Part shown: in pieces, positions 1-64,000 of the stretch
Layout: each line of letters opens with the position of its first letter
How positions within the stretch are numbered: position 1 is the stretch's first letter
Origin: Pyropia yezoensis
Lineage: Eukaryota > Rhodophyta > Bangiophyceae > Bangiales > Bangiaceae
Assembly: GCA_009829735.1 (NCBI GenBank)
Contig: CM020619.1
Location: forward strand, 34,202,283 to 34,266,282
Direction of reading: 5' to 3'
DNA: 64,000 bases
Notes under the pieces: generated by a model
What the model saw: the letters and a program-made list of their open reading frames with translations, nothing else
The model's database searches: none
What the model was told of the DNA's origin: nothing
Program-made: the position numbers and the translations under genes

Positions 1-135
1 GCTTCGCACAAAAAAACTATAAGCCGACAAGCAGCTGGGACCGGAGCAGCGCAAGCGTCGATGGTGCAGAAAGTTGTCCACCAGTTGTCACTTACCCATT
101 TCTGCACCCCCTCCACTTCCGCCGGGCCCCGTCCC

Positions 136-2034
136 TCACCCCACCCCACCACCCCCGTTCCCCTCATGTGCCTGTCGCCGCCGCCGTCGGCGCTCCGCAT
201 CTGCCACCATCCCTCGCCGGACACCCTCGTAGACAGTGTACCACACCGCCGAGGCGGCGGTCACACTCACCAGCCGCGGGCCGGTGCCGCGCCAGAGTGT
301 GGCCACCCCTTCGGCCCGCGCAATTGCCACGGCGGCTGCCCACGGGGGGCGCCGCGCCGCTGCCGCCACCATAGCTGACCCAGCCGACGATGAAGCGTGC
401 ACCGCGTTGGCGGTCATGGCACGCGTCCGCACGACGTCAAGAGGCTCAGTGACAAGGCTGGTGATAGCGCCGGTGGCAGCGCCCACCACGGCGGCAGCGG
501 CACCACTGCGACGTGGGGGGGATTGGGAGGGGGCAGGCTCCCCACCTCCACCTCGACCTGCCGTAGCGGGACTGGGGACGGCCGCCCGCCGCCGGTGGTG
601 GCGTCCCACCGCGGCGGTCATGGCGTCAAGGCACGTCAGTTGCACCGCCGCATAAGGCACATCGTAGGCCACCGCTGCGGATCATCCCGGGTAAAGGCGC
701 GCCACGCGGGCAGCCATTAGTGCAGGCACCGCCGCTGCTGCCGCCACCGCGCGGATCGGGCCCACAGCGGCGGCTGTGGTGGCGGCAGTGGCGGCGGCGG
801 CCGCCACGGGCGGTGGGGCAGCCAGCAGTGCGCGCGCGGCAGCGATGAGGGATGGGTACGCTCCCGCCTGTACCCGCTTCTTGCACGCGTCGAGGGGCAC
901 CCGCACTAGCGAGACGGCCACCCCCGCTGTCGCAGCGGCGGTGGTTAGGCGGGCGCGCCGGTTGGGGATGTGTGGCTGGTATCAGAATAGGTCAGGGAAA
1001 ACAGGTCTCCCGGAAGAGAGTGCGAGGTGAATAACCCAGCAGAGGAAAAGGAACGACGAGGGCCGGGAGAGGAGGGAGGGCAAGGGGGGGGGGACGGGAA
1101 CGACGGTGCGTCAGTCGTTCGCCATCACTCTCTCCAGCAGCCACGCAAGAGGGCCGCCCCCTGAACGTGTGGTGCAGCATTCACAGCGCACCGAGAGCGC
1201 GAGGGACCCCTGCACAGGCACACCAGTCCCAATCAGCCGCCTCTCTCGTACGCACTACCTCCACCTTCAGCTGCACTGCTAGATGCCCTCTCCCCCTCAT
1301 CTCTTAATCCCACCCCCTTCCCCCCTCCCAAATCTGTTCGCCCCCTTCACACGTACCTTGAGTGCCTCCCCTACCCCCACATAGACCGGCATGTACACCC
1401 ATGCGTGTGGCAGCACGCCAACAACCGCCGCGGGCAGCCCGCCGTACAGCCGTCGTGCCACGCCCACCACGCCGCCACCGCCTTGCGCCACCGCTCGCAG
1501 GGCGACACGCAGTGCCGAGCCAGTCGGCACGCCGACCGCTGTACTGCCTACCGCCGCTCCGCTAGCCGCACCGGCAGCCGCTCCCGCCGCCGCCGCCGTC
1601 CCACCGGATGCCGACAAAGCAATCCCCCCCACGCCAGCCGCCCCCGCCGCCCTCGCTGCGGTCGCCGCCCCACCCGCCGAGGACGCGGCCGCCCGTGCCA
1701 CTCGCACCGTCTGCACACGCACCTTGAGGCTGTCGAGTGGGTAGAGGCAGAGCTTGGTCGCCACCCCTGCCGCCGTGGCGGCTACGCGAACGCCTGTAGA
1801 GGGCGGCAGGGGAGGGAAGGGGGCAGGAGGAGGGGGCCCTGCCACCGTCTCTGTCGCCGCCGCCGCCACTGCCGCCGTGGTATGAGTGGAGGACGCCAGC
1901 GACGGCGAGGTGCCGCCGCCGCCAGGACCTACAGCGGTGGGACGATGAGGCAGCCCAGAGCGGCGGCCGGCCGGGCCGCACCCGCTGCGGCCACAGATAG
2001 CGGCAGGCATGGTAAACGGGAGGCAGCCTGGCAA
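136..2034 (-). CDS. Mitochondrial carrier (SLC25) family protein, two exons, one in-frame TGA
   Basis: Exon 1 runs 2034 to 1357 and exon 2 from 975 to 136. The 381-bp intron has donor AAG|GTACGT and acceptor CAG, and it keeps phase 0. Three carrier repeats are visible. Repeat 1 is in exon 1 with YPLDSLKVRVQ and a second helix around GLPAAVVGVLPHAWVYMPVY. Repeat 2 has VRVPLDACKKRVQ followed by VPYAAVQ. Repeat 3 has EPLDVVRTRAM followed by LWRGTGPRLVSVTAASAVWYT. The Px[D]xx[KR]x[KR] signatures and the GxxxG helices define the family, which moves metabolites across the inner mitochondrial membrane. The second-repeat motif VRVPxxxxKxRxQ recalls S-adenosylmethionine carriers, but the substrate cannot be fixed. 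Ala-rich inserts lengthen repeats 1 and 2. A TGA at 682-684 lies in frame within repeat 2, just after ARLYPG, and the domain continues unbroken beyond it. This is a nonsense mutation, a sequence error or recoding. Confidence 0.8.
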
Positions 2035-3253
2035 GGGGGTTGGCGCCGTGGGGGGGAAGAGGCGACGGGCATCTGCCAGACAAGGGTGGACGACAAAGAG
2101 AACCAGTCGTTCGGCAGGACGCTGCGGTGTGCAGCGTTGTACGCAACCGAGTGGGACGCCCTAGCCACTCGCCGACGCGATCGCCGGCGGCACGGCTATG
2201 GTCCCCCGCACGCAGCTGCCAACGGGTCCGAGGATAATGATGGTGATACTGGGCCGACGGTCCCACGGTGGCCGAATGCCGGAGTGCGAAGCATGCTTCA
2301 TTCCGCTTCATGGAATGAAGCCCGCATCATTCGGCTGGAGATCCTCTTGACGGCGCAGCCGGGGCTTTGACATGTCAAAGTAATCTAAGCTTGCAACCGG
2401 TGCATTATAGTCACCTCGGTCGATATGACTACGTATTTGATTGTCGTGATTGCCATGCGTCCCAAGCTCCTCCACGGGCGTACGCAATGAGCAGAATACG
2501 ATGTCGCTGCCGACCGAGCGCGGCCGTTTCCAAGCGCGCACTGGCCCACATGACTGGGCTGTCGATCATGGGAGATGACTGGTTAACCGCCCCCCTGCGC
2601 CCGGTGATCGCTTCCCTCCCTCGCCACGGCAACGACTGTACCCCCCCCACCATCACGGCAACGACCACACCCTTCCGAGCCCCTGCACTACACACTCACT
2701 CCATCGCGTCCTTTGCGTTTTGCTTGGGTGCCCCCGTGCCTGTCGTTCTTTTTTCGTTCCTGCTGTTGCTGGTGCTGTGTTACCACGGCGGCCAGAAGCG
2801 GGCACACAGTCGGAGGTGACAATGGCTGGTGCCGACGGGCGGAGCATGTCGCCGACGGTCGCGACGGCGATCATCGGCGGCAGCGGCGGCTGTAGCACGC
2901 AGCAGTGGTGGCTGTAGCACGCGGCTGGGGCGGCTGCCGGACGCTGCAGAGGCCGCGGCGGTGGCCGCAGCAAGCAATGAAGGCTTGGGCGGTTTTGGCG
3001 GGGACGCTGGGGTGCAGCGTCTCGAGCTGGCTGGCGGAACGGGGGGCGGCAGGGTGGCGCGGCCTGTTACGTAGCGCATGCCGCTGCAAAGCACGTCATA
3101 AGCAGTGCTTCCCTTCCCTCAGTGCTCGTCGCCTTCTCTCGGAGTGACACAATCGGCCCGCCTCTCTGCCGCTTTCCGCTGTCCTCCCTGCCCCCTCCCT
3201 TGTCCCTCTCTTCCCTCTTCTCTCCCCTTGCTGGCAACCAGGCGGATCACACA
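2035..3253. other. Intergenic, no gene recognised
   Basis: I see no convincing coding region between the carrier gene (transcribed leftward) and the Cys-rich gene (transcribed rightward), so the interval probably holds both promoters. It contains a small direct repeat (GGCTGTAGCACGC-like) near 2880-2925 and long pyrimidine-rich stretches at 3170-3235, directly upstream of the next start codon. Confidence 0.4.
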
Positions 3254-4438
3254 ATGGGCCGCCTCATGATGCTGGCGGTGGCCACCGGGTTAGTCGTGGC
3301 GATGGTGGTGGTGAGCCCCGCAACTCCCGCTACTGCGGCGATGACGAAACCCGGCGGCGGCGTTGCCGAGACACTCCACTCGGGAACGGGCACGGAAGAC
3401 AAGCATCCCCTCTTCCTCTCCTCGCTCTCTTCCCGGAAGCGCTGCATCATTGCTCGATGCCGCCCGTGCGGCGGAAGCGGCGGGTCCGTTCGCAATGGCA
3501 CCTGCGCAGCGGGCTCGAAGTGCCTCGAGAACCGAGCCGCGCCGGGCCGCGCTGCCAAGACGTGTGCGGTCATCGGGTTCGTCGGCAGCGTGTGTAACAC
3601 AGGGTGCACCGTCTGCGGCGACGGGCTGGTGTGCGCCTCGAACGGCCGGTGTGTCAAGCGCGCATGCATCGTCTCTCGGTGTGGCCGCTGCGGTGGCACC
3701 CGAAAGTGTGCAGGCTCTGGAATGTGTCTCGGCGGCTTCTGCCGGTCCAGTGGTTTGACAGGCCAGCGGTGCTCGGCCGCGTGTGGGGGCTGCGGCCGGG
3801 GCCTCTCTTGTAAGAGCGGCGTCTGTGGGCCGGTGGTGAAGCCGGCACCGCGCGTCCTCACCATCGACCGCTGCGGCCGGTGCGATTATGCCGGCAAGTG
3901 CACAGCCTCTGCGAGGTGCACTGGCGGCTTCTGCCGGTCAAGTGGTTCGACGGGCCAGCGGTGCTCGGCCGCGTGTGGGGGCTGTGGCCGGGGCCTCTCT
4001 TGTAAGAGCGGCGTCTGTGGGCCGGTGGTGAAGCCGGCACCGCGCGTCCTCACCATCGACCGCTGTGGCCGGTGCGGTTATGCCGGCAAGTGCACAGCCT
4101 CTGCGAGGTGCACTGGCGGCTTCTGCCGGTCAAGTGGTTCGACAAGCCAGCGGTGCTCGGCCGCGTGTGGGGGCTGTGGCCGGGGCCTCTCTTGTAAGAG
4201 CGGCGTCTGTGGGCCGGTGATGAAGCCGGTGCCGGTGCCAGTCGCCCCCTCGGGCCGGTGCGGCCAGTGCGGTGGCGGTCGTGGCTGCGTGAAGGGCACC
4301 GCTTGCGTGGGCGGCACGTGCACTTCGGCAGGTCGGGCGGGCAACACGTGCTCGACGGCGTGTGGTACGTGCGCAGAGGCGCTCGAGTGTGGGGTGGAGG
4401 GCTTCTGTGAGGCGTCGCTCGATGACTGGGACTATTGA
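3254..4438 (+). CDS. Secreted cysteine-rich tandem-repeat protein
   Basis: 394 aa from the ATG at 3254. I preferred this start because it is followed at once by a signal peptide: a hydrophobic stretch of Leu/Val/Ala ending near TPATAA at about residue 28. The remainder is very rich in Cys and Gly. An N-terminal Cys module (residues about 60-140) is followed by three copies of a 64-residue module (RCGRCG...CTGGFCRSSG...CSAACGGCGRGLSCKSGVCGP), then a divergent last module ending near the C-terminus. The proline-rich linker VVKPAPRVLTID separates modules. Cys spacing suggests disulphide-knotted extracellular domains of about 12 Cys each, possibly for a cell wall or extracellular matrix. I recognise no named family. 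Modules two and three are almost identical at DNA level, which points to recent duplication or gene conversion. Confidence 0.72.
   Translation: MGRLMMLAVATGLVVAMVVVSPATPATAAMTKPGGGVAETLHSGTGTEDKHPLFLSSLSSRKRCIIARCRPCGGSGGSVRNGTCAAGSKCLENRAAPGRAAKTCAVIGFVGSVCNTGCTVCGDGLVCASNGRCVKRACIVSRCGRCGGTRKCAGSGMCLGGFCRSSGLTGQRCSAACGGCGRGLSCKSGVCGPVVKPAPRVLTIDRCGRCDYAGKCTASARCTGGFCRSSGSTGQRCSAACGGCGRGLSCKSGVCGPVVKPAPRVLTIDRCGRCGYAGKCTASARCTGGFCRSSGSTSQRCSAACGGCGRGLSCKSGVCGPVMKPVPVPVAPSGRCGQCGGGRGCVKGTACVGGTCTSAGRAGNTCSTACGTCAEALECGVEGFCEASLDDWDY
3677..4250 (+). repeat. 192-bp in-frame tandem repeat (three units)
   Basis: Units begin at 3677, 3869 and 4061, giving a constant 192-bp (64-codon) period. Units 2 and 3 differ at only a few positions. 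Unit 1 is more divergent at its 5' end, and the 3' end of unit 3 grades into the terminal module. Confidence 0.85.
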
Positions 4439-5738
4439 GTTGGTCATGACCATGGGAATGAAAAGGTCGGGGGCTGCGGCAAGTGGGCTTTCCCGACGGG
4501 GACTCCATTCGGGATGGTGGCAGCCCTCGTCCAACCTCTCTGCGGCGACCGTACTCTCCTCCCAATATCGTAACATGGTTCCGTTAGGCTTGCATGAGTT
4601 TATAATACATGTATATACTGAAGTGTCGACTTGTAAAGCGAAGAGAAACGAGGTAACACACAAGATTCAGAGTTCAGCGAGCGGGAGGCCGTGGAATAGG
4701 CACGCGCCGGTGGCCACGCGTGGCCTCCTGCGAGCACGTGACCACGAACAAAGGCCACGCGTGGCCACCTGCGCGCAAGTGGTCACGCACGGTGGCCTCG
4801 CGAGGACGGCTCGTCCACCTCCACCGCCCCCCGCCGGCGTCACGACGGCTGCCTCGTGCGCGCGCGCCTCCACCGCGTCGAGCGCTCTGCGGCGGGCAAA
4901 GCCGATGTCGTCGTCCCACGGGGCACACGCGGGGAGCGCTGCATCCATAGTGGCCGCTGCCTCGGCGGGGCGGGCCGCCTCCAACTGCGCCACGCCGACG
5001 CGCCACCAGCAGCAGCCCCGCCGCGGCTCCAACGACCACCGCCGCTCAATCGGCGCGGACGCGGAGAGAGGTGATGGGCGAGCCCGCCGCCTCGGCGGTG
5101 AGCGGCAGCAGCGTTTGCGGCGCCCGCCGATGCCGTCGCCGCCGCCGCTGGGGTGACGGGGCGGTCGCTTACGGCTCATGACTATCCGATGTAGCCCTTC
5201 TGGACGCGACGCATACTGGTCGGGGCGCGGCGGGATGCCTCCTGAGGAGCTGTCGTCATGGGGTCCGCGACCCAACAGTGGATACCCATGTATTTTGTGG
5301 TCCCGAGTAGAGAAGGCTATAGTGCGACCGCCATTTGTATGGCGGTCGTCTCGACCTCCAGTACGTGCATATATGCACCATAGTCTGCGAGCACAGCAGT
5401 CATTCCTCCATCCATACACTTGTCAGCCGCGTGCTCCTGAGAGCTGCGCTTGACGCGATTCAAGTGCGTTAAATCATGCTCAGGGCGTCCGCGGCGGCGC
5501 TCGCCCACTTCAGTCTCCCCCCCCACCTCCTTCCAATAAGGGCACCCGTCGCAGCATGCGGGATAACCGATGCGCTGCCCTCGCTGGGAACTGGCATTCC
5601 TCCTCTTGCAGGTCCCGCCTTCTCCCCCCCACCCCTATCTTGGCAACCCTCGTGACGCACCCTTCCTGGCTACTGCTGGCACCTCCCCCCCGCCCTCCCC
5701 AACGCCGCTCCCCCCCACGGCGGTCGTCGCCGCCGAGA
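4439..5738. other. Intergenic; two copies of a 14-bp ACGCGT-centred palindrome
   Basis: No gene recognised. Open frames on the minus strand (for example 4667-5419) have shadow-like composition and no domain I know. Two identical perfect palindromes GGCCACGCGTGGCC lie at 4712-4725 and 4753-4766, 41 bp apart. The stretch 5600-5730 is pyrimidine-rich leader sequence just before the CCA-enzyme start. Confidence 0.4.
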
Positions 5739-7883
5739 ATGGCCACCTTCGCCGCCGATGCGGGTGCTGCGACCAACCCCGTCGCCGCCACTTCCGCGGC
5801 CGCTGACCCCCTCGCGCTGCGCGTGTTACTATCCCCCGCCGAGGCTAACGTGTGTGCGTTGCTGGCCGCCACCGCCGCCCGGTTTTCTAGGCAGGCGGGC
5901 GGGGGGCAGGCCGTGGCCGTGCGAATTGTGGGAGGGTGGGTGCGGGATAAGCTGTTGGGCGGGGATGTGACGGGATGGGGGCGGGGGGGAGGGGGAAATT
6001 CTCGAGACTGTGAGGGGAGCGGCGACGGTGGTAGCGGCGGCGGCAGCAACGGCGTCGGCGGGGGTGCTTGCGGTGGCAGTGGCGGTGATGGTGCCGCCCG
6101 CCACCACCCGCTGGACATGGACACGGCCTTCTGTGGGGGAATTCCGTGGACTTTTGCCGCCGCCCTCCACGCGACGGCAGTGGCGGCGACGCCGCCGCCG
6201 CACCCGCCGCCGCCGCGGCGGCCACCGCGCAGCAAGGCTCACCCGACGGTGACCCTCAAGGTGCGGGGCGTCCACGTCGACGTAACGAGCCTGCGTGGGG
6301 GGCGAGTGGAGGCGCAGGACGGAGTACCCCACGCCTTGCCCGCCTCAGCCGCTGCCGCTGACAACCACGCGGCCGCTGACGCCGGGGCGGTAGCGGTGAC
6401 GGCCGCGTGGGCGGCCGACGCGGCCGCGCGGGACCTCACGCTTAACGCCCTCTTTGTGGACCCGTCCACCCGGGTGGTGACCGACCCGACGCGCCGCGGG
6501 GTAGCCGCCGCGGCGGCGCGTCTCGCGGCCACCCCCGCAACGGCTGCAGCCACACTTGGCGCCGACCCACGGCGGGCGCTGCGGGTGGCCCGCCTCGCGC
6601 CGGCGGCGCGGCTCGCCGTCGACGACGCCATCCCCCAGCGGCAGCGGCAGTGGCGGCACCCAGCCTGGCCGCCATCGTGGCCGAAGGGGGAAAGGCGGCG
6701 GCGGCGGTCGCCCGTGAGGTGGACGCGCTGGTTAGTCTGGGGGGAGGGGCGGGGTGTGCGGTTGGCTACTGAGTGGGGCGTTTGGGCGGCGGCGCTGGGG
6801 GAAGAGGACGGGGGCGTGGTGGCGGAGGACGGGGAGGGGGAAGGGAAGCGGGGGAAGGTACCCCCGTGGGTGGCTGGCTGTGCCATCGCTCTCGACGCGT
6901 ACGAAGGCTGAGGGGGGGTCGCAGCGATGGGTTGCGGCCACCGTGCCGCCACCACCGCTGAAGCCCACGCCGAGCCCTACTCCGCAGGCGGCTGGCGGGG
7001 CCTCGACCGTCTCGGTCGGACCGTGGCACTGACGGCGCCGCTGGTCACCGCACTGCTGGACCGTGCCGCGAAGGCCGCTGCCAGCGGGGGTGGGAGTGAG
7101 GGCCGGAGTGGGGGCGCGGCAGGGGGAGAATTTACTAGCACGACGGCTGCAGCGGTTGCGGCCTTCCTCCGCGACCGCCTTGGCGTGTCAGACCGCCACG
7201 CGGCGGCGTTGGCGGCCGCCCACGGGGCCGCCACGGAGGTGGCATCAGCGTCGTCGTCGGCGGTAGCGGCGTTCGCGGCAGGGGGGGCGGGGGGGAAAGC
7301 CAACTCCATGCGACTGGATGAAGACGGTGCCAGTGGCAGAGAATCCGCTGCCGACGGCCCTGTGTTGCCGATGAGCACGTCCATCCTTGCGCGACGGCGC
7401 GTGGTACTCGGCCGCCTCGTCCGCGGGGGTGGGCCGACGTGGAGGTTGGGGCTGGTCGCCGCCGCCCTGCGCGGCTGCCGATGGGTCGGGCCGCCTCTGG
7501 CGGCGTCAGCGCCTGGCGTCCACACCCAAAACGATGACACGAGCCAAGTTCATTCCGCCGCTGCCGACAACAATGACATCAACGACGGCTGCGGCAGCGG
7601 CGGCAGCAATTCCGTGACAACGACAACGGCGGTCGCATCTGCATCGGCAGTATCGGCGGCAGTGCGACTGGCCGCCGAGATTGACACTGCCAGCCTAGCC
7701 GCCGCGTGGGCTGCGCGCCCTGCGCTGGCGGGCTCCCGCCTCGATGAGGCGCTGCCGCGGCGGCGCAAGCGTGATGCCGCCGTCCAGGCAGCAATCGCCG
7801 ACTGGGCGGCCGCAACAGGGGGGGCGGGGGGAGGCGACGCGTGCGCCACCTTGCTTCGTGCCGTCTTTCCCGACTATGCGTGA
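5739..7883 (+). CDS. tRNA CCA-adding nucleotidyltransferase (poly(A) polymerase family), interrupted frame
   Basis: The start at 5739 (MATFAADAG) has a good context (GAGAATGG). Class II nucleotidyltransferase motifs appear in order: VRIVGGWVRDKLLG (nucleotide-binding GG motif), LDMDTAFCG (the DxD metal ligands), HPTVTLKVRGVHVDVTSLR, AARDLTLNALFVD (the RRDxxxNA region) and DPRRALRVARLA. The enzyme builds or repairs the 3' CCA end of tRNAs in nucleus, cytosol and organelles. A Gly/Ser-rich insert separates motif A from DxD. Near 6632-6637 (a run of five C) the frame jumps by one base; the continuing helix (APSLAAIVAEGG...AREVDALVS) is in another frame. A probable intron starts at 6731 (GTTAGT), and a C-terminal exon covers about 6975-7883, ending in DACATLLRAVFPDYA. 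The exact acceptor is unresolved. The one-base slip is more likely sequence error than decay. Confidence 0.72.
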
Positions 7884-8104
7884 CCCGGGCGGAAGGGAAG
7901 TGGGGACGAGCGGCCCATTGTCATCTGGGCCCACGCCTGGTCCCGTTTCCTTTCCGCCTACCACACGTGCAGCACGCGGCCGATGGAGGGTCCTCCGCCG
8001 ACCTGTTTGCGTCGCTGATAGTTGACTGGTCCTCGGGACTTCTCGCCGACGGCGCTTCGCTGCTGCTCATTGGAATCTCCGCCACCACCACCGTCGCCAC
8101 CACC

Positions 8105-8640
8105 GCCATGGGGGTGGTGGTGAGCGTAGTGATTGACGTGCGCGGCCAGGATGCGTACGTACGCGTTGAGGACGGCTTTGGACAGCGTGTACGCTGACTG
8201 CTCACCGTGCACGAGGGCCGACAGTGGGGTGGTGCCTGCCGCCACCGTCGTCACGGTAGCTTCGATAGTCGACAGCAGGGTGCGCTCCCCTTGTCAGGGG
8301 CTGCCAGGTCCGCTGCAGCAATCGTCGCTGCAACCGCTCCCGCGTCCGGCATCGCCCCCGCCGCTACCAGTGCCGTCGCTGCACCCCCCCCTCCCTCCCG
8401 CCTGCGGGCGCTTCCTACCCCCCTTCTCCCCCGTCTGCTGCTGCGGCGGCGGCGGCCGCCGCCACCGCCGCCGCCGCTGCCGCTTCGGCGCCCGCGGCAC
8501 CGCCATCGGGCGCCACCCGCAGCGTGGTGGCGAGAAATTCCAGCTCCCCATCTCCAGACGACACCACCACCAGCCGCGGGTCGGCGGACCGGCACAATGC
8601 CGGCAAGAGCGCGGCCACCACTGACCGGGTGGCATACCTG
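8105..8640 (-). pseudogene. Internal fragment of the SDR (carbonyl-reductase-like) gene
   Basis: On the minus strand this interval matches the central part of the SDR gene found intact at 30430-31851. It begins at the VVAALLPAL segment (8615-8625), continues through LVVVSSGDGELEFLATTLRV, and after frame breaks through TPLSALVHGEQSAYTLSKAVLNAYVRIL to NHYAHHHPHGG near 8110. It lacks the N-terminal TGANRGLG dinucleotide-binding half and the C-terminal part. Similarity stops abruptly at about 8640 and 8105. The YxxxK catalytic pair survives, but the frame is broken in the Ala/Gly-rich middle. It is best read as a dispersed partial duplicate. Confidence 0.78.
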
Positions 8641-10451
8641 ATGTTTGCATCCTTCGATCCGCTCGCACAGGGAGCACATGTGGCAGGTCACCACCCGCCT
8701 GACCCGCGTTGATGCGTCACAGGTGCCCGGGCCGCCTGTTTACGTCGACGTTGGACGTGCGTCGCTGTGGCACGCGTCGACGCCGGCGCAGCGCGCCTGC
8801 TGGTCGTCATCCAGCTCGACGGGCCGCTGACGTCACAGTGGTGATGCTACCCGCGCAGGGCTCACTGCTGGCTGATTGACCTGCATAAGGCCTACGGCAG
8901 CGGAGAGCGTTATGGCAGCGGCGAGCCGTTCGGCAGCATCGCAGTTGGTGACAACAGTGGTGGCAGTAGTGCTTCCGACGCCCGCGGCCTACGAGATAGT
9001 GGCGGGCGACGGTACAACATTTCGTCAAGCGGTGAGAGCATCCCGCCCCCCTCCCTCCCTTCGCTGCCTCCGTACGTAACTCTCGCAGAGGCCACCCGCA
9101 CCCTCATGCTCTCGCAGAGGCCACCCGCACCCTCATGCGGTCCACTTCTGGGCGATCCGTGCCCACTGGCGACGGCAGCGTTGGGGACATTGACGAGACG
9201 TTGGAAGAAGTCGCGCTTTGGCCGCAGAACGCGTCCTCGACTGGAAGTGTTTCTGGGCCATCGCTGCAGCGGAGGGACGGCCGACACCCCCGCAGTCCTG
9301 GAGCCCGTGGGCCTGCGGGTGAAGAGGGAGGCGTCGTTGTGATCCCTGCCGCACCTGCAACGCACGCAGCCGCTGCCGGTGCTTCTTTTCGGGGGGGGGG
9401 AAGAGACTTCTGCCCATCGACGGTTGGCAGCGCGGTGTAGTGGTCGCTCGGCGGGACATCTTCGACGGCGCCGCCGGGGGGGACGGGGCCGCCCTGTGGG
9501 CGGCACCGCGAAAGCGGGCCGTCGCCACCGCTCCCTTGCACGCGCGGGGGTGTCGTGGAGAGTTCTGCGCTTGTGACCGCGGGCAAGGGGTGGGCAGCAG
9601 GCCGCAGCGGCGTCCCTGACTAGCGAAGGCAGCGCCAGGCCGCAGGTTGTTGCCCATGTGTACGAGCACGGGGGAAACGGGCGCGGGCCACGAAGACACG
9701 AGCCTGCCCTCACCGAAGCACGCAACCATGCTGCCTTGTGATCGCGACCATTCCGCTTGGATGGTGGTGACGACCTGGCTACAAAAGTGGATAGATGGGA
9801 CGGGGCGGCGCATGGCGCGGCTGTGGGTGGCGCTGCAAAGAGGCGTGCACTGGGGGGAGGACGCGCATCTGGAGGGGCGCGTGATAGAGGAATGCTGCTC
9901 CCACCTCTCTGGGGATCCTAAAGGATATAAACAGGAGAAGAGAGACGGGAGGTAGCGATAGGACAGAGCAACAAGAAGACATCTCCTCTTTTCACTCAAC
10001 CCATGTCGCCCAGTCACCGCGCGTTCCGAAAGTGGGGACGGGCTCACCAGGCGCGTCCCGAGGATGGACACACACAGCGCTACATCAGAGGCACAAAAAA
10101 TGGGAGGGGAAATTCATTTGGGGGGCCAGGGGTAATCCAGTAATCGAGAGCTCGCCAGTCAGGCTGATCACACGCCGCCTCGCCACACTCAACTCGAGCC
10201 GGAAGACGAGAAAACGGTGGCTGCTTGTGAAGATATCAGTGTTACACCCCCGCCATCCCCGGAGAGCCAGCCACCCGTTCCTATCCCCAGTGTCGATACC
10301 ACCCGAAAGAGCGACGGATTCATCCTCCGCCCCAGCCCCTCGGCATCATCAAATGCTGCATCGACACGGCCGTATCGACGAGGACATCACGGCACCTTCT
10401 GAGGGGGCGGTAACGCCAACCCGTCGAACGTGCAAACCAAGATTGTTTAGA
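8641..10451. other. Intergenic, no gene recognised
   Basis: Several frames are open on both strands (for example minus 9133-10071), but none shows a domain or believable composition. The interval contains a 29-bp tandem duplication (9081-9138) and a TATA-like GGATATAAACAGG near 9922. The 220 bp between the CCA enzyme and the SDR fragment (7884-8104) are likewise featureless. Confidence 0.4.
9081..9138. repeat. Perfect 29-bp tandem duplication
   Basis: The unit beginning TCTCGCAGAGGCCACCC occupies 9081-9109 and is repeated exactly at 9110-9138. Confidence 0.9.
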
Positions 10452-11808
10452 CTATGGCGGCACCACGTCGAGACGGTGGACAACGAGCACATGCCCCCCC
10501 CCCGCCAGCACTCCCGCCACAAACTCGTGGACACTCCCCGCCCCTACCCCTGCCCCCAGCACCCGCAGTGGCGCGGTGCTGTCGAGCACCAACCACCGCC
10601 AGACGCCCGCCACCTGCAGCAACCGGACGGCCAGCCAGTGCGGGGTGGTTCCGAAAAGGCCCCACAGCCGCGACGCGCCCGCGTGGGTGGTGTGGACGAG
10701 CAGGCCCGCAAGGACACCCGTCGGTGGGGGTGGCTCCGTGTCCCTGGTCGGGTGCGGCGGCGGCAGCGGCGGGGGCGGGGGCGGGGGGATGGGGGGAGGG
10801 GGGAGTACCAATGGCAGAGACGACAGTGTGTGCCGCGCGTCGTGCCACCGGAGGGTATGAGGGGGGGACGCGCGCGAGAGGGCGGCAGTGATGACGTTGA
10901 GGTCATAGTTGCCAATAAAGGGGATTGTAGACCTGGGGGAGCGGCGGACAGGAGAGGGGGCGCGCCAAGGAGTGGCCCATCAGGGGACACGCGCCAGCAA
11001 ACCAAGACGAATGGTGGCGACAAAGGACAGCCACCCACAGGGAAAAACGTTAGGGCGCAACTTCCCAAGGAGAGCCATCCAGCATTGAACCACACCACTG
11101 GTGGACGATGCAGCCGCAGCACAGCCACCACCCAATAGGCCGGAAACCGTCGCAACCGACGCCCACCAGACCTGACACGCCCCCCACACCCACCATCGAG
11201 CGCGCACCGGCGGGGACGTACCGATGCGGGTCGGCCCAGCGGGACGGGTTCAGCTCCTCACATATCGCATCGAAGTCCTGTGGCGTCGGCCGCGGTGGCC
11301 GGGGCGTAGCCGGCAGCAGCGGCAGGAAGGGGAATCAGAGGGAGTGACGACGCACCGCCCACCCGCCCGACAAGCAGCCCGGCCATGATGAACGGGAAAA
11401 GAGAGGTAGGACGGGGGTGCGAGACGACGGGCACAGCGACGGCGAAGCACGCACGAAAGAAACAAAAGAGAGAACCAAAGAAGAGCATGTGAACACACGG
11501 ATCCCACCAAGCTGTTGCCAGCCGAGCACTGGGGGCGGCGGCCGCTGACCAGGCATCACAGCCAGCGCACCACCCCGGGACTCCCAACAGCTCCCACCCC
11601 CAATCGCGGGGTGGAGTGAGGGCCCACCCCCCATCGGCGACGGCGCGCGCCCCTCCCCGCCACCCACCCCCCGCCCCACTCTGTCGCAGGCGGTACGTAC
11701 CCGAGCGCTGTATACTGGCCCGCCGAGCAGGTTGTTGACCGCATGCACCGCACATCGCGACAGCTGCTGGCGCTTGTGATAGATGGGGGGGGTGGGGGCG
11801 ACCGCCAT
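10452..11808 (-). CDS. Josephin-domain deubiquitinase (JOSD1/2-like), three exons
   Basis: Exon 1 is 11808-11701, exon 2 11277-11222 and exon 3 10932-10452. Introns of 423 and 289 bp both have GTACGT donors and CAG acceptors, and the joined frame gives 214 aa, close to the usual Josephin-only size. The start MAVAPTPPIYHK leads directly into the domain: YHKRQQLSRCAVHAVNNLL (catalytic Cys19), DFDAICEELNPSRWADPH across exon 2, GNYDLNVITAAL, then TPHWLAVRLL (catalytic His) and WLVLDSTAP (third acidic residue, Asp). Such enzymes cleave ubiquitin chains. A proline-rich loop (about 35 residues) is inserted between the GNYDLNV helix and the catalytic His, which is unusual for the family. All catalytic positions are present and no frame lesion is seen, so the gene is probably functional. 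Confidence 0.88.
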
Positions 11809-12069
11809 GGCGGGCTGCCCCCCCCTCGAGAGGAGATACGAAGGAGTGGGGGTGGGGAGAGGAGGCAATCGGGAGAACGGGTGCCTGACGCGCGCAGCGG
11901 GGCAGGGAACGAGCACGGTGTCCGCCTACCCTGGTCGTGCGTCTGTCTGTGGGGGCGTGGTAGCCCCCCTGTCGGCTGAGAAGAGGCAGCCAATATCGCG
12001 CGGTGCTTGGCAAAGAAGTTCGCTTAGTGTCTATTCTACTGCACTCGAGGCTTAAATGAAGCTCAGCTG
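11809..12069. other. Upstream region of the Josephin gene up to the Ty3 insertion
   Basis: About 260 bp with no gene. It is the probable promoter of the Josephin gene. The Ty3 element begins 267 bp upstream of that gene's start codon, so its 3' LTR could influence expression. Confidence 0.4.
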
Positions 12070-12074
12070 AAACT
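12070..12074. repeat. Target-site duplication AAACT (left)
   Basis: AAACT directly precedes the LTR at 12075 and is repeated at 21452-21456 directly after the other LTR. Five bases is the usual Ty3 integrase stagger. Confidence 0.85.
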
Positions 12075-12543
12075 TGTGGCAAAAACCACTTGCACACACG
12101 GCACCCAAGTTGGGGCGGTGTGATAGGGCTGCCTCCCGTGTCGGGGGAACCGGAAGAAGAGCAAGTCACACACGCTCTGTCCCTGTCGTGGGGCAAACCC
12201 CCCACGGACAAACAAGAGGATGGTGTGTGGTCCAACAGTTTCTTGGTCGGGACGGGGACGCAGGGCCAAGCCCCGCTGTCCCTCCCCTTATCCCCCCAGG
12301 GTCCCCTCAGAATCTCGCCACTCAGAATCTCCCACCCCAGGACCTGCCCACCGGGCCACACGAAAATTCAAGACGATAAATGCAGAAAACCCTCAAATCC
12401 AAGTTGGATTTACTACTAAGCTAACTATCCCAAACTTAGGGAATATGGACCCAAATGCAGGGGGAGGAACGGATCAGGCTAGTGGCCTGCCGCCCCTTGC
12501 ATGGCACGTGTTGCCCCCCTACCTGGGGGTCAATACTGCCACA
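12075..12543 (-). repeat. 3' LTR of element 1 (469 bp)
   Basis: Ends are TGTGG and TGCCACA. It differs from the partner LTR at about 14 positions and contains two of the palindromes described for the whole element (12104-12114 and 12395-12411). Confidence 0.93.
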
Positions 12544-12556
12544 CTCCCCTCTTCTC
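12544..12556 (-). other. Polypurine tract of element 1
   Basis: On the element strand the purine run GAGAAGAGGGGAG directly abuts the 3' LTR, which is the expected position of the plus-strand priming site. Confidence 0.65.
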
Positions 12557-12881
12557 AGTTCCGACCGACCCGGTCGGCCCTGTGAGGGGGTGCGTAAACG
12601 CACGTCTCGGCGTCGGGGGCGCGACTTGCTGTCCCCCATCGAGTACGTAACACGGATGTGGAGGCGGTCACGTTGACCGCCCCTCTCCTCAAGCTTGCCC
12701 ACTCGGCAGCTTGCTCTCCTCAGTTCACACTTCACAATCACCACCACCTCCCCTTTACCTTCCACTGGGCCGCCCCACGCTGGGGAGGCCACCCGTATAC
12801 CCACGATCCGAGTCCCCCTCAACTCGAGGCGGGTCTCGTGCTGCGATAGCCAGAGCGTTTCTTCCCAACTTGGGGAGAGCC

Positions 12882-14825
12882 ATGGCGACTCCGGGAGTGG
12901 AGACGGACTCTCTTGACGAGCGCATGGAGGACACCTCCTACGGGGCAGCACCCGCCGGGACTTCCGGCGGGGGCTCCGCGATCGCTCCGGGGGATGGGAC
13001 TCCCGCGTCACCCGGCTTTGGGTTGACGGCGGGATCTCCCCCGGAGGCGGGACAAGTTGTCCCGCGTGAGGCCTTGGGGCGGTAGTGTTACCCCGCTTGG
13101 CCTCTTTATGAGGAGGGGCTGACTGTTCTTCGCTGTGGCCGACATGGCGCAGCGATGGGCCGGGTATGGGACCGCCTACGAGAGAAGTATCCCCGTAGGG
13201 TCGGGTTCCCGGCCGGCTTCAGGACGGACCAGTTTGCCTTCCTGGACGATGAGGAGGTTGAGGACGTTCAGCGTGCCAAGGCCATGGTGGACCGCGGGGG
13301 AACTATCCCGGGTCCCGGCGACTTGCCGACCTTCACGTGGGACGCTGTGGCAACTCGCCCACCGTACCTCCACGAGGCCGATCCGCACACTCATCACTTT
13401 GATGTGCGGATGGAGAAAGACTTCCGGCGAGGTCCCTACTTGGTGACCTCGGCTCAACTTGAGTTTCCTCAACAGTCTGCTGCCAGTAAGGAGCAGTACT
13501 ATCCGAAGAAGCCCGAGTGGTGGCCTCAAGTTGAGGTCCCCTACGGGTTCCCGGCGTTGTTGCCACGGTTGCTTGACCACTTCGGCTCCGTCATGTTGAC
13601 GGCTGCCCCTGATCACCTGGTGTGGGCCATGTTGGCCACCCAGTGGCTCCTCGAGGTCATGTCGACCTGGGTGTCCTGTGTTCAGCGGCGGGGGATGCTC
13701 TGGCATCTCCCCCTCCGGCTCCTCCAAGGTTTGGAACAGCTCACCCCTCAGCTAGTTGCTGAGGGGTGCTCATCAGGACAACTCACTCTACTTGAGGAGA
13801 TGCTCCGGCTCCATAAGTTTATCGAGTGGGAGAGCATTGAGCACAAGTTGCGCCGCCCCACTCGTGGGCCCAAGGACGATGGCGCACTTCGCCAGTTCGT
13901 GTGGGTCGCTCGTGAACTTCACGACGGCCGTGTGGTCCTACGAGAGGGGTTGGTCATCGGGGACTACCCGTATGCCCCGGGGGTGGATCGCCACACTGCG
14001 CCACCCCCGGACAAGCCCATAGTTATGGCCGTGCCGTCCTATGATGACCATATGACTCAACCCACTGCGGGGGCCCCAAGTCGGGGTCGCAGTTACACCC
14101 GGGTACCGCCACCTCGGCGGGCCCCTCCGCTTCCTCCTGTTCCTTTCCAACCTCACGGGAACATCCCGATCAGCGTGGCCGTGGAGTCTTCCACCCCGGT
14201 GTCCCCCAACTTGGGGGCCACCCTCCTGACGGTATACCCCAAGTTGGTGTTGCCGCCCACGCCTCTAACCTCAGAGATGATGATCACCACGTTGGTGCGC
14301 ACCATTTCCTGGTTGGCCGCGTCGACCGCAACCCTACAGAGCTCCGAGACTCCTCAACTTGAGGAGCGCGTTCGTACTGCAGTGGCCACCGCGAGTTGCG
14401 AGTCGGTGGCGGAGTTTATGACAGCCGAGTTGGCTCGCATTGGGGCTATTATGCCCCAGCCAGCCCCACTTGGGCGTGGCAAACGTCGCGCGAGCCGGGC
14501 ATACTCGCCTCCTCGCCGTCGTCGCCGACACTCTCGGCGCTCTCCCTCCGTGTCGGAAGACGAGTTGTCTTACTCCGTCTCGGAGTCCTCTACCCCGTCG
14601 GAGACGGAGTCTGTCCAGCGTCTACGTCGCAAACTTGCGCGCAAGACCAGGCAGAAGAGTGGCCACGGTCGGCGCCACTTGCGCGACCGTGAGGGGCGCG
14701 ACGGTTCCGACTTGGAGCCGCCGCCCCCTCCAACGAGTGGAGACCGTTATCGGCGTGGGTCTCGCCGCTCGCCTCCACGGGAGGGCGAGGGCCGTGGAGT
14801 GGGAGAGTCTAGCATGCGTGCCTAG
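12882..14825 (+). CDS. Antisense reading frame of the Ty3 element (SR-rich protein, internal TAG)
   Basis: This frame runs opposite to gag-pol, between the end of pol and the 3' LTR. From an ATG in good context at 12882 (MATPGVETD) the frame is open to 14825 except for one TAG at 13083-13085. The next in-frame ATG is 13155, which gives 556 aa. The first 67 residues are Gly/Ala/Pro/Ser-rich. The middle (about 13.2-14.0 kb) is predicted helical with Trp/Leu-rich segments (PALLPRLLDHFGSVMLTA, LVWAMLATQWLLEVMSTW). A Pro-rich linker follows, and the C-terminus is Arg/Ser-rich with RRRRRHSRRSPSVSEDE and further RS/RE dipeptides. I recognise no family. The same frame is open in element 4 (62999-64000) with only two amino-acid differences noticed, which argues that it is maintained. 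It could be an accessory or nucleic-acid-binding protein; this is inference. Confidence 0.6.
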
Positions 14826-14936
14826 TTGGCAGCTGCCTTTGTTGTGAGAGTGTGAGGGTTAGGGCTGTAGTTAAAAGCCACTCTGCGTACCACTTCGACT
14901 TGAAGCACTCTCTTGGCACTGTTGCTCGGCCTTCCC

Positions 14937-17900
14937 TCACGTTGAGGGAGGGCTGTTAGGGTCTATCTCATTCCGGGCACAGTACGCCCGGACCTTCTCA
15001 GCGGGAAGGTCCTCCACATACTCCCACGTATCATCCTTGGCTTTGTAGCCAAACCCACGCACCCTCAACATGAGGCGGTCAGTGTCTTCATCCCATCCGT
15101 GGTCGATGAACTTATCGAACACGTACTCCTGCGGGCCCTGTTTGGCCGCAGGCAGTGAGGGGAGGCGCCACGCTTCCAAAGCACGCGCCCAAGCTGGGTC
15201 GCCTGCAGGCGGTGGTGCAACTTTGACTACGTCCTGTCCGTTCACTGTGCGGACCCCATCGTCACTTTCGATGGTGAAGCGCCGCCCATCAGTACGAAGG
15301 ACCTGGTACGGCCCCTTCGTCTGGAATACCAGCTTACCCCCAGTTGGGGTGTGCGAGTGTACCAGCACCCGGTCACCCTGCTCGGGGACATGTTTAGCAT
15401 TGCGCACCTTTTTGTCAAAGGTACGCTTGTAGCGCTTTTGTGCCTTGTCCATCTCAGCCCTGACTTTAGGGATGAGGTTTTCAAGCCTAGCGGCGAACTC
15501 CGCCTTACTCTCAGTGGGAGTAGGCGTACTGCCACCATCCTCCCTAGTTGGGAGCGACCGCCGCACGGCAATAGACCGCACGCGACGGGGGGTCACAAAA
15601 GCGAGGGGTACTTCCCCTGTAGATGAGTGAACCTGCGAATTGTAGGCAGTAGTAAGGATAGACATGTATTGGTCCCACGTCTTCACGTGCTCACTCACAT
15701 AGTGGCGCAGCTGCCTAACAATAGTCTTGTTGAAGCGCTCCACCTGCCCATTAGTTTGTGGGTGGTAGGGGGTGGCATAGTTTGCCTTAACCCCCAACAT
15801 ATCCAGCACTCCCTGAAACAGTACAGACGCAAATTGCGGTCCATTGTCCAATAGTGTACTGTCTGGGATGCCATACGCGGCAACCCAGTGATCTAGGAAG
15901 GCTGACACGACCGACATGGCCGTGACCTCTGCCAGTGGGATCGCTCGCGTAAGTTTCGTGAAGCGGTCACAGATGGCCAGGAGGTACTGGTTGCCCTCCT
16001 CGGTCACGGGCAGTGGCCCAAGGATGTCCATCGCCAACGCGGCGAAGGGCTCCTTGGCCGGGAACAATAGCATAGCCGTAGTAGGCCGCCGTTCCATCAG
16101 ACGATTCTGTGCACAACTTGTGCAGGCAGCCACCCAACTGTAGATGTCCACCACCATGGACGGCCAGTAGTACCTGGTCCTCAGGGTCTGGTACAGTTTA
16201 CTAGACCCCAGGTGTCCACCCGTGGGAGCGTTGTGCTCCCTCTCAAGGATACTGTCCTTGAGGGATGCGGGGACGACAAGGTTTTCGGTCCCCTGGAATA
16301 CCCCCCTCCTCATGAGGAGGCCATCATCTCCCAGAAAGAAGCGCGTCTCTACCACTGTATCCAGTATATCCCTCTGCGACTTGCAGAAGGGATCCTCGCC
16401 CTGGGCCTTCACCACCTCGTCCAGGGACAGGGGCAAGTACTTCTTGTTCCCTGGCGCCTCGGGGTTCAACGCCTGACCCGAGCGCGTGACTACCCCCACG
16501 ATGGGGATGTCCTCATCGACTGGGTTAGTGTCTAGCCCCCCGGTAGGTACCCGAGAGAGGCCGTCGGCAAGGGCATGTTGCCTGCCTGGTCGGTACTCAA
16601 TGTCAAAGTTGAAGGGTGCCAGTCGCACCCTCCACCGGTTGAGACGAGTGTTCGTACAGTCCGTCTTAAAGATGAACTGCAACGCGCGGTGGTCACAGCG
16701 GATGAGGAACTTCTCACCCTCTGGGCAGTGACGAAGTGACGTCACCGCCCACACCACTGCGAGTCCTTCCAACTCGGTGACTCCGTAGTTCTTCTCGGCC
16801 GAGTTCAGCCCCTTACTGAAGTATCCCACCGGCAAGTACTCCTTGTCCGGCTGCTGCTGAAGCAACAAACAACCAAGTTGGTCGTAGCTAGCGTCCACAT
16901 CCAGGATGTACTGGCCTCCCAACCTGGGAATAGCCAAGATGGGGGGCTTCAGCAGAAGGTCCCGAAGAGTCTCAAAGGATTCCGGCTCCACCCGACTTGG
17001 GGGAGGCAGGTTCTTCGGTAGCGTTGAGCTCACTAGCTCATTCAGCGGCTTCGCCACCTTGGCGAAGCCCTTAGTGAAACGTCGGTACACGTTACACATC
17101 CCGAGGAAGCTGCTCATCTGGGTCTGGGTCCGGGGGTACTGAGCCTTACGAATGGCCCTCAAGTTCTTCTCGTTAACACTGAGACGCCCCGGATGGACAA
17201 CATGTCCCAAGTACTCCACCTTTTGAGTAAAGAGGTGGCACTTACTCGCCTTCAGTGACACACCGGCGTCAGCAAGTAGCTTGAACACCTGGCGAAGATG
17301 GCCAATGTGCTCCTCCGGACTTCGGGAGAACACAATGATATCGTCTAGGTATACAAGACAGATCTGCCACCATACTCCGGCCAGAATCATGTCCATGGCG
17401 CGCTGGAAAGTTGCCGGCGCGTTACACAGACCAAACGGTAGACGCTTGCACTGGTAGGTACCACAGTGACAGGTAAAGGTAGTTTTATGCCTGTCCTCCG
17501 GGGCAGTGGGAATTCGCCAGTACCCCGCGTTACAGTCCAGGGTAGGGAACACGTTTGCCTCCCCCAGAGAGTCCAGACAGTCATCCATCCTAGGTAGGGG
17601 ATAACTGTCCTTCACCGTGCTCTCGTTGAGCTTACGGTAGTCGATACAAAACCGGGGGGTCCCATCAACTTTGGGGACGATAACCACCGGACTCGCCCAC
17701 TCGGCGTTGCTGGCCTCGATCACATCGGGGGCCTCCATGCGAGCAACTTGCTCCTTAACGAGGGCCCTTGAACGAGGTCCTCCCCTATACGGTTGTTGGC
17801 GTATAGGGGGTGCACCGGGCTTCAACTCGATCCGGTGTTGGGTGGCTCTCATGAGTCCCAATTGACCATCCCACAACTTGTGATATTGGTCCAAGAGGCG

Positions 17901-18920
17901 TTCAACTTGAACCCTCAACCTGGGGGGGACACCCTCCATGTTCACATGGGGTCGAGGAGAGGCGGCCGACTTGGCTTGATGCTTCTCCTTTCCGGACTTC
18001 GGGTCGCTACTTGCGCCCGCGTTGAGGGTGACCGCTACTACCGGTCCCTCGTGTTGGTCGATATAGCCGAACTTGGCTCCCGACTTGAAGTACTTGGGCC
18101 AGGAGCTCAGGTTCATCACCTGGATCCTCCACGGGACTCCGGCTTTGGAGTCCATCGTGCCAAGGGCAACATGCACTTGGTGCTTGCGAGCAAGACGGGG
18201 GTGAAGGTGCACCAACCCGTTCCCCGAAAAATCAGTTACAACGTCAACGTGCGCCACCGAGTTGGGGGGCAACGTGACTTTGCGGGCTAAACGCAGGGTA
18301 GCAGTAAACCCTTCCCTCACAGAGCAAACAGGCTTCGACTGTGAGACTGTCACAGGAGCCACAGACTTTCCCTTACCAAGGATGGGGATAGTCTCCCCAT
18401 TCATCAACTTGACCCAGTACTCGGGGCCACAGATCAAAGGCACTTGTGTTACGACAAAAGGGGTACCCAGAAGCAGGGGTACCGATATATTCTCAACTAC
18501 ACCATAGGTGACGTCGACCTCATGGGTCCCCAACCTAGTTGGTAGGGTCACGGCACCAACGATGGGAAGTACCCCACCATTGATGTCAATCATATGGTCA
18601 GCTTTGGACCTCCAGCGTTGGAGCTTCACCTCCATTGGTAATAGCGACTTGCGTATCAAGGAGGCTCCTGACACGGTATCAAGTACGATACGGGTACAGC
18701 ATGCACGGCCGGGGGCAAGTTGCACCCGTCCAGCCACCTGGAAGTTCTCACCCGTCAGCACCGCGATGACCCGACGCGGGTTTACGTTCTGGGGGAGTCC
18801 TACCCGAGGTGGGCGGACTCCCTTAGGTCGCCGCAGTATCCGGCACGGTTGGTTCGTCCTCCTGACCCACTTGGCCGAGGCTGCCGTTGTGAGCTTCGGA
18901 CGGCCAGCTCCAACGGTCAT
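14937..18920 (-). CDS. pol: Ty3/gypsy Pol polyprotein (element 1), 1327 aa
   Basis: A single open frame that starts with the ATG overlapping the gag stop. Domains by approximate residue: aspartic protease with LDTVSGAS at 80-87 (the usual DTGS is DTVS here, so protease may be impaired), reverse transcriptase 395-560 with CIDYRKLN and the YLDD catalytic box near 523, RNase H from about 670 (ILDVDASYDQLG), and an integrase zinc finger near 893-930 (His-His-Cys-Cys). The integrase core follows with catalytic Asp in AMDILG, Asp in LDNGPQF and Glu in VERFNK (about 963, 1023, 1060). A C-terminal chromodomain (EYVFDKFIDHGW...DTWEYVEDLP, about 1263-1310) would direct integration to marked chromatin. 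It replicates the element through a cDNA made from genomic RNA. Confidence 0.93.
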   Translation of the reverse strand: MTVGAGRPKLTTAASAKWVRRTNQPCRILRRPKGVRPPRVGLPQNVNPRRVIAVLTGENFQVAGRVQLAPGRACCTRIVLDTVSGASLIRKSLLPMEVKLQRWRSKADHMIDINGGVLPIVGAVTLPTRLGTHEVDVTYGVVENISVPLLLGTPFVVTQVPLICGPEYWVKLMNGETIPILGKGKSVAPVTVSQSKPVCSVREGFTATLRLARKVTLPPNSVAHVDVVTDFSGNGLVHLHPRLARKHQVHVALGTMDSKAGVPWRIQVMNLSSWPKYFKSGAKFGYIDQHEGPVVAVTLNAGASSDPKSGKEKHQAKSAASPRPHVNMEGVPPRLRVQVERLLDQYHKLWDGQLGLMRATQHRIELKPGAPPIRQQPYRGGPRSRALVKEQVARMEAPDVIEASNAEWASPVVIVPKVDGTPRFCIDYRKLNESTVKDSYPLPRMDDCLDSLGEANVFPTLDCNAGYWRIPTAPEDRHKTTFTCHCGTYQCKRLPFGLCNAPATFQRAMDMILAGVWWQICLVYLDDIIVFSRSPEEHIGHLRQVFKLLADAGVSLKASKCHLFTQKVEYLGHVVHPGRLSVNEKNLRAIRKAQYPRTQTQMSSFLGMCNVYRRFTKGFAKVAKPLNELVSSTLPKNLPPPSRVEPESFETLRDLLLKPPILAIPRLGGQYILDVDASYDQLGCLLLQQQPDKEYLPVGYFSKGLNSAEKNYGVTELEGLAVVWAVTSLRHCPEGEKFLIRCDHRALQFIFKTDCTNTRLNRWRVRLAPFNFDIEYRPGRQHALADGLSRVPTGGLDTNPVDEDIPIVGVVTRSGQALNPEAPGNKKYLPLSLDEVVKAQGEDPFCKSQRDILDTVVETRFFLGDDGLLMRRGVFQGTENLVVPASLKDSILEREHNAPTGGHLGSSKLYQTLRTRYYWPSMVVDIYSWVAACTSCAQNRLMERRPTTAMLLFPAKEPFAALAMDILGPLPVTEEGNQYLLAICDRFTKLTRAIPLAEVTAMSVVSAFLDHWVAAYGIPDSTLLDNGPQFASVLFQGVLDMLGVKANYATPYHPQTNGQVERFNKTIVRQLRHYVSEHVKTWDQYMSILTTAYNSQVHSSTGEVPLAFVTPRRVRSIAVRRSLPTREDGGSTPTPTESKAEFAARLENLIPKVRAEMDKAQKRYKRTFDKKVRNAKHVPEQGDRVLVHSHTPTGGKLVFQTKGPYQVLRTDGRRFTIESDDGVRTVNGQDVVKVAPPPAGDPAWARALEAWRLPSLPAAKQGPQEYVFDKFIDHGWDEDTDRLMLRVRGFGYKAKDDTWEYVEDLPAEKVRAYCARNEIDPNSPPST

Positions 18921-20863
18921 TCGCTTCCCGCCGACTTGGCGTCCGACTCTGAGGGCGGGGAGGAAGACGACGAGTCCGAGGACGACGTGTCCGCCTCCTC
19001 CGCCGAGGGTGTGGCGACCGCAACGACCGGTCGAGACCCACCCTCGCGGCGTGAACGTACTTCGCTCGTAGCCGACTTTTTACTCGCATTCCTAACAAGT
19101 TGTTGGATGCGTTTACTCAACTTGGGGCAATCATATGCCCAGTGACCATCGGAGTTGCAGTTCCAACACCGATGGTCCGGTCCGGGAGGAGTCTTCCCAA
19201 CTGGGGAAGACGAAGGGATACCCTGGGAAGTTCCCACGGCAGCTACCACCCTCTCCTTGCGGATTCGGCGTGCCTCGCTCAACTCTCTGGCCTGGCGCGC
19301 CTCCTCCCGATCCTTGGCCAACTCGGCCTGACGCTCCTGGCGTTGTTCCTCCCGCAACTTGCGGTAGGCCTCGCCTCTGCGATAGGCGAACCTGGCCAAC
19401 TCGGCCAGGGTCGCCCGGGCAGTGTTATGCTCCCGGGTCTCCATCCGGACTGACCAATGGAGTCCCTCCACAAACCGACTCTTCACCACAGCTTGTGGAT
19501 GAAGAAAGCCACAAAGATTGTTGAGCTTACGGACTCGCTCCGCAAAGGACAACTCGTCCTCCGCCTCTTCCTGATGGGCTTGCGTAAACTCCTCGACTTG
19601 AGAAGCCAACGCTGCCTCATCAACCATGGCTCTCAACAACCAGTTGACGAGCTCCAAATAGGACGTCACCTCCCCAGCGCCTCCACTTGAGGAGCTGGGC
19701 ATGACGGACATAAGTTCTGTCCGTAGATCGCCCTTCGTAAGCTCCTGTAGCATGTAAAAAGCCATGCCTTCACTTATGGCATTGTCGTCACAGGCTTTTG
19801 TGAAACGACGTAGGAACTCAAAGACACGGAGGGGGGGAGTTCCATCCCACTCCGCTTTGTGCCCAAAAGAATGAAGTGCATTCTTCTTGGCACGGCCCAT
19901 GGCTCGGGCCTGGTCAGGACCATACGCCACCGACTTGTTGTGGAGGGCGTAGGTCTCACAGTCAAAGATCCTCTGGTAGACCGGGTTGGCTACCTGGATC
20001 TTGGGCGGCACCTCACCTTGAGGGAACAGCCGCTGTGGCACTGGGGTAAGTTCACCCTCAGTGCCTGTAGTCCGGCGCGGCGCGCTTGGTGTAGCCGCCG
20101 GCGTTTCCGGGGGGAACTCCCCCATGAAGGGCGTACGCCCCACCGAGTATGGTGTGGCTCCCTCGTTGGGAGTCACAGGTGTCGCCCCCTGTTCGGGGCG
20201 ACCAGAGATAGGCGTAAGGGGGGATTCCCCCTGCGCCTGCGGGCTCGAAAGCCCCAATCCGGTTTGGACATTAAGACCATCTGGCAAACTCGCCACAATC
20301 TGATTCAGAATAGTATTCGTCATCGTGACCACCAGGTTCGGCAAAGTCTGCCGCAACACATTGGTCGCCTCCCGACGGACAGTTTCCGCGAGGAGTGGAT
20401 TGACGACTCCAGTTGAGTCTCGGTCCGCCTCCGGGAGTCCACCTGAGGGGTAACCACGTTCCTCAGGGGTCTCAACCGGGGGCATGGGCGCGAGCCCATC
20501 GCCGACCAACGGAGGTCCGCCGTCCTCCGAAGGCCTAGTTGGCGACGGCTCCAAGCCAAAGTTGGCTCCAACCCGAGTGGAACCCGCGGGGACAGTCCTC
20601 ACCCCTTGGGACGTTCCCGTTGAGTATACCACACGGTGGCCAGACTTCGGTCCACCCACATCAGAAGTGTCACCCGAGTGAACTCCCGACTGAGTCGGGG
20701 TGGCCTGCTGCCCGCCCGTACTTCCAGTCCTGCTGGCTTGAGGGACCTCCAGTCCCTCTGCGACCCCAGGTAAACCCACCTGTGTCTCACCAGTATTCAA
20801 AGGCACTGAAGTACGTGCGTCACCCGTGTACTGCCCGGACGACGGGGGGTCCGAGCTAGCCAT
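18917..20863 (-). CDS. gag: Ty3/gypsy Gag (element 1), CCHC zinc knuckle
   Basis: I chose the ATG at 20863 (MASSDPPSS, context AACATGG) over one eight codons upstream at 20887; the product is 648 aa. The N-terminal 250 residues are Gly/Pro/Thr-rich and probably disordered. The capsid-like helical part spans about 290-520 (ending KSRFVEGLHWSVRMETREH), then comes a charged coiled-coil-like stretch rich in EER and EAR. The nucleocapsid motif is CWNCNSDGHWAYDC, a CX2CX4HX4C knuckle. The C-terminus is Ser/Asp-rich. The stop TGA shares four bases with the pol start (ATGA). Confidence 0.92.
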   Translation of the reverse strand: MASSDPPSSGQYTGDARTSVPLNTGETQVGLPGVAEGLEVPQASRTGSTGGQQATPTQSGVHSGDTSDVGGPKSGHRVVYSTGTSQGVRTVPAGSTRVGANFGLEPSPTRPSEDGGPPLVGDGLAPMPPVETPEERGYPSGGLPEADRDSTGVVNPLLAETVRREATNVLRQTLPNLVVTMTNTILNQIVASLPDGLNVQTGLGLSSPQAQGESPLTPISGRPEQGATPVTPNEGATPYSVGRTPFMGEFPPETPAATPSAPRRTTGTEGELTPVPQRLFPQGEVPPKIQVANPVYQRIFDCETYALHNKSVAYGPDQARAMGRAKKNALHSFGHKAEWDGTPPLRVFEFLRRFTKACDDNAISEGMAFYMLQELTKGDLRTELMSVMPSSSSGGAGEVTSYLELVNWLLRAMVDEAALASQVEEFTQAHQEEAEDELSFAERVRKLNNLCGFLHPQAVVKSRFVEGLHWSVRMETREHNTARATLAELARFAYRRGEAYRKLREEQRQERQAELAKDREEARQARELSEARRIRKERVVAAVGTSQGIPSSSPVGKTPPGPDHRCWNCNSDGHWAYDCPKLSKRIQQLVRNASKKSATSEVRSRREGGSRPVVAVATPSAEEADTSSSDSSSSSPPSESDAKSAGSE

Positions 20864-20962
20864 GTTGGCTGACGATCCGTATGACACGGTCCAAGACCAC
20901 CGTTCCTCTGAGACAGAGGGCCCCCTACACCCGGGTGCACCCGGAGGTAAAGTTTACCTCTG

Positions 20963-20982
20963 TCCCCTGCTGCTCCACCTAA
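20963..20982 (-). other. Primer-binding-site region of element 1
   Basis: On the element strand the LTR end is followed by TT and then AGGTGGAGCAGCAGGGGAC. A TGG-initiated match to a tRNA 3' CCA end would start two to five bases after the LTR. Element 4 reads TTTGGTGGAGCAG at the same place. The priming tRNA cannot be named by eye. Confidence 0.4.
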
Positions 20983-21451
20983 TGTGGCAAAAACCACTGG
21001 CACACACGGCACCCAAGTTGGGGCGGTGTGCTAGGGCTGCCTCCCGTGTCGGGGAAACCGGAAGAAGTGCAAGTCACACACACTCTGTCCCTGTTGTGGG
21101 ACAAACCCCCCACGGACAAACAAGAAGATGGTGTGTGGTCCAACAGTTCCTTGGTCGGGACGGGGACGCAGGGCCAAGCCCCGCTGTCCCTCCCCTTATC
21201 CCCCCAGGGTCCACTCAGAATCTCGCCACTCAGAATCTCCCACCCCAGCACCTGCCCACCGGGCCACACGAAAATTCAAGACGATAAATGCAGACAACCC
21301 TCAAATCCAAGTTGGATTTACTACTAAGCTAACTATCCCAAACTTAAGGAATATGGACCCAAATGCAGGGGGAGGAACGGATCAGGCTAGTGGCCTGCCG
21401 CCCCTTGCATGGCACGTGTTGCCCCCCTACCTGGGGGTCAATACTTCCACA
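20983..21451 (-). repeat. 5' LTR of element 1 (469 bp)
   Basis: Same termini as the other LTR. It should carry the promoter and polyadenylation signals of the element, although I see no clear TATA box inside it. Confidence 0.93.
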
Positions 21452-21456
21452 AAACT
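21452..21456. repeat. Target-site duplication AAACT (right)
   Basis: Matches the left copy. The same site appears reversed (AGTTT, 39703-39707) beside the LTR in the middle contig. Confidence 0.85.
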
Positions 21457-23190
21457 CAAATGAGGCTCGATCTGGGTCGTAAAAAACGTTGATTTTGGCC
21501 ACTCTGAACGATTACACGGCAGAACAGGAGTCTACAACAGAACGAGACTGCATCCTTTGGACGTCGAAAGCCCTGCGAGCCCGCCGCGCGTGACCGGGGG
21601 GCCAGCGGAGCCGAAGGGGATAGCTCCCGCCGCGGATGGTCAGCCAGAGCGGTTCCGTTCTAGTGTGCCGCGCCGAGGCGCGGTCTGTGCCGCCTGTGAG
21701 GCAGGAAGGTGGACGGACGACCGGACCCGTCCCGGCGTCGACCTAAAAGAGGCGCCCACAGGCCGCGTCGAGCCGCTCGGCCTGCCGCCCTGGCCGCGGA
21801 GAACCTATCTATCGGTACCGTCGCCGCGTCCCCCTTCGGCCCTGGCTGTGCCGTCTGGCCCCGAGCGACCGCCTCTAGCACGAAGCGTTCCGCTTTGCTT
21901 CCCCCGCTTTGGCCACAGCCCCCGCCCCTCTGTCGGCAGCGCCCAGCCTCAGCACTCCTCCTCATCCCCTTCCTCCCTCTCCCTGCTGCTTGGAACCCCC
22001 CGTGACCATAGCTGCCGGCCGCGCGGCCGGCGGCGCGGCTGTAGTCGCTGGCATCCCATTCTTCTCGTCGCAAGCATTGGGCTTTTGCGGCACCCTTCCA
22101 ACACCCTACCAGGCGCCGACGACCGCTCACTCGCTTCCTGCTCTCATCGCCCCCGCCCGCCTTCGTTAGCTGCGACGCCTGCGCAGTCAGAGGGGACGAG
22201 AGCCACCGAAGAGAGGCTTTAGTCAGAAGGCCCCCACTGACCGTCCTGACCGCCGGCTTTATCGCTTTCATTGGACGCTCAACGGCGGGGGTGGTGGCGG
22301 GGATGGCAAGCTTTCTGGAGGCGCGGACTGTGGCCATGGCTGCGGCGGAGGCGGCACCCGGCGCGGACGCTTCGCCTACGACGCGTACTCACGAGCTCTT
22401 CCCGATGGCGGCCGCCTCTGTAAGATCCACCCACACCGGGACATCTCTCAACGTACTCTTGATCGAACCCTTGACTTTGAACAGCAATCCAGTGCAGAGG
22501 TTGGGGAAAGGGACGGGGTTGTGACGGTGTGAGTTCAGGAGAAGGTGATGGGGAAGAAAAGGTGACTGGAGTGAGGAAGAGGGTGGTGTGACGTCGGTGG
22601 TGGTCGGTGAGTGGTACATCGGTAAAAAGCTCTTTATCTGTGTCTGTGATCGCGTCTTCCTCTTCATGCCGAAGCGGCTACTGGCTCACATGACTTACCC
22701 GCAGCAGGGCACCGAAGGTTCCCCTAAGCATGCGTTTACCCGTCGTGCCACAGAGCGGCACCAGACGGCTCAAAAACAAAGAAAGGGCGAGCGCACACAT
22801 TGTGTAGCTCCGAAGCATTCTTGACGGGGTGTCTACCAACAGATACAGAATCTACATACGTGCACAAATGCCGTGCTCCGGGTCGAATTACCCGTCGGCC
22901 GGCGGGTTCATCATGTGACTGTGGCGGTTGTTGGGGCCCCACCCCTGCCCCTGAGGTTGCCACGCTGGCAGAGCGGCGGGCCGGCCATCGCGCGGAGAAA
23001 GGGTCGCCTGACCAGTTCCTGACGAGATGGGGCGGAAATGGTTTTTCCCAAAGGGTTTTCCCTGAAAATCCAAATTGTCTCTAACAACATTATTTTCGCA
23101 TTGGAGGGAACATTTTCGCATTGGAGAGTTAGCAATTGGAGGGCGTAGTTAGCACGAGGGCTCGCGGGAGCGGGGCTACTTCTAGTGGCT

Positions 23191-23238
23191 CACGCCAGCG
23201 GCGTGACCGGCGGGATATCAGGGGCACCCCGGTGCCCC
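23191..23238. other. Two adjacent hairpins
   Basis: CACGCC-AGC-GGCGTG at 23191-23205 and GGGGCACC-CC-GGTGCCCC at 23221-23238. Both are perfect stems. The role is unknown. Confidence 0.5.
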
Positions 23239-25861
23239 TCCTCCTTGCCGCCTTCTAAAATCAACTGTTTCCTTGGTATCAACCCTCCCCCGGGCACAGC
23301 CATCTTCATCTTGTATCCCGCGTAGGGACAGGCGGGGTTGCTGGAGAGACTCCTGGTCAGTTCCTTCGGTGGTTCATCACTGAGGTTTCACAAGGGGAAG
23401 ATCAGCACGGGGTTCTACGCTATTTGTGACGGCGATACCGTTTCAGTGACCAGTGGCTACCGTGGGGCCGGTCCTGCGTGGTCCGTCGATAGTGGACCCT
23501 CCAGTTACCATCCGATGTTGGCAGACACCAGCGGGCGTGCTCGCGATTACGCCGCATACGTCCTCTAATTAGTGGCTCGGACTCGTAAGGTGAAGTCCCA
23601 ACCATAGATTCTCTGGGTGTCCGAAAGGGTCTTTTCGGAACGAATCTTTACAGCCTCGCTGTCACACGCGCGGCTTTCGCTAGTTGAGCGCCCTGCCGGC
23701 CGCCGGGCGCCGGGCGTCGACTGTGCCTCTCGGCCGCTGGCACAAGCCCGACTATCTTCATAGCACACGCAGCAGCAGGAGGAAGCGAGGCCTCACAGGC
23801 GGCGGCCGCGCCTGCGGCCGCGGGCTGCAGATAAGCGGCGGTGGCGGCGGGCTTCGCCGCCGTCGCCTCCGCCTACCGCTCCCTATCTCTTCACGCCACG
23901 CCACCGGCGTCAATGACGCTGGAGCTTGCCGCGGCTCCGCCGGCTCGTCGCGCGCGGCTGGACGAAAGGCTTCACCCCATGCGTTCTTCCTCCCTTGCGT
24001 CTTAGTTGGACACATTATGTTATTCAATGAGAAGGTCGACTCATAGGAAACGGAAATTGTGAAAGCAATAACAGACAGAACACAGCTGCAAATCAAGTGT
24101 GGCACGACTGGAGCCGCACGTGAATCACACGTGTCCATGAGGGAGTTGTGGAACACCAACTCGCTACTCCAGTGTTGAGTCAATGACATGAAAAACGTAC
24201 GAAGAGCGGTGCGTTTCAACCTGGGGGGCACGGCTCCTCAAAGCGAGACCCCCGACGCGCATGCCTCAAGCCCGCCGTCGCGGGATCGCTGTTCACGACC
24301 GATCGGGCCGTCCTTCTGGTATAAAGGATTGAAATCAAGAAGGGGGAAGTGGGAACGACCGCCCGACTGGGGGATAAGAAGAGCTAACGCCGATATGGAA
24401 GGCGAGGGGTAGGAGGGTATAAATGCCAGCCGATCTGTAAAGTCTGACAGCACGCACGCACGCGCGTACTCGCGCACGCACGCCGTGCAACCCTACGCAC
24501 ACTTCGCACGGTACACTCGCAGGAAGGAGGAGACGCACAGGTGTGGTACCGTGCGGATGATGAGGAAGAAGAAGGGTTTGGAGAGTGAGGGTACACCGTG
24601 AATGTGAGTTCAACGTCGAGGGGTCGGTTGTTCTCCGTATGATGGTCTTGTCGTGGCGTTTTGGCCGCCAGTTGCAGGCAGGCCCTCGCGCTGGCGATTC
24701 GGGACCCGGTTGGCCAGGCTACGTTGAGCTTGTTGTTCGCCGGGGCCCGTTGATTGGCGAATGACAGGGCGCCAATGCCCCCTCCCGCTGATTGGCCCGC
24801 TCAGAAAGGCGGATCCACTCCGGGAAGGAGGGGTGGCTTCCCCCATTTTCGTCTTGTTTCCATGTTTTCATGGCGTGTTTTCGTGTCTTTCCCCTTCTTC
24901 CCACGAGGGTTTTTTCGGGGATAGGCATCTGTGCGAGGGAATGTTCTCGTATGCTTTTCGTCTACTACTACAGTACGCGGATAAACTTCAGCTCCTCCCC
25001 AGTTGTTTTCCGCGGCAGAGAATTCATCGCACGCACATGGCCGAAGCATTGCCACGTGTCGCCCTTACCCTGGCCCAGAACTCCCTGCATCGAAAGTCCA
25101 CGAGACGAAATTACTGTGAGTCGCGCAAGAATTACCTACCGCGTTCATGTGTCGAAGCTGTTACGATGAACCGGGTCTGCCCAACCACGTGGGCACACCG
25201 TATTTTGTGACCTGCAATAGTGCCATCTTATTCGACGCCGACATATCCCGGAGATGACCTTGAATTTACCGATGAGAGTTACGCGACATCGTTCGCGATC
25301 TCCCGCGTCTTCCCGCGCAGGGCACCGGTGGGAACGACCGGCGCCCTTGGGCACTGTAAGGATTCCTCAAGGTTCCCCAAGGGAAATTGGAGTGCGCTGA
25401 GTCTGTTTGCATGGCCAAAAAAAGACCTTTAGTGAAGGGAACGCACGCAGAATGACCACCGAAGATGAGCTTCAATTGAGGCGCTGAAGTTCAAAGGAGG
25501 CTATCACTAGAATAGACACTAGTGCGAACCTCCGAAGCCCATCCGCCCAGCGACGAGCTGAACCTTCAAGCGGGCAACCGTCCCATTTGTCATCGATGTG
25601 ACGTCGCGGCTCCTGAGGGCGTGATTTCCTTTTCGACTTTCGAGCACTGGATTTAAATTTGATGTTCCAAGCGAAAACATAAGTGTGTGTGACGTCACAA
25701 TAGCCAATCAAACGAAGGTATGTTCGCGTTCAGTTGTTAGGACATAGCTAACACGTGGGCTATCCTTAGATCCGCTACTGCGACGGCTTCCACAACTCAT
25801 CAAGTATGCAGGAATGTGACCGGTTGTTGACTTCGAGGGAAAACCACCAATAATTGCACGT

Positions 25862-25937
25862 TCCTGGCGGCCACAGATCGCTCTGTGGCAATCACTCAGC
25901 CAGAAAGCCCTGTTTCGGCTTCTGGATAGCTCCAGGA
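25862..25937. ncRNA. Candidate structured element (three-way junction)
   Basis: The outer stem TCCTGG (25862-25867) pairs with CCAGGA (25932-25937). Inside are two hairpins. GCCACAGA-TCGC-TCTGTGGC (25870-25889) is a perfect 8-bp stem. The other is CCAGAAAGCC (25900-25909) with GGCTTCTGG (25917-25925), one bulged A and a 7-base loop. The same structure is kept in the reversed copy near 35240. The transcribed strand and function are unknown; it could also be part of a decayed DNA element. Confidence 0.3.
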
Positions 25938-26507
25938 CATCTTGGAATTTATTGAGCCGGCCTCTGATTGGGATTGCTGATGACTGGGCTGACGCACAAT
26001 TGAATTCTTTAGCGTTACATATTCTTCAGTGTTGTCTTGGCCACGTTGTTGGTATGATAGCGAGGAACTCTCTCAGGGCAAAACCAGCAACATTCACTGA
26101 AAGCCTCCCTCTCGGTCTGGGGCTCCCGTTGATGTTCCGTCAAAGAGAGACTCCTGTTTCTTCTGCGGGGTGGAGATAGGCAGGAGATCGTCCGCGCAAC
26201 GCAGCGGCGTGTGTCATCGGCGCAGGCAGTCGTCCTTTGGGAGGAGCGAGAGGGCAAACCGACCGCCGCTGGTGGACGAGGGAAGAGATGGGGAAAATGG
26301 GACAGGCAGGCGGTTATCGTGAGAGATGGCAGCGGGGACGACGTGTCTTCTGAGTCTTGCTCTCTATCCTGTTTATTCCCGCCTTGTTGTCCACCCGACA
26401 ATCTTGGTTGCCAGCAGAGGTGGGGGGGGGAGGAGGGTGACAATGACGGAGTCCTCCTCGGACCCTCCGTCCCTCTCCCCCCCGATGCGTGACCATGCGC
26501 GCGCCGA

Positions 26508-28405
26508 TCAAAAGCAAAAGAGCCCAAAGAATCGGCACGCGGGCGTCGCTACCGGAGACGGCGCTGGTGAAGTGACGGGCGACGAGACGGCCGGACGCGG
26601 GGCGTGGGCGCGGGCGCGGGCGCAGGTGCGGGCGCGGGCGTCGGGCAGCGGCCAAAGCGCGACCACGGACACACAATGGGGTGGGCGGTGATGCGGTCAC
26701 CGCCGCTGCCGTTGGGAACGCCGTCGCTGGTGCCGCTGTCAGTGAGAAGGTCGCTGACGCTGCCACGGCCGACGACGACAGTGATGGCGACGGGGAGGCG
26801 GTGGCGGGGAGCGCCACGGGCGGCGTCGACGGCTCGATTGGCACCTGACGGCAGAAAAAGATGAAGGTGCACACGGTTCGTGTCGGCAACGCGGGCGGCG
26901 CCGGCGTCGCAGGCGCCACCGTCGCGGGCACCGGTGTCGCCGCCGTTGTCGATACCGCTCGTTTGGGAAGAGCAAGTTGAACAGCTCCTCGAGCGGGTTG
27001 AGCTCAAATGCCACCCGGTTAATGGGCGCGTCTGGGTAGAGCGCGTCGTCCTCGTCAATCCATGCCTTACACACGGGGATGGCCGATGAGTAGAGCATCG
27101 CCGCGGGGGCACGGAGGTTGTACGCGCTCGACCGGGCGATGCGGGCAAAGTCCACGTTGACGACCGCGACGTTGTTGGCGAAATTTGCCTCCCCAGCCGG
27201 TTGCCCGGGTTGACTGTCACCTTGAGCGTGTAACGCCTGGACAGGTCCAGACCCGTCACGTCAATCCACTCGCAGGTGAGGGCGTTCGAGTATATGTCCC
27301 CACAGCGGCGGTGATGCCCATATTACAGCACTGGAACTTTTTGCCGGGGCAGTTCGTCGAGTCCTCCACACAAAACTAGGTCGGGGGGAAAAAGGCAGGG
27401 GGGAGAGAATCACCGCAATTACCAAGCCAACGTCGTCCGAGTGGGCGATGAGCGCGGCGCTTATCAGTCGCGTGCTTCGCGGAGGTCCATCCCCGCGACG
27501 GACGCGCATGCCGCCAAGAATAGTACGAGGTCGGGGGGGGGAGGGGAGTCTGCACCCCACCGGAAAGACCCAGCATAACCAGGCGTGCGACGCCCCCACC
27601 CAAGCGCCCCCTACCTGCCTCCCCACTGCACCTCACCCACCGTACACCCACTGTCTCCCACCACGTACGCCCGTCTTTTGGCCGTTGACCGACTGCGCTG
27701 ACGTGGATGGAGTGAAGCCCACCCCCGCGTCCGGCCTGTCTCGTCAATCAACCCGTACGTAGCGTACGCGGCGTAGTGCCAGTGCATGTGAGTGGCGCCC
27801 CACTGAAGCGGCACACCCCAGCCCAAGTGCACAGTAGTCAATGCATATGGGAAAGAGACAAAACAGGGGGGGAGACAATGCACAGGGGACGTTGTAGTGC
27901 ACGCTAAACAGGCATTCGTCCACCAGGGGAGAGTCAGTAGCCAGCTCAGTGGTAGTTCAGAAGCCCTGCCATTGTCCACTCTCGTTTGGGGAACGGCAGG
28001 ACACCAACATGGAGGTTTACGCCCGGCAAAACCCTCGCTGCCTCCCCCAGCCCCTCCCCGCCACGACCATACCTCCCAGTTGGCATCCGAAAACGAGTGG
28101 TCGTGCGGCGGCAGTCCGATAACCAGATCGCTGTCGCCTACGTTGCGGATAGTGGTGGTAAACCGCAGCACCTCGTGCGCAGCGGCCCGGCTGTCGCGAC
28201 GGAGGCAGTTTTCCTCCATCAGCGCCGCGGCATAGACTGCGTTGGAGCCAGACGACAGGTCGAGGGTGGACAGCACCAGGTCCGACACGATGACGGTCAG
28301 GTCGAGCGCTGCGTGCACGGACGCCACAGAGGCAGCGATGGTGGCCGTAAGCACTGCTGCCACCGCCGCTCTCGCGGCGGTGGTCGTGCGCCGACGGACG
28401 CCCAT
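26508..28405 (-). CDS. Lysyl-oxidase-like copper amine oxidase (contig 1 copy, frame broken by single-base gaps)
   Basis: Exons 28405-28073, 27802-27669 and 27375-26508 match the intact gene at 32740-34641. Exon 1 is intact. Relative to that copy, exon 2 lacks one G (so it is 134 instead of 135 bp). Exon 3 lacks single bases near 27305, 27193 and 26967, which throws the reading frame. The lost bases mostly lie in short G or C runs near a contig end, and splice sites are unchanged. I therefore favour sequence error over a true pseudogene. Catalytic regions are readable in pieces: ATHMHWHYAAYATYG, FCVEDTTNCPGKKFQCC and CEWIDVTGLDLSRRYTLKV. It lies just downstream of the SDR gene in the same orientation. 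Confidence 0.78.
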
Positions 28406-29279
28406 CGTGCCAAGGGATGGGGGAAAGGGGGAGGGAGGTGCGAGGCAGCGGGCACGGAAGCACACCAACCAACAGCGCGTCGACACAAGGCTGCAGACCG
28501 TGAGCCGGACGGGAGTGGGTACGGGGGAATAGGGGAAGGCCCGCCAGAGCACAACGAGCAAAGCGGGGACGCGGCGCACGGGCGGGGACAACAGAGCAGG
28601 AGCACCCGCCGCCCCGTCCACATCCCACAGAGTCGGGAAGTATATGACCGCCGACCGCCCGTCCGCACCCAACAAACATCCCACCGCGAAGGAGCACAGC
28701 GGGCGGCAGCAGCGCGTCGCCCCCGGCGGCGGCGCTGCATCGTTCAGTTCGAGGTCGTGGGGTGACGGCGGGGGCGTAGAGGGTAGAGAGGAAGTGGGGA
28801 CGAGGAGCTCCCACCAGAAGAAAAGCAGGGCGTGCGGGGGGAGGAGCAGGTGCCCCACCACCAGCCCGACAACAGGCTGCCACTGGCGGGCTGAGGGCGG
28901 ATGTGCGGGCGTCCTCCCACCTTCTCCCCACCCCCTTTCCCCCTTACTCCCTCGCCGTCCCCCCCACCCCCCATCCCGTTCCCTCCGCGTACCTGCACGG
29001 CGCACCTGCACGGCGCCACGGGCGGCCCCTCATAGTCCGTCGTGACCACCGGCAGGCAGGCTCCACCTGCACGACCCGGTGGCGGTAGAGCGCGCCGGCA
29101 ACGGGCGGCTGACCACGTGTGCGCGTGCCGTCCCCCTTCCTCCCCAGCAGCTGGCGCGGCGCCCCTCTCCAACCCCCCTTGCAGCAGAGAGCCACATGCC
29201 CACCCTCGCGCCACGTAGGCCAATTGCCCCTCCCCCTCCCCTCCCCTTCCTCCCCGTTCCTCCAACGGGGGAGGGGTGT
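28406..29279. other. Spacer between SDR and lysyl oxidase (promoter region)
   Basis: About 870 bp, GC-rich, without a convincing gene. It repeats in reverse at 31852-32739. Probably the SDR 3' end and the lysyl-oxidase promoter. Confidence 0.45.
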
Positions 29280-29359
29280 TCACCAGGCCAGGCGGTCACG
29301 GTCACGCCAAAACCCCCAGTCGGCACGCCCGCCCCCCCCTCCATCAACCACAGTAGCCC
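29280..29359 (-). CDS. 3' end of the SDR gene, cut by the assembly gap
   Basis: Encodes the last ~26 residues (GLLWLMEGGAGVPTGG, then a charged end) plus the stop, in the same relation to lysyl oxidase as in the middle contig. The rest of the gene should lie in the gap and at the start of contig 3. Confidence 0.8.
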
Positions 29360-29859
29360 NNNNNNNNNNNNNNNNNNNNNNNNNNNNNNNNNNNNNNNNN
29401 NNNNNNNNNNNNNNNNNNNNNNNNNNNNNNNNNNNNNNNNNNNNNNNNNNNNNNNNNNNNNNNNNNNNNNNNNNNNNNNNNNNNNNNNNNNNNNNNNNNN
29501 NNNNNNNNNNNNNNNNNNNNNNNNNNNNNNNNNNNNNNNNNNNNNNNNNNNNNNNNNNNNNNNNNNNNNNNNNNNNNNNNNNNNNNNNNNNNNNNNNNNN
29601 NNNNNNNNNNNNNNNNNNNNNNNNNNNNNNNNNNNNNNNNNNNNNNNNNNNNNNNNNNNNNNNNNNNNNNNNNNNNNNNNNNNNNNNNNNNNNNNNNNNN
29701 NNNNNNNNNNNNNNNNNNNNNNNNNNNNNNNNNNNNNNNNNNNNNNNNNNNNNNNNNNNNNNNNNNNNNNNNNNNNNNNNNNNNNNNNNNNNNNNNNNNN
29801 NNNNNNNNNNNNNNNNNNNNNNNNNNNNNNNNNNNNNNNNNNNNNNNNNNNNNNNNNNN
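29360..29859. other. Assembly gap of exactly 500 N
   Basis: Round-number gap, so its length is a placeholder rather than a measurement. Confidence 0.99.
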
Positions 29860-30137
29860 GACGCCGCCACCCTGTTCGATTTATTGGGAAGAGGACTGAA
29901 ACGTTTTTGTCACAGTATCAGGCGGTGTCCGGCACAGCCTTGTACTCGCCAATGAAAAAGTGTCTAAGCAGAAACTGCTAACGTCGCTTCACATGGTCTG
30001 TGCATTTTATTGACAAGCACAATAGCATTCGATGTGTCTCCGGTTCTTGTTTCGCAGAAGCCATTGGCGCGCCGTCGTTTCGCATGCATGAATTAGATCG
30101 ATATGATTAAGTGGAGCACATTCGACAGGCCTCTCCC

Positions 30138-30145
30138 TTTTTATA
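30138..30145 (-). promoter_or_regulatory. TATA box pointing away from the SDR gene
   Basis: Minus-strand GGTATAAAAAGGG, about 290 bp upstream of the SDR start and oriented outward. The counterpart in contig 3 is at 45108-45115. Confidence 0.4.
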
Positions 30146-30429
30146 CCATTTTGCGCAGAAATGAGTCTTTTGCATCACGTATGTTCGCTGTGACCGGACT
30201 ATTTCCGGTAAATGCGTGTAAACGACGTCCCAAATTTGAGAGCATGCAGGCTCAGTCAGTGATCAAATAGACTGTGCTGAAAATCCTCTCTTCTTTTCAC
30301 GCACAGGCACCGGAGAGTAAACGAAACGATATAGGAGGCGAACCTCGCGGGCTCGGGGAAAGAAGATCCCACCGAACTCTTCCGCTCTCTCCTCCGCCCC
30401 GCCTTCTGTCGAAGGCATGCGTTGCGGCC

Positions 30430-31851
30430 ATGGTCCACGGCGAGACACACCGTTGGCGCCTCCCCCATCTTCCGTCTGTGCGCGCCGCCGCCGCCACCGC
30501 CCCTCCGCGGCTGTCACTCGTGACGGGCGCAAACCGTGGCCTCGGCCTGGCGGTGGCGACGGCGCTGGCCGACCGCGGCGATGCGGTGCTCGCCTGCACA
30601 CGACACCCCCCCGTAGTGGGCGCGCGCGCCGCCTACACTGTCGCCGCTGCCGACGCCGCGGCTGCCGGGAACTACGACGAGAGCGTCGACGGCAGCAGAG
30701 ACGGCGAGCGCGACGGCGGTGTGGACGGCGAGTGCGACAGCGGAGATGGGCCGTTCCCCCCGACGGCCCGCGTGCGGGTGCTCGACGTGACCGACGAGTC
30801 GAGCGTGGCGGCGCTCGCCGCCACTGTCGATGCCGACGTGGCCGCTGGTGGCGGCGGCCTTGATGTTGCCGTCTTCAATGCAGGCGTCTGTCCCGGGAGC
30901 GGCAGCGGTGGTGGCGGCAGCAGCAGCGGCAGCGACGAAGCCGCCGACCTCACTGCGGCGCTCTCCACCAAATTTTATGCCACCCGGTCAGTGGTGGCCG
31001 CGCTCTTACCGGCATTGTGGCGGTCCGCCGACCCGCGGCTGGTGGTGGTGCCGTCTGGAGATGGGGAGCTGGCTTTTCTCGCCACCCCGCTGCGGGTGGC
31101 GCTCGATGGCGCCGCCGCGGGCGCCGAAGTGGCAGCGGCGGCGGCGGCGGCGGCGGCCACCGCCGACGCAGCAGCAGACGGGGGAGAAGCGATGTGCGAA
31201 GCGCACGCAGGCGGGAGGGGGGGGGGTGGTGCAGAGACGGCAGTGGTGGCGGCAGGGGCGATGCCGGGCGCGAGGGCAGTTGCGATGACGGTTGCGGCGG
31301 CGGACTTGGCAACCCCCGACGAGTGGGAGTGCGCTCTGCTGGCGACTATCGAAGCTACCGTGGCGACGGTGACGGCAGGTGCCACCCCACTGTCGGCGCT
31401 CGTGCACGGCGAGCAGCCAGCGTATGCACTGTCCAAAGCCGCCCTCAACGCGTACGTGCGCATCCTGACCGCGCGTGTTAATCACTACGCTCACCGCCAC
31501 CCCCATGGCGAAGGTGGCGACGGTGGTGATGATGGCGGTGGCGACGGTGGTGGTGGTGGGGATGGGTGTGCCGGTGGTGGGGATGGGCGTGCCGGTGGTG
31601 GAAATGGGCGTGCCGGTGGTGGGGATGGGCGTGCCGGTGGTGGGGATGGGCGTGGCGATGGCGGCGGTGTCGTCCTGCGTGTCAACGCGGTCTGTCCGGG
31701 CGACGTGGCGACGCGCATGGTCGATGCTGGTGCCATTGCGTCTGCGCGGGCGCCTGCCGCCGCCGCCGCGGGGCTACTGTGGTTGATGGAGGGGGGGGCG
31801 GGCGTGCCGACTGGGGGGTTTTGGCGTGACCGTGACCGCCTGGCCTGGTGA
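30430..31851 (+). CDS. Short-chain dehydrogenase/reductase, carbonyl-reductase-like (intact copy)
   Basis: 473 aa from the ATG at 30430 (context GCGGCCATGG); an upstream in-frame ATG at 30274 adds an unconserved leader. Rossmann motif TGANRGLG is at about residues 33-40, then VLDVTDESSV, FNAGV (the NAG motif), the catalytic Ser segment VVVPSGDGEL, YALSKAALNAY (YxxxK) and NAVCPGDVATRM. The ending GLLWLMEGGAGVPTGGFW resembles carbonyl reductases that reduce carbonyls with NADPH. The family core is about 270 residues. The extra length comes from Asp/Gly, Ala and Gly-rich inserts, including a 21-bp repeat array just before the PG motif. A lysyl-oxidase gene follows 890 bp downstream in the same direction. 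Confidence 0.85.
   Translation: MVHGETHRWRLPHLPSVRAAAATAPPRLSLVTGANRGLGLAVATALADRGDAVLACTRHPPVVGARAAYTVAAADAAAAGNYDESVDGSRDGERDGGVDGECDSGDGPFPPTARVRVLDVTDESSVAALAATVDADVAAGGGGLDVAVFNAGVCPGSGSGGGGSSSGSDEAADLTAALSTKFYATRSVVAALLPALWRSADPRLVVVPSGDGELAFLATPLRVALDGAAAGAEVAAAAAAAAATADAAADGGEAMCEAHAGGRGGGGAETAVVAAGAMPGARAVAMTVAAADLATPDEWECALLATIEATVATVTAGATPLSALVHGEQPAYALSKAALNAYVRILTARVNHYAHRHPHGEGGDGGDDGGGDGGGGGDGCAGGGDGRAGGGNGRAGGGDGRAGGGDGRGDGGGVVLRVNAVCPGDVATRMVDAGAIASARAPAAAAAGLLWLMEGGAGVPTGGFWRDRDRLAW
31564..31647 (+). repeat. 21-bp coding minisatellite in the SDR gene (four units)
   Basis: Units of GGGCGTGCCGGTGGTGGGGAT type start at 31564, 31585, 31606 and 31627 and encode GRAGGGD-like heptads. 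Contig 3 begins (43683) inside the equivalent array and contig 1 stops just beyond it, so this array is where the assembly broke. Confidence 0.85.
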
Positions 31852-32739
31852 ACACCCCCTCCCCCGTTGGAGGGAACTCGGAGGAAGAGGGGGGAGGGGG
31901 GAGGGGGAGGGGCAATGGGCCTACGTGGCGCGAGGGTGGGCATGTGGCTCTCTGCTGCAAGGGGGGTTGGAGAGGGGCGCCGCGCCAGCTGCTGGGGAGG
32001 CAAGGGGGACGGCACGCGCACACGTGGTCAGCCGCCCGTTGCCGGGCGCGCTCTACCGCCACCGGGTCGTGCAGGTGGAGCCTGCCTGCCGGTGGTCACG
32101 ACGGACTATGAGGGGCCGCCCGTGGCGCCGTGCAGGTGCGCCGTGCAGGTACGCGGAGGGAACGGGAGGGGGGGTGGACGGGACCGCGGCGGCGAGGGAG
32201 GGAGGGGGAAAGGGGGTGGGGAGCAGGTGGGAGGACGCCCGCACATCCGCGCTCAGCCCGCCGTGGCAGCCTGTTGTCGGGCTGGTGGTGGGGCACCTGC
32301 TCCTCCCCCCGCACGCCCTGCTTTTCTTCTGGTGGGAGCTCCTCGTCCCCACTTCCTCTCTCCCCTCCACGCCCCGCCGTCACCCCACGACCTCGCACTG
32401 AACGATGCAGCGCCGCCGCCGGGGCGACGCGCTGCTGCCGCCCGCTGTGCTCCTTTGCGGTGGGATGATTTATTGGGTGCGGACGGGCGGTCGGCGGTCA
32501 TATACTTCCCGACTCTGTGGGATGTGGACGGGGCGGCGGGTGCTCCTGCTCTGTTGTCCTCGCCCGTGCGCCGCGTCCCCGCTTTGCTCGTTGTGCTCTG
32601 GCGGGCCTTCCCCTATTCCCCCGTACCCAATCCCCTCCGGCTCACGGTCTGCAGCCTTGTGTCGACGCGCTGTTGGTTGGTGTGCTTCCGTGCCCGCTGC
32701 CTCGCACCTCCCTCCCCCTTTCCCCCATCCCTTGGCACG
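31852..32739. other. Spacer SDR to lysyl oxidase, middle contig
   Basis: Reverse complement of 28406-29279. No gene seen. The pyrimidine-rich stretch just before 32740 may be the leader of lysyl oxidase. Confidence 0.45.
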
Positions 32740-34641
32740 ATGGGCGTCCGTCGGCGCACGACCACCGCCGCGAGAGCGGCGGTGGCAGCAGTGCTTACGG
32801 CCACCATCGCTGCCTCTGTGGCGTCCGTGCACGCAGCGCTCGACCTGACCGTCATCGTGTCGGACCTGGTGCTGTCCACCCTCGACCTGTCGTCTGGCTC
32901 CAACGCAGTCTATGCCGCGGCGCTGATGGAGGAAAACTGCCTCCGTCGCGACAGCCGGGCCGCTGCGCACGAGGTGCTGCGGTTTACCACCACTATCCGC
33001 AACGTAGGCGACAGCGATCTGGTTATCGGACTGCCGCCGCACGACCACTCGTTTTCGGATGCCAACTGGGAGGTATGGTCGTGGCGGGGAGGGGCTGGGG
33101 GGAGGCAGCGAGGGTTTGCCGGGCGTAAACCTCCATGTTGGTGTCCTGCCGTTCCCCCAAACGAGAGTGGACAATGGCAGGGCTTCTGAACTACCACTGG
33201 GCTGGCTACTGACTCTCCCCTGGTGGACGAATGCCTGTTTAGCGTGCACTACAACGTCCCCTGTGCATTGTCTCCCCGCCTGTTTTGTCTCTTTCCCATA
33301 TGCATTGACTACTGTGCACTTGGGCTGGGTGTGCCGCTTCAGTGGGGCGCCACTCACATGCACTGGGACTACGCCGCGTACGCTACGTACGGGTTTATTG
33401 ACGAGACAGGCCGGGACGCGGGGGTGGGCTTCACTCCATCCACGTCAGCGCAGTCGGTCAACGGCCAAAAGACGGGCGTACGTGGTGGGAGACAGTGGGG
33501 TACGGTAGGTGAGGGTGCAGTGGGGAGGCAGGTAGGGGGCGCTTGGGTGGGGGCGTCGCACGCCTGGTTATGCTGGGTCTTTCCGGTGGGGTGCAGACTC
33601 CCCTCCCCCCCCCCGACCTCGTACTATTCTTGGCGGCATGCGCGTCCGTCGCGGGGATGGACCTCCGCGAAGCACGCGACTGATAAGCGCCGCGCTCATC
33701 GCCCACTCGGACGACGTTGGCTTGGTAATTGCGGTGACTCTCTCCCCCCTGCACTTTTCCCCCCGACCTAGTTTTGTGTGGAGGACACGACGAACTGCCC
33801 CGGCAAAAAGTTCCAGTGCTGCAATATGGGCATCACCGCCGGCTGTGGGGACATATACTCGAACGCCCTCACCTGCGAGTGGATTGACGTGACGGGTCTG
33901 GACCTGTCCAGGCGTTACACGCTCAAGGTGACAGTCAACCCGGGCAACCGGCTGGGGGAGGCAAATTTCGCCAACAACGTCGCGGTCGTCAACGTGGACT
34001 TTGCCCGCAATGCCCGGTCGAGCGCGTACAACCTCCGTGCCCCCGCGGCGATGCTCTACTCATCGGCCATCCCCGTGTGTAAGGCATGGATTGACGAGGA
34101 CGACGCGCTCTACCCAGACGCGCCCATTAACCGGGTGGCATTTGAGCTCGACCCGCTCGAGGAGCTGTTCAACTTGCTCTTTCCAAACGAGGCGGTATCG
34201 ACAACGGCGGCGACACCGGTGCCCGCGACGGTGGCGCCTGCGACGCCGGCGCCGCCGGCGGTGCCGACACGAACCGTGTGCACCTTCATCTTTTTCTGCC
34301 GTCAGGTGCCCATCGAGCCGTCGACGCCGCCCGTGGCGCTCCCCGCCACCGCCTCCCCGTCGCCATCACTGTCGCCGTCGGCCGTGGCAGCGTCAGCGAC
34401 CTTCTCACCGACAGCGGCACCAGCGACGGCGTTCCCAACGGCAGCGGCGGTGACCGCATCACCGCCCATCCCCATTGTGTGTCCGTGGTCGCGCTTTGGC
34501 CGCTGCCCGACGCCCGCGCTCGCACCTGCGCCCGCGCCCGCGCCCACGCCCGCGTTGGCCGTCTCGTCGCCCGTCACTTCACCAGCGCCGTCCCCGGTAG
34601 CGACGCCCGCGTGCCGATTCTTTGGGCTCTTTTGCTTTTGA
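32740..34641 (+). CDS. Lysyl-oxidase-like copper amine oxidase, secreted, three exons (intact copy)
   Basis: Exons 32740-33072, 33343-33477 and 33772-34641, with introns of 270 and 294 bp, all phase 0; 445 aa. A signal peptide is clear (Ala/Val-rich, cut near VHA at 32). The lysyl-oxidase domain shows LRFTTTIRNVGDSDLVIG, then HMHW with DYAAYATYGFID (copper-binding His region). GQKTGFCVEDT follows, with the Lys that in animal enzymes forms the quinone cofactor, and GCGDIYSNALTCEWIDVT with the partner Tyr. RYTLKVTVNPGNRLGEANFANNVAVVNV completes the domain. Such enzymes oxidise lysine side chains and cross-link extracellular proteins. The C-terminal third is Pro/Ala/Thr-rich and carries three short Cys-aromatic loops near residues 325, 393 and 437 (CTFIFFC, CPWSRFGRC, CRFFGLFC). 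Confidence 0.87.
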
Positions 34642-37600
34642 TCGGCGCGCGCATGGTCACGCATCGGGGGGGAGAGGACGGAGGGTCTGAGGAGGACTCC
34701 GTCATTGCCACCCTCCTCCCCCCCTCCACCTCTGCTGGCAACCAAGATTGTCGGGTGGACAACAAGGCGGGAATAAACAGGATAGACAGCAAGACTCAGA
34801 AGACACGTCGTCCCCGCTGCCATCTCTCACGATAACCGCCTGCCTGTCCCATTTTCCCCATCTCTTCCCTCGTCCACCAGCGGCGGTCGGTTTGCCCTCT
34901 CGCTCCTCCCGAAAGGACGACTGCCTGCGCCGATGACACACGCCGCTGCGTTGCGCGGACGATCTCCTGCCTATCTCCACCCCGCAGAAGAAACAGGAGT
35001 CTCTCTTTGACGGAACATCAACGGGAGCCCCCAGACCGAGAGGGAGGCTTTCAGTGAATGTTGCTGGTTTTGCCCTGAGAGAGTTCCTCGCTATCATACC
35101 AACAACGTGGCCAAGACAACACTGAAGAACATGTAACGCTAAAGAGTTCAATTGTGCGTCAGCCTAGTAATCAGCAATCCCAATCAGAGGCCGGCTCAAT
35201 AAATTCCAAGATGTCCTGGAGCTATCCAGAAGCCGAAACAGGGCTTTCTGGCTGAGTGATTGCCACAGAGCGATCTGTGGCCGCCAGGAACGTGCAATTA
35301 TTGGTGGTTTTCCCTCGAAGTCAACAACCGGTCACAATTCCTGCATACTTGATGAGTTGTGGAAGCCGTCGCAGTAGCGGATCTAAGGATAGCCCACGTC
35401 GTTAGCTATGTCCTAACAACTGAACGCGAACATACCTTCGTTTGATTGGCTATTGTGACGTCACACACACTTATGTTTTCGCTTGGGAACATCAAATTTA
35501 AATCCAGTGCTCGAAAGTCGAAAAGGAAATCACGCCCTCAGGAGCCGCGACGTCACATCGATGACAAATGGGACGGTTGCCCGCTTGAAGGTTCAGCTCG
35601 TCGCTGGGCGGATGAGCTTCGAAGGTTCGCACTAGTGTCTATTCTAGTGATAGCCTCCTTTGAACTTCAGCGCCTCAATTGAAGCTCATCTTCGGTGGTC
35701 ATTCTGCGTGCGTTCCCTTCACTAAAGGTCTTTTTTTGGCCATGCAAACAGACTCAGCGCACTCCAATTTCCCTTGGGGAACCTTGAGGAATCCTTACAG
35801 TGCCCAAGGGCGCCGGTCGTTCCCACCGGTGCCCTGCGCGGGAAGACGCGGGAGATCGCGAACGATGTCGCGTAACTCTCATCGGTAAATTCAAGGTCAT
35901 CTCCGGGATATGTCGGCGTCGAATAAGATGGCACTATTGCAGGTCACAAAATACGGTGTGCCCACGTGGTTGGGCAGACCCGGTTCATCGTAACAGCTTC
36001 GACACATGAACGCGGTTGGTAATTCTTGCGCGAGTCACAGTAATTTCGTCTCGTGGACTTTTGATGCAGGGAGTTCTGGGCCAGGGTAAGGGCGACACGT
36101 GGCAATGCTTCGGCCATGTGCGTGCGATGAATTCTCTGCCGCGGAAAACAACTGGGGAGGAGCTGAAGTTTATCCGCGTACTGTAGTAGTAGACGAAAAG
36201 CATACGAGAACATTCCCTCGCACAGATGCCTATCCCCGAAAAAACCCTCGTGGGAAGAAGGGGAAAGACACGAAAACACGCCATGAAAACATGGAAACAA
36301 GACGAAAAATGGGGGAAGCCACCCCTCCTTCCCGGAGTGGATCCGCCTTTCTGAGCGGGCCAATCAGCGGGAGGGGGCATTGGCGCCCTGTCATTCGCCA
36401 ATCAACGGGCCCCCGGCGAACAACAAGCTCAACGTAGCCTGGCCAACCGGGTCCCGAATCGCCAGCGCGAGGGCCTGCCTGCAACTGGCGGCCAAAACGC
36501 CACGACAAGACCATCATACGGAGAACAACCGACCCCTCGACGTTGAACTCACATTCACGGTGTACCCTCACTCTCCAAACCCTTCTTCTTCCTCATCATC
36601 CGCACGGTACCACACCTGTGCGTCTCCTCCTTCCTGCGAGTGTACCGTGCGAAGTGTGCGTAGGGTTGCACGGCGTGCGTGCGCGAGTACGCGCGTGCGT
36701 GCGTGCTGTCAGACTTTACAGATCGGCTGGCATTTATACCCTCCTACCCCTCGCCTCTCCATATCGGCGTTAGCTCTTTCTTATCCCCCAGTCGGGCGGT
36801 CGTTCCCACTTCCCCCTTCTTGATTTCAATCCTTTATACCAGAAGGACGGCCCGATCGGTCGTGAACAGCGATCCCGCGACGGCGGGCTTGAGGCATGCG
36901 CGTCGGGGGTCTCGCTTTGAGGAGCCGTGCCCCCCAGGTTGAAACGCACCGCTCTTCGTACGTTTTTCATGTCATTGACTCAACACTGGAGTAGCGAGTT
37001 GGTGTTCCACAACTCCCTCATGGACACGTGTGATTCACGTGCGGCTCCAGTCGTGCCACACTTGATTTGCAGCTGTGTTCTGTCTGTTATTGCTTTCACA
37101 ATTTCCGTTTCCTATGAGTCGACCTTCTCATTGAATAACATAATGTGTCCAACTAAGACGCAAGGGAGGAAGAACGCATGGGGTGAAGCCTTTCGTCCAG
37201 CCGCGCGCGACGAGCCGGCGGAGCCGCGGCAAGCTCCAGCGTCATTGACGCCGGTGGCGTGGCGTGAAGAGATAGGGAGCGGTAGGCGGAGGCGACGGCG
37301 GCGAAGCCCGCCGCCACCGCCGCTTATCTGCAGCCCGCGGCCGCAGGCGCGGCCGCCGCCTGTGAGGCCTCGCTTCCTCCTGCTGCTGCGTGTGCTATGA
37401 AGATAGTCGGGCTTGTGCCAGCGGCCGAGAGGCACAGTCGACGCCCGGCGCCCGGCGGCCGGCAGGGCGCTCAACTAGCGAAAGCCGCGCGTGTGACAGC
37501 GAGGCTGTAAAGATTCGTTCCGAAAAGACCCTTTCGGACACCCAGAGAATCTATGGTTGGGACTTCACCTTACGAGTCCGAGCCACTAATTAGAGGACGT

Positions 37601-39702
37601 ATGCGGCGTAATCGCGAGCACGCCCGCTGGTGTCTGCCAACATCGGATGGTAACTGGAGGGTCCACTATCGACGGACCACGCAGGACCGGCCCCACGGTA
37701 GCCACTGGTCACTGAAACGGTATCGCCGTCACAAATAGCGTAGAACCCCGTGCTGATCTTCCCCTTGTGAAACCTCAGTGATGAACCACCGAAGGAACTG
37801 ACCAGGAGTCTCTCCAGCAACCCCGCCTGTCCCTACGCGGGATACAAGATGAAGATGGCTGTGCCCGGGGGAGGGTTGATACCAAGGAAACAGTTGATTT
37901 TAGAAGGCGGCAAGGAGGAGGGGCACCGGGGTGCCCCTGATATCCCCGCCGGTCACGCCGCTGGCGTGAGCCACTAGAAGTAGCCCCGCTCCCGCGAGCC
38001 CTCGTGCTAACTACGCCCTCCAATTGCTAACTCTCCAATGCGAAAATGTTCCCTCCAATGCGAAAATAATGTTGTTAGAGACAATTTGGATTTTCAGGGA
38101 AAACCCTTTGGGAAAAACCATTTCCGCCCCATCTCGTCAGGAACTGGTCAGGCGACCCTTTCTCCGCGCGATGGCCGGCCCGCCGCTCTGCCAGCGTGGC
38201 AACCTCAGGGGCAGGGGTGGGGCCCCAACAACCGCCACAGTCACATGATGAACCCGCCGGCCGACGGGTAATTCGACCCGGAGCACGGCATTTGTGCACG
38301 TATGTAGATTCTGTATCTGTTGGTAGACACCCCGTCAAGAATGCTTCGGAGCTACACAATGTGTGCGCTCGCCCTTTCTTTGTTTTTGAGCCGTCTGGTG
38401 CCGCTCTGTGGCACGACGGGTAAACGCATGCTTAGGGGAACCTTCGGTGCCCTGCTGCGGGTAAGTCATGTGAGCCAGTAGCCGCTTCGGCATGAAGAGG
38501 AAGACGCGATCACAGACACAGATAAAGAGCTTTTTACCGATGTACCACTCACCGACCACCACCGACGTCACACCACCCTCTTCCTCACTCCAGTCACCTT
38601 TTCTTCCCCATCACCTTCTCCTGAACTCACACCGTCACAACCCCGTCCCTTTCCCCAACCTCTGCACTGGATTGCTGTTCAAAGTCAAGGGTTCGATCAA
38701 GAGTACGTTGAGAGATGTCCCGGTGTGGGTGGATCTTACAGAGGCGGCCGCCATCGGGAAGAGCTCGTGAGTACGCGTCGTAGGCGAAGCGTCCGCGCCG
38801 GGTGCCGCCTCCGCCGCAGCCATGGCCACAGTCCGCGCCTCCAGAAAGCTTGCCATCCCCGCCACCACCCCCGCCGTTGAGCGTCCAATGAAAGCGATAA
38901 AGCCGGCGGTCAGGACGGTCAGTGGGGGCCTTCTGACTAAAGCCTCTCTTCGGTGGCTCTCGTCCCCTCTGACTGCGCAGGCGTCGCAGCTAACGAAGGC
39001 GGGCGGGGGCGATGAGAGCAGGAAGCGAGTGAGCGGTCGTCGGCGCCTGGTAGGGTGTTGGAAGGGTGCCGCAAAAGCCCAATGCTTGCGACGAGAAGAA
39101 TGGGATGCCAGCGACTACAGCCGCGCCGCCGGCCGCGCGGCCGGCAGCTATGGTCACGGGGGGTTCCAAGCAGCAGGGAGAGGGAGGAAGGGGATGAGGA
39201 GGAGTGCTGAGGCTGGGCGCTGCCGACAGAGGGGCGGGGGCTGTGGCCAAAGCGGGGGAAGCAAAGCGGAACGCTTCGTGCTAGAGGCGGTCGCTCGGGG
39301 CCAGACGGCACAGCCAGGGCCGAAGGGGGACGCGGCGACGGTACCGATAGATAGGTTCTCCGCGGCCAGGGCGGCAGGCCGAGCGGCTCGACGCGGCCTG
39401 TGGGCGCCTCTTTTAGGTCGACGCCGGGACGGGTCCGGTCGTCCGTCCACCTTCCTGCCTCACAGGCGGCACAGACCGCGCCTCGGCGCGGCACACTAGA
39501 ACGGAACCGCTCTGGCTGACCATCCGCGGCGGGAGCTATCCCCTTCGGCTCCGCTGGCCCCCCGGTCACGCGCGGCGGGCTCGCAGGGCTTTCGACGTCC
39601 AAAGGATGCAGTCTCGTTCTGTTGTAGACTCCTGTTCTGCCGTGTAATCGTTCAGAGTGGCCAAAATCAACGTTTTTTACGACCCAGATCGAGCCTCATT
39701 TG
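34642..39702. other. Intergenic spacer, middle contig copy
   Basis: Reverse complement of 21457-26507 with scattered single-base differences. No gene recognised in either copy. Confidence 0.5.
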
Positions 39703-39707
39703 AGTTT

Positions 39708-40172
39708 TGTGGAAGTATTGACCCCCAGGTAGGGGGGCAACACGTGCCATGCAAGGGGCGGCAGGCCACTAGCCTGATCCGTTCCTCCCCCTGCATTTGG
39801 GTCCATATTCCTTAAGTTTGGGATAGTTAGCTTAGTAGTAAATCCAACTTGGATTTGAGGGTTTTCTGCATTTATCGTCTTGAATTTTGTGTGGCCCGGT
39901 GGGCAGGTGCTGGGGTGGGAGATTCTGAGTGGCGAGATTCTGAGTGGACCCTGGGGGATAAGGGGAGGGACAGCGGGGCTTGGCCCTGCGTCCCCGTCCG
40001 ACCAAGAAACTGTTGGACCACACACCATCTTCTTGTTTGTCCGTGGGGGGTTTGTCCCACAACAGGGACAGAGTGTGTGTGACTTGCACTTCTTCCGGTT
40101 CCCCGACACGGGAGGCAGCCCTAGCACACCGCCCCAACTTGGGTGCCGTGTGTGCCAGTGGTTTTTGCCACA
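39708..40172 (+). repeat. 5' LTR of element 2
   Basis: 465 bp. A few small deletions compared with the 469-bp LTRs of element 1. Confidence 0.9.
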
Positions 40173-40291
40173 TTAGGTGGAGCAGCAGGGGACAGAGGTA
40201 AACTTTACCTCCGGGTGCACCCGGGTGTAGGGGGCCCTCTGTCTCAGAGGAACGGTGGACTTGGACCGTGTCATACGGATCGTCAGCCAAC

Positions 40292-42239
40292 ATGGCTAGC
40301 TCGGACCCCCCGTCGTCCGGGGAGTACACGGGTGACGCACGTACTTCAGTGCCTTTGAATACTGGTGAGACACAGGTGGGTTTACCTGGGGTCGCAGAGG
40401 GACTAGAGGTCCCTCAAGCCAGCAGAACTGGAAGTGCGGGCGGGCAACAGGCCACCCCGACTCAGTCGGGAGTTCACTCGGGTGACACTTCTGATGTGGG
40501 TGGGCCGAAGTCTGGCCACCGTGTGGTATACTCAACGGGAACGTCCCAAGGGGTGAGGACTGTCCCCGCGGGTTCCACTCGGGTTGGAGCCAACTTTGGC
40601 TTGGAGCCGTCGCCAACTAGGCTTTCGGAGGACGGCGGACCTCCGTTGGTCGGCGATGGGCTCGCGCCCATGCCCCCGGTTGAGACCCCTGAGGAACGTG
40701 GTTACCCCTCAGGTGGACTCCCGGAGGCGGACCGAGACTCAACTGGAGTCGTCAATCCCCTCCTCGCGGAAACTGTCCGTCGGGAGGCGACCAATGTGTT
40801 GCGGCAGACTTTGCCGGACCTGGTGGTCACGATGACGAATACTATTCTGAATCAGATTGTGGCGAGTTTGCCAGATGGCCTTAATGTCCAGACCGGATTG
40901 GGGCTTTCGAGCCCACAGGCGCAGGGGGAATCTCTCCTGACGCCTACCTCGGGTCGCCCCGAACTGGGGGGCGACACCTGTGACTCCCTAACGAGGGAGC
41001 CACACCATACTCGGTGGGGCGTACGCCCTTCACGGGGGAGTTCCTCCCGGAAACGCCGGCGGCTACACAAGCGCGCCGCGCCGGACTACAGGCACTGAGA
41101 GGTGAACTTACCCCAGTGCCACAGCGGCTGTTCCCTCAACGTGAGGTGCCGCCCAAGATCCACGTAGCCAACCCGGTCTACGAGAGGATCTTTGACTGTG
41201 AGACCTACGCCCTCCACAACAAGTCGGTGGCGTATGGTCCTGACCAGGCCCGAGCCATGGGCCGTGCCAAGAAGAATGCACTTCATTCTTTTGGGCACAA
41301 AGCGGAGTGGGATGGAACTCCCCCCCTCCGTGTCTTTGAGCTTCTACGTCGTTTCACAAAAGCCTGTGACGACAATGCCTTAAGTGAGGACATGGCTTTC
41401 TATATGGTACAGGAGTTTACCAAGGGCGTCCTACGGACAGCACTCATGCCCGTCATGCCCAGTTCCTCAAGTGGAGGCGCTGGTGAGGTGACGTCCTACC
41501 TGGAGCTCGTCAACTGGTTGTTGAGAGCCACGGTGGATGAGGCAGCGTTGGCTTCTCAAGTCGAGGAGTTTACGCAAGCCCATCAGGAAGAGGCGGAGGA
41601 CGAGTTGTCCTTTGCGGAGCGAGTCCGTAAGCTCAACAATCTTTGTGGCTTTCTTCATCCACAAGCTGTGGTGAAGAGTCGGTTTGTGGAGGGACTCCAT
41701 TGGTCAGTCCGGATGGAGACCCGGGAGCATAACACTGCCCGGGCGACCCTGGCCGAGTTGGCCAGGTTCGCCTATCGCAGAGGCGAGGCCTACCGCAAGT
41801 TCGGAGGAACAACGCCAGGAGCGTCAGGCCGAGTTGGCCAAGGAACGGGAGGAGGCGCGCCAGGCCAGAGAGTTGAGAGAGGCACGCCGAATCCGCAAGG
41901 AGAGGGTGGTAGCTGCCGTGGGAACTTCTCAGGGTATCCCTTCGTCTTCCTCAGTTGGGAAGACCCCTCCCGGACCGGACATCGGTGTTGGAACTGCAAC
42001 TCCGATGGTCACTGGGGCATATGATTGCCCCCAAGTTGAGTAAACGCATCCAACAACTTGTTAGGAATGCGAGTAAAAAGTCGGCTACGAGCGAAGTACG
42101 TTCACGCCGCGAGGGTGGGTCTCGACCGGTCGTTGCGGTCGCCACACCCTCGGCGGAGGAGGCGGACACGTCGTCCTCGGACTCGTCGTCTTCCTCCCCG
42201 CCCTCAGAGTCGGACGCCAAGTCGGCGGGAAACGAATGA
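40292..42239 (+). pseudogene. gag: gag of element 2, frameshifted
   Basis: Homologous to element 1 gag from MASSDPPSS to the Ser/Asp-rich end. The frame shifts near 40970-41000 (extra bases in G and CT runs), near 41810 (lost base before the EEQRQERQ stretch) and near 42005-42020, just before the last Cys of the zinc knuckle. The TGA overlaps the pol ATG as in the other copies. Confidence 0.8.
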
Positions 42240-43182
42240 CCGTTGGAGCTGGCCGTCCGAAGCTCACAACGGCAGCCTCGGCCAAGTGGGTCAGGAGGAC
42301 GAACCAACCGTGCCGGATACTGCGGCGACCTAAGGGAGTCCGCCCACCTCGGGTAGTACTCCCCCAGAACGTAAACCCACGTCGGGTCATCGCGGTGCTG
42401 ACGGGTGAGAACTTCCAGGTGGCTGGACGGGTGCAACTTGCCCCCGGCCGTGCATGCTGTACCCGTATCGTACTTGATACCGGGTCAGGAGCCTCCTTGA
42501 TACGCAAGTCGCTATTACCAACGGAGGTGAAGCTCCAACGCTGGAGGTCCTAAGCTGACCATACGATTGACATCAATGGTGGGGTACTTCCCATCGTTGG
42601 TGCCGTGACCCTACCAACTAGGTTGGGGGACCCATGAGGTCGACGTGACCTATGGCGTAGTTGAGAATATATCGGTACCCCTGCTTCTGGGTACCCCTTA
42701 TGTCGTAACACAAGTGCCTTTGATCTGTGGCCCCGAGTACTGGGTCAAGTTGATGAATGGGGAGACTATCCCCATCCTTGGTAAGGGAAAGTCTGTGGCT
42801 CCTGTGACAGTCTCACAGTCGAAGCCTGTTTGCTCTGTGAGGGAAGGGTTTACTGCTACCCTGCGTTTAGCCCGCAAAGTCACGTTGCCCCCCAACTCGG
42901 TGGCGCACGTTGACGTTGTAACTGATTTTACGGGGAACGGGTTGGTGCACCCTAACCCCCGACTTGCTCGCAAGCACCAAGTGCATGTTGCCCTTGGCAC
43001 GATGGACTCCAAAGCCGGAGTCCCGTGGAGGATCCAGGTGATGAACCTGAGCCCGACGCCCAAGTACTTCAAGTCGGGAGCCAAGTTCGGCTATATCGAC
43101 CAACATGAGGGACCGGTAGTAGCGGTCACCCTCAACGCGGGCGCAAGTAGCGACCCCGAAGTCCGGAAAGGAGAAGCATCAA
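42236..43182 (+). pseudogene. pol: pol start of element 2, truncated by gap
   Basis: The protease region is readable with the canonical LDTGSGAS. A TAA follows QRWRS at 42551-42553, and an extra G near 42634 shifts the frame. It then reads on (VENISVPLLLGTPYVV...) until the gap, before RT. Confidence 0.8.
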
Positions 43183-43682
43183 NNNNNNNNNNNNNNNNNN
43201 NNNNNNNNNNNNNNNNNNNNNNNNNNNNNNNNNNNNNNNNNNNNNNNNNNNNNNNNNNNNNNNNNNNNNNNNNNNNNNNNNNNNNNNNNNNNNNNNNNNN
43301 NNNNNNNNNNNNNNNNNNNNNNNNNNNNNNNNNNNNNNNNNNNNNNNNNNNNNNNNNNNNNNNNNNNNNNNNNNNNNNNNNNNNNNNNNNNNNNNNNNNN
43401 NNNNNNNNNNNNNNNNNNNNNNNNNNNNNNNNNNNNNNNNNNNNNNNNNNNNNNNNNNNNNNNNNNNNNNNNNNNNNNNNNNNNNNNNNNNNNNNNNNNN
43501 NNNNNNNNNNNNNNNNNNNNNNNNNNNNNNNNNNNNNNNNNNNNNNNNNNNNNNNNNNNNNNNNNNNNNNNNNNNNNNNNNNNNNNNNNNNNNNNNNNNN
43601 NNNNNNNNNNNNNNNNNNNNNNNNNNNNNNNNNNNNNNNNNNNNNNNNNNNNNNNNNNNNNNNNNNNNNNNNNNNNNNNNNN
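43183..43682. other. Assembly gap of exactly 500 N
   Basis: Second round-number gap. It joins Ty3 pol to the middle of an SDR gene, which is not a natural neighbour. Confidence 0.99.
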
Positions 43683-44822
43683 CACCGGCACACCCATCCC
43701 CACCACCACCGTCGCCACCGCCATCATCACCACCGTCGCCACCTTCGCCATGGGGGGTGGCGGTGAGCGTAGTGATTAACACGCGCGGTCAGGATGCGCA
43801 CGTACGCGTTGAGGGCGGCTTTGGACAGTGCATACGCTGGCTGCTCGCCCGTGCACGAGCGCCGACAGTGGGGTGGCACCTGCCGTCACCGTCGCCACGG
43901 TAGCTTCGATAGTCGCCAGCAGAGCGCACTCCCACTCGTCGGGGGTTGCCAAGTCCGCCGCCGCAACCGTCATCGCAACTGCCCTCGCGCCCGGCATCGC
44001 CCGCCGCCACCACTGCCGTCTCTGCACCACCCCCCCCCTCCCGCCTGCGTGCGCTTCGCACATCGCTTCTCCCCGTCTGCTGCTGCGTCGGCGGTGGCCG
44101 CCGCCGCCGCCGCCGCCGCTGCCACTTCGGCGCCCGCGGCGGCGCCATCGAGCGCCACCCGCAGCGGGGTGGCGAGAAAAAGCCAGCTCCCCATCTCCAG
44201 ACGGCACCACCACCAGCCGCGGTCGGCGGACCGCCACAATGCCGGTAAGAGCGCGGCCACCACTGACCGGGTGGCATAAAATTTGGTGGAGAGCGCCGCA
44301 GTGAGGTCGGCGGCTTCGTCGCTGCCGCTGCTGCTGCGCCACCACCGCTGCCGCTCCCGGGACAGACGCCTGCATTGAAGACGGCAACATCAAGGCCGCC
44401 GCCACCAGCGGCCACGTCGGCATCGACAGTGGCGGCGAGCGCCGCCACGCTCGACTCGTCGGTCACGTCGAGCACCCGCACGCGGGCCGTCGGGGGGAAC
44501 GGCCCATCTCCGCTGTCGCACTCGCCGTCCCACCGCGCGTCGCGCTCGCCGTCTCTGCTGCCGTCGACGCTCTCGTCGTAGTTCCCGGCAGCCGCGGCGT
44601 CGGCAGCGGCGACAGTGTAGGCGGCGCGCGCGCCCACTACGGGGGGGTGTCGTGTGCAGGCGAGCACCGCATCGCCGCGGTCGGCCAGCGCCGTCGCCAC
44701 CGCCAGGCCGAGGCCACGGTTTGCGCCCGTCACGAGTGACAGCCGCGGAGGGCGGTGGCGGCGGCGGCGCGCACAGACGGAAGATGGGGGAGGCGCCAAC
44801 GGTGTGTCTCGCCGTGGACCAT
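43683..44822 (-). CDS. SDR gene, 5' portion at the start of contig 3 (frame broken)
   Basis: Reverse complement of 30430-31576. It starts at 44822 and shows TGANRGLG, the DVTDESSV and FNAGV segments. It runs into the Gly-rich repeat, where the contig begins. There are many single-base and few-base indels against 30430-31851 (for example in the GGGG/SSSG stretch near 44320-44345 and near 43850), so the frame is repeatedly lost. Being at a contig end, this is probably low consensus quality. With 29280-29359 it likely makes up one gene. Confidence 0.75.
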
Positions 44823-45372
44823 GGCCGCAACGCATGCCTTCGACAGAAGGCGGGGCGGAGGAGAGAGCGGAAGAGTTCGGTGGGATCTTCTTTCCCCGAG
44901 CCCGCGAGGTTCGCCTCCTATATCGTTTCGTTTACTCTCCGGTGCCTGTGCGTGAAAAGAAGAGAGGATTTTTCAGCACAGTCTATTTGATCACTGACTG
45001 AGCCTGCATGCTCTCAAATTTGGGACGTCGTTTACACGCATTTACCGGAAATAGTCCGGTCACAGCGAACATACGTGATGCAAAAGACTCATTTCTGCGC
45101 AAAATGGTATAAAAAGGGAGAGGCCTGTCGAATGTGCTCCACTTAATCATATCGATCTAATTCATGCATGCGAAACGACGGCGCGCCAATGGCTTCTGCG
45201 AAACAAGAACCGGAGACACATCGAATGCTATTGTGCTTGTCAATAAAATGCACAGACCATGTGAAGCGACGTTAGCAGTTTCTGCTTAGACACTTTTTCA
45301 TTGGCGAGTACAAGGCTGTGCCGGACACCGCCTGATACTGTGACAAAAACGTTTCAGTCCTCTTCCCAATAA
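44823..45372. other. Upstream region of the SDR gene, shared with 29860-30429
   Basis: Less GC-rich than neighbours, with no gene. A TATA box points rightward (45108-45115), and AATAAA-like hexamers occur near 45242 and 45369. It may be a bidirectional promoter between SDR and the Gly-rich frame. Confidence 0.45.
45108..45115 (+). promoter_or_regulatory. TATA box (TATAAAAA)
   Basis: GGTATAAAAAGGG in a fairly AT-rich segment. This is the best core-promoter-like sequence in the window, and it points towards 45.2 kb and beyond. Confidence 0.45.
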
Positions 45373-45798
45373 ATCGAACAGGGTGGCGGCGTCGGTGGCG
45401 GCGGCGGTGGCGATGGTGGTGGCGTCGTTGAAGGAGGAGGTTGCGGCGACACCGGCGGTGGCGGCGGTGGTTGCGATGTTGATAAAGGAGGTTATGGAGA
45501 CACGGGCGGAAGCGGAGCCAGTGGCGGCGGCAGAGACGGCGGAGGCGGAGATGGCAGCGGCGATGGTGGTGGTGGTGGCGGAGGCGGCAGTGGCGGTGGT
45601 CGTACCGAGACGGACGGCAGGAAAAGCGCCAACGACTACGGATGCCCCTCTTTGGATGGTGACGAGCTTCCTGAAGACCAGCACCTGTCTGATGGCCATC
45701 AAACCCCAGGTTCATTCCGTGAGCGCATCCGCTGTGCCACGAAGAACGCAATTTGGGCGCTCCTGGCAGCCGCTGGCTCGTTGTCTCCCCTCACATGA
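45373..45798 (+). CDS. Gly-rich reading frame without ATG (possible internal exon)
   Basis: 142 codons open after a TAA at 45370, ending in TGA. The first 75 residues are Gly with Asp/Ser and a few Cys. The rest has ordinary composition: GRKSANDYGCPSLDGDELPE and then a hydrophobic end (NAIWALLAAAGSLSPL). There is no start codon, but GAACAG at 45376-45381 could be a 3' splice site. Of the open frames here this has the most protein-like composition. No family recognised, and it may be a non-coding GGC-repeat tract. Confidence 0.3.
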   Translation: MEQGGGVGGGGGGDGGGVVEGGGCGDTGGGGGGCDVDKGGYGDTGGSGASGGGRDGGGGDGSGDGGGGGGGGSGGGRTETDGRKSANDYGCPSLDGDELPEDQHLSDGHQTPGSFRERIRCATKNAIWALLAAAGSLSPLT

Positions 45799-48319
45799 CT
45801 GCACCCGCGGACAGGGGCCCCTCTGCGCTCTTTCAGCTTTGTACCGCAGTGGGAGCGGACATTTCCTCAGACATGCCAGACACGCCGACGGCAAGCCCAC
45901 GGCTGCCCTCCGCCCCGACCAGATGATACAACTATGACGTTGGTCACGAATGGCGAGTCAGTGTACCGTGTAGCGAAGGCGGGTCGGTGGACCTCAAGCG
46001 GGTGCTGTGCCAGCCCGACCCGTGGACTCTCCTTCGAGGACCATCAGCTTTTTACCGCTCCCTCTTAATTTCCTAACGAGCACAAGTGGGGAGAGGTCGC
46101 GCTTCTGTCTCCTGGCATGAACGCGCTTCACCAGTTGGTCAAATAGGAGCAGTCCACGTCGATGACTCGTCGTCAGCACTATGCGCGCCTGCTTCAGCCA
46201 TGCGCGGCGCTGGGACGACTCCACTTCGGCGCTCTTTCTGGACCAGGAGGAGGTGGCCCTCGAATTGACCGGGGAGTCCCCCTCTGTTCAGGCAGGGCTG
46301 CCGGCTGTCGCAGCAGCGCGGCAAGATCCTGGCGCAAAAACATTGCCGTCTGAGGGACACACGTTCACGTTGGCCGTACGATGGCGGGATGTGCTTCAGT
46401 TTGCGCTCTCCAAGTTCAATGCGGTGGATACCTGTCTCATGGCATCCGACCGCGAGCTTGTTACATTGGCAGCGGCGACCGAGCACGGGCCGTCGACGGC
46501 GTCACCGCCACCTCGAATCGTCATCGTCGCGTACAGCCGCTCGTCGGTGGTCGTCTCGGCTGCGCCCCGCGAATCTTTTGAGTCGGTCCCGAATCGCACC
46601 GCTGTGGCTGCCCGCCTCCGATCTAGCCTGCTGATCGCGACGCTTCTGCCGACACCCGCGACTTCCCCGTCGGCCCCGCCGCGCTGGGTGTGTCCGCTTC
46701 ACGCCCCGACGGCGGCTGCGGTCCCGCTGCTGTCTATCTCCACCGCGACAGCTACTACACTAACGGAGAGCTCGAGGCACACGGTCGACGCTCTTTCGCC
46801 CATACGGGTCGGTGCTCGCGGCTACTGACGACCTTCATAGCCGGGGTGGACTCTACGAGGACGCCTGGACGGGGCGGCTGGTTCCGCCGCAGGTCGCTTC
46901 CGCACTGACGCTCCGCTGTTGCAGTCGTGTCGGGCGCGGATGTCTTCTTTTTTACACCGTTGCTCTAGCTGGGCTCCGCTGGGAGTGGCGGAGCCCCCAT
47001 CGCACGACGTTGCGTTCGCGCTGCTCCAGGAGCGGGCGGGAGGGAGATAGCCTGCGGCGTTTGCCTCGACCTACCTGTCCGCACGCGTCGCCGCGAAGCG
47101 AGGGGTGACTACAGCCGAGTCACGGGGCGTGAGCGAGGAGAAGAACAAAACAGGTCCACGTGAACCTTTGCAGCCGACGGATGGCCCCCTCGAGGAAGAT
47201 GGACCTCATCGGCCATGATGTTTTTGCCATGACTCTGGCAGTGGCTGTTTGTGCGGGGCAGCGCGTGTCGTGCCTTCTCCCTCCCCTTTATTCTAATTGT
47301 GGGTGACCGCATTAGCGCCGCCCCCCCGCTCGCGCGCTCGCGTTGGAGGTGATCGATGCGCTCATGCACTGCCCTAGAGCCTGTGCGCTTTGTATCTCCT
47401 GGTGTTTCGTTCGCTCCTCCTGCCTCAGTTCCTGGAGGCGCCTACAGAGGGTGGGCCCTGTGGAAGGGGTGGGAAGGGTCGGTTGCAGGCAGGGCTTGGT
47501 GGAAGGAAAGGCGCTCGAGTGAAAGCAGAGAGCCCGCCGTAAAGGCGGCGACGCACACCGCGGTGGGCGACCGACGCGCTCGCTAAACGGGTGGAGATGA
47601 CAGACCGAACGCCCTCCTCTGACGCGTCAGCTCTCGAGTGTCCGGGAGAGCCTTCTCTCGAGAACACGGATAGACGCGGACGGCTGACACCAGCCTGGCC
47701 CATGAATTTGTCGCGCGCGTTCCTCGCTAATGTGAGAAGCTGACCTACCGGTCGCAGAGAGTCTCCCACACCCAGCCGCGGAAAGCGCAGGACTCCTGGG
47801 CGCCCCCTGAGCCTTGTGGGGGGCGGTGTTGCGGTCATTGGGAACGCCCTCCGCCACGTCACGCTGCCGTCCTTAGTGACAGCCACGCGCCATCCCCGCT
47901 GGTAGCCGACGGCCACCCCCCCTCAAACGCGGTTCCTGGCGCTTGCCGCCCTCCGGAATCCCACCATTTCCGTTTGCTCTCCGCAGCCGCTTTGACAACC
48001 CTACGCGCCTCCCCCGCTTTGTGCCGCGAGCGCGCGCGCACGTACGACAGAGGCGGTGCCCCCTGTGCTGTCGTATGCGACGCCCCTGCCACTCCCTTTT
48101 CAGGTCGCCCTCCGCCCCGGCCGTCGCGTGCGCGCGGTCCCTCTGGGGCCCGCCCACGCGCCGACGAATAGGTCCGCCGCTTGAACGCGATCGCCCTCTC
48201 CCTTTTCCTAGCACCCCTGCCCCCCTAGCATTGCCGGTGTGCTTGACGATGCTGTATTTGTACCCGTTGAGGTGGGGGTTCCGTCAGTATTGTGCCGCTC
48301 CTCTTCTCTCCCTACTTCG
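45799..48319. other. Region with only weak coding signals
   Basis: The best frame is plus 46181-46828 (215 aa). It has a stretch (TFTLAVRWRDVLQF, then RELVTLAA and PRIVIVAYSR) faintly like the second half of METTL-type lysine methyltransferases, but the cofactor-binding half is absent, so it is a relic or chance. Frames in 47.1-48.2 kb on the minus strand look like noise. Confidence 0.3.
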
Positions 48320-50062
48320 ATGTCCTGGGAGCGCCTGACCTTTGCTGTTCCTTCGACGGGAGGAGAAGCTCACGGTGTTTATTATGACAGTGGGGATGAC
48401 GGTAGTGACGGTGGAGACCAAGGAGAAGGCGGCGAAGGAGGGGAGGAGAGCTTGACAGGGGCCAGACCCCGCCGCCGCGTGCCGTTGGTTGGGAACGAAA
48501 GAGGGGAGAGCCGCCAGGTGCTGACAGATTGATCTGGTACGGTGCGGCCGGGTCAGATGGTGGCCGTTATGGGTGCTTCTGGTGCGATGTTGTCTGCACA
48601 CGGGATGGTATATCGATGAGCGAGCGCCTACACCGAAAGAGGGGTGGTCGCCGTGGGGCTGGCGCTGCTCTCTGTGAGGTTCGTGTATCAGCAAGAGGTC
48701 TTCATCGCTCTCTTCTAGCAGCCCCGCTCTCCTTCTTTTCGTAGGACTGCCTCGACACTCATTGCTGGCGGATGCACCTCATATGATCTTCCCCATTGTA
48801 TGGTTGGGTGGGTGCGTCGTTTCACGATGGTACATGCTACGTCCTTCCTTCCCTTCCCGTCGAGCCCTCCTCGCAAGGATCTGGGAAAACGACGCTGCTA
48901 AATTCCTGGCGGGACGCCTTCCGGTAGCGCTCGGCGTCACCAGCGGTAGCGGAACGGTTCGGGTAAACGGGTCCCCCCGGGACGTGTCTTAATTCAAGCA
49001 GCTCGCTGCGTTCGTGGCGCAGGACAGCTCTTTCTTCGCGCACCTCTCCGTCCAAGAGACGCTGACCTTCGACACCCGTCTGCGCCTGCCGCTGTCGCTG
49101 GTTGCCGCGGACGTCGACGCGCAGGTGGACTCGGTAATTCGGAGGTGGGCCTCTTTCTTTTGGCCGCTGCCATCCGCGTAGGGGGGCCATTCGAGCGGGG
49201 CATTAGCGGGTGTGAGCGCCAGCGGACGACCATTGGGGTGGGATTGGTGACCGACCCGAGTATCCTGTGTCTAGATGTATGCTTGGGAAAAGTGGGGGAG
49301 GGAGGCATTGTATGGTTGAGTCTACGGATTCTGGCCGCATCGATGTCGACGGTTCTGCAATCTGTTCCGGTTACAACTTCGTCGTCGAGTGTTCTCGTAG
49401 CTGACGTGCTTTAGTTTGCTGCTTCAAGTGGTTGGTCAGTTGCCTCTTGGTCGGGGTGAGATGGGCCGGCTTCATCCCCTCACTATGTTGGGGAGTCTTC
49501 CGTTTTCTTCTTTCTTCTGCGTACGCGGCGTAGGAGCCCACATCTCAGCTGGACACCTTTAACGCTCTTTCTGTGATGGGGAGCCTCCGTCGGCTGGCCT
49601 CCTCTGGCCGCTCCATCGTGGCTACCATCCACCAGCCGCGGTCGGCTACTTACGCCATGGTCGACGCTCTGCTGCTACTTGCCGTTGGGCGGGTGGCGTA
49701 CTATGGGCCCGCTACGGGGGCGGTCACGCGCTTCGCGCGCCTTGGCGTTCGGGGTCCGCCTCGATTCAACCCAGCTGACTTTCTTATCGACACGATGGCC
49801 GTGCCATTGGCGCCCGTAGTCGCCACCGCCTCCGCCGTAGCGCGGATTTACCACCTCGCGTGCCACACGCACGCCGCAGAGGCTCCGTCGTCGCGGGCAT
49901 CAGAAGCAGTGGGTGTAGTGGCCGCAGAGGCTCCGTCGTCGCAGGAATCAGAAGCAGTGGGTGTAGTGGGCGCGGCGGGTGCCGCGGGCATGGAAGAGGG
50001 TTTTGGCAGCGGCGGTGGGGACGCGACGCCTCAGCGTGTACCCAGCAAGCGGGACACGTACG
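48320..50062 (+). pseudogene. ABCG-type half-transporter, ATP-binding half only, decayed and truncated by Ty3
   Basis: Exons are about 48320-48581, 48878-49277 and 49532-50062. They carry MSWERLTFAVP, VRPGQMVAVMGASG, SGKTTLLN (Walker A, split by the first intron, 48582-48877), FVAQDSSFFAHLSVQETL (Q-loop), GISGCERQRTTIG (signature, second Gly replaced by Cys), and VTDPSILCLD joined to EPTSQLDTFNALSVM (Walker B/D-loop, Gly replaced by Gln). ATIHQPRSATYAM (H-loop) and FNPADFLID follow. Lesions: TGA at 48530-48532, a one-base loss near 48903, TAA at 48990-48992 and a frame change near 49147. The membrane domain is missing because sequence passes into Ty3 element 3 at about 50063. ABCG proteins export lipids or small molecules; this copy cannot. 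Confidence 0.85.
49873..49968 (+). repeat. 48-bp direct repeat, two units
   Basis: Units at 49873-49920 and 49921-49968 differ at few bases and encode AEAPSSxxSEAVGVV twice, in frame with the ABCG remnant linker. Confidence 0.9.
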
Positions 50063-53000
50063 GTCAACGTCATTCCGGGCGCAGTACGCCCAGACCTTCT
50101 CAGCGGAAAGGTCTTCCACGTATTCCCACGTATCATCCTTGGCCTTATAGCCGAACCAACGCACCCTCAAAATGAGGCGGTTAGCGTCCTCATCCCAGCC
50201 GTGGTCGATAAACTTAACGAACACGTACTCCTGCGGGCCATGTTTGGCCGCGGGCAGCGAGGGCAGGCGCCACGCTTCCAACACACGCGCCCAAGCCGGG
50301 TCGCCTGCAGGCGGTTGTGCAACTTTGACCACATCCTGCCCGTTTACTGTGCGGACATCATCGTCACTTTCGATGGTGAACAGCCGTCCATCTGTACGAA
50401 GGACCTGGTATGGTTCCTTCGTCTGGAACACCAGCTTACCCCAATTGGGGTGTGTGAGTGAATCAGTACCCAGTCACCCTCCTCGGGGACGTGCTTGGCG
50501 TTACGCACCTTCTTGTCAAAAGTACGCTTGTCGCGCTTTTGTTCTTTGTCCATCTCAGCTCTGACTTGAGGGATGAGTTTTTCAAGCCTAGCGGCGAACT
50601 CCGCCTTACTCTCAGTAGGAGTAGGCGTACTGCCACCACCCTCCCTGGTTGGGAGCGGCCGCCGCACGGCAATATACCGCACGCGACGGGGGGTCACAAA
50701 AGCGAGGGGTACTTCCCCGGTAGATGAGTGAACCTGCGAATTGTAGGCAGTAGTAAGGATAGACATGTATTGGTCCCACGTTTTCACGTGCTCACTCAAC
50801 TAGTGCCGCAGCTGCCGAAACAAAGCTTTGTTGAAGCGCTCCACCTGCCCATTAGTTTGTGGGTGGTAGGGGTTGGCATAGTTTGCCTAAACCCCAAACA
50901 TATCCAGCACTCCCTGAAACAGTACTGACGCGAATTGCGGTCCATTGTCCAATAGTGTACTGTCTGGGATGCCATACGCGGCAACCCAGTGATCTAGGAA
51001 GGCTGACACGACCGACATGACCGTGATCTCTGCCAGAGGGTTTGCTCGGGTAAGTTTGGTGAAGCGATCGCAGATGACCAGGAGGTACTGGTTGCCCTTC
51101 TCGATCACTGGCAGGGGCCCAAGGATGTCCATTGCCAACGCGGCGAAGGGCTCCTTGGCCGGGAACAGTAACATAGCCGTAGTAGGCCGCCGTTCCATCA
51201 GACGGTTCTGCGCACAACTTGTGCAGGAAGCCACCCAACTGTAGATGTCTACCACCATGGACGGCCAGTAGTACCTGGTCCTCAGGGTCGGATACAGCTT
51301 ACTAGACCCCAGGTGTCCACCTGTGGGAGCGTTATGCTCCCGCTCAAGAATGCTGTCCTTGAGGGATGCGGGGACGACAAGTTGTTCGGTCCCCTGAATT
51401 ACCTCCCTCCTCAAGAGGAGGCCATCGTCTCCGATGAAGAACCGCGTCCCCACCACCGTATCTAGAGTATCCCTCTGCGACTTGCAGAAGGAGTCCTCGG
51501 CCTGGGCCTTCACCACCTCGTCCAGGGACAGAAGCAAGTACTTCTTGTTCCCTGGCGCCTCGGGTTCCAACGCCTGACCCGAGCACGTGAATACCCCCCC
51601 GATGGGGATGTCCTCATCGACTGAGTTAGTGTCCAGCCCCTCGGTAGGTACCCGAGAAAGGCCGTCGGCAAGGGCATGTTGCCTGCCAGGTCGGTACTCA
51701 ATGTCAAAGTTGAAGGGTGCCAGTCGCACCCTCCATCCCACCTGTTGAGGCGGGTGTTCGTGCAATCCGTCTTGAAGATGACCTGCAACGCGCGGTGGTC
51801 GCACCGGATGAGGCACTTCTCACCCTCCAGGTAGTGACGAAGTGACGTCACCGCCCACACCACTGCGAGTCCTTCCAACTCGGTGACTCCATAGTTCTTC
51901 TCAGCCGAGTTCAGCCCCTTGCTGAAGTATCCTACCCGCGAGTACTCCTTGTCCGGCTGCTGCTGAAGCAACACACATGCAAGTTGGTCGTAGCTAGCAT
52001 CCACATCCAGGATGTAGTGGCCTCCCAGCCTGGGAATATTCAAGATGGGGGGCTTCAGCAGAAGGTCCCGAAGAGTCTCAACGTATTCCTGCTCCACCTG
52101 ACTTGGGGAAGGCAGGTTCTTTGGTAGCGTTGTGCTAACTAGCTCATTCAGGGGCTTCGCCACCTTGGCGAAGCCCTTAGTGAAACTTTGGCACACGTTA
52201 CATATCCCGAGGAAGCTCCTCATCTGGGTCTGGGTCCGGGGTTACTGAGCCTTACGAATGGCCATCAAGCTCTTCTCGTTGACACTAAGGCGCCCCGGAC
52301 GGACAACATGTCCCAAGTATTCCACCTCCTGGGTGAAGAGGTGGCACTTTCTCGCTTTCAGTGACACACCGGCGTCAGCAAGTAGCTTGAACACCTGGCC
52401 AAGATGGCCAATGTGTTCCTCCGGACTTCGGGAGAACACAATGATATCGTCTAGGTATACAAGAAAGATCTGCCACCATACTCCGACCAGAATCATGTCC
52501 ATGGCGCGCTGGAAAGTTGCCGGCGCGTTGCACAGTCCAGGCGGTAGTCGTTTGCACTGGTAGGTACCACAGTGACAGGTAAAGGTAGTTTTATGCCTGT
52601 CTTCCGGGGCAATGGGAATTTGCCAATACCCCGCGTTACAGTCTAGGGTAGAGAACACGTTTGCCTCCCCCAGAGAGTCCAGACAGTCGTCCATCCTAGG
52701 TAGGGGATAACTTTCCTTCACCGTGCTCTCGTTGAGCTTACGGTAGTCGATACAGAACCGTGGGGTCCCATCAACTTTGGGGACAATAACCACCGGGCTC
52801 GCCCACTCGGCGTGACTGGCCTCAATCACATCGAGAGCCTCCATGCGAACGACTTGCTCCTTGACGAGGGCCCTTGAACGGGGCCCTCTCCTGTACAGTT
52901 GTTGGCGTATAGGGGGTGCACCGCGTTTCAACTCGATCCGGTGTTGGGTGGCTTTCATGAGTCCCAATTGACCATCCCACAACTTGTGATATTGGTCCAA

Positions 53001-54026
53001 GAGGCGTTCAACTTGAACCCTCAACCTGGGTGGAACATTCTCCATGTTCACATGGGGCCGAGGAGAGGCCGCCGGCTTGGCTTGGTGTTTCTCCTTTCCG
53101 GACTTCGGGTCGCTACTCGCGCCCGCGTTGAGGGTGACCGCTACTTCTGGTCCCTCATGTTGGTCGATATAGCCGAACTTGGCTCCCGACTTGAAGTACT
53201 TGGGCGAGGAGCTCAGGTTCATCACCTGAATCCTCCACGGGACTCCGGCTTTGGAGTCCATCGTGCCAAGGTCGACAAGCACTTGGTGCTTGCGAGCAAG
53301 ACGGGGGTGAAGGTGCACCAACCCGTTCCCCGTATAATCAGTTACAACGTCAACGTGCGCCACCGAGTTGGGGGGCAACGTGACTTTACGGGCTAGACGC
53401 AGAGTAGCAGTTAACCCTTCTCTTACCGAGCAAACAGGCTTCGACTGTGAGACTGTCACAGGAGCCACAGACTTTCCCTTACCAAGGACGGGGATGGTCT
53501 CCCCATTCATCTTCTTGACCCAATACTCAGGGCCACAAGTCAAAGGCACTTGTGTTACAACAAAAGGGGTACCCAGAAGCAGGGGTACCGATATATTCTC
53601 GACTACTCCATAGGTCACGTCGACCTCATGGGTTCCCAACCTAGTTGGTAGGGTCACGGCACCAACAATGGGAAGTACCCCACCATTGATGCCGATCATA
53701 TGGTCGGCTTTAGACCTCCAGCGCTGGAGCTTCATCTCCTTTGGTAATAGCGACTTGCGTATCCAGGAGGCTCCTGACTCGGTATCAAGTACGATACGGG
53801 CACAACAGGCACGGCCGGGGGCTAGTTGCACCCGTCCAGCCTCCTGGAAGTTCTCACCCGTCAGCACCGCGATGACCCGACGCGGGTTTACGTTCTGGGG
53901 GAGTCCTACCCGAGGTGGGCGGACTCCCTTAGGTCGCCGCAGTATCCGGCAGGGTTGGTTCGTCCTCTTGACTCACTTGGCCGAGGTTGCCGTCGTGAGC
54001 TTAGGACGACCAGCTCCAACGGTCAT
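50063..54026 (-). pseudogene. pol: pol of element 3
   Basis: Protease active site reads LDTESGAS (Gly to Glu). RT keeps CIDYRKLN and YLDDI. A TAC-to-TAA change ends the frame at about 52242 after RKAQ. A 4-base insertion near 51735 shifts RNase H. Further breaks lie near 50888, 50800 and 50440. Integrase HHCC and DDE segments and a chromodomain (EYVFVKFIDHGW...DTWEYVEDLS) can still be read. Confidence 0.88.
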
Positions 54027-55969
54027 TCGTTTCCCGCCGACTTGGCGTCGGAATCCGAGGGCGAAGGGGAAGACGACGAGTCCGAGGACGACGTGTCCGC
54101 CCGCTCCGCCGAGGGTGTGGTGACCGCCACTACCGGTCGAGGTCCACCCTCGCGGCGTGAACGTACTTCGTTCGTAGCCGACTTCTTACTCGCATTCTTA
54201 ACAAGTTGTTGAATGCGTTTACTCAACATAGGGCAATCATATGCCCAGTGTCCATTGGAGTTGCAGTTCCAACACCGATTGTCAGTTCCCGGAGGGGTCT
54301 TCCCGACTTGGGAAGCCCACGAGGTACCCTGGGAAGTTCGCACGGCAGCTACTACCCTCTCCTTGCGGATTCGGCGTGCCTCTCTGAACTCTCTGGCCTG
54401 GCGCGCCTCCTCTCGTTCCTTGGCCAACTCGGCCTGACGCTCCTGGCGTTGTTCCTCCCGCAACTTGCGGTAGGCCTCACCTCTGCGGTAGGCGACCCTA
54501 GCCGACTCGGCTAGTGTCGCCCGGGCAGTATCATGCTCCCAAGTCTCCATCCGGACTGACCAATGGAGTCCTTCCACAAACCGACTCTTCACCACAGCTT
54601 GTGGATGAAGAAAGCCACAAAGATTGTTGAGCTTACGAACCCGCTCCACGAAAGACAACTCGTCCTCCGCCTCTTCCTGATGGGCTTGCGTAAACTCCTC
54701 GACTTGAGAAGCCAACGCTGCCTCATCAACCATGGCTCTCAACAACCAGTTGACGAGCTCCAGGTAGGACGTCACCTCACCAGCGCCTCCACATGAGGAA
54801 CTGGGAATGACGGGCATGAGTGCTGTCCGTAGGTCGCCCTTGGTAAACTCCTGTACCATATAGAAAGCCATGCCCTCACTTAAGGCATTGTCGTCACAGG
54901 CTTTTGTGAAACGACGTAGAAGCTCAAAGACACGGAGGGGGGGAGTTCCATCCCACTCCGCTTTGTGCCCAAAAGAATGAAGTGCATTCTTCTTGGCACG
55001 GCCCATGGCTCGGGCCTGGTCAGGACCATACGCCACCGACTTGTAGTGGAGGGCGTAGGTCTCACAGTCAAAGATCCTCTGGTAGACCGGGTTGGCGACC
55101 TGGATCTTGGGCGGCACCTCACGTTGAGGAAAAAGCCGCTGATGCAATGGGGTGAGTTGACCCGCAGTGCCTGTAGTCCGGCGCGGCGCGCTTGGTGTAG
55201 CCGCCGGCGCTCCCGAGGGGAACTCCCCCGTGAAGGGCGTACGCCCCACCGAGTATGGTGTGGCTCCCTCGTTGGGAGTCACAGGGGTCGCCCCTGGTTC
55301 GGGGCGACCCGAGACCGGCGTAGGGAGGGGTTCCCTCTGCGTCTGCGAGCTCGAAAGCCCCAATCTGGTCTAAACATTGAGACCATCTGGCAAACTCGCC
55401 ACAATCTGATTCAGAATAGTATTCGTCATCGTGACCACCAGGTCTGGCAAAGTCTGCCGCAACACATTGGTCGCCTCCTGACGGACAGTTTCCGCGAGGA
55501 GTGGATTATCGACTCCATTTGAGTCTCGGTCCGCCTCCGGGAGTCCACCTGAGGGGTATCCGCGATCCTCAGGGGTCTCAACCGGGGGCATGGGCGCGAG
55601 CCCATCGCCGACCAACGGAGGTCCGCCGTCCTCCGAAGGCCTAGTTGGCGACGGCTCCAGGCCAAAGCTGGCTCCAACCCGAGTGGAACCCGCGGGGACA
55701 GTCCTCTCACCTTGGGACGTTCCCGTTGAGTGTACCACACGGTGGCCAGACTTCGGCGCTCCAACATCAGAAGTGTCACCCGAGTGAACTCCCGACTGAG
55801 TCGGGGTGGCCTGTTGCCCGCCCGTACTTCCAGTTTTGCTGGCTTGAGGGACCTCTAGTCCCTCTGCGACCCCAGGTAAACCCACCTGTGTCTCACCAGT
55901 ATTCAAAGGCACTGAAGTACGTGCGTCACCCGTGTACTCCCCGGACGACGGGGGGTCCGAGCTAGCCAT
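54023..55969 (-). pseudogene. gag: gag of element 3
   Basis: From MASSDPPSS (55969) the frame stops at a TAG at 55370-55372 directly after LPDGLNV, where element 1 has CAG. It then reopens in the same frame to the end. The zinc knuckle is CWNCNSNGHWAYDC. The same TAG is present in element 4. Confidence 0.88.
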
Positions 55970-56088
55970 GTTGGCTGACGATCCGTATGACACGGTCCAA
56001 GACCACCGTTCCTCTGAGACAGAGGGCCCCCTACACCCGGGTGCACCCGGAGGTAAAGTTTACCTCTATCCCCTGCTGCTCCACCTAA

Positions 56089-56557
56089 TGTGGCAAAAAC
56101 CACTAGCACACACGGCACCCAAGTTGGGGCGGTGTGCTAGGGCTGCCTCCCGTGTCGGGGTAACCGGAAGAAGTGCAAGTCACACACACTCTGTCCCTGT
56201 TGTGGGGCAAACCCCCCACGGACAAACAAGAAGATGGTGTGTGGTCCAACAGTTTCTTGGTCAGGACGGGGACGCAGGGCCAAGCCCCGCTGTCCCTCCC
56301 CTTATCCCCCCAGGGTCCCCTCAGAATCTCGCCACTCAGAATCTCCCACCCCAGCACCTGCCCACCGGGCCACACGAAAATTCAAGACGATAAATGCAGA
56401 AAACCCTCAAATCCAAGTTGGATTTACTACTAAGCTAACTATCCCAAACTTAGGGAATATGGACCCAAATGCAGGGGGAGGAACGGATCAGGCTAGTGGC
56501 CTGCCGCCCCTTGCATGGCACGTGTTGCCCCCCTACCTGGGGGTCAATACTGCCACA
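56089..56557 (-). repeat. 5' LTR of element 3 (469 bp, complete)
   Basis: TGTGG...TGCCACA, full length. It joins directly to a truncated LTR of opposite orientation. Confidence 0.93.
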
Positions 56558-56841
56558 TGGCCCGGTGGGCAGGTGCTGGGGTGGGAGATTCTGAGTGGCA
56601 AGATTCTGAGGGGACCCTGGGGGGATAAGGGGAGGGACAGCGGGGCTTGGCCTCGCTTCCCCGTCCCGACCAAGGAACTGTTGGCCCACACACCATCTTC
56701 TTCTTTGTTAGTGGGGGGATTGCCCCACATCAGGGATAGAGTGTGTGCGACTTGCACTTCTTCCGGTTACCCCGACACGGGAGGCAGCCCTAGCACACCG
56801 CCCCAACTTGGGTGCCGTGTGTGCTAGTGGTTTTTGCCACA
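56558..56841 (+). repeat. Truncated 5' LTR of element 4
   Basis: 284 bp corresponding to the last part of the LTR. The first ~185 bp are missing, and it starts at TGGCCCGGTGGGCAGG, directly after the terminal CCACA of the opposite LTR. Confidence 0.9.
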
Positions 56842-56960
56842 TTTGGTGGAGCAGCAGGGGACAGAGGTAAACTTTACCTCCGGGTGCACCCGGGTGTAGG
56901 GGGCCCTCTGTCTCAGAGGAACGGTGGTCTTGGACCGTGTCATACGGATCGTCAGCCAAC

Positions 56961-58907
56961 ATGGCTAGCTCGGACCCCCCGTCGTCCGGGGAGTACACGG
57001 GTGACGCACGTACTTCAGTGCCTTTGAATACTGGTGAGACACAGGTGGGTTTACCTGGGGTCGCAGAGGGACTGGAGGTCCCTCAAGCCAGCAGGACTGG
57101 AAGTACGGGCGGGCAACAGGCCACCCCGACTCAGTCGGGAGTTCACTCGGGTGACACTTCTGATGTTGGAGCGCCGAAGTCTGGCCACCGTGTGGTACAC
57201 TCAACGGGAACGTCCCAAGGTGAGAGGACTGTCCCCGCGGGTTCCACTCGGGTTGGAGCCAGCTTTGGCCTGGAGCCGTCGCCAACTAGGCCTTCGGAGG
57301 ACGGCGGACCTCCGTTGGTCGGCGATGGGCTCGCGCCCATGCCCCCGGTTGAGACCCCTGAGGATCGCGGATACCCCTCAGGTGGACTCCCGGAGGCGGA
57401 CCGAGACTCAAATGGAGTCGATAATCCACTCCTCGCGGAAACTGTCCGTCGGGAGGCGACCAATGTGTTGCGGCAGACTTTGCCAGACCTGGTGGTCACG
57501 ATGACGAATACTATTCTGAATCAGATTGTGGCGAGTTTGCCAGATGGTCTCAATGTTTAGACCAGATTGGGGCTTTCGAGCTCGCAGACGCAGAGGGAAC
57601 CCCTCCCTACGCCGGTCTCGGGTCGCCCCGAACCAGGGGCGACCCCTGTGACTCCCAACGAGGGAGCCACACCATACTCGGTGGGGCGTACGCCCTTCAC
57701 GGGGGAGTTCCCCTCGGGAGCGCCGGCGGCTACACCAAGCGCGCCGCGCCGGACTACAGGCACTGCGGGTCAACTCACCCCATTGCATCAGCGGCTTTTT
57801 CCTCAACGTGAGGTGCCGCCCAAGATCCAGGTCGCCAACCCGGTCTACCAGAGGATCTTTGACTGTGAGACCTACGCCCTCCACTACAAGTCGGTGGCGT
57901 ATGGTCCTGACCAGGCCCGAGCCATGGGCCGTGCCAAGAAGAATGCACTTCATTCTTTTGGGCACAAAGCGGAGTGGGATGGAACTCCCCCCCTCCGTGT
58001 CTTTGAGCTTCTACGTCGTTTCACAAAAGCCTGTGACGACAATGCCTTAAGTGAGGGCATGGCTTTCTATATGGTACAGGAGTTTACCAAGGGCGACCTA
58101 CGGACAGCACTCATGCCCGTCATGCCCAGTTCCTCATGTGGAGGCGCTGGTGAGGTGACGTCCTACCTGGAGCTCGTCAACTGGTTGTTGAGAGCCATGG
58201 TTGATGAGGCAGCGTTGGCTTCTCAAGTCGAGGAGTTTACGCAAGCCCATCAGGAAGAGGCGGAGGACGAGTTGTCTTTCGTGGAGCGGGTTCGTAAGCT
58301 CAACAATCTTTGTGGCTTTCTTCATTCACAAGCTGTGGTGAAGAGTCGGTTTGTGGAGGGACTCCATTGGTCAGTCCGGATGGAGACCCGGGAGCATAAC
58401 ACTACCCGGGCGACACTGGCCGAGTTGGCCAGGTACGCCTATCGCAGAGGCGAGGCCTACCGCAAGTTGCGGGAGGAACAACGCCAGGAGCGTCAGGCCG
58501 AGTTGGCCAAGGAACGAGAGGAGGCGCGCCAGGCCAGAGAGTTGAGAGAGGCACGCCGAATCCGCAAGGAGAGGGTAGTAGCTGCCGTGCGAACTTCCCA
58601 GGGTACCTCGTGGGCTTCCCAAGTCGGGAAGACCCCTCCGGGAACTGACCATCGGTGTTGGAACTGCAACTCCGATGGACACTGGGCATATGACTGCCCC
58701 AAGCTGAGTAAACGCATCCAACAACTTGTTAGGAATGCGAGTAAGAAGTCGGCTACGAGCGAAGTACGTTCGCGCCGCGAGGGTGGGTCTCGACCGGTCG
58801 TCGCGGTCGCCACACCCTCGGCGGAGGAGGCGGACACGTCGTCCTCGGACTCGTCGTCTTCCTCCCCGCCCTCAGATTCGGACGCCAAGTCGGCGGGAAG
58901 CGAATGA
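56961..58907 (+). pseudogene. gag: gag of element 4 (one nonsense codon)
   Basis: MASSDPPSS start, TAG at 57558-57560 after LPDGLNV, then open in the same frame to the TGA that overlaps the pol ATG. The zinc knuckle CWNCNSDGHWAYDC is intact. The first two thirds follow element 3 and the last third follows element 1. Confidence 0.88.
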
Positions 58908-61900
58908 CCGTTGGAGCTGGCCGTCCGAAGCTCACAACGGCAACCTCGGCCAAGTGGGTCAGGAGGACGAACCAACCGTGCCGGATACTGCGGCGACCTA
59001 AGGGAGTCCGCCCACCTCGGGTAGGACTCCCCAAGAACGTAAACCCACGTCGGGTCATCGCGGTGCTGACGGGTGAGAACTTCCAGGTGGCTGGACGGGT
59101 GCAACTTGCCCCCGGCCGTGCATGCTGTACCCGTATCGTACTTGATACCGGGTCAGGAGCCTCCTTGATACGCAAGTCGCTATTACCAACGGAGGTGAAG
59201 CTCCAACGCTGGAGGTCCTAAGCTGACCATACGATTGACATCAATGGTGGGGTACTTCCCATCGTTGGTGCCGTGACCCTACCAACTAGGTTGGGGACCC
59301 ATGAGGTCGACGTGACCTATGGAGTAGTTGAGAATATATCGGTACCCCTGCTTCTGGGTACCCCTTATGTCGTAACACAAGTGCCTTTGATCTGTGGCCC
59401 CGAGTACTGGGTCAAGTTGATGAATGGGGAGACTATCCCCATCCTTGGTAAGGGAAAGTCTGTGGCTCCTGTGACAGTCTCACAGTCGAAGCCTGTTTGC
59501 TCTGTGAGGGAAGGGTTTACTGCTACCCTGCGTTTAGCCCGCAAAGTCACGTTGCCCCCCAACTCGGTGGCGCACGTTGACGTTGTAACTGATTTTTCGG
59601 GGAACGGGTTGGTGCACCTTCACCCCCGTCTTGCTCGCAAGCACCAAGTGCATGTTGCCCTTGGCACGATGGACTCCAAAGCCGGAGTCCCGTGGAGGAT
59701 CCAGGTGATGAACCTGAGCTCCTCGCCCAAGTACTTCAAGTCGGGAGCCAAGTTCGGCTATATCGACCAACATGAGGGACCGGTAGTAGCGGTCACCCTC
59801 AACGCGGGCGCAAGTAGCGACCCGAAGTCCGGAAAGGAGAAGCATCAAGCCAAGTCGGCCGCCTCTCCTCGACCCCATGTGAACATGGAGGGTGTTCCAC
59901 CCAGGTTGAGGGTTCAAGTTGAACGCCTCTTGGACCAATATCACAAGTTGTGGGATGGTCAATTGGGACTCATGAGAGCTACCCAACACCGGATCGAGTT
60001 GAAGCCCGGTGCACCCCCTATACGCCAACAACCGTATAGGGGAGGACCCCGTTCAAGGGCCCTCGTTAAGGAGCAAGTTGCTCGCATGGAGGCCCTCGAT
60101 GTGATCGAGGCCAGCAACGCCGAGTGGGCGAGTCCGGTGGTTATTGTCCCCAAAGTTGATGGGACCCCCCGGTTTTGTATCGACTACCGTAAGCTCAACG
60201 AGAGCACGGTGAAGGAAAGTTATCCCCTACCTAGGATGGATGACTGTCTGGACTCTCTGGGGGAGGCAAACGTGTTCTCTACCCTAGACTGTAACGCGGG
60301 GTATTGGCGAATTCCCATTGCCCCAGAGGACAGGCATAAAACTACCTTTACCTGTCACTGTGGTACCTACCAGTGCAAGCGCCTACCGTTTGGTCTGTGT
60401 AACGCGCCGGCAACTTTCCAGCGCGCCATGGACATGATTCTGGCCGGAGTACGGTGGCAGATCTGTCTTGTGTACCTAGACGACATCATTGTGTTCTCCC
60501 GAAGTCCGGAGGAACACATTGGCCATCTTGGCCAGGTGTTCAAGCTACTTGCTGACGCCGGTGTGTCACTGAAGGCGAGTAAGTGCCACCTCTTCACTCA
60601 AGAGGTGGAGTACTTGCGACATGTTGTCCATCCGGGGCTTCTCAGTGTTAACGAGAAGAACTTGAGGGCCATACGTAAGGCTCAGTACCCCCGGACCCAG
60701 ACCCAGATGAGGAGCTTCCTCGGGATGTGTAACGTGTACCGACGTTTCACCAAGGGCTTCGCCAAGGTGGCGAAGCCGCTGAATGAGCTAGTGAGCTCAA
60801 CGCTACCGAAGAACCTGCCTCCCCCAAGTCGGGTGGAGCCGGAATCCTTTGAGACTCTTCGGGACCTTCTGCTGAAGCCCCCCATCTTGGCTATTCCCAG
60901 GTTGGGAGGCCACTACATCCCGGATGTGGACGCTAGCTACGACCAACTTGGTTGTTTGTTGCTTCAGCAGCAGCCGGACAAGGAGTACTTGCCGGTGGGA
61001 TACTTCAGTAAGGGGCTGAACTCGGCCGAGAAGAACTACGGAGTCACCGAGTTGGAAGGACTCGCAGTGGTATGGGCGGTGACGTCACTTCGTCACTACC
61101 TAGAGGGTGAGAAGCTCCTCATCCGCTGTGACCCCCGCGCGTTGCAGTTCATCTTCAAGACGGACTGTACGAACACTCGTCTAAACCGGTGGAGGGTGCG
61201 ACTGGCACCCTTCAACTTTGACATTGAGTACCGACCTGGCAGGCAACATGCCCTTGCCGATGGCCTCTCTCGGGTACCCACCGAGGGGCTGGACACTAAC
61301 CCAGTCGATGAGGACATCCCCATCGTGGGGGTAGTCACGCGCTCGGGTCAGGCGTTGAACCCCGAGGCGCCAGGGAACAAGAAGTACTTGCCCCTGTCCC
61401 TGGACGAGGTGGTGAAGGCCCAGGCCGAGGATCCCTTCTGCAAGTCGCAGAGGGATACATTGGATACGGTGGTTGAGACGCGCTTCTTTCTGGGAGATGA
61501 TGGCCTCCTCATGAGCGGGGGGGTATTCCAGGGGACTGAACAACTTGTCGTCCCCGCATCCCTCAAGGACAGCATTCTTGAGCGGGAGCATAACGCTCCC
61601 ACAGGTGGACACCTGGGGTCTAGTAAGCTGTACCAGACCCTGAGGACCAGGTACTACTGGCCGTCCATGGTGGTAGACATCTACAGTTGGGTGGCTGCCT
61701 GCAAAAGTTGTGCACAGAATCGTCTGATGGAACGGCGGCCTACTACGGCTATGCTATTGTTCCCGGCCAAGGAGCCCTTCGCCGCGTTGGCGATGGACAT
61801 CCTTGGGCCACTGCCCGTGACCGAGGAGGGCAACCAGTACCTCCTGGTCATCTGTGACCGCTTCACGAAACTTACCCGAGCGATCCCACTGGCAGAGATC

Positions 61901-62887
61901 ACGGCCATGTCGGTCGTGTCAGCCTTCCTAGATCACTGGGTTGCCGCGCATGGCATCCCAGATAGTACACTATCGGACAATGGACCGCAATTTGCGTCTG
62001 TACTGTTTCAGGGAGTGCTGGATATGTTGGGGGTTAAGGCAAACTATGCCAACCCCTACCACCCACAAACTAATGGGCAGGTGGAGCGCTTCAACAAGAC
62101 TATTGTTAGGCAGCTGCGCCACTATGTGAGTGAGCACGTGAAGACGTGGGACCAATACATGTCTATCCTTACTACTGCCTACAATTCGCAGGTTCACTCA
62201 TCTACAGGGGAAGTACCCCTCGCTTTTGTGACCCCCCGTCGCGTGCGGTCTATTGCCGTGCGGCGGTCGCTCCCAACTAGGGAGGATGGTGGCAGTACGC
62301 CTACTCCTACTGAGAGTAAGGCGGAGTTCGCCGCTAGGCTTGAAAACCTCATCCCTAAAATCAGGGCTGAGATGGACAAAGCACAAAAGCGCTACAAGCG
62401 TACCTTTGACAAAAAGGTGCGCAATGCTAAACATGTCCCCGAGCAGGGTGACTGGGTGCTGGTACACTCGCACACCCCAACTGGGGGTAAGCTGGTATTC
62501 CAGACGAAGGGGCCGTACCAGGTCCTTCGTACTGATGGGCGGCGCTTCACCATCGAAAGTGACGATGGGGTCCGCACAGTGAACGGACAGGACGTGGTCA
62601 AAGTTGCACCACCGCCTGCAGGCGACCCAGCTTGGGCACGTGCGTTGGAGTCGTGGCGCCTCCCCTCACTGCCTGCGGCCAAACAGGGCCCGCAGGAGTA
62701 CGTGTTCGATAAGTTCATCGACCACGGATGGGATGAAGACACTGACCGCCTCATATTGAGGGTGCGTGGGTTTGGCTACAAAGCCAAGGACGATACATGG
62801 GAGTATGTGGAGGACCTTCCTGTTGAGAAGGTCCGGGCGTACTGTGCCCGGAATGAGATAGACCCTAACAGACCTCCCTCAACGTGA
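58904..62887 (+). pseudogene. pol: pol of element 4 (one nonsense codon), otherwise complete
   Basis: Protease has the canonical LDTGSGAS. A TAA at 59219-59221 (AAA in element 1) falls between protease and RT. From 59273 to 62887 the same frame is open for 1204 codons: RT with VYLDDIIVFS, RNase H (IPDVDASYDQLG; RCDPRALQF has Pro where element 1 has His), integrase HHCC, AMDILG / LSDNGPQF / VERFNK, and the chromodomain EYVFDKFIDHGW...DTWEYVEDLP. Confidence 0.92.
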
Positions 62888-62998
62888 GGGAAGGCCGAGC
62901 AACAGTGCCAAGAGAGTGCTTCAAGTCGATGTGGTACGCAGAGTGGCTTTTAACTACAGCCCTAACCCTCACACTCTCACAACAAAGGCAGCTGCCAA

Positions 62999-64000
62999 CT
63001 AGGCACGCATGCTAGACTCTCCCACTCCACGGCCCTCGCCCTCCCGTGGAGGCGAGCGGCGAGACCCACGCCGATAACGGTCTCCACTCGTTGGAGGGGG
63101 CGGCGGCTCCAAGTCGGAACCGTCGCGCCCCTCACGGTTGCGCAAGTGGCGCCGACCGTGGCCACTCTTCTGCCTGGTCTTGCGCGCAAGTTTGCGACGC
63201 AGACGCTGGACAGACTCCGTCTCCGACGGGGTAGAGGACTCCGAGACGGAGTAAGACAACTCGTCTTCCGACACGGAGGGAGAGCGCCGAGAGTGTCGGC
63301 GACGACGGCGAGGAGGCGAGTATGCCCGGCTCGCGCGACGTTTGCCACGCCCAAGTGGGGCTGGCTGGGGCATAATAGCCCCAATGCGAGCCAACTCGGC
63401 TGTCATAAACTCCGCCACCGACTCGCAACTCGCGGTCGCCACTGCAGTACGAACGCGCTCCTCAAGTTGAGGAGTCTCGGAACTCTGTAGGGTTGCGGTC
63501 GACGCGGCCAACCAGGAAATGGTGCGCACCAACGTGGTGATCATCATCTCTGAGGTTAGAGGCGTGGGCGGCAACACCAACTTGGGGTATACCGTCAGGA
63601 GGGTGGCCCCCAAGTTGGGGGACACCGGGGTGGAAGACTCCACGGCCACGCTGATCGGGATGTTCCCGTGAGGTTGGAAAGGAACAGGAGGAAGCGGAGG
63701 GGCCCGCCGAGGTGGCGGTACCCGGGTGTAACTGCGACCCCGACTTGGGGCTCCCGCAGTGGGTTGAGTCATGTGGTCATCATAGGACGGCACGGCCATA
63801 ACTATGGGCTTGTCCGGGGGTGGCGCAGTGTGGCGATCCACCCCCGGGGCATACGGGTAGTCCCCGATGCCCAACCCCTCTCGTAGGACCACACGGCCGT
63901 CGTGAAGTTCACGAGCGACCCACACGAACTGGCGAAGTGCGCCATCGTCCTTGGGCCCACGAGTGGGGCGGCGCAACTTGTGCTCAATGCTCTCCCACTC
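62999..64000 (-). CDS. Antisense frame of element 4 (partial at window edge)
   Basis: Counterpart of the plus-strand frame of element 1. It is open from the window edge (EWESIEHKLRRP...) to the stop at 62999-63001, with the same Pro-rich linker and RRRRRHSRRSPSVSEDE tail. By eye I find two amino-acid changes (Val/Gly, Asp/Asn) and four synonymous changes against element 1 over about 330 codons. Confidence 0.6.
   Translation of the reverse strand, partial: EWESIEHKLRRPTRGPKDDGALRQFVWVARELHDGRVVLREGLGIGDYPYAPGVDRHTAPPPDKPIVMAVPSYDDHMTQPTAGAPSRGRSYTRVPPPRRAPPLPPVPFQPHGNIPISVAVESSTPVSPNLGATLLTVYPKLVLPPTPLTSEMMITTLVRTISWLAASTATLQSSETPQLEERVRTAVATASCESVAEFMTAELARIGAIMPQPAPLGRGKRRASRAYSPPRRRRRHSRRSPSVSEDELSYSVSESSTPSETESVQRLRRKLARKTRQKSGHGRRHLRNREGRDGSDLEPPPPPTSGDRYRRGSRRSPPREGEGRGVGESSMRA

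Follow-up and report, generated by a model that had tools for sequence, protein, structure and literature searches.

Dense short stem-loops across a Ty3-type retroelement of Pyropia yezoensis and in several related families

A Ty3-type element filled with hairpins

How a retroelement distinguishes its own RNA from that of its relatives in the same cell is an open question. It is raised here by a 64,000-nt stretch of Pyropia yezoensis DNA (the window, to which all coordinates refer), in which a first-pass annotation described an element riddled with short inverted repeats of varying stem and shared loop. The element, at 12075-21451 (e1), is a high-copy Ty3-type (Metaviridae) LTR retrotransposon, with TG...CA LTRs, the pol domain order RT-RNase H-integrase and a short fixed target-site duplication (TSD), which was 5 bp in the 4 elements, of 15 tried, in which both outer ends were readable. 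The strands of the annotation needed correction: gag-pol lies on the minus strand, and the plus-strand ORF is the antisense one.

12075..21451, minus strand: Ty3-type LTR retroelement e1, the hairpin carrier (97% identical LTR pair; minus-strand Pfam RT, RNase H, integrase and CCHC)
12075..12543, minus strand: 3' LTR of e1 (repeat pair with 20983-21451; TG...CA ends)
20983..21451, minus strand: 5' LTR of e1 (repeat pair with 12075-12543; TG...CA ends)
12070..12074: TSD of e1, AAACT, left copy
21452..21456: TSD of e1, AAACT, right copy
18917..20887, minus strand: gag ORF, 656 aa (ORF and Pfam), with a CCHC zinc knuckle at ~19121-19168
14937..18920, minus strand: pol ORF, 1327 aa (ORF and Pfam), with RT at ~17199-17678, RNase H at ~16611-16913 and integrase at ~15639-16274
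13155..14825, plus strand: antisense ORF, 556 aa, between pol and the 3' LTR, with a basic Arg/Ser-rich C-terminus

The antisense ORF protein had no Pfam match, and its predicted (AlphaFold) structure is of low confidence (mean pLDDT 38). The sequence adjoining the e1 LTR is common to another family, L011, and no tRNA matched it as a primer-binding site. No Rfam match was found over 11000-22500, and no relative in the viral contigs scanned.

Hairpin abundance compared to shuffled sequences and host DNA

The core CAA(C/G)TTG had been put at about 22 occurrences, about 19 of them with extended symmetry, against about one expected at random, and these figures held. We counted 22 starts in 12104-21312, 11 per orientation, of which 20 gain at least one pair and 17 at least two; four of the 22 represent two sites, each present in both LTRs. 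The 21 copies wholly inside this interval compare with 1.22 ± 1.17 in dinucleotide shuffles (maximum 6, n = 300). A sharper motif, with a central A-S-T and pairing at offsets ±3 to ±6, that is, stem(4+ bp)-N-A-S-T-N-stem, occurs at 53 sites in 12075-20982 vs. 1.22 ± 1.09 in dinucleotide shuffles (maximum 6, n = 300). Among the 128 e1 hairpins with a 5-nt loop and at least 4 pairs, AGT or ACT is central in 53 (~4.6 expected). The hairpin observation is confirmed, and is stronger than first stated.

12403..20952: range of the 53 A-S-T hairpin centres in e1 (mean spacing 164 nt, irregular)
13047..13065: mini-hairpin GCGGGAC-AAGTT-GTCCCGC
13316..13328: mini-hairpin CGGC-GACTT-GCCG
14350..14366: mini-hairpin CTCCTC-AACTT-GAGGAG
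15540..15554: mini-hairpin CTCCC-TAGTT-GGGAG
16110..16124: mini-hairpin TGCAC-AACTT-GTGCA (retained by family L023 in the form TGCGC-AAGTC-GCGCA, A-T to G-C)
17900..17912: mini-hairpin GTTC-AACTT-GAAC
19193..19209: mini-hairpin CTTCCC-AACTG-GGGAAG, beside the zinc knuckle
19316..19328: mini-hairpin GGCC-AACTC-GGCC
19352..19364: mini-hairpin CCGC-AACTT-GCGG
50059..56557, minus strand: element 3 (e3), partial, 93% identical, with 22 A-S-T hairpins outside its LTR sequence
56558..64000, plus strand: element 4 (e4), partial, 97% identical, with 38 A-S-T hairpins outside its LTR sequence

All 8 hairpins quoted in the annotation were located at their positions (the one near 13317 lies at 13316), and GGCCAACTCGGCC, one of those quoted, is also present at 19394 and 54422. 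The longest gap between A-S-T hairpin centres, 861 nt (16839-17700), lies over RT. The three window elements are non-independent copies; as annotated, the zinc-knuckle hairpin keeps its stem and differs in its loop, being CTTCCC-N5-GGGAAG in 3 of 3 copies with the loops AACTG, GACTT and AAGTC (opposite strand).

In codon-preserving shuffles (1000 for each ORF), the 18 A-S-T sites of pol compare with 1.36 ± 1.14, the 13 of gag with 0.76 ± 0.86, and the 14 of the antisense ORF with 0.61 ± 0.77. Synonymous shuffles of e1 and of two related families (L011 and L088) rule out codon bias as the cause of the hairpins. The sites occupy all codon phases, unevenly in gag (6/6/2) and in the antisense ORF (7/6/1).

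Four host stretches of the window contained 4 (stretch 1-12074, 1.2 expected), 1, 1 and 0 A-S-T sites, in line with the annotated lack of such density in host sequence. From the genome we sampled twenty 10-kb pieces, of which 19 held 10 A-S-T sites outside element-like sequence (~17 expected over the full length of those samples); the remaining one, L023, held 16 and turned out to be a second hairpin-bearing family. The hairpin density is confined to element sequence.

Loop classes in related families

A search of related Ty3 elements identified hairpin-bearing relatives of differing loop class. In L023, whose pol is 67% identical to that of e1 over the aligned part, the motif is the same as in e1: a 5-nt N-A-S-T-N loop closed by at least ~4 bp. 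Density is kept between the two, with 1 hairpin position shared among 9 and 8 aligned sites. In the L011 family (Ty3), conserved stems of ~6 bp enclose tetraloops whose sequence is free, and in L088 (a Ty3 relative on a MAG contig) stems of ~5 bp enclose triloops; within each, loop length is common and no loop sequence is. The excess over codon shuffles extends to L011 (36 vs. 3.45 ± 1.67 in pol, and 35 vs. 5.99 ± 2.30 in the antisense ORF) and L088 (18 vs. 4.31 ± 1.88, and 10 vs. 1.64 ± 1.27). The annotated constant loop thus holds for e1 as N-A-S-T-N rather than as a single pentaloop, and does not extend to the tetraloops and triloops of other Ty3 families.

No loop peak was found in two other Ty3 families (L012/L018a and L021a), in the coding sequence of another MAG relative, or in the 4 Copia and 4 DDE_3 stretches sampled, the last two groups arguing against hairpins as a property of mobile elements at large. 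A modest general hairpin excess was seen in Copia L079 (51 vs. 35) and L080 (59 vs. 41), both with a folding z of ~-1, and in DDE_3 L085 (22 vs. 12). In L087, hairpin repeats occur only in the 3' part. L019b is ambiguous (loops of 7-9 nt number 18, 20 and 21 vs. 8; folding z -0.8; the 5 hairpins comparable with relatives are not conserved), and L010, where the excess is a tandem repeat, was left out.

Anatomy, conservation and strand symmetry

Pairing is near baseline at ±2 in e1, inside the loop (0.31), at ±1 in L088 (0.30-0.36), and, in L011, at both inner even offsets (0.27-0.31). Because complementarity drops to about baseline inside the loop, these are foldback hairpins rather than plain palindromes, and double-stranded DNA palindromes, whose symmetry would not weaken there, are disfavoured. 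In L088 (21/56) and L021b (up to 0.40), pairing at the inner positions somewhat exceeds baseline.

Mismatches between copies are less frequent at e1 sites (0.0198) than at random centres (0.0432) or unpaired AST centres (0.0410; 0 of 5000 permutations each). By position, the e1 mismatch frequency is 0.013 in the core (0.006 at the loop centre base), 0.022 in the stem, 0.036 at ±2 and 0.035 in the flank at 8-14, vs. a background of 0.045. The ±2 positions of L023, unlike those of e1, are conserved like stem and core (0.008 vs. 0.012 and 0.021). In the tetraloop family, mismatches are 0.05-0.12 in stems, vs. 0.16 in the background and 0.18 in the loop. The claim of selection on a structure independent of the coding frame agrees with the excess over codon shuffles, the use of all codon phases, and the conservation of e1 stems and loop core.

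Covariation in the strict sense, also claimed, is thin, with almost none among near-identical copies. Between the diverged A-S-T families, 10 cells were both changed and paired (~2.4 expected), a count that includes several reciprocal or LTR duplicates; compensatory changes in the tetraloop family did not exceed chance (2 vs. 3.3, and 6 vs. 5.2).

Both strands were expected to carry the motif, and G-U and A-C mismatches between copies are indeed equally common (18 vs. 18, and 54 vs. 64). No test showed sense-strand G-U to be favoured over A-C, so selection looks strand-symmetric. A redundant first count had even more A-C than G-U.

What the hairpins might be for

Several specific roles were rejected. 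Use as integration targets is not supported, since at six insertion sites none of the TSDs (AAACT, CCAGC, ATCCT, AGGAG, CCTCT and CCCAG) is N-A-S-T-N. A kissing-loop network is not indicated by the loops of L011, L021b, L026b and L019b, which have no excess complementarity; L023 loops have a modest one (5-mers, 45 vs. 30.3 ± 5.9; 4-mers, 206 vs. 162 ± 16), a by-product of the shared motif because same-word sharing is larger (70 vs. 31.6). The antisense ORF is probably not the hairpins' partner either: in L012, which lacks hairpins, the antisense frame is 309 aa, but its relatives, judged by frame only, are also long and open, 779 aa being frequent among the 128 matches scored.

Given the demonstrated density, anatomy, family-specific loop length, conservation and independence from coding, we tentatively favour, at somewhat under an even chance, the reading that e1 and several Ty3 relatives are selected for dense local stem-loops of family-specific geometry, most plausibly for multivalent recognition by Gag. 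Selection would keep this geometry at high density across the element, and the element-encoded coat protein Gag would bind the element's nucleic acid multivalently via the hairpins. These may thereby function in the manner of dispersed packaging signals, so that every family has an assembly address to itself. Single sites are gained and lost but the density is maintained, which argues that many copies of one shape matter, not particular positions, and the different loop lengths of related elements suggest a family-specific recognition code. The strand symmetry implies that, besides genomic RNA, minus-strand cDNA or antisense RNA may be among the forms read, and the existence of hairpin-free related families implies that hairpins are not required for Ty3 packaging in general. 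Counting against Gag recognition are the G-U result, the lack of a common loop sequence in L011 and L088, the ±2 conservation of L023, and the absence of a compensatory excess in tetraloops.

Genome-scale ordered structure (GORS), i.e., selection for compact local folding of sense RNA and a putative antisense transcript, e.g., to keep the two strands from pairing into dsRNA that would feed RNA silencing, and with no specific reader, is an unlikely explanation, although some results agree with it. Folding z (every second 200-nt window, 16 shuffles each) is negative on sense and antisense strands in e1 (-2.41/-2.25), L023 (-2.87/-2.23) and L011 (-1.67/-1.98), vs. L012 (-0.28/-0.22) and host (-0.58/-0.60), so that, as in GORS, folding goes beyond dinucleotide shuffles along e1. 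Mismatches are strand-symmetric, and e1, L023 and L011 have long antisense frames; long open frames among the relatives (86-91% identical) of L012's, however, may weaken this last point. General folding pressure would also leave diffuse structure free of a fixed motif, whereas each family has one loop geometry and e1 a conserved A-S-T core. Foldback at the DNA level, with hairpins or cruciforms in single-stranded cDNA or supercoiled provirus bound by a structure-specific DNA-binding protein, is quite improbable. It would account for strand-neutral stems without G-U tolerance and for the use of both AGT and ACT, and the flanks of the six insertion sites show slight self-complementarity (over the first four offsets, 10 of 24 positions pair, ~6 expected); yet no site has four flank pairs, TSDs measure 5 bp whether the family has 5-nt loops or tetraloops, and the four DDE_3 transposon stretches have no loop peak.

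Mutation might also build hairpins. We give little credence to a ratchet in which unpaired bases mutate faster during replication and paired states accumulate without function: stems do change less than loops and flanks, but neither the conserved A-S-T core of e1 nor one loop length per family follows from it, and related families lack hairpins. Creation of inverted repeats by template switching of reverse transcriptase is disfavoured and highly improbable. The stems are perfect, and relative to copy L009 one arm of the short-stem sites at 13887 and 14469 carries 3 and 2 adjacent base changes, respectively; however, of 1816 comparisons of stems of at least 6 bp, 1408 were unchanged and 313 had one-base differences, and at least 3 changes in one arm occurred in only 6 distinct cases, all vs. 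the diverged copy L014.

We consider it rather doubtful, though conceivable, that algal and protist Ty3-type elements at large carry a self-recognition code, in which each family has its genome filled with mini-hairpins of a particular loop length (of 3, 4 or 5 nt, the last with A-S-T, or longer) and a protein reader to match, and sorts its own nucleic acid among the families in one nucleus. Such a code would evolve by loop-class change while sites turn over freely.

Relation to known systems

The dispersed packaging signals of ssRNA viruses and of HBV pregenomic RNA are described as many genome-wide stem-loops with varied stems and a shared loop feature, such as (x)xYA in MS2 (PMC6281560). 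Similarly, e1 has many stem-loops throughout with varied stems, and e1 and L023 share a loop motif (A-S-T), L011 and L088 only a loop length. Unlike those signals, the algal Ty3 hairpins have no G-U tolerance and a strand-symmetric loop feature. We do not class them as dispersed packaging signals because the tolerance of G-U on the packaged strand expected of an RNA helix was not observed. In Ty1, kissing-loop hairpins of LTR retrotransposon RNA have been studied for dimerisation and packaging (PMC5454406); the Ty1 hairpins treated in that source lie at the 5' terminus, whereas the fifty or so of e1 are spread along the element and their loops show no general complementarity. Our literature search, limited to the terms used and judged by listings, found no account of such hairpins in Ty3 elements.

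A family-specific loop length would be a readable and testable mark of self, visible by simple statistics, and the idea of dispersed packaging signals would extend to LTR retrotransposons. Sister families with many hairpins and with none, side by side in a single genome, offer a natural comparison, and the findings caution that structure shapes the codon choice of such elements. The antisense ORF of e1 resembles, in its location and in having no known domain, the additional antisense ORFs between pol and the 3' LTR that are reported for the plant Ty3/gypsy elements Grande, RIRE2 and Retand (PMC7264820), a likeness of layout rather than of hairpins.

Hairpins in the Ty3-type element

Element 1 (e1) has the following layout.

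12075-21451, minus strand (gag-pol): Ty3-type LTR retroelement, recognized by its LTR pair, target-site duplication and domains
12075-12543 and 20983-21451: LTRs, a 97% identical pair
AAACT: target-site duplication
Minus strand: gag with CCHC
Minus strand: pol, with RT-RNase H-integrase
13155-14825: antisense ORF, between pol and the 3' LTR

A 20-base piece of e1 has 780 exact copies in the genome, split 389 to 391 between the strands. The host is probably a red alga of the Pyropia/Porphyra type: one of its genes had two relatives, and the only named one belongs to Pyropia vietnamensis. The sequence GGTGGAGCAGCAGGGGAC, adjoining the 5' LTR (20961-20982; L063-L078), is common to e1 and the L011 family and is likely a shared primer-binding site. 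At G000 C1 ~102700-121000, two matches lie 8910 bases apart with internal sequence beside an LTR, which suggests tandem elements with shared LTRs, as from unequal recombination.

The first-pass annotation had described covarying pentaloop mini-hairpins across this element; the hairpins that it quoted are present, and its count of 22 CAASTTG cores (S = C or G) was reproduced. The best-fitting motif has a central A-S-T flanked by pairs from ±3 out to ±6, with scant pairing at ±2. The reported excess survives dinucleotide shuffles (53 A-S-T sites vs. 1.22 ± 1.09) and synonymous-codon shuffles (18 vs. 1.36 in pol, 13 vs. 0.76 in gag, and 14 vs. 0.61 in the antisense ORF). In random genome samples, such sites exceeded expectation solely in e1-like sequence and in L023, a second Ty3 family. 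When all 64 central triplets were compared, three pairs were found at 45 of 159 AGT and 31 of 157 ACT (next best, 3 of 36). All three codon phases are used, evenly in pol (6/6/6) and less evenly in gag and the antisense ORF.

The most enriched loop sizes in e1 are 1, 3, 5 and 7; with four pairs, loops of 5 numbered 128 vs. 42, and loops of 4 numbered 57 vs. 42. Loops of 6 with four pairs (75 vs. 40.5) and loops of 12-15 were also raised. A second complementarity shoulder lies at loop sizes 12-16 in e1 (12075-20982), and L023 has a broad 5-18 range; some stems may therefore be longer and contain inner loops.

Related Ty3 families

Extending the search to related Ty3 elements, as the annotation had proposed, revealed hairpins in L023 (A-S-T), L011 (tetraloop) and L088 (triloop), and none in L012, L018a (one family with L012) and L021a. 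The pol of L023 matches that of e1 at 65% by tblastn and at 67% within the aligned piece (antisense ORF, about 30%). This family carries 24 A-S-T hairpins, and its larger loops are also ACT/AGT-enriched (33 vs. an expected 12 for loop sizes of 3-12 nt). Of the sites in aligned sequence (9 in e1, 8 in L023), only one is common to both; there, at 16117, A-T became G-C. In L011, whose pol stands at 45%, tetraloop hairpins with 5 pairs number 35 in 3 kb vs. 3.5 (36 vs. 3.45 and 35 vs. 5.99 in codon shuffles), and L026 and L021 in part resemble it. Two relatives came from a scan of genome contigs with a four-family pol alignment. One of them, L088, lies on a Robiginitomaculum MAG contig that is presumed to be eukaryotic contamination; it has 27 triloop hairpins vs. 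4.1 (18 vs. 4.31 and 10 vs. 1.64 in codon shuffles). L087, on a Moorena MAG contig, has no hairpin rise in its coding part; its 3' region (L087:6000-7951) contains repeated CGGCGCC-TTC/TAC/TGC-GGCGCCG hairpins. The loop peak was absent in four Copia and four DDE_3 stretches. L019b gave a mixed picture: loops of 7-9 were raised (18, 20 and 21 vs. 8), with a fold z of -0.8, and the 5 of its hairpins that could be compared with relatives were not conserved.

Antisense ORFs lie 3' of pol in all four Ty3 families looked at.

e1: 13155-14825
L023:4499-6991
L011:1256-3763
L012:5788-6711

The ORF of e1 has one database relative (97%), a basic Arg/Ser-rich tail and no Pfam domain found; kinship of the L011 ORF to it was not recognisable. 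Such an ORF also seems to be present among relatives of L012, a family without hairpins. The e1 ORF shares its layout with the antisense aORFs of plants (PMC7264820).

Conservation between copies

Around e1 sites, the mismatch rate against 15 other copies rose from 0.013 (core) and 0.022 (stem) to 0.036 (±2) and 0.035 (±8 to 14), against a background of 0.045 (permutation over positions, 0/5000 against random centres and likewise against unpaired AST centres). Between L023 and nine relatives, mismatch was 0.013 within ±6 (background 0.054), with ±2 as conserved as stem and core. In 71 hairpin comparisons of the tetraloop family, mismatch was 0.05-0.12 in stems, 0.18 in loops and 0.16 in the background, and compensatory changes were not in excess. 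Copy-to-copy hairpin changes were mostly single-base.

Form and proposed reading of the hairpins

Given outer pairs, pairing in e1 drops to about baseline (0.31 at ±2); it is 0.54 at ±2 and 0.30-0.36 at ±1 in L088, and 0.27-0.31 at inner offsets and 0.61 at the next in L011. A foldback hairpin is therefore favoured over a double-stranded DNA dimer site, which would not need pairing to fall inside a loop of small size. RNA folding of sampled 200-nt windows put e1 and L023 far under their shuffled versions; L012 came out near zero. General ordered structure (PMC9784701) accounts for the folding, but not for the exactness of the loops.

As a strand test, we compared G-U with A-C, since an RNA helix should keep G-U more. 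G-U was not preferred in e1 and the partial copies e3 and e4 (not independent; summed, 27 vs. 25), L023 (11 vs. 9), L088 (11 vs. 16), six stretches (101 vs. 119; controls 57 vs. 64), between copies (18 vs. 18 and 54 vs. 64) or between families (8 vs. 9, 12 vs. 21, 25 vs. 21, and 11 vs. 11). An antisense-strand bias, with A-C above G-U in most rows of a redundant count, was not upheld by non-redundant counts. Because G-U is not kept above A-C, what is read would be DNA, or else both strands, as RNA together with cDNA or with antisense RNA. The e1 loops are slightly asymmetric (purine at -2 in 67/76, pyrimidine at +2 in 47/76); L023 loops are without this asymmetry (29 and 30 of 37).

We tentatively propose, as the best-fitting reading though with somewhat less than even odds, that the hairpins let each family recognise its own nucleic acid by structure, through many contacts at once, with Gag as the simplest reader; both reader and function are inferred. 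The element's own Gag would read its many hairpins multivalently, much like the dispersed packaging signals of PMC6281560, an analogy rather than an assignment to that class. The odds of this explanation are slightly lowered because the tetraloop family is without compensatory excess and the L023 profile is less clean.

Other features

Large inverted duplications, 98-99% identical, surround two 500-N gaps (17976-29359 / 31771-43182 and 29860-31576 / 43683-45393) and may be an artefact of assembly or of the joining of haplotypes. A dispersed 555-base repeat has three copies in the window (8083-8636, 30976-31531 and 43725-44278; 87-88% identity to the first). At C1:23419940-23430694, three equal-score Copia RT matches 5010 bases apart are probably a tandem array.
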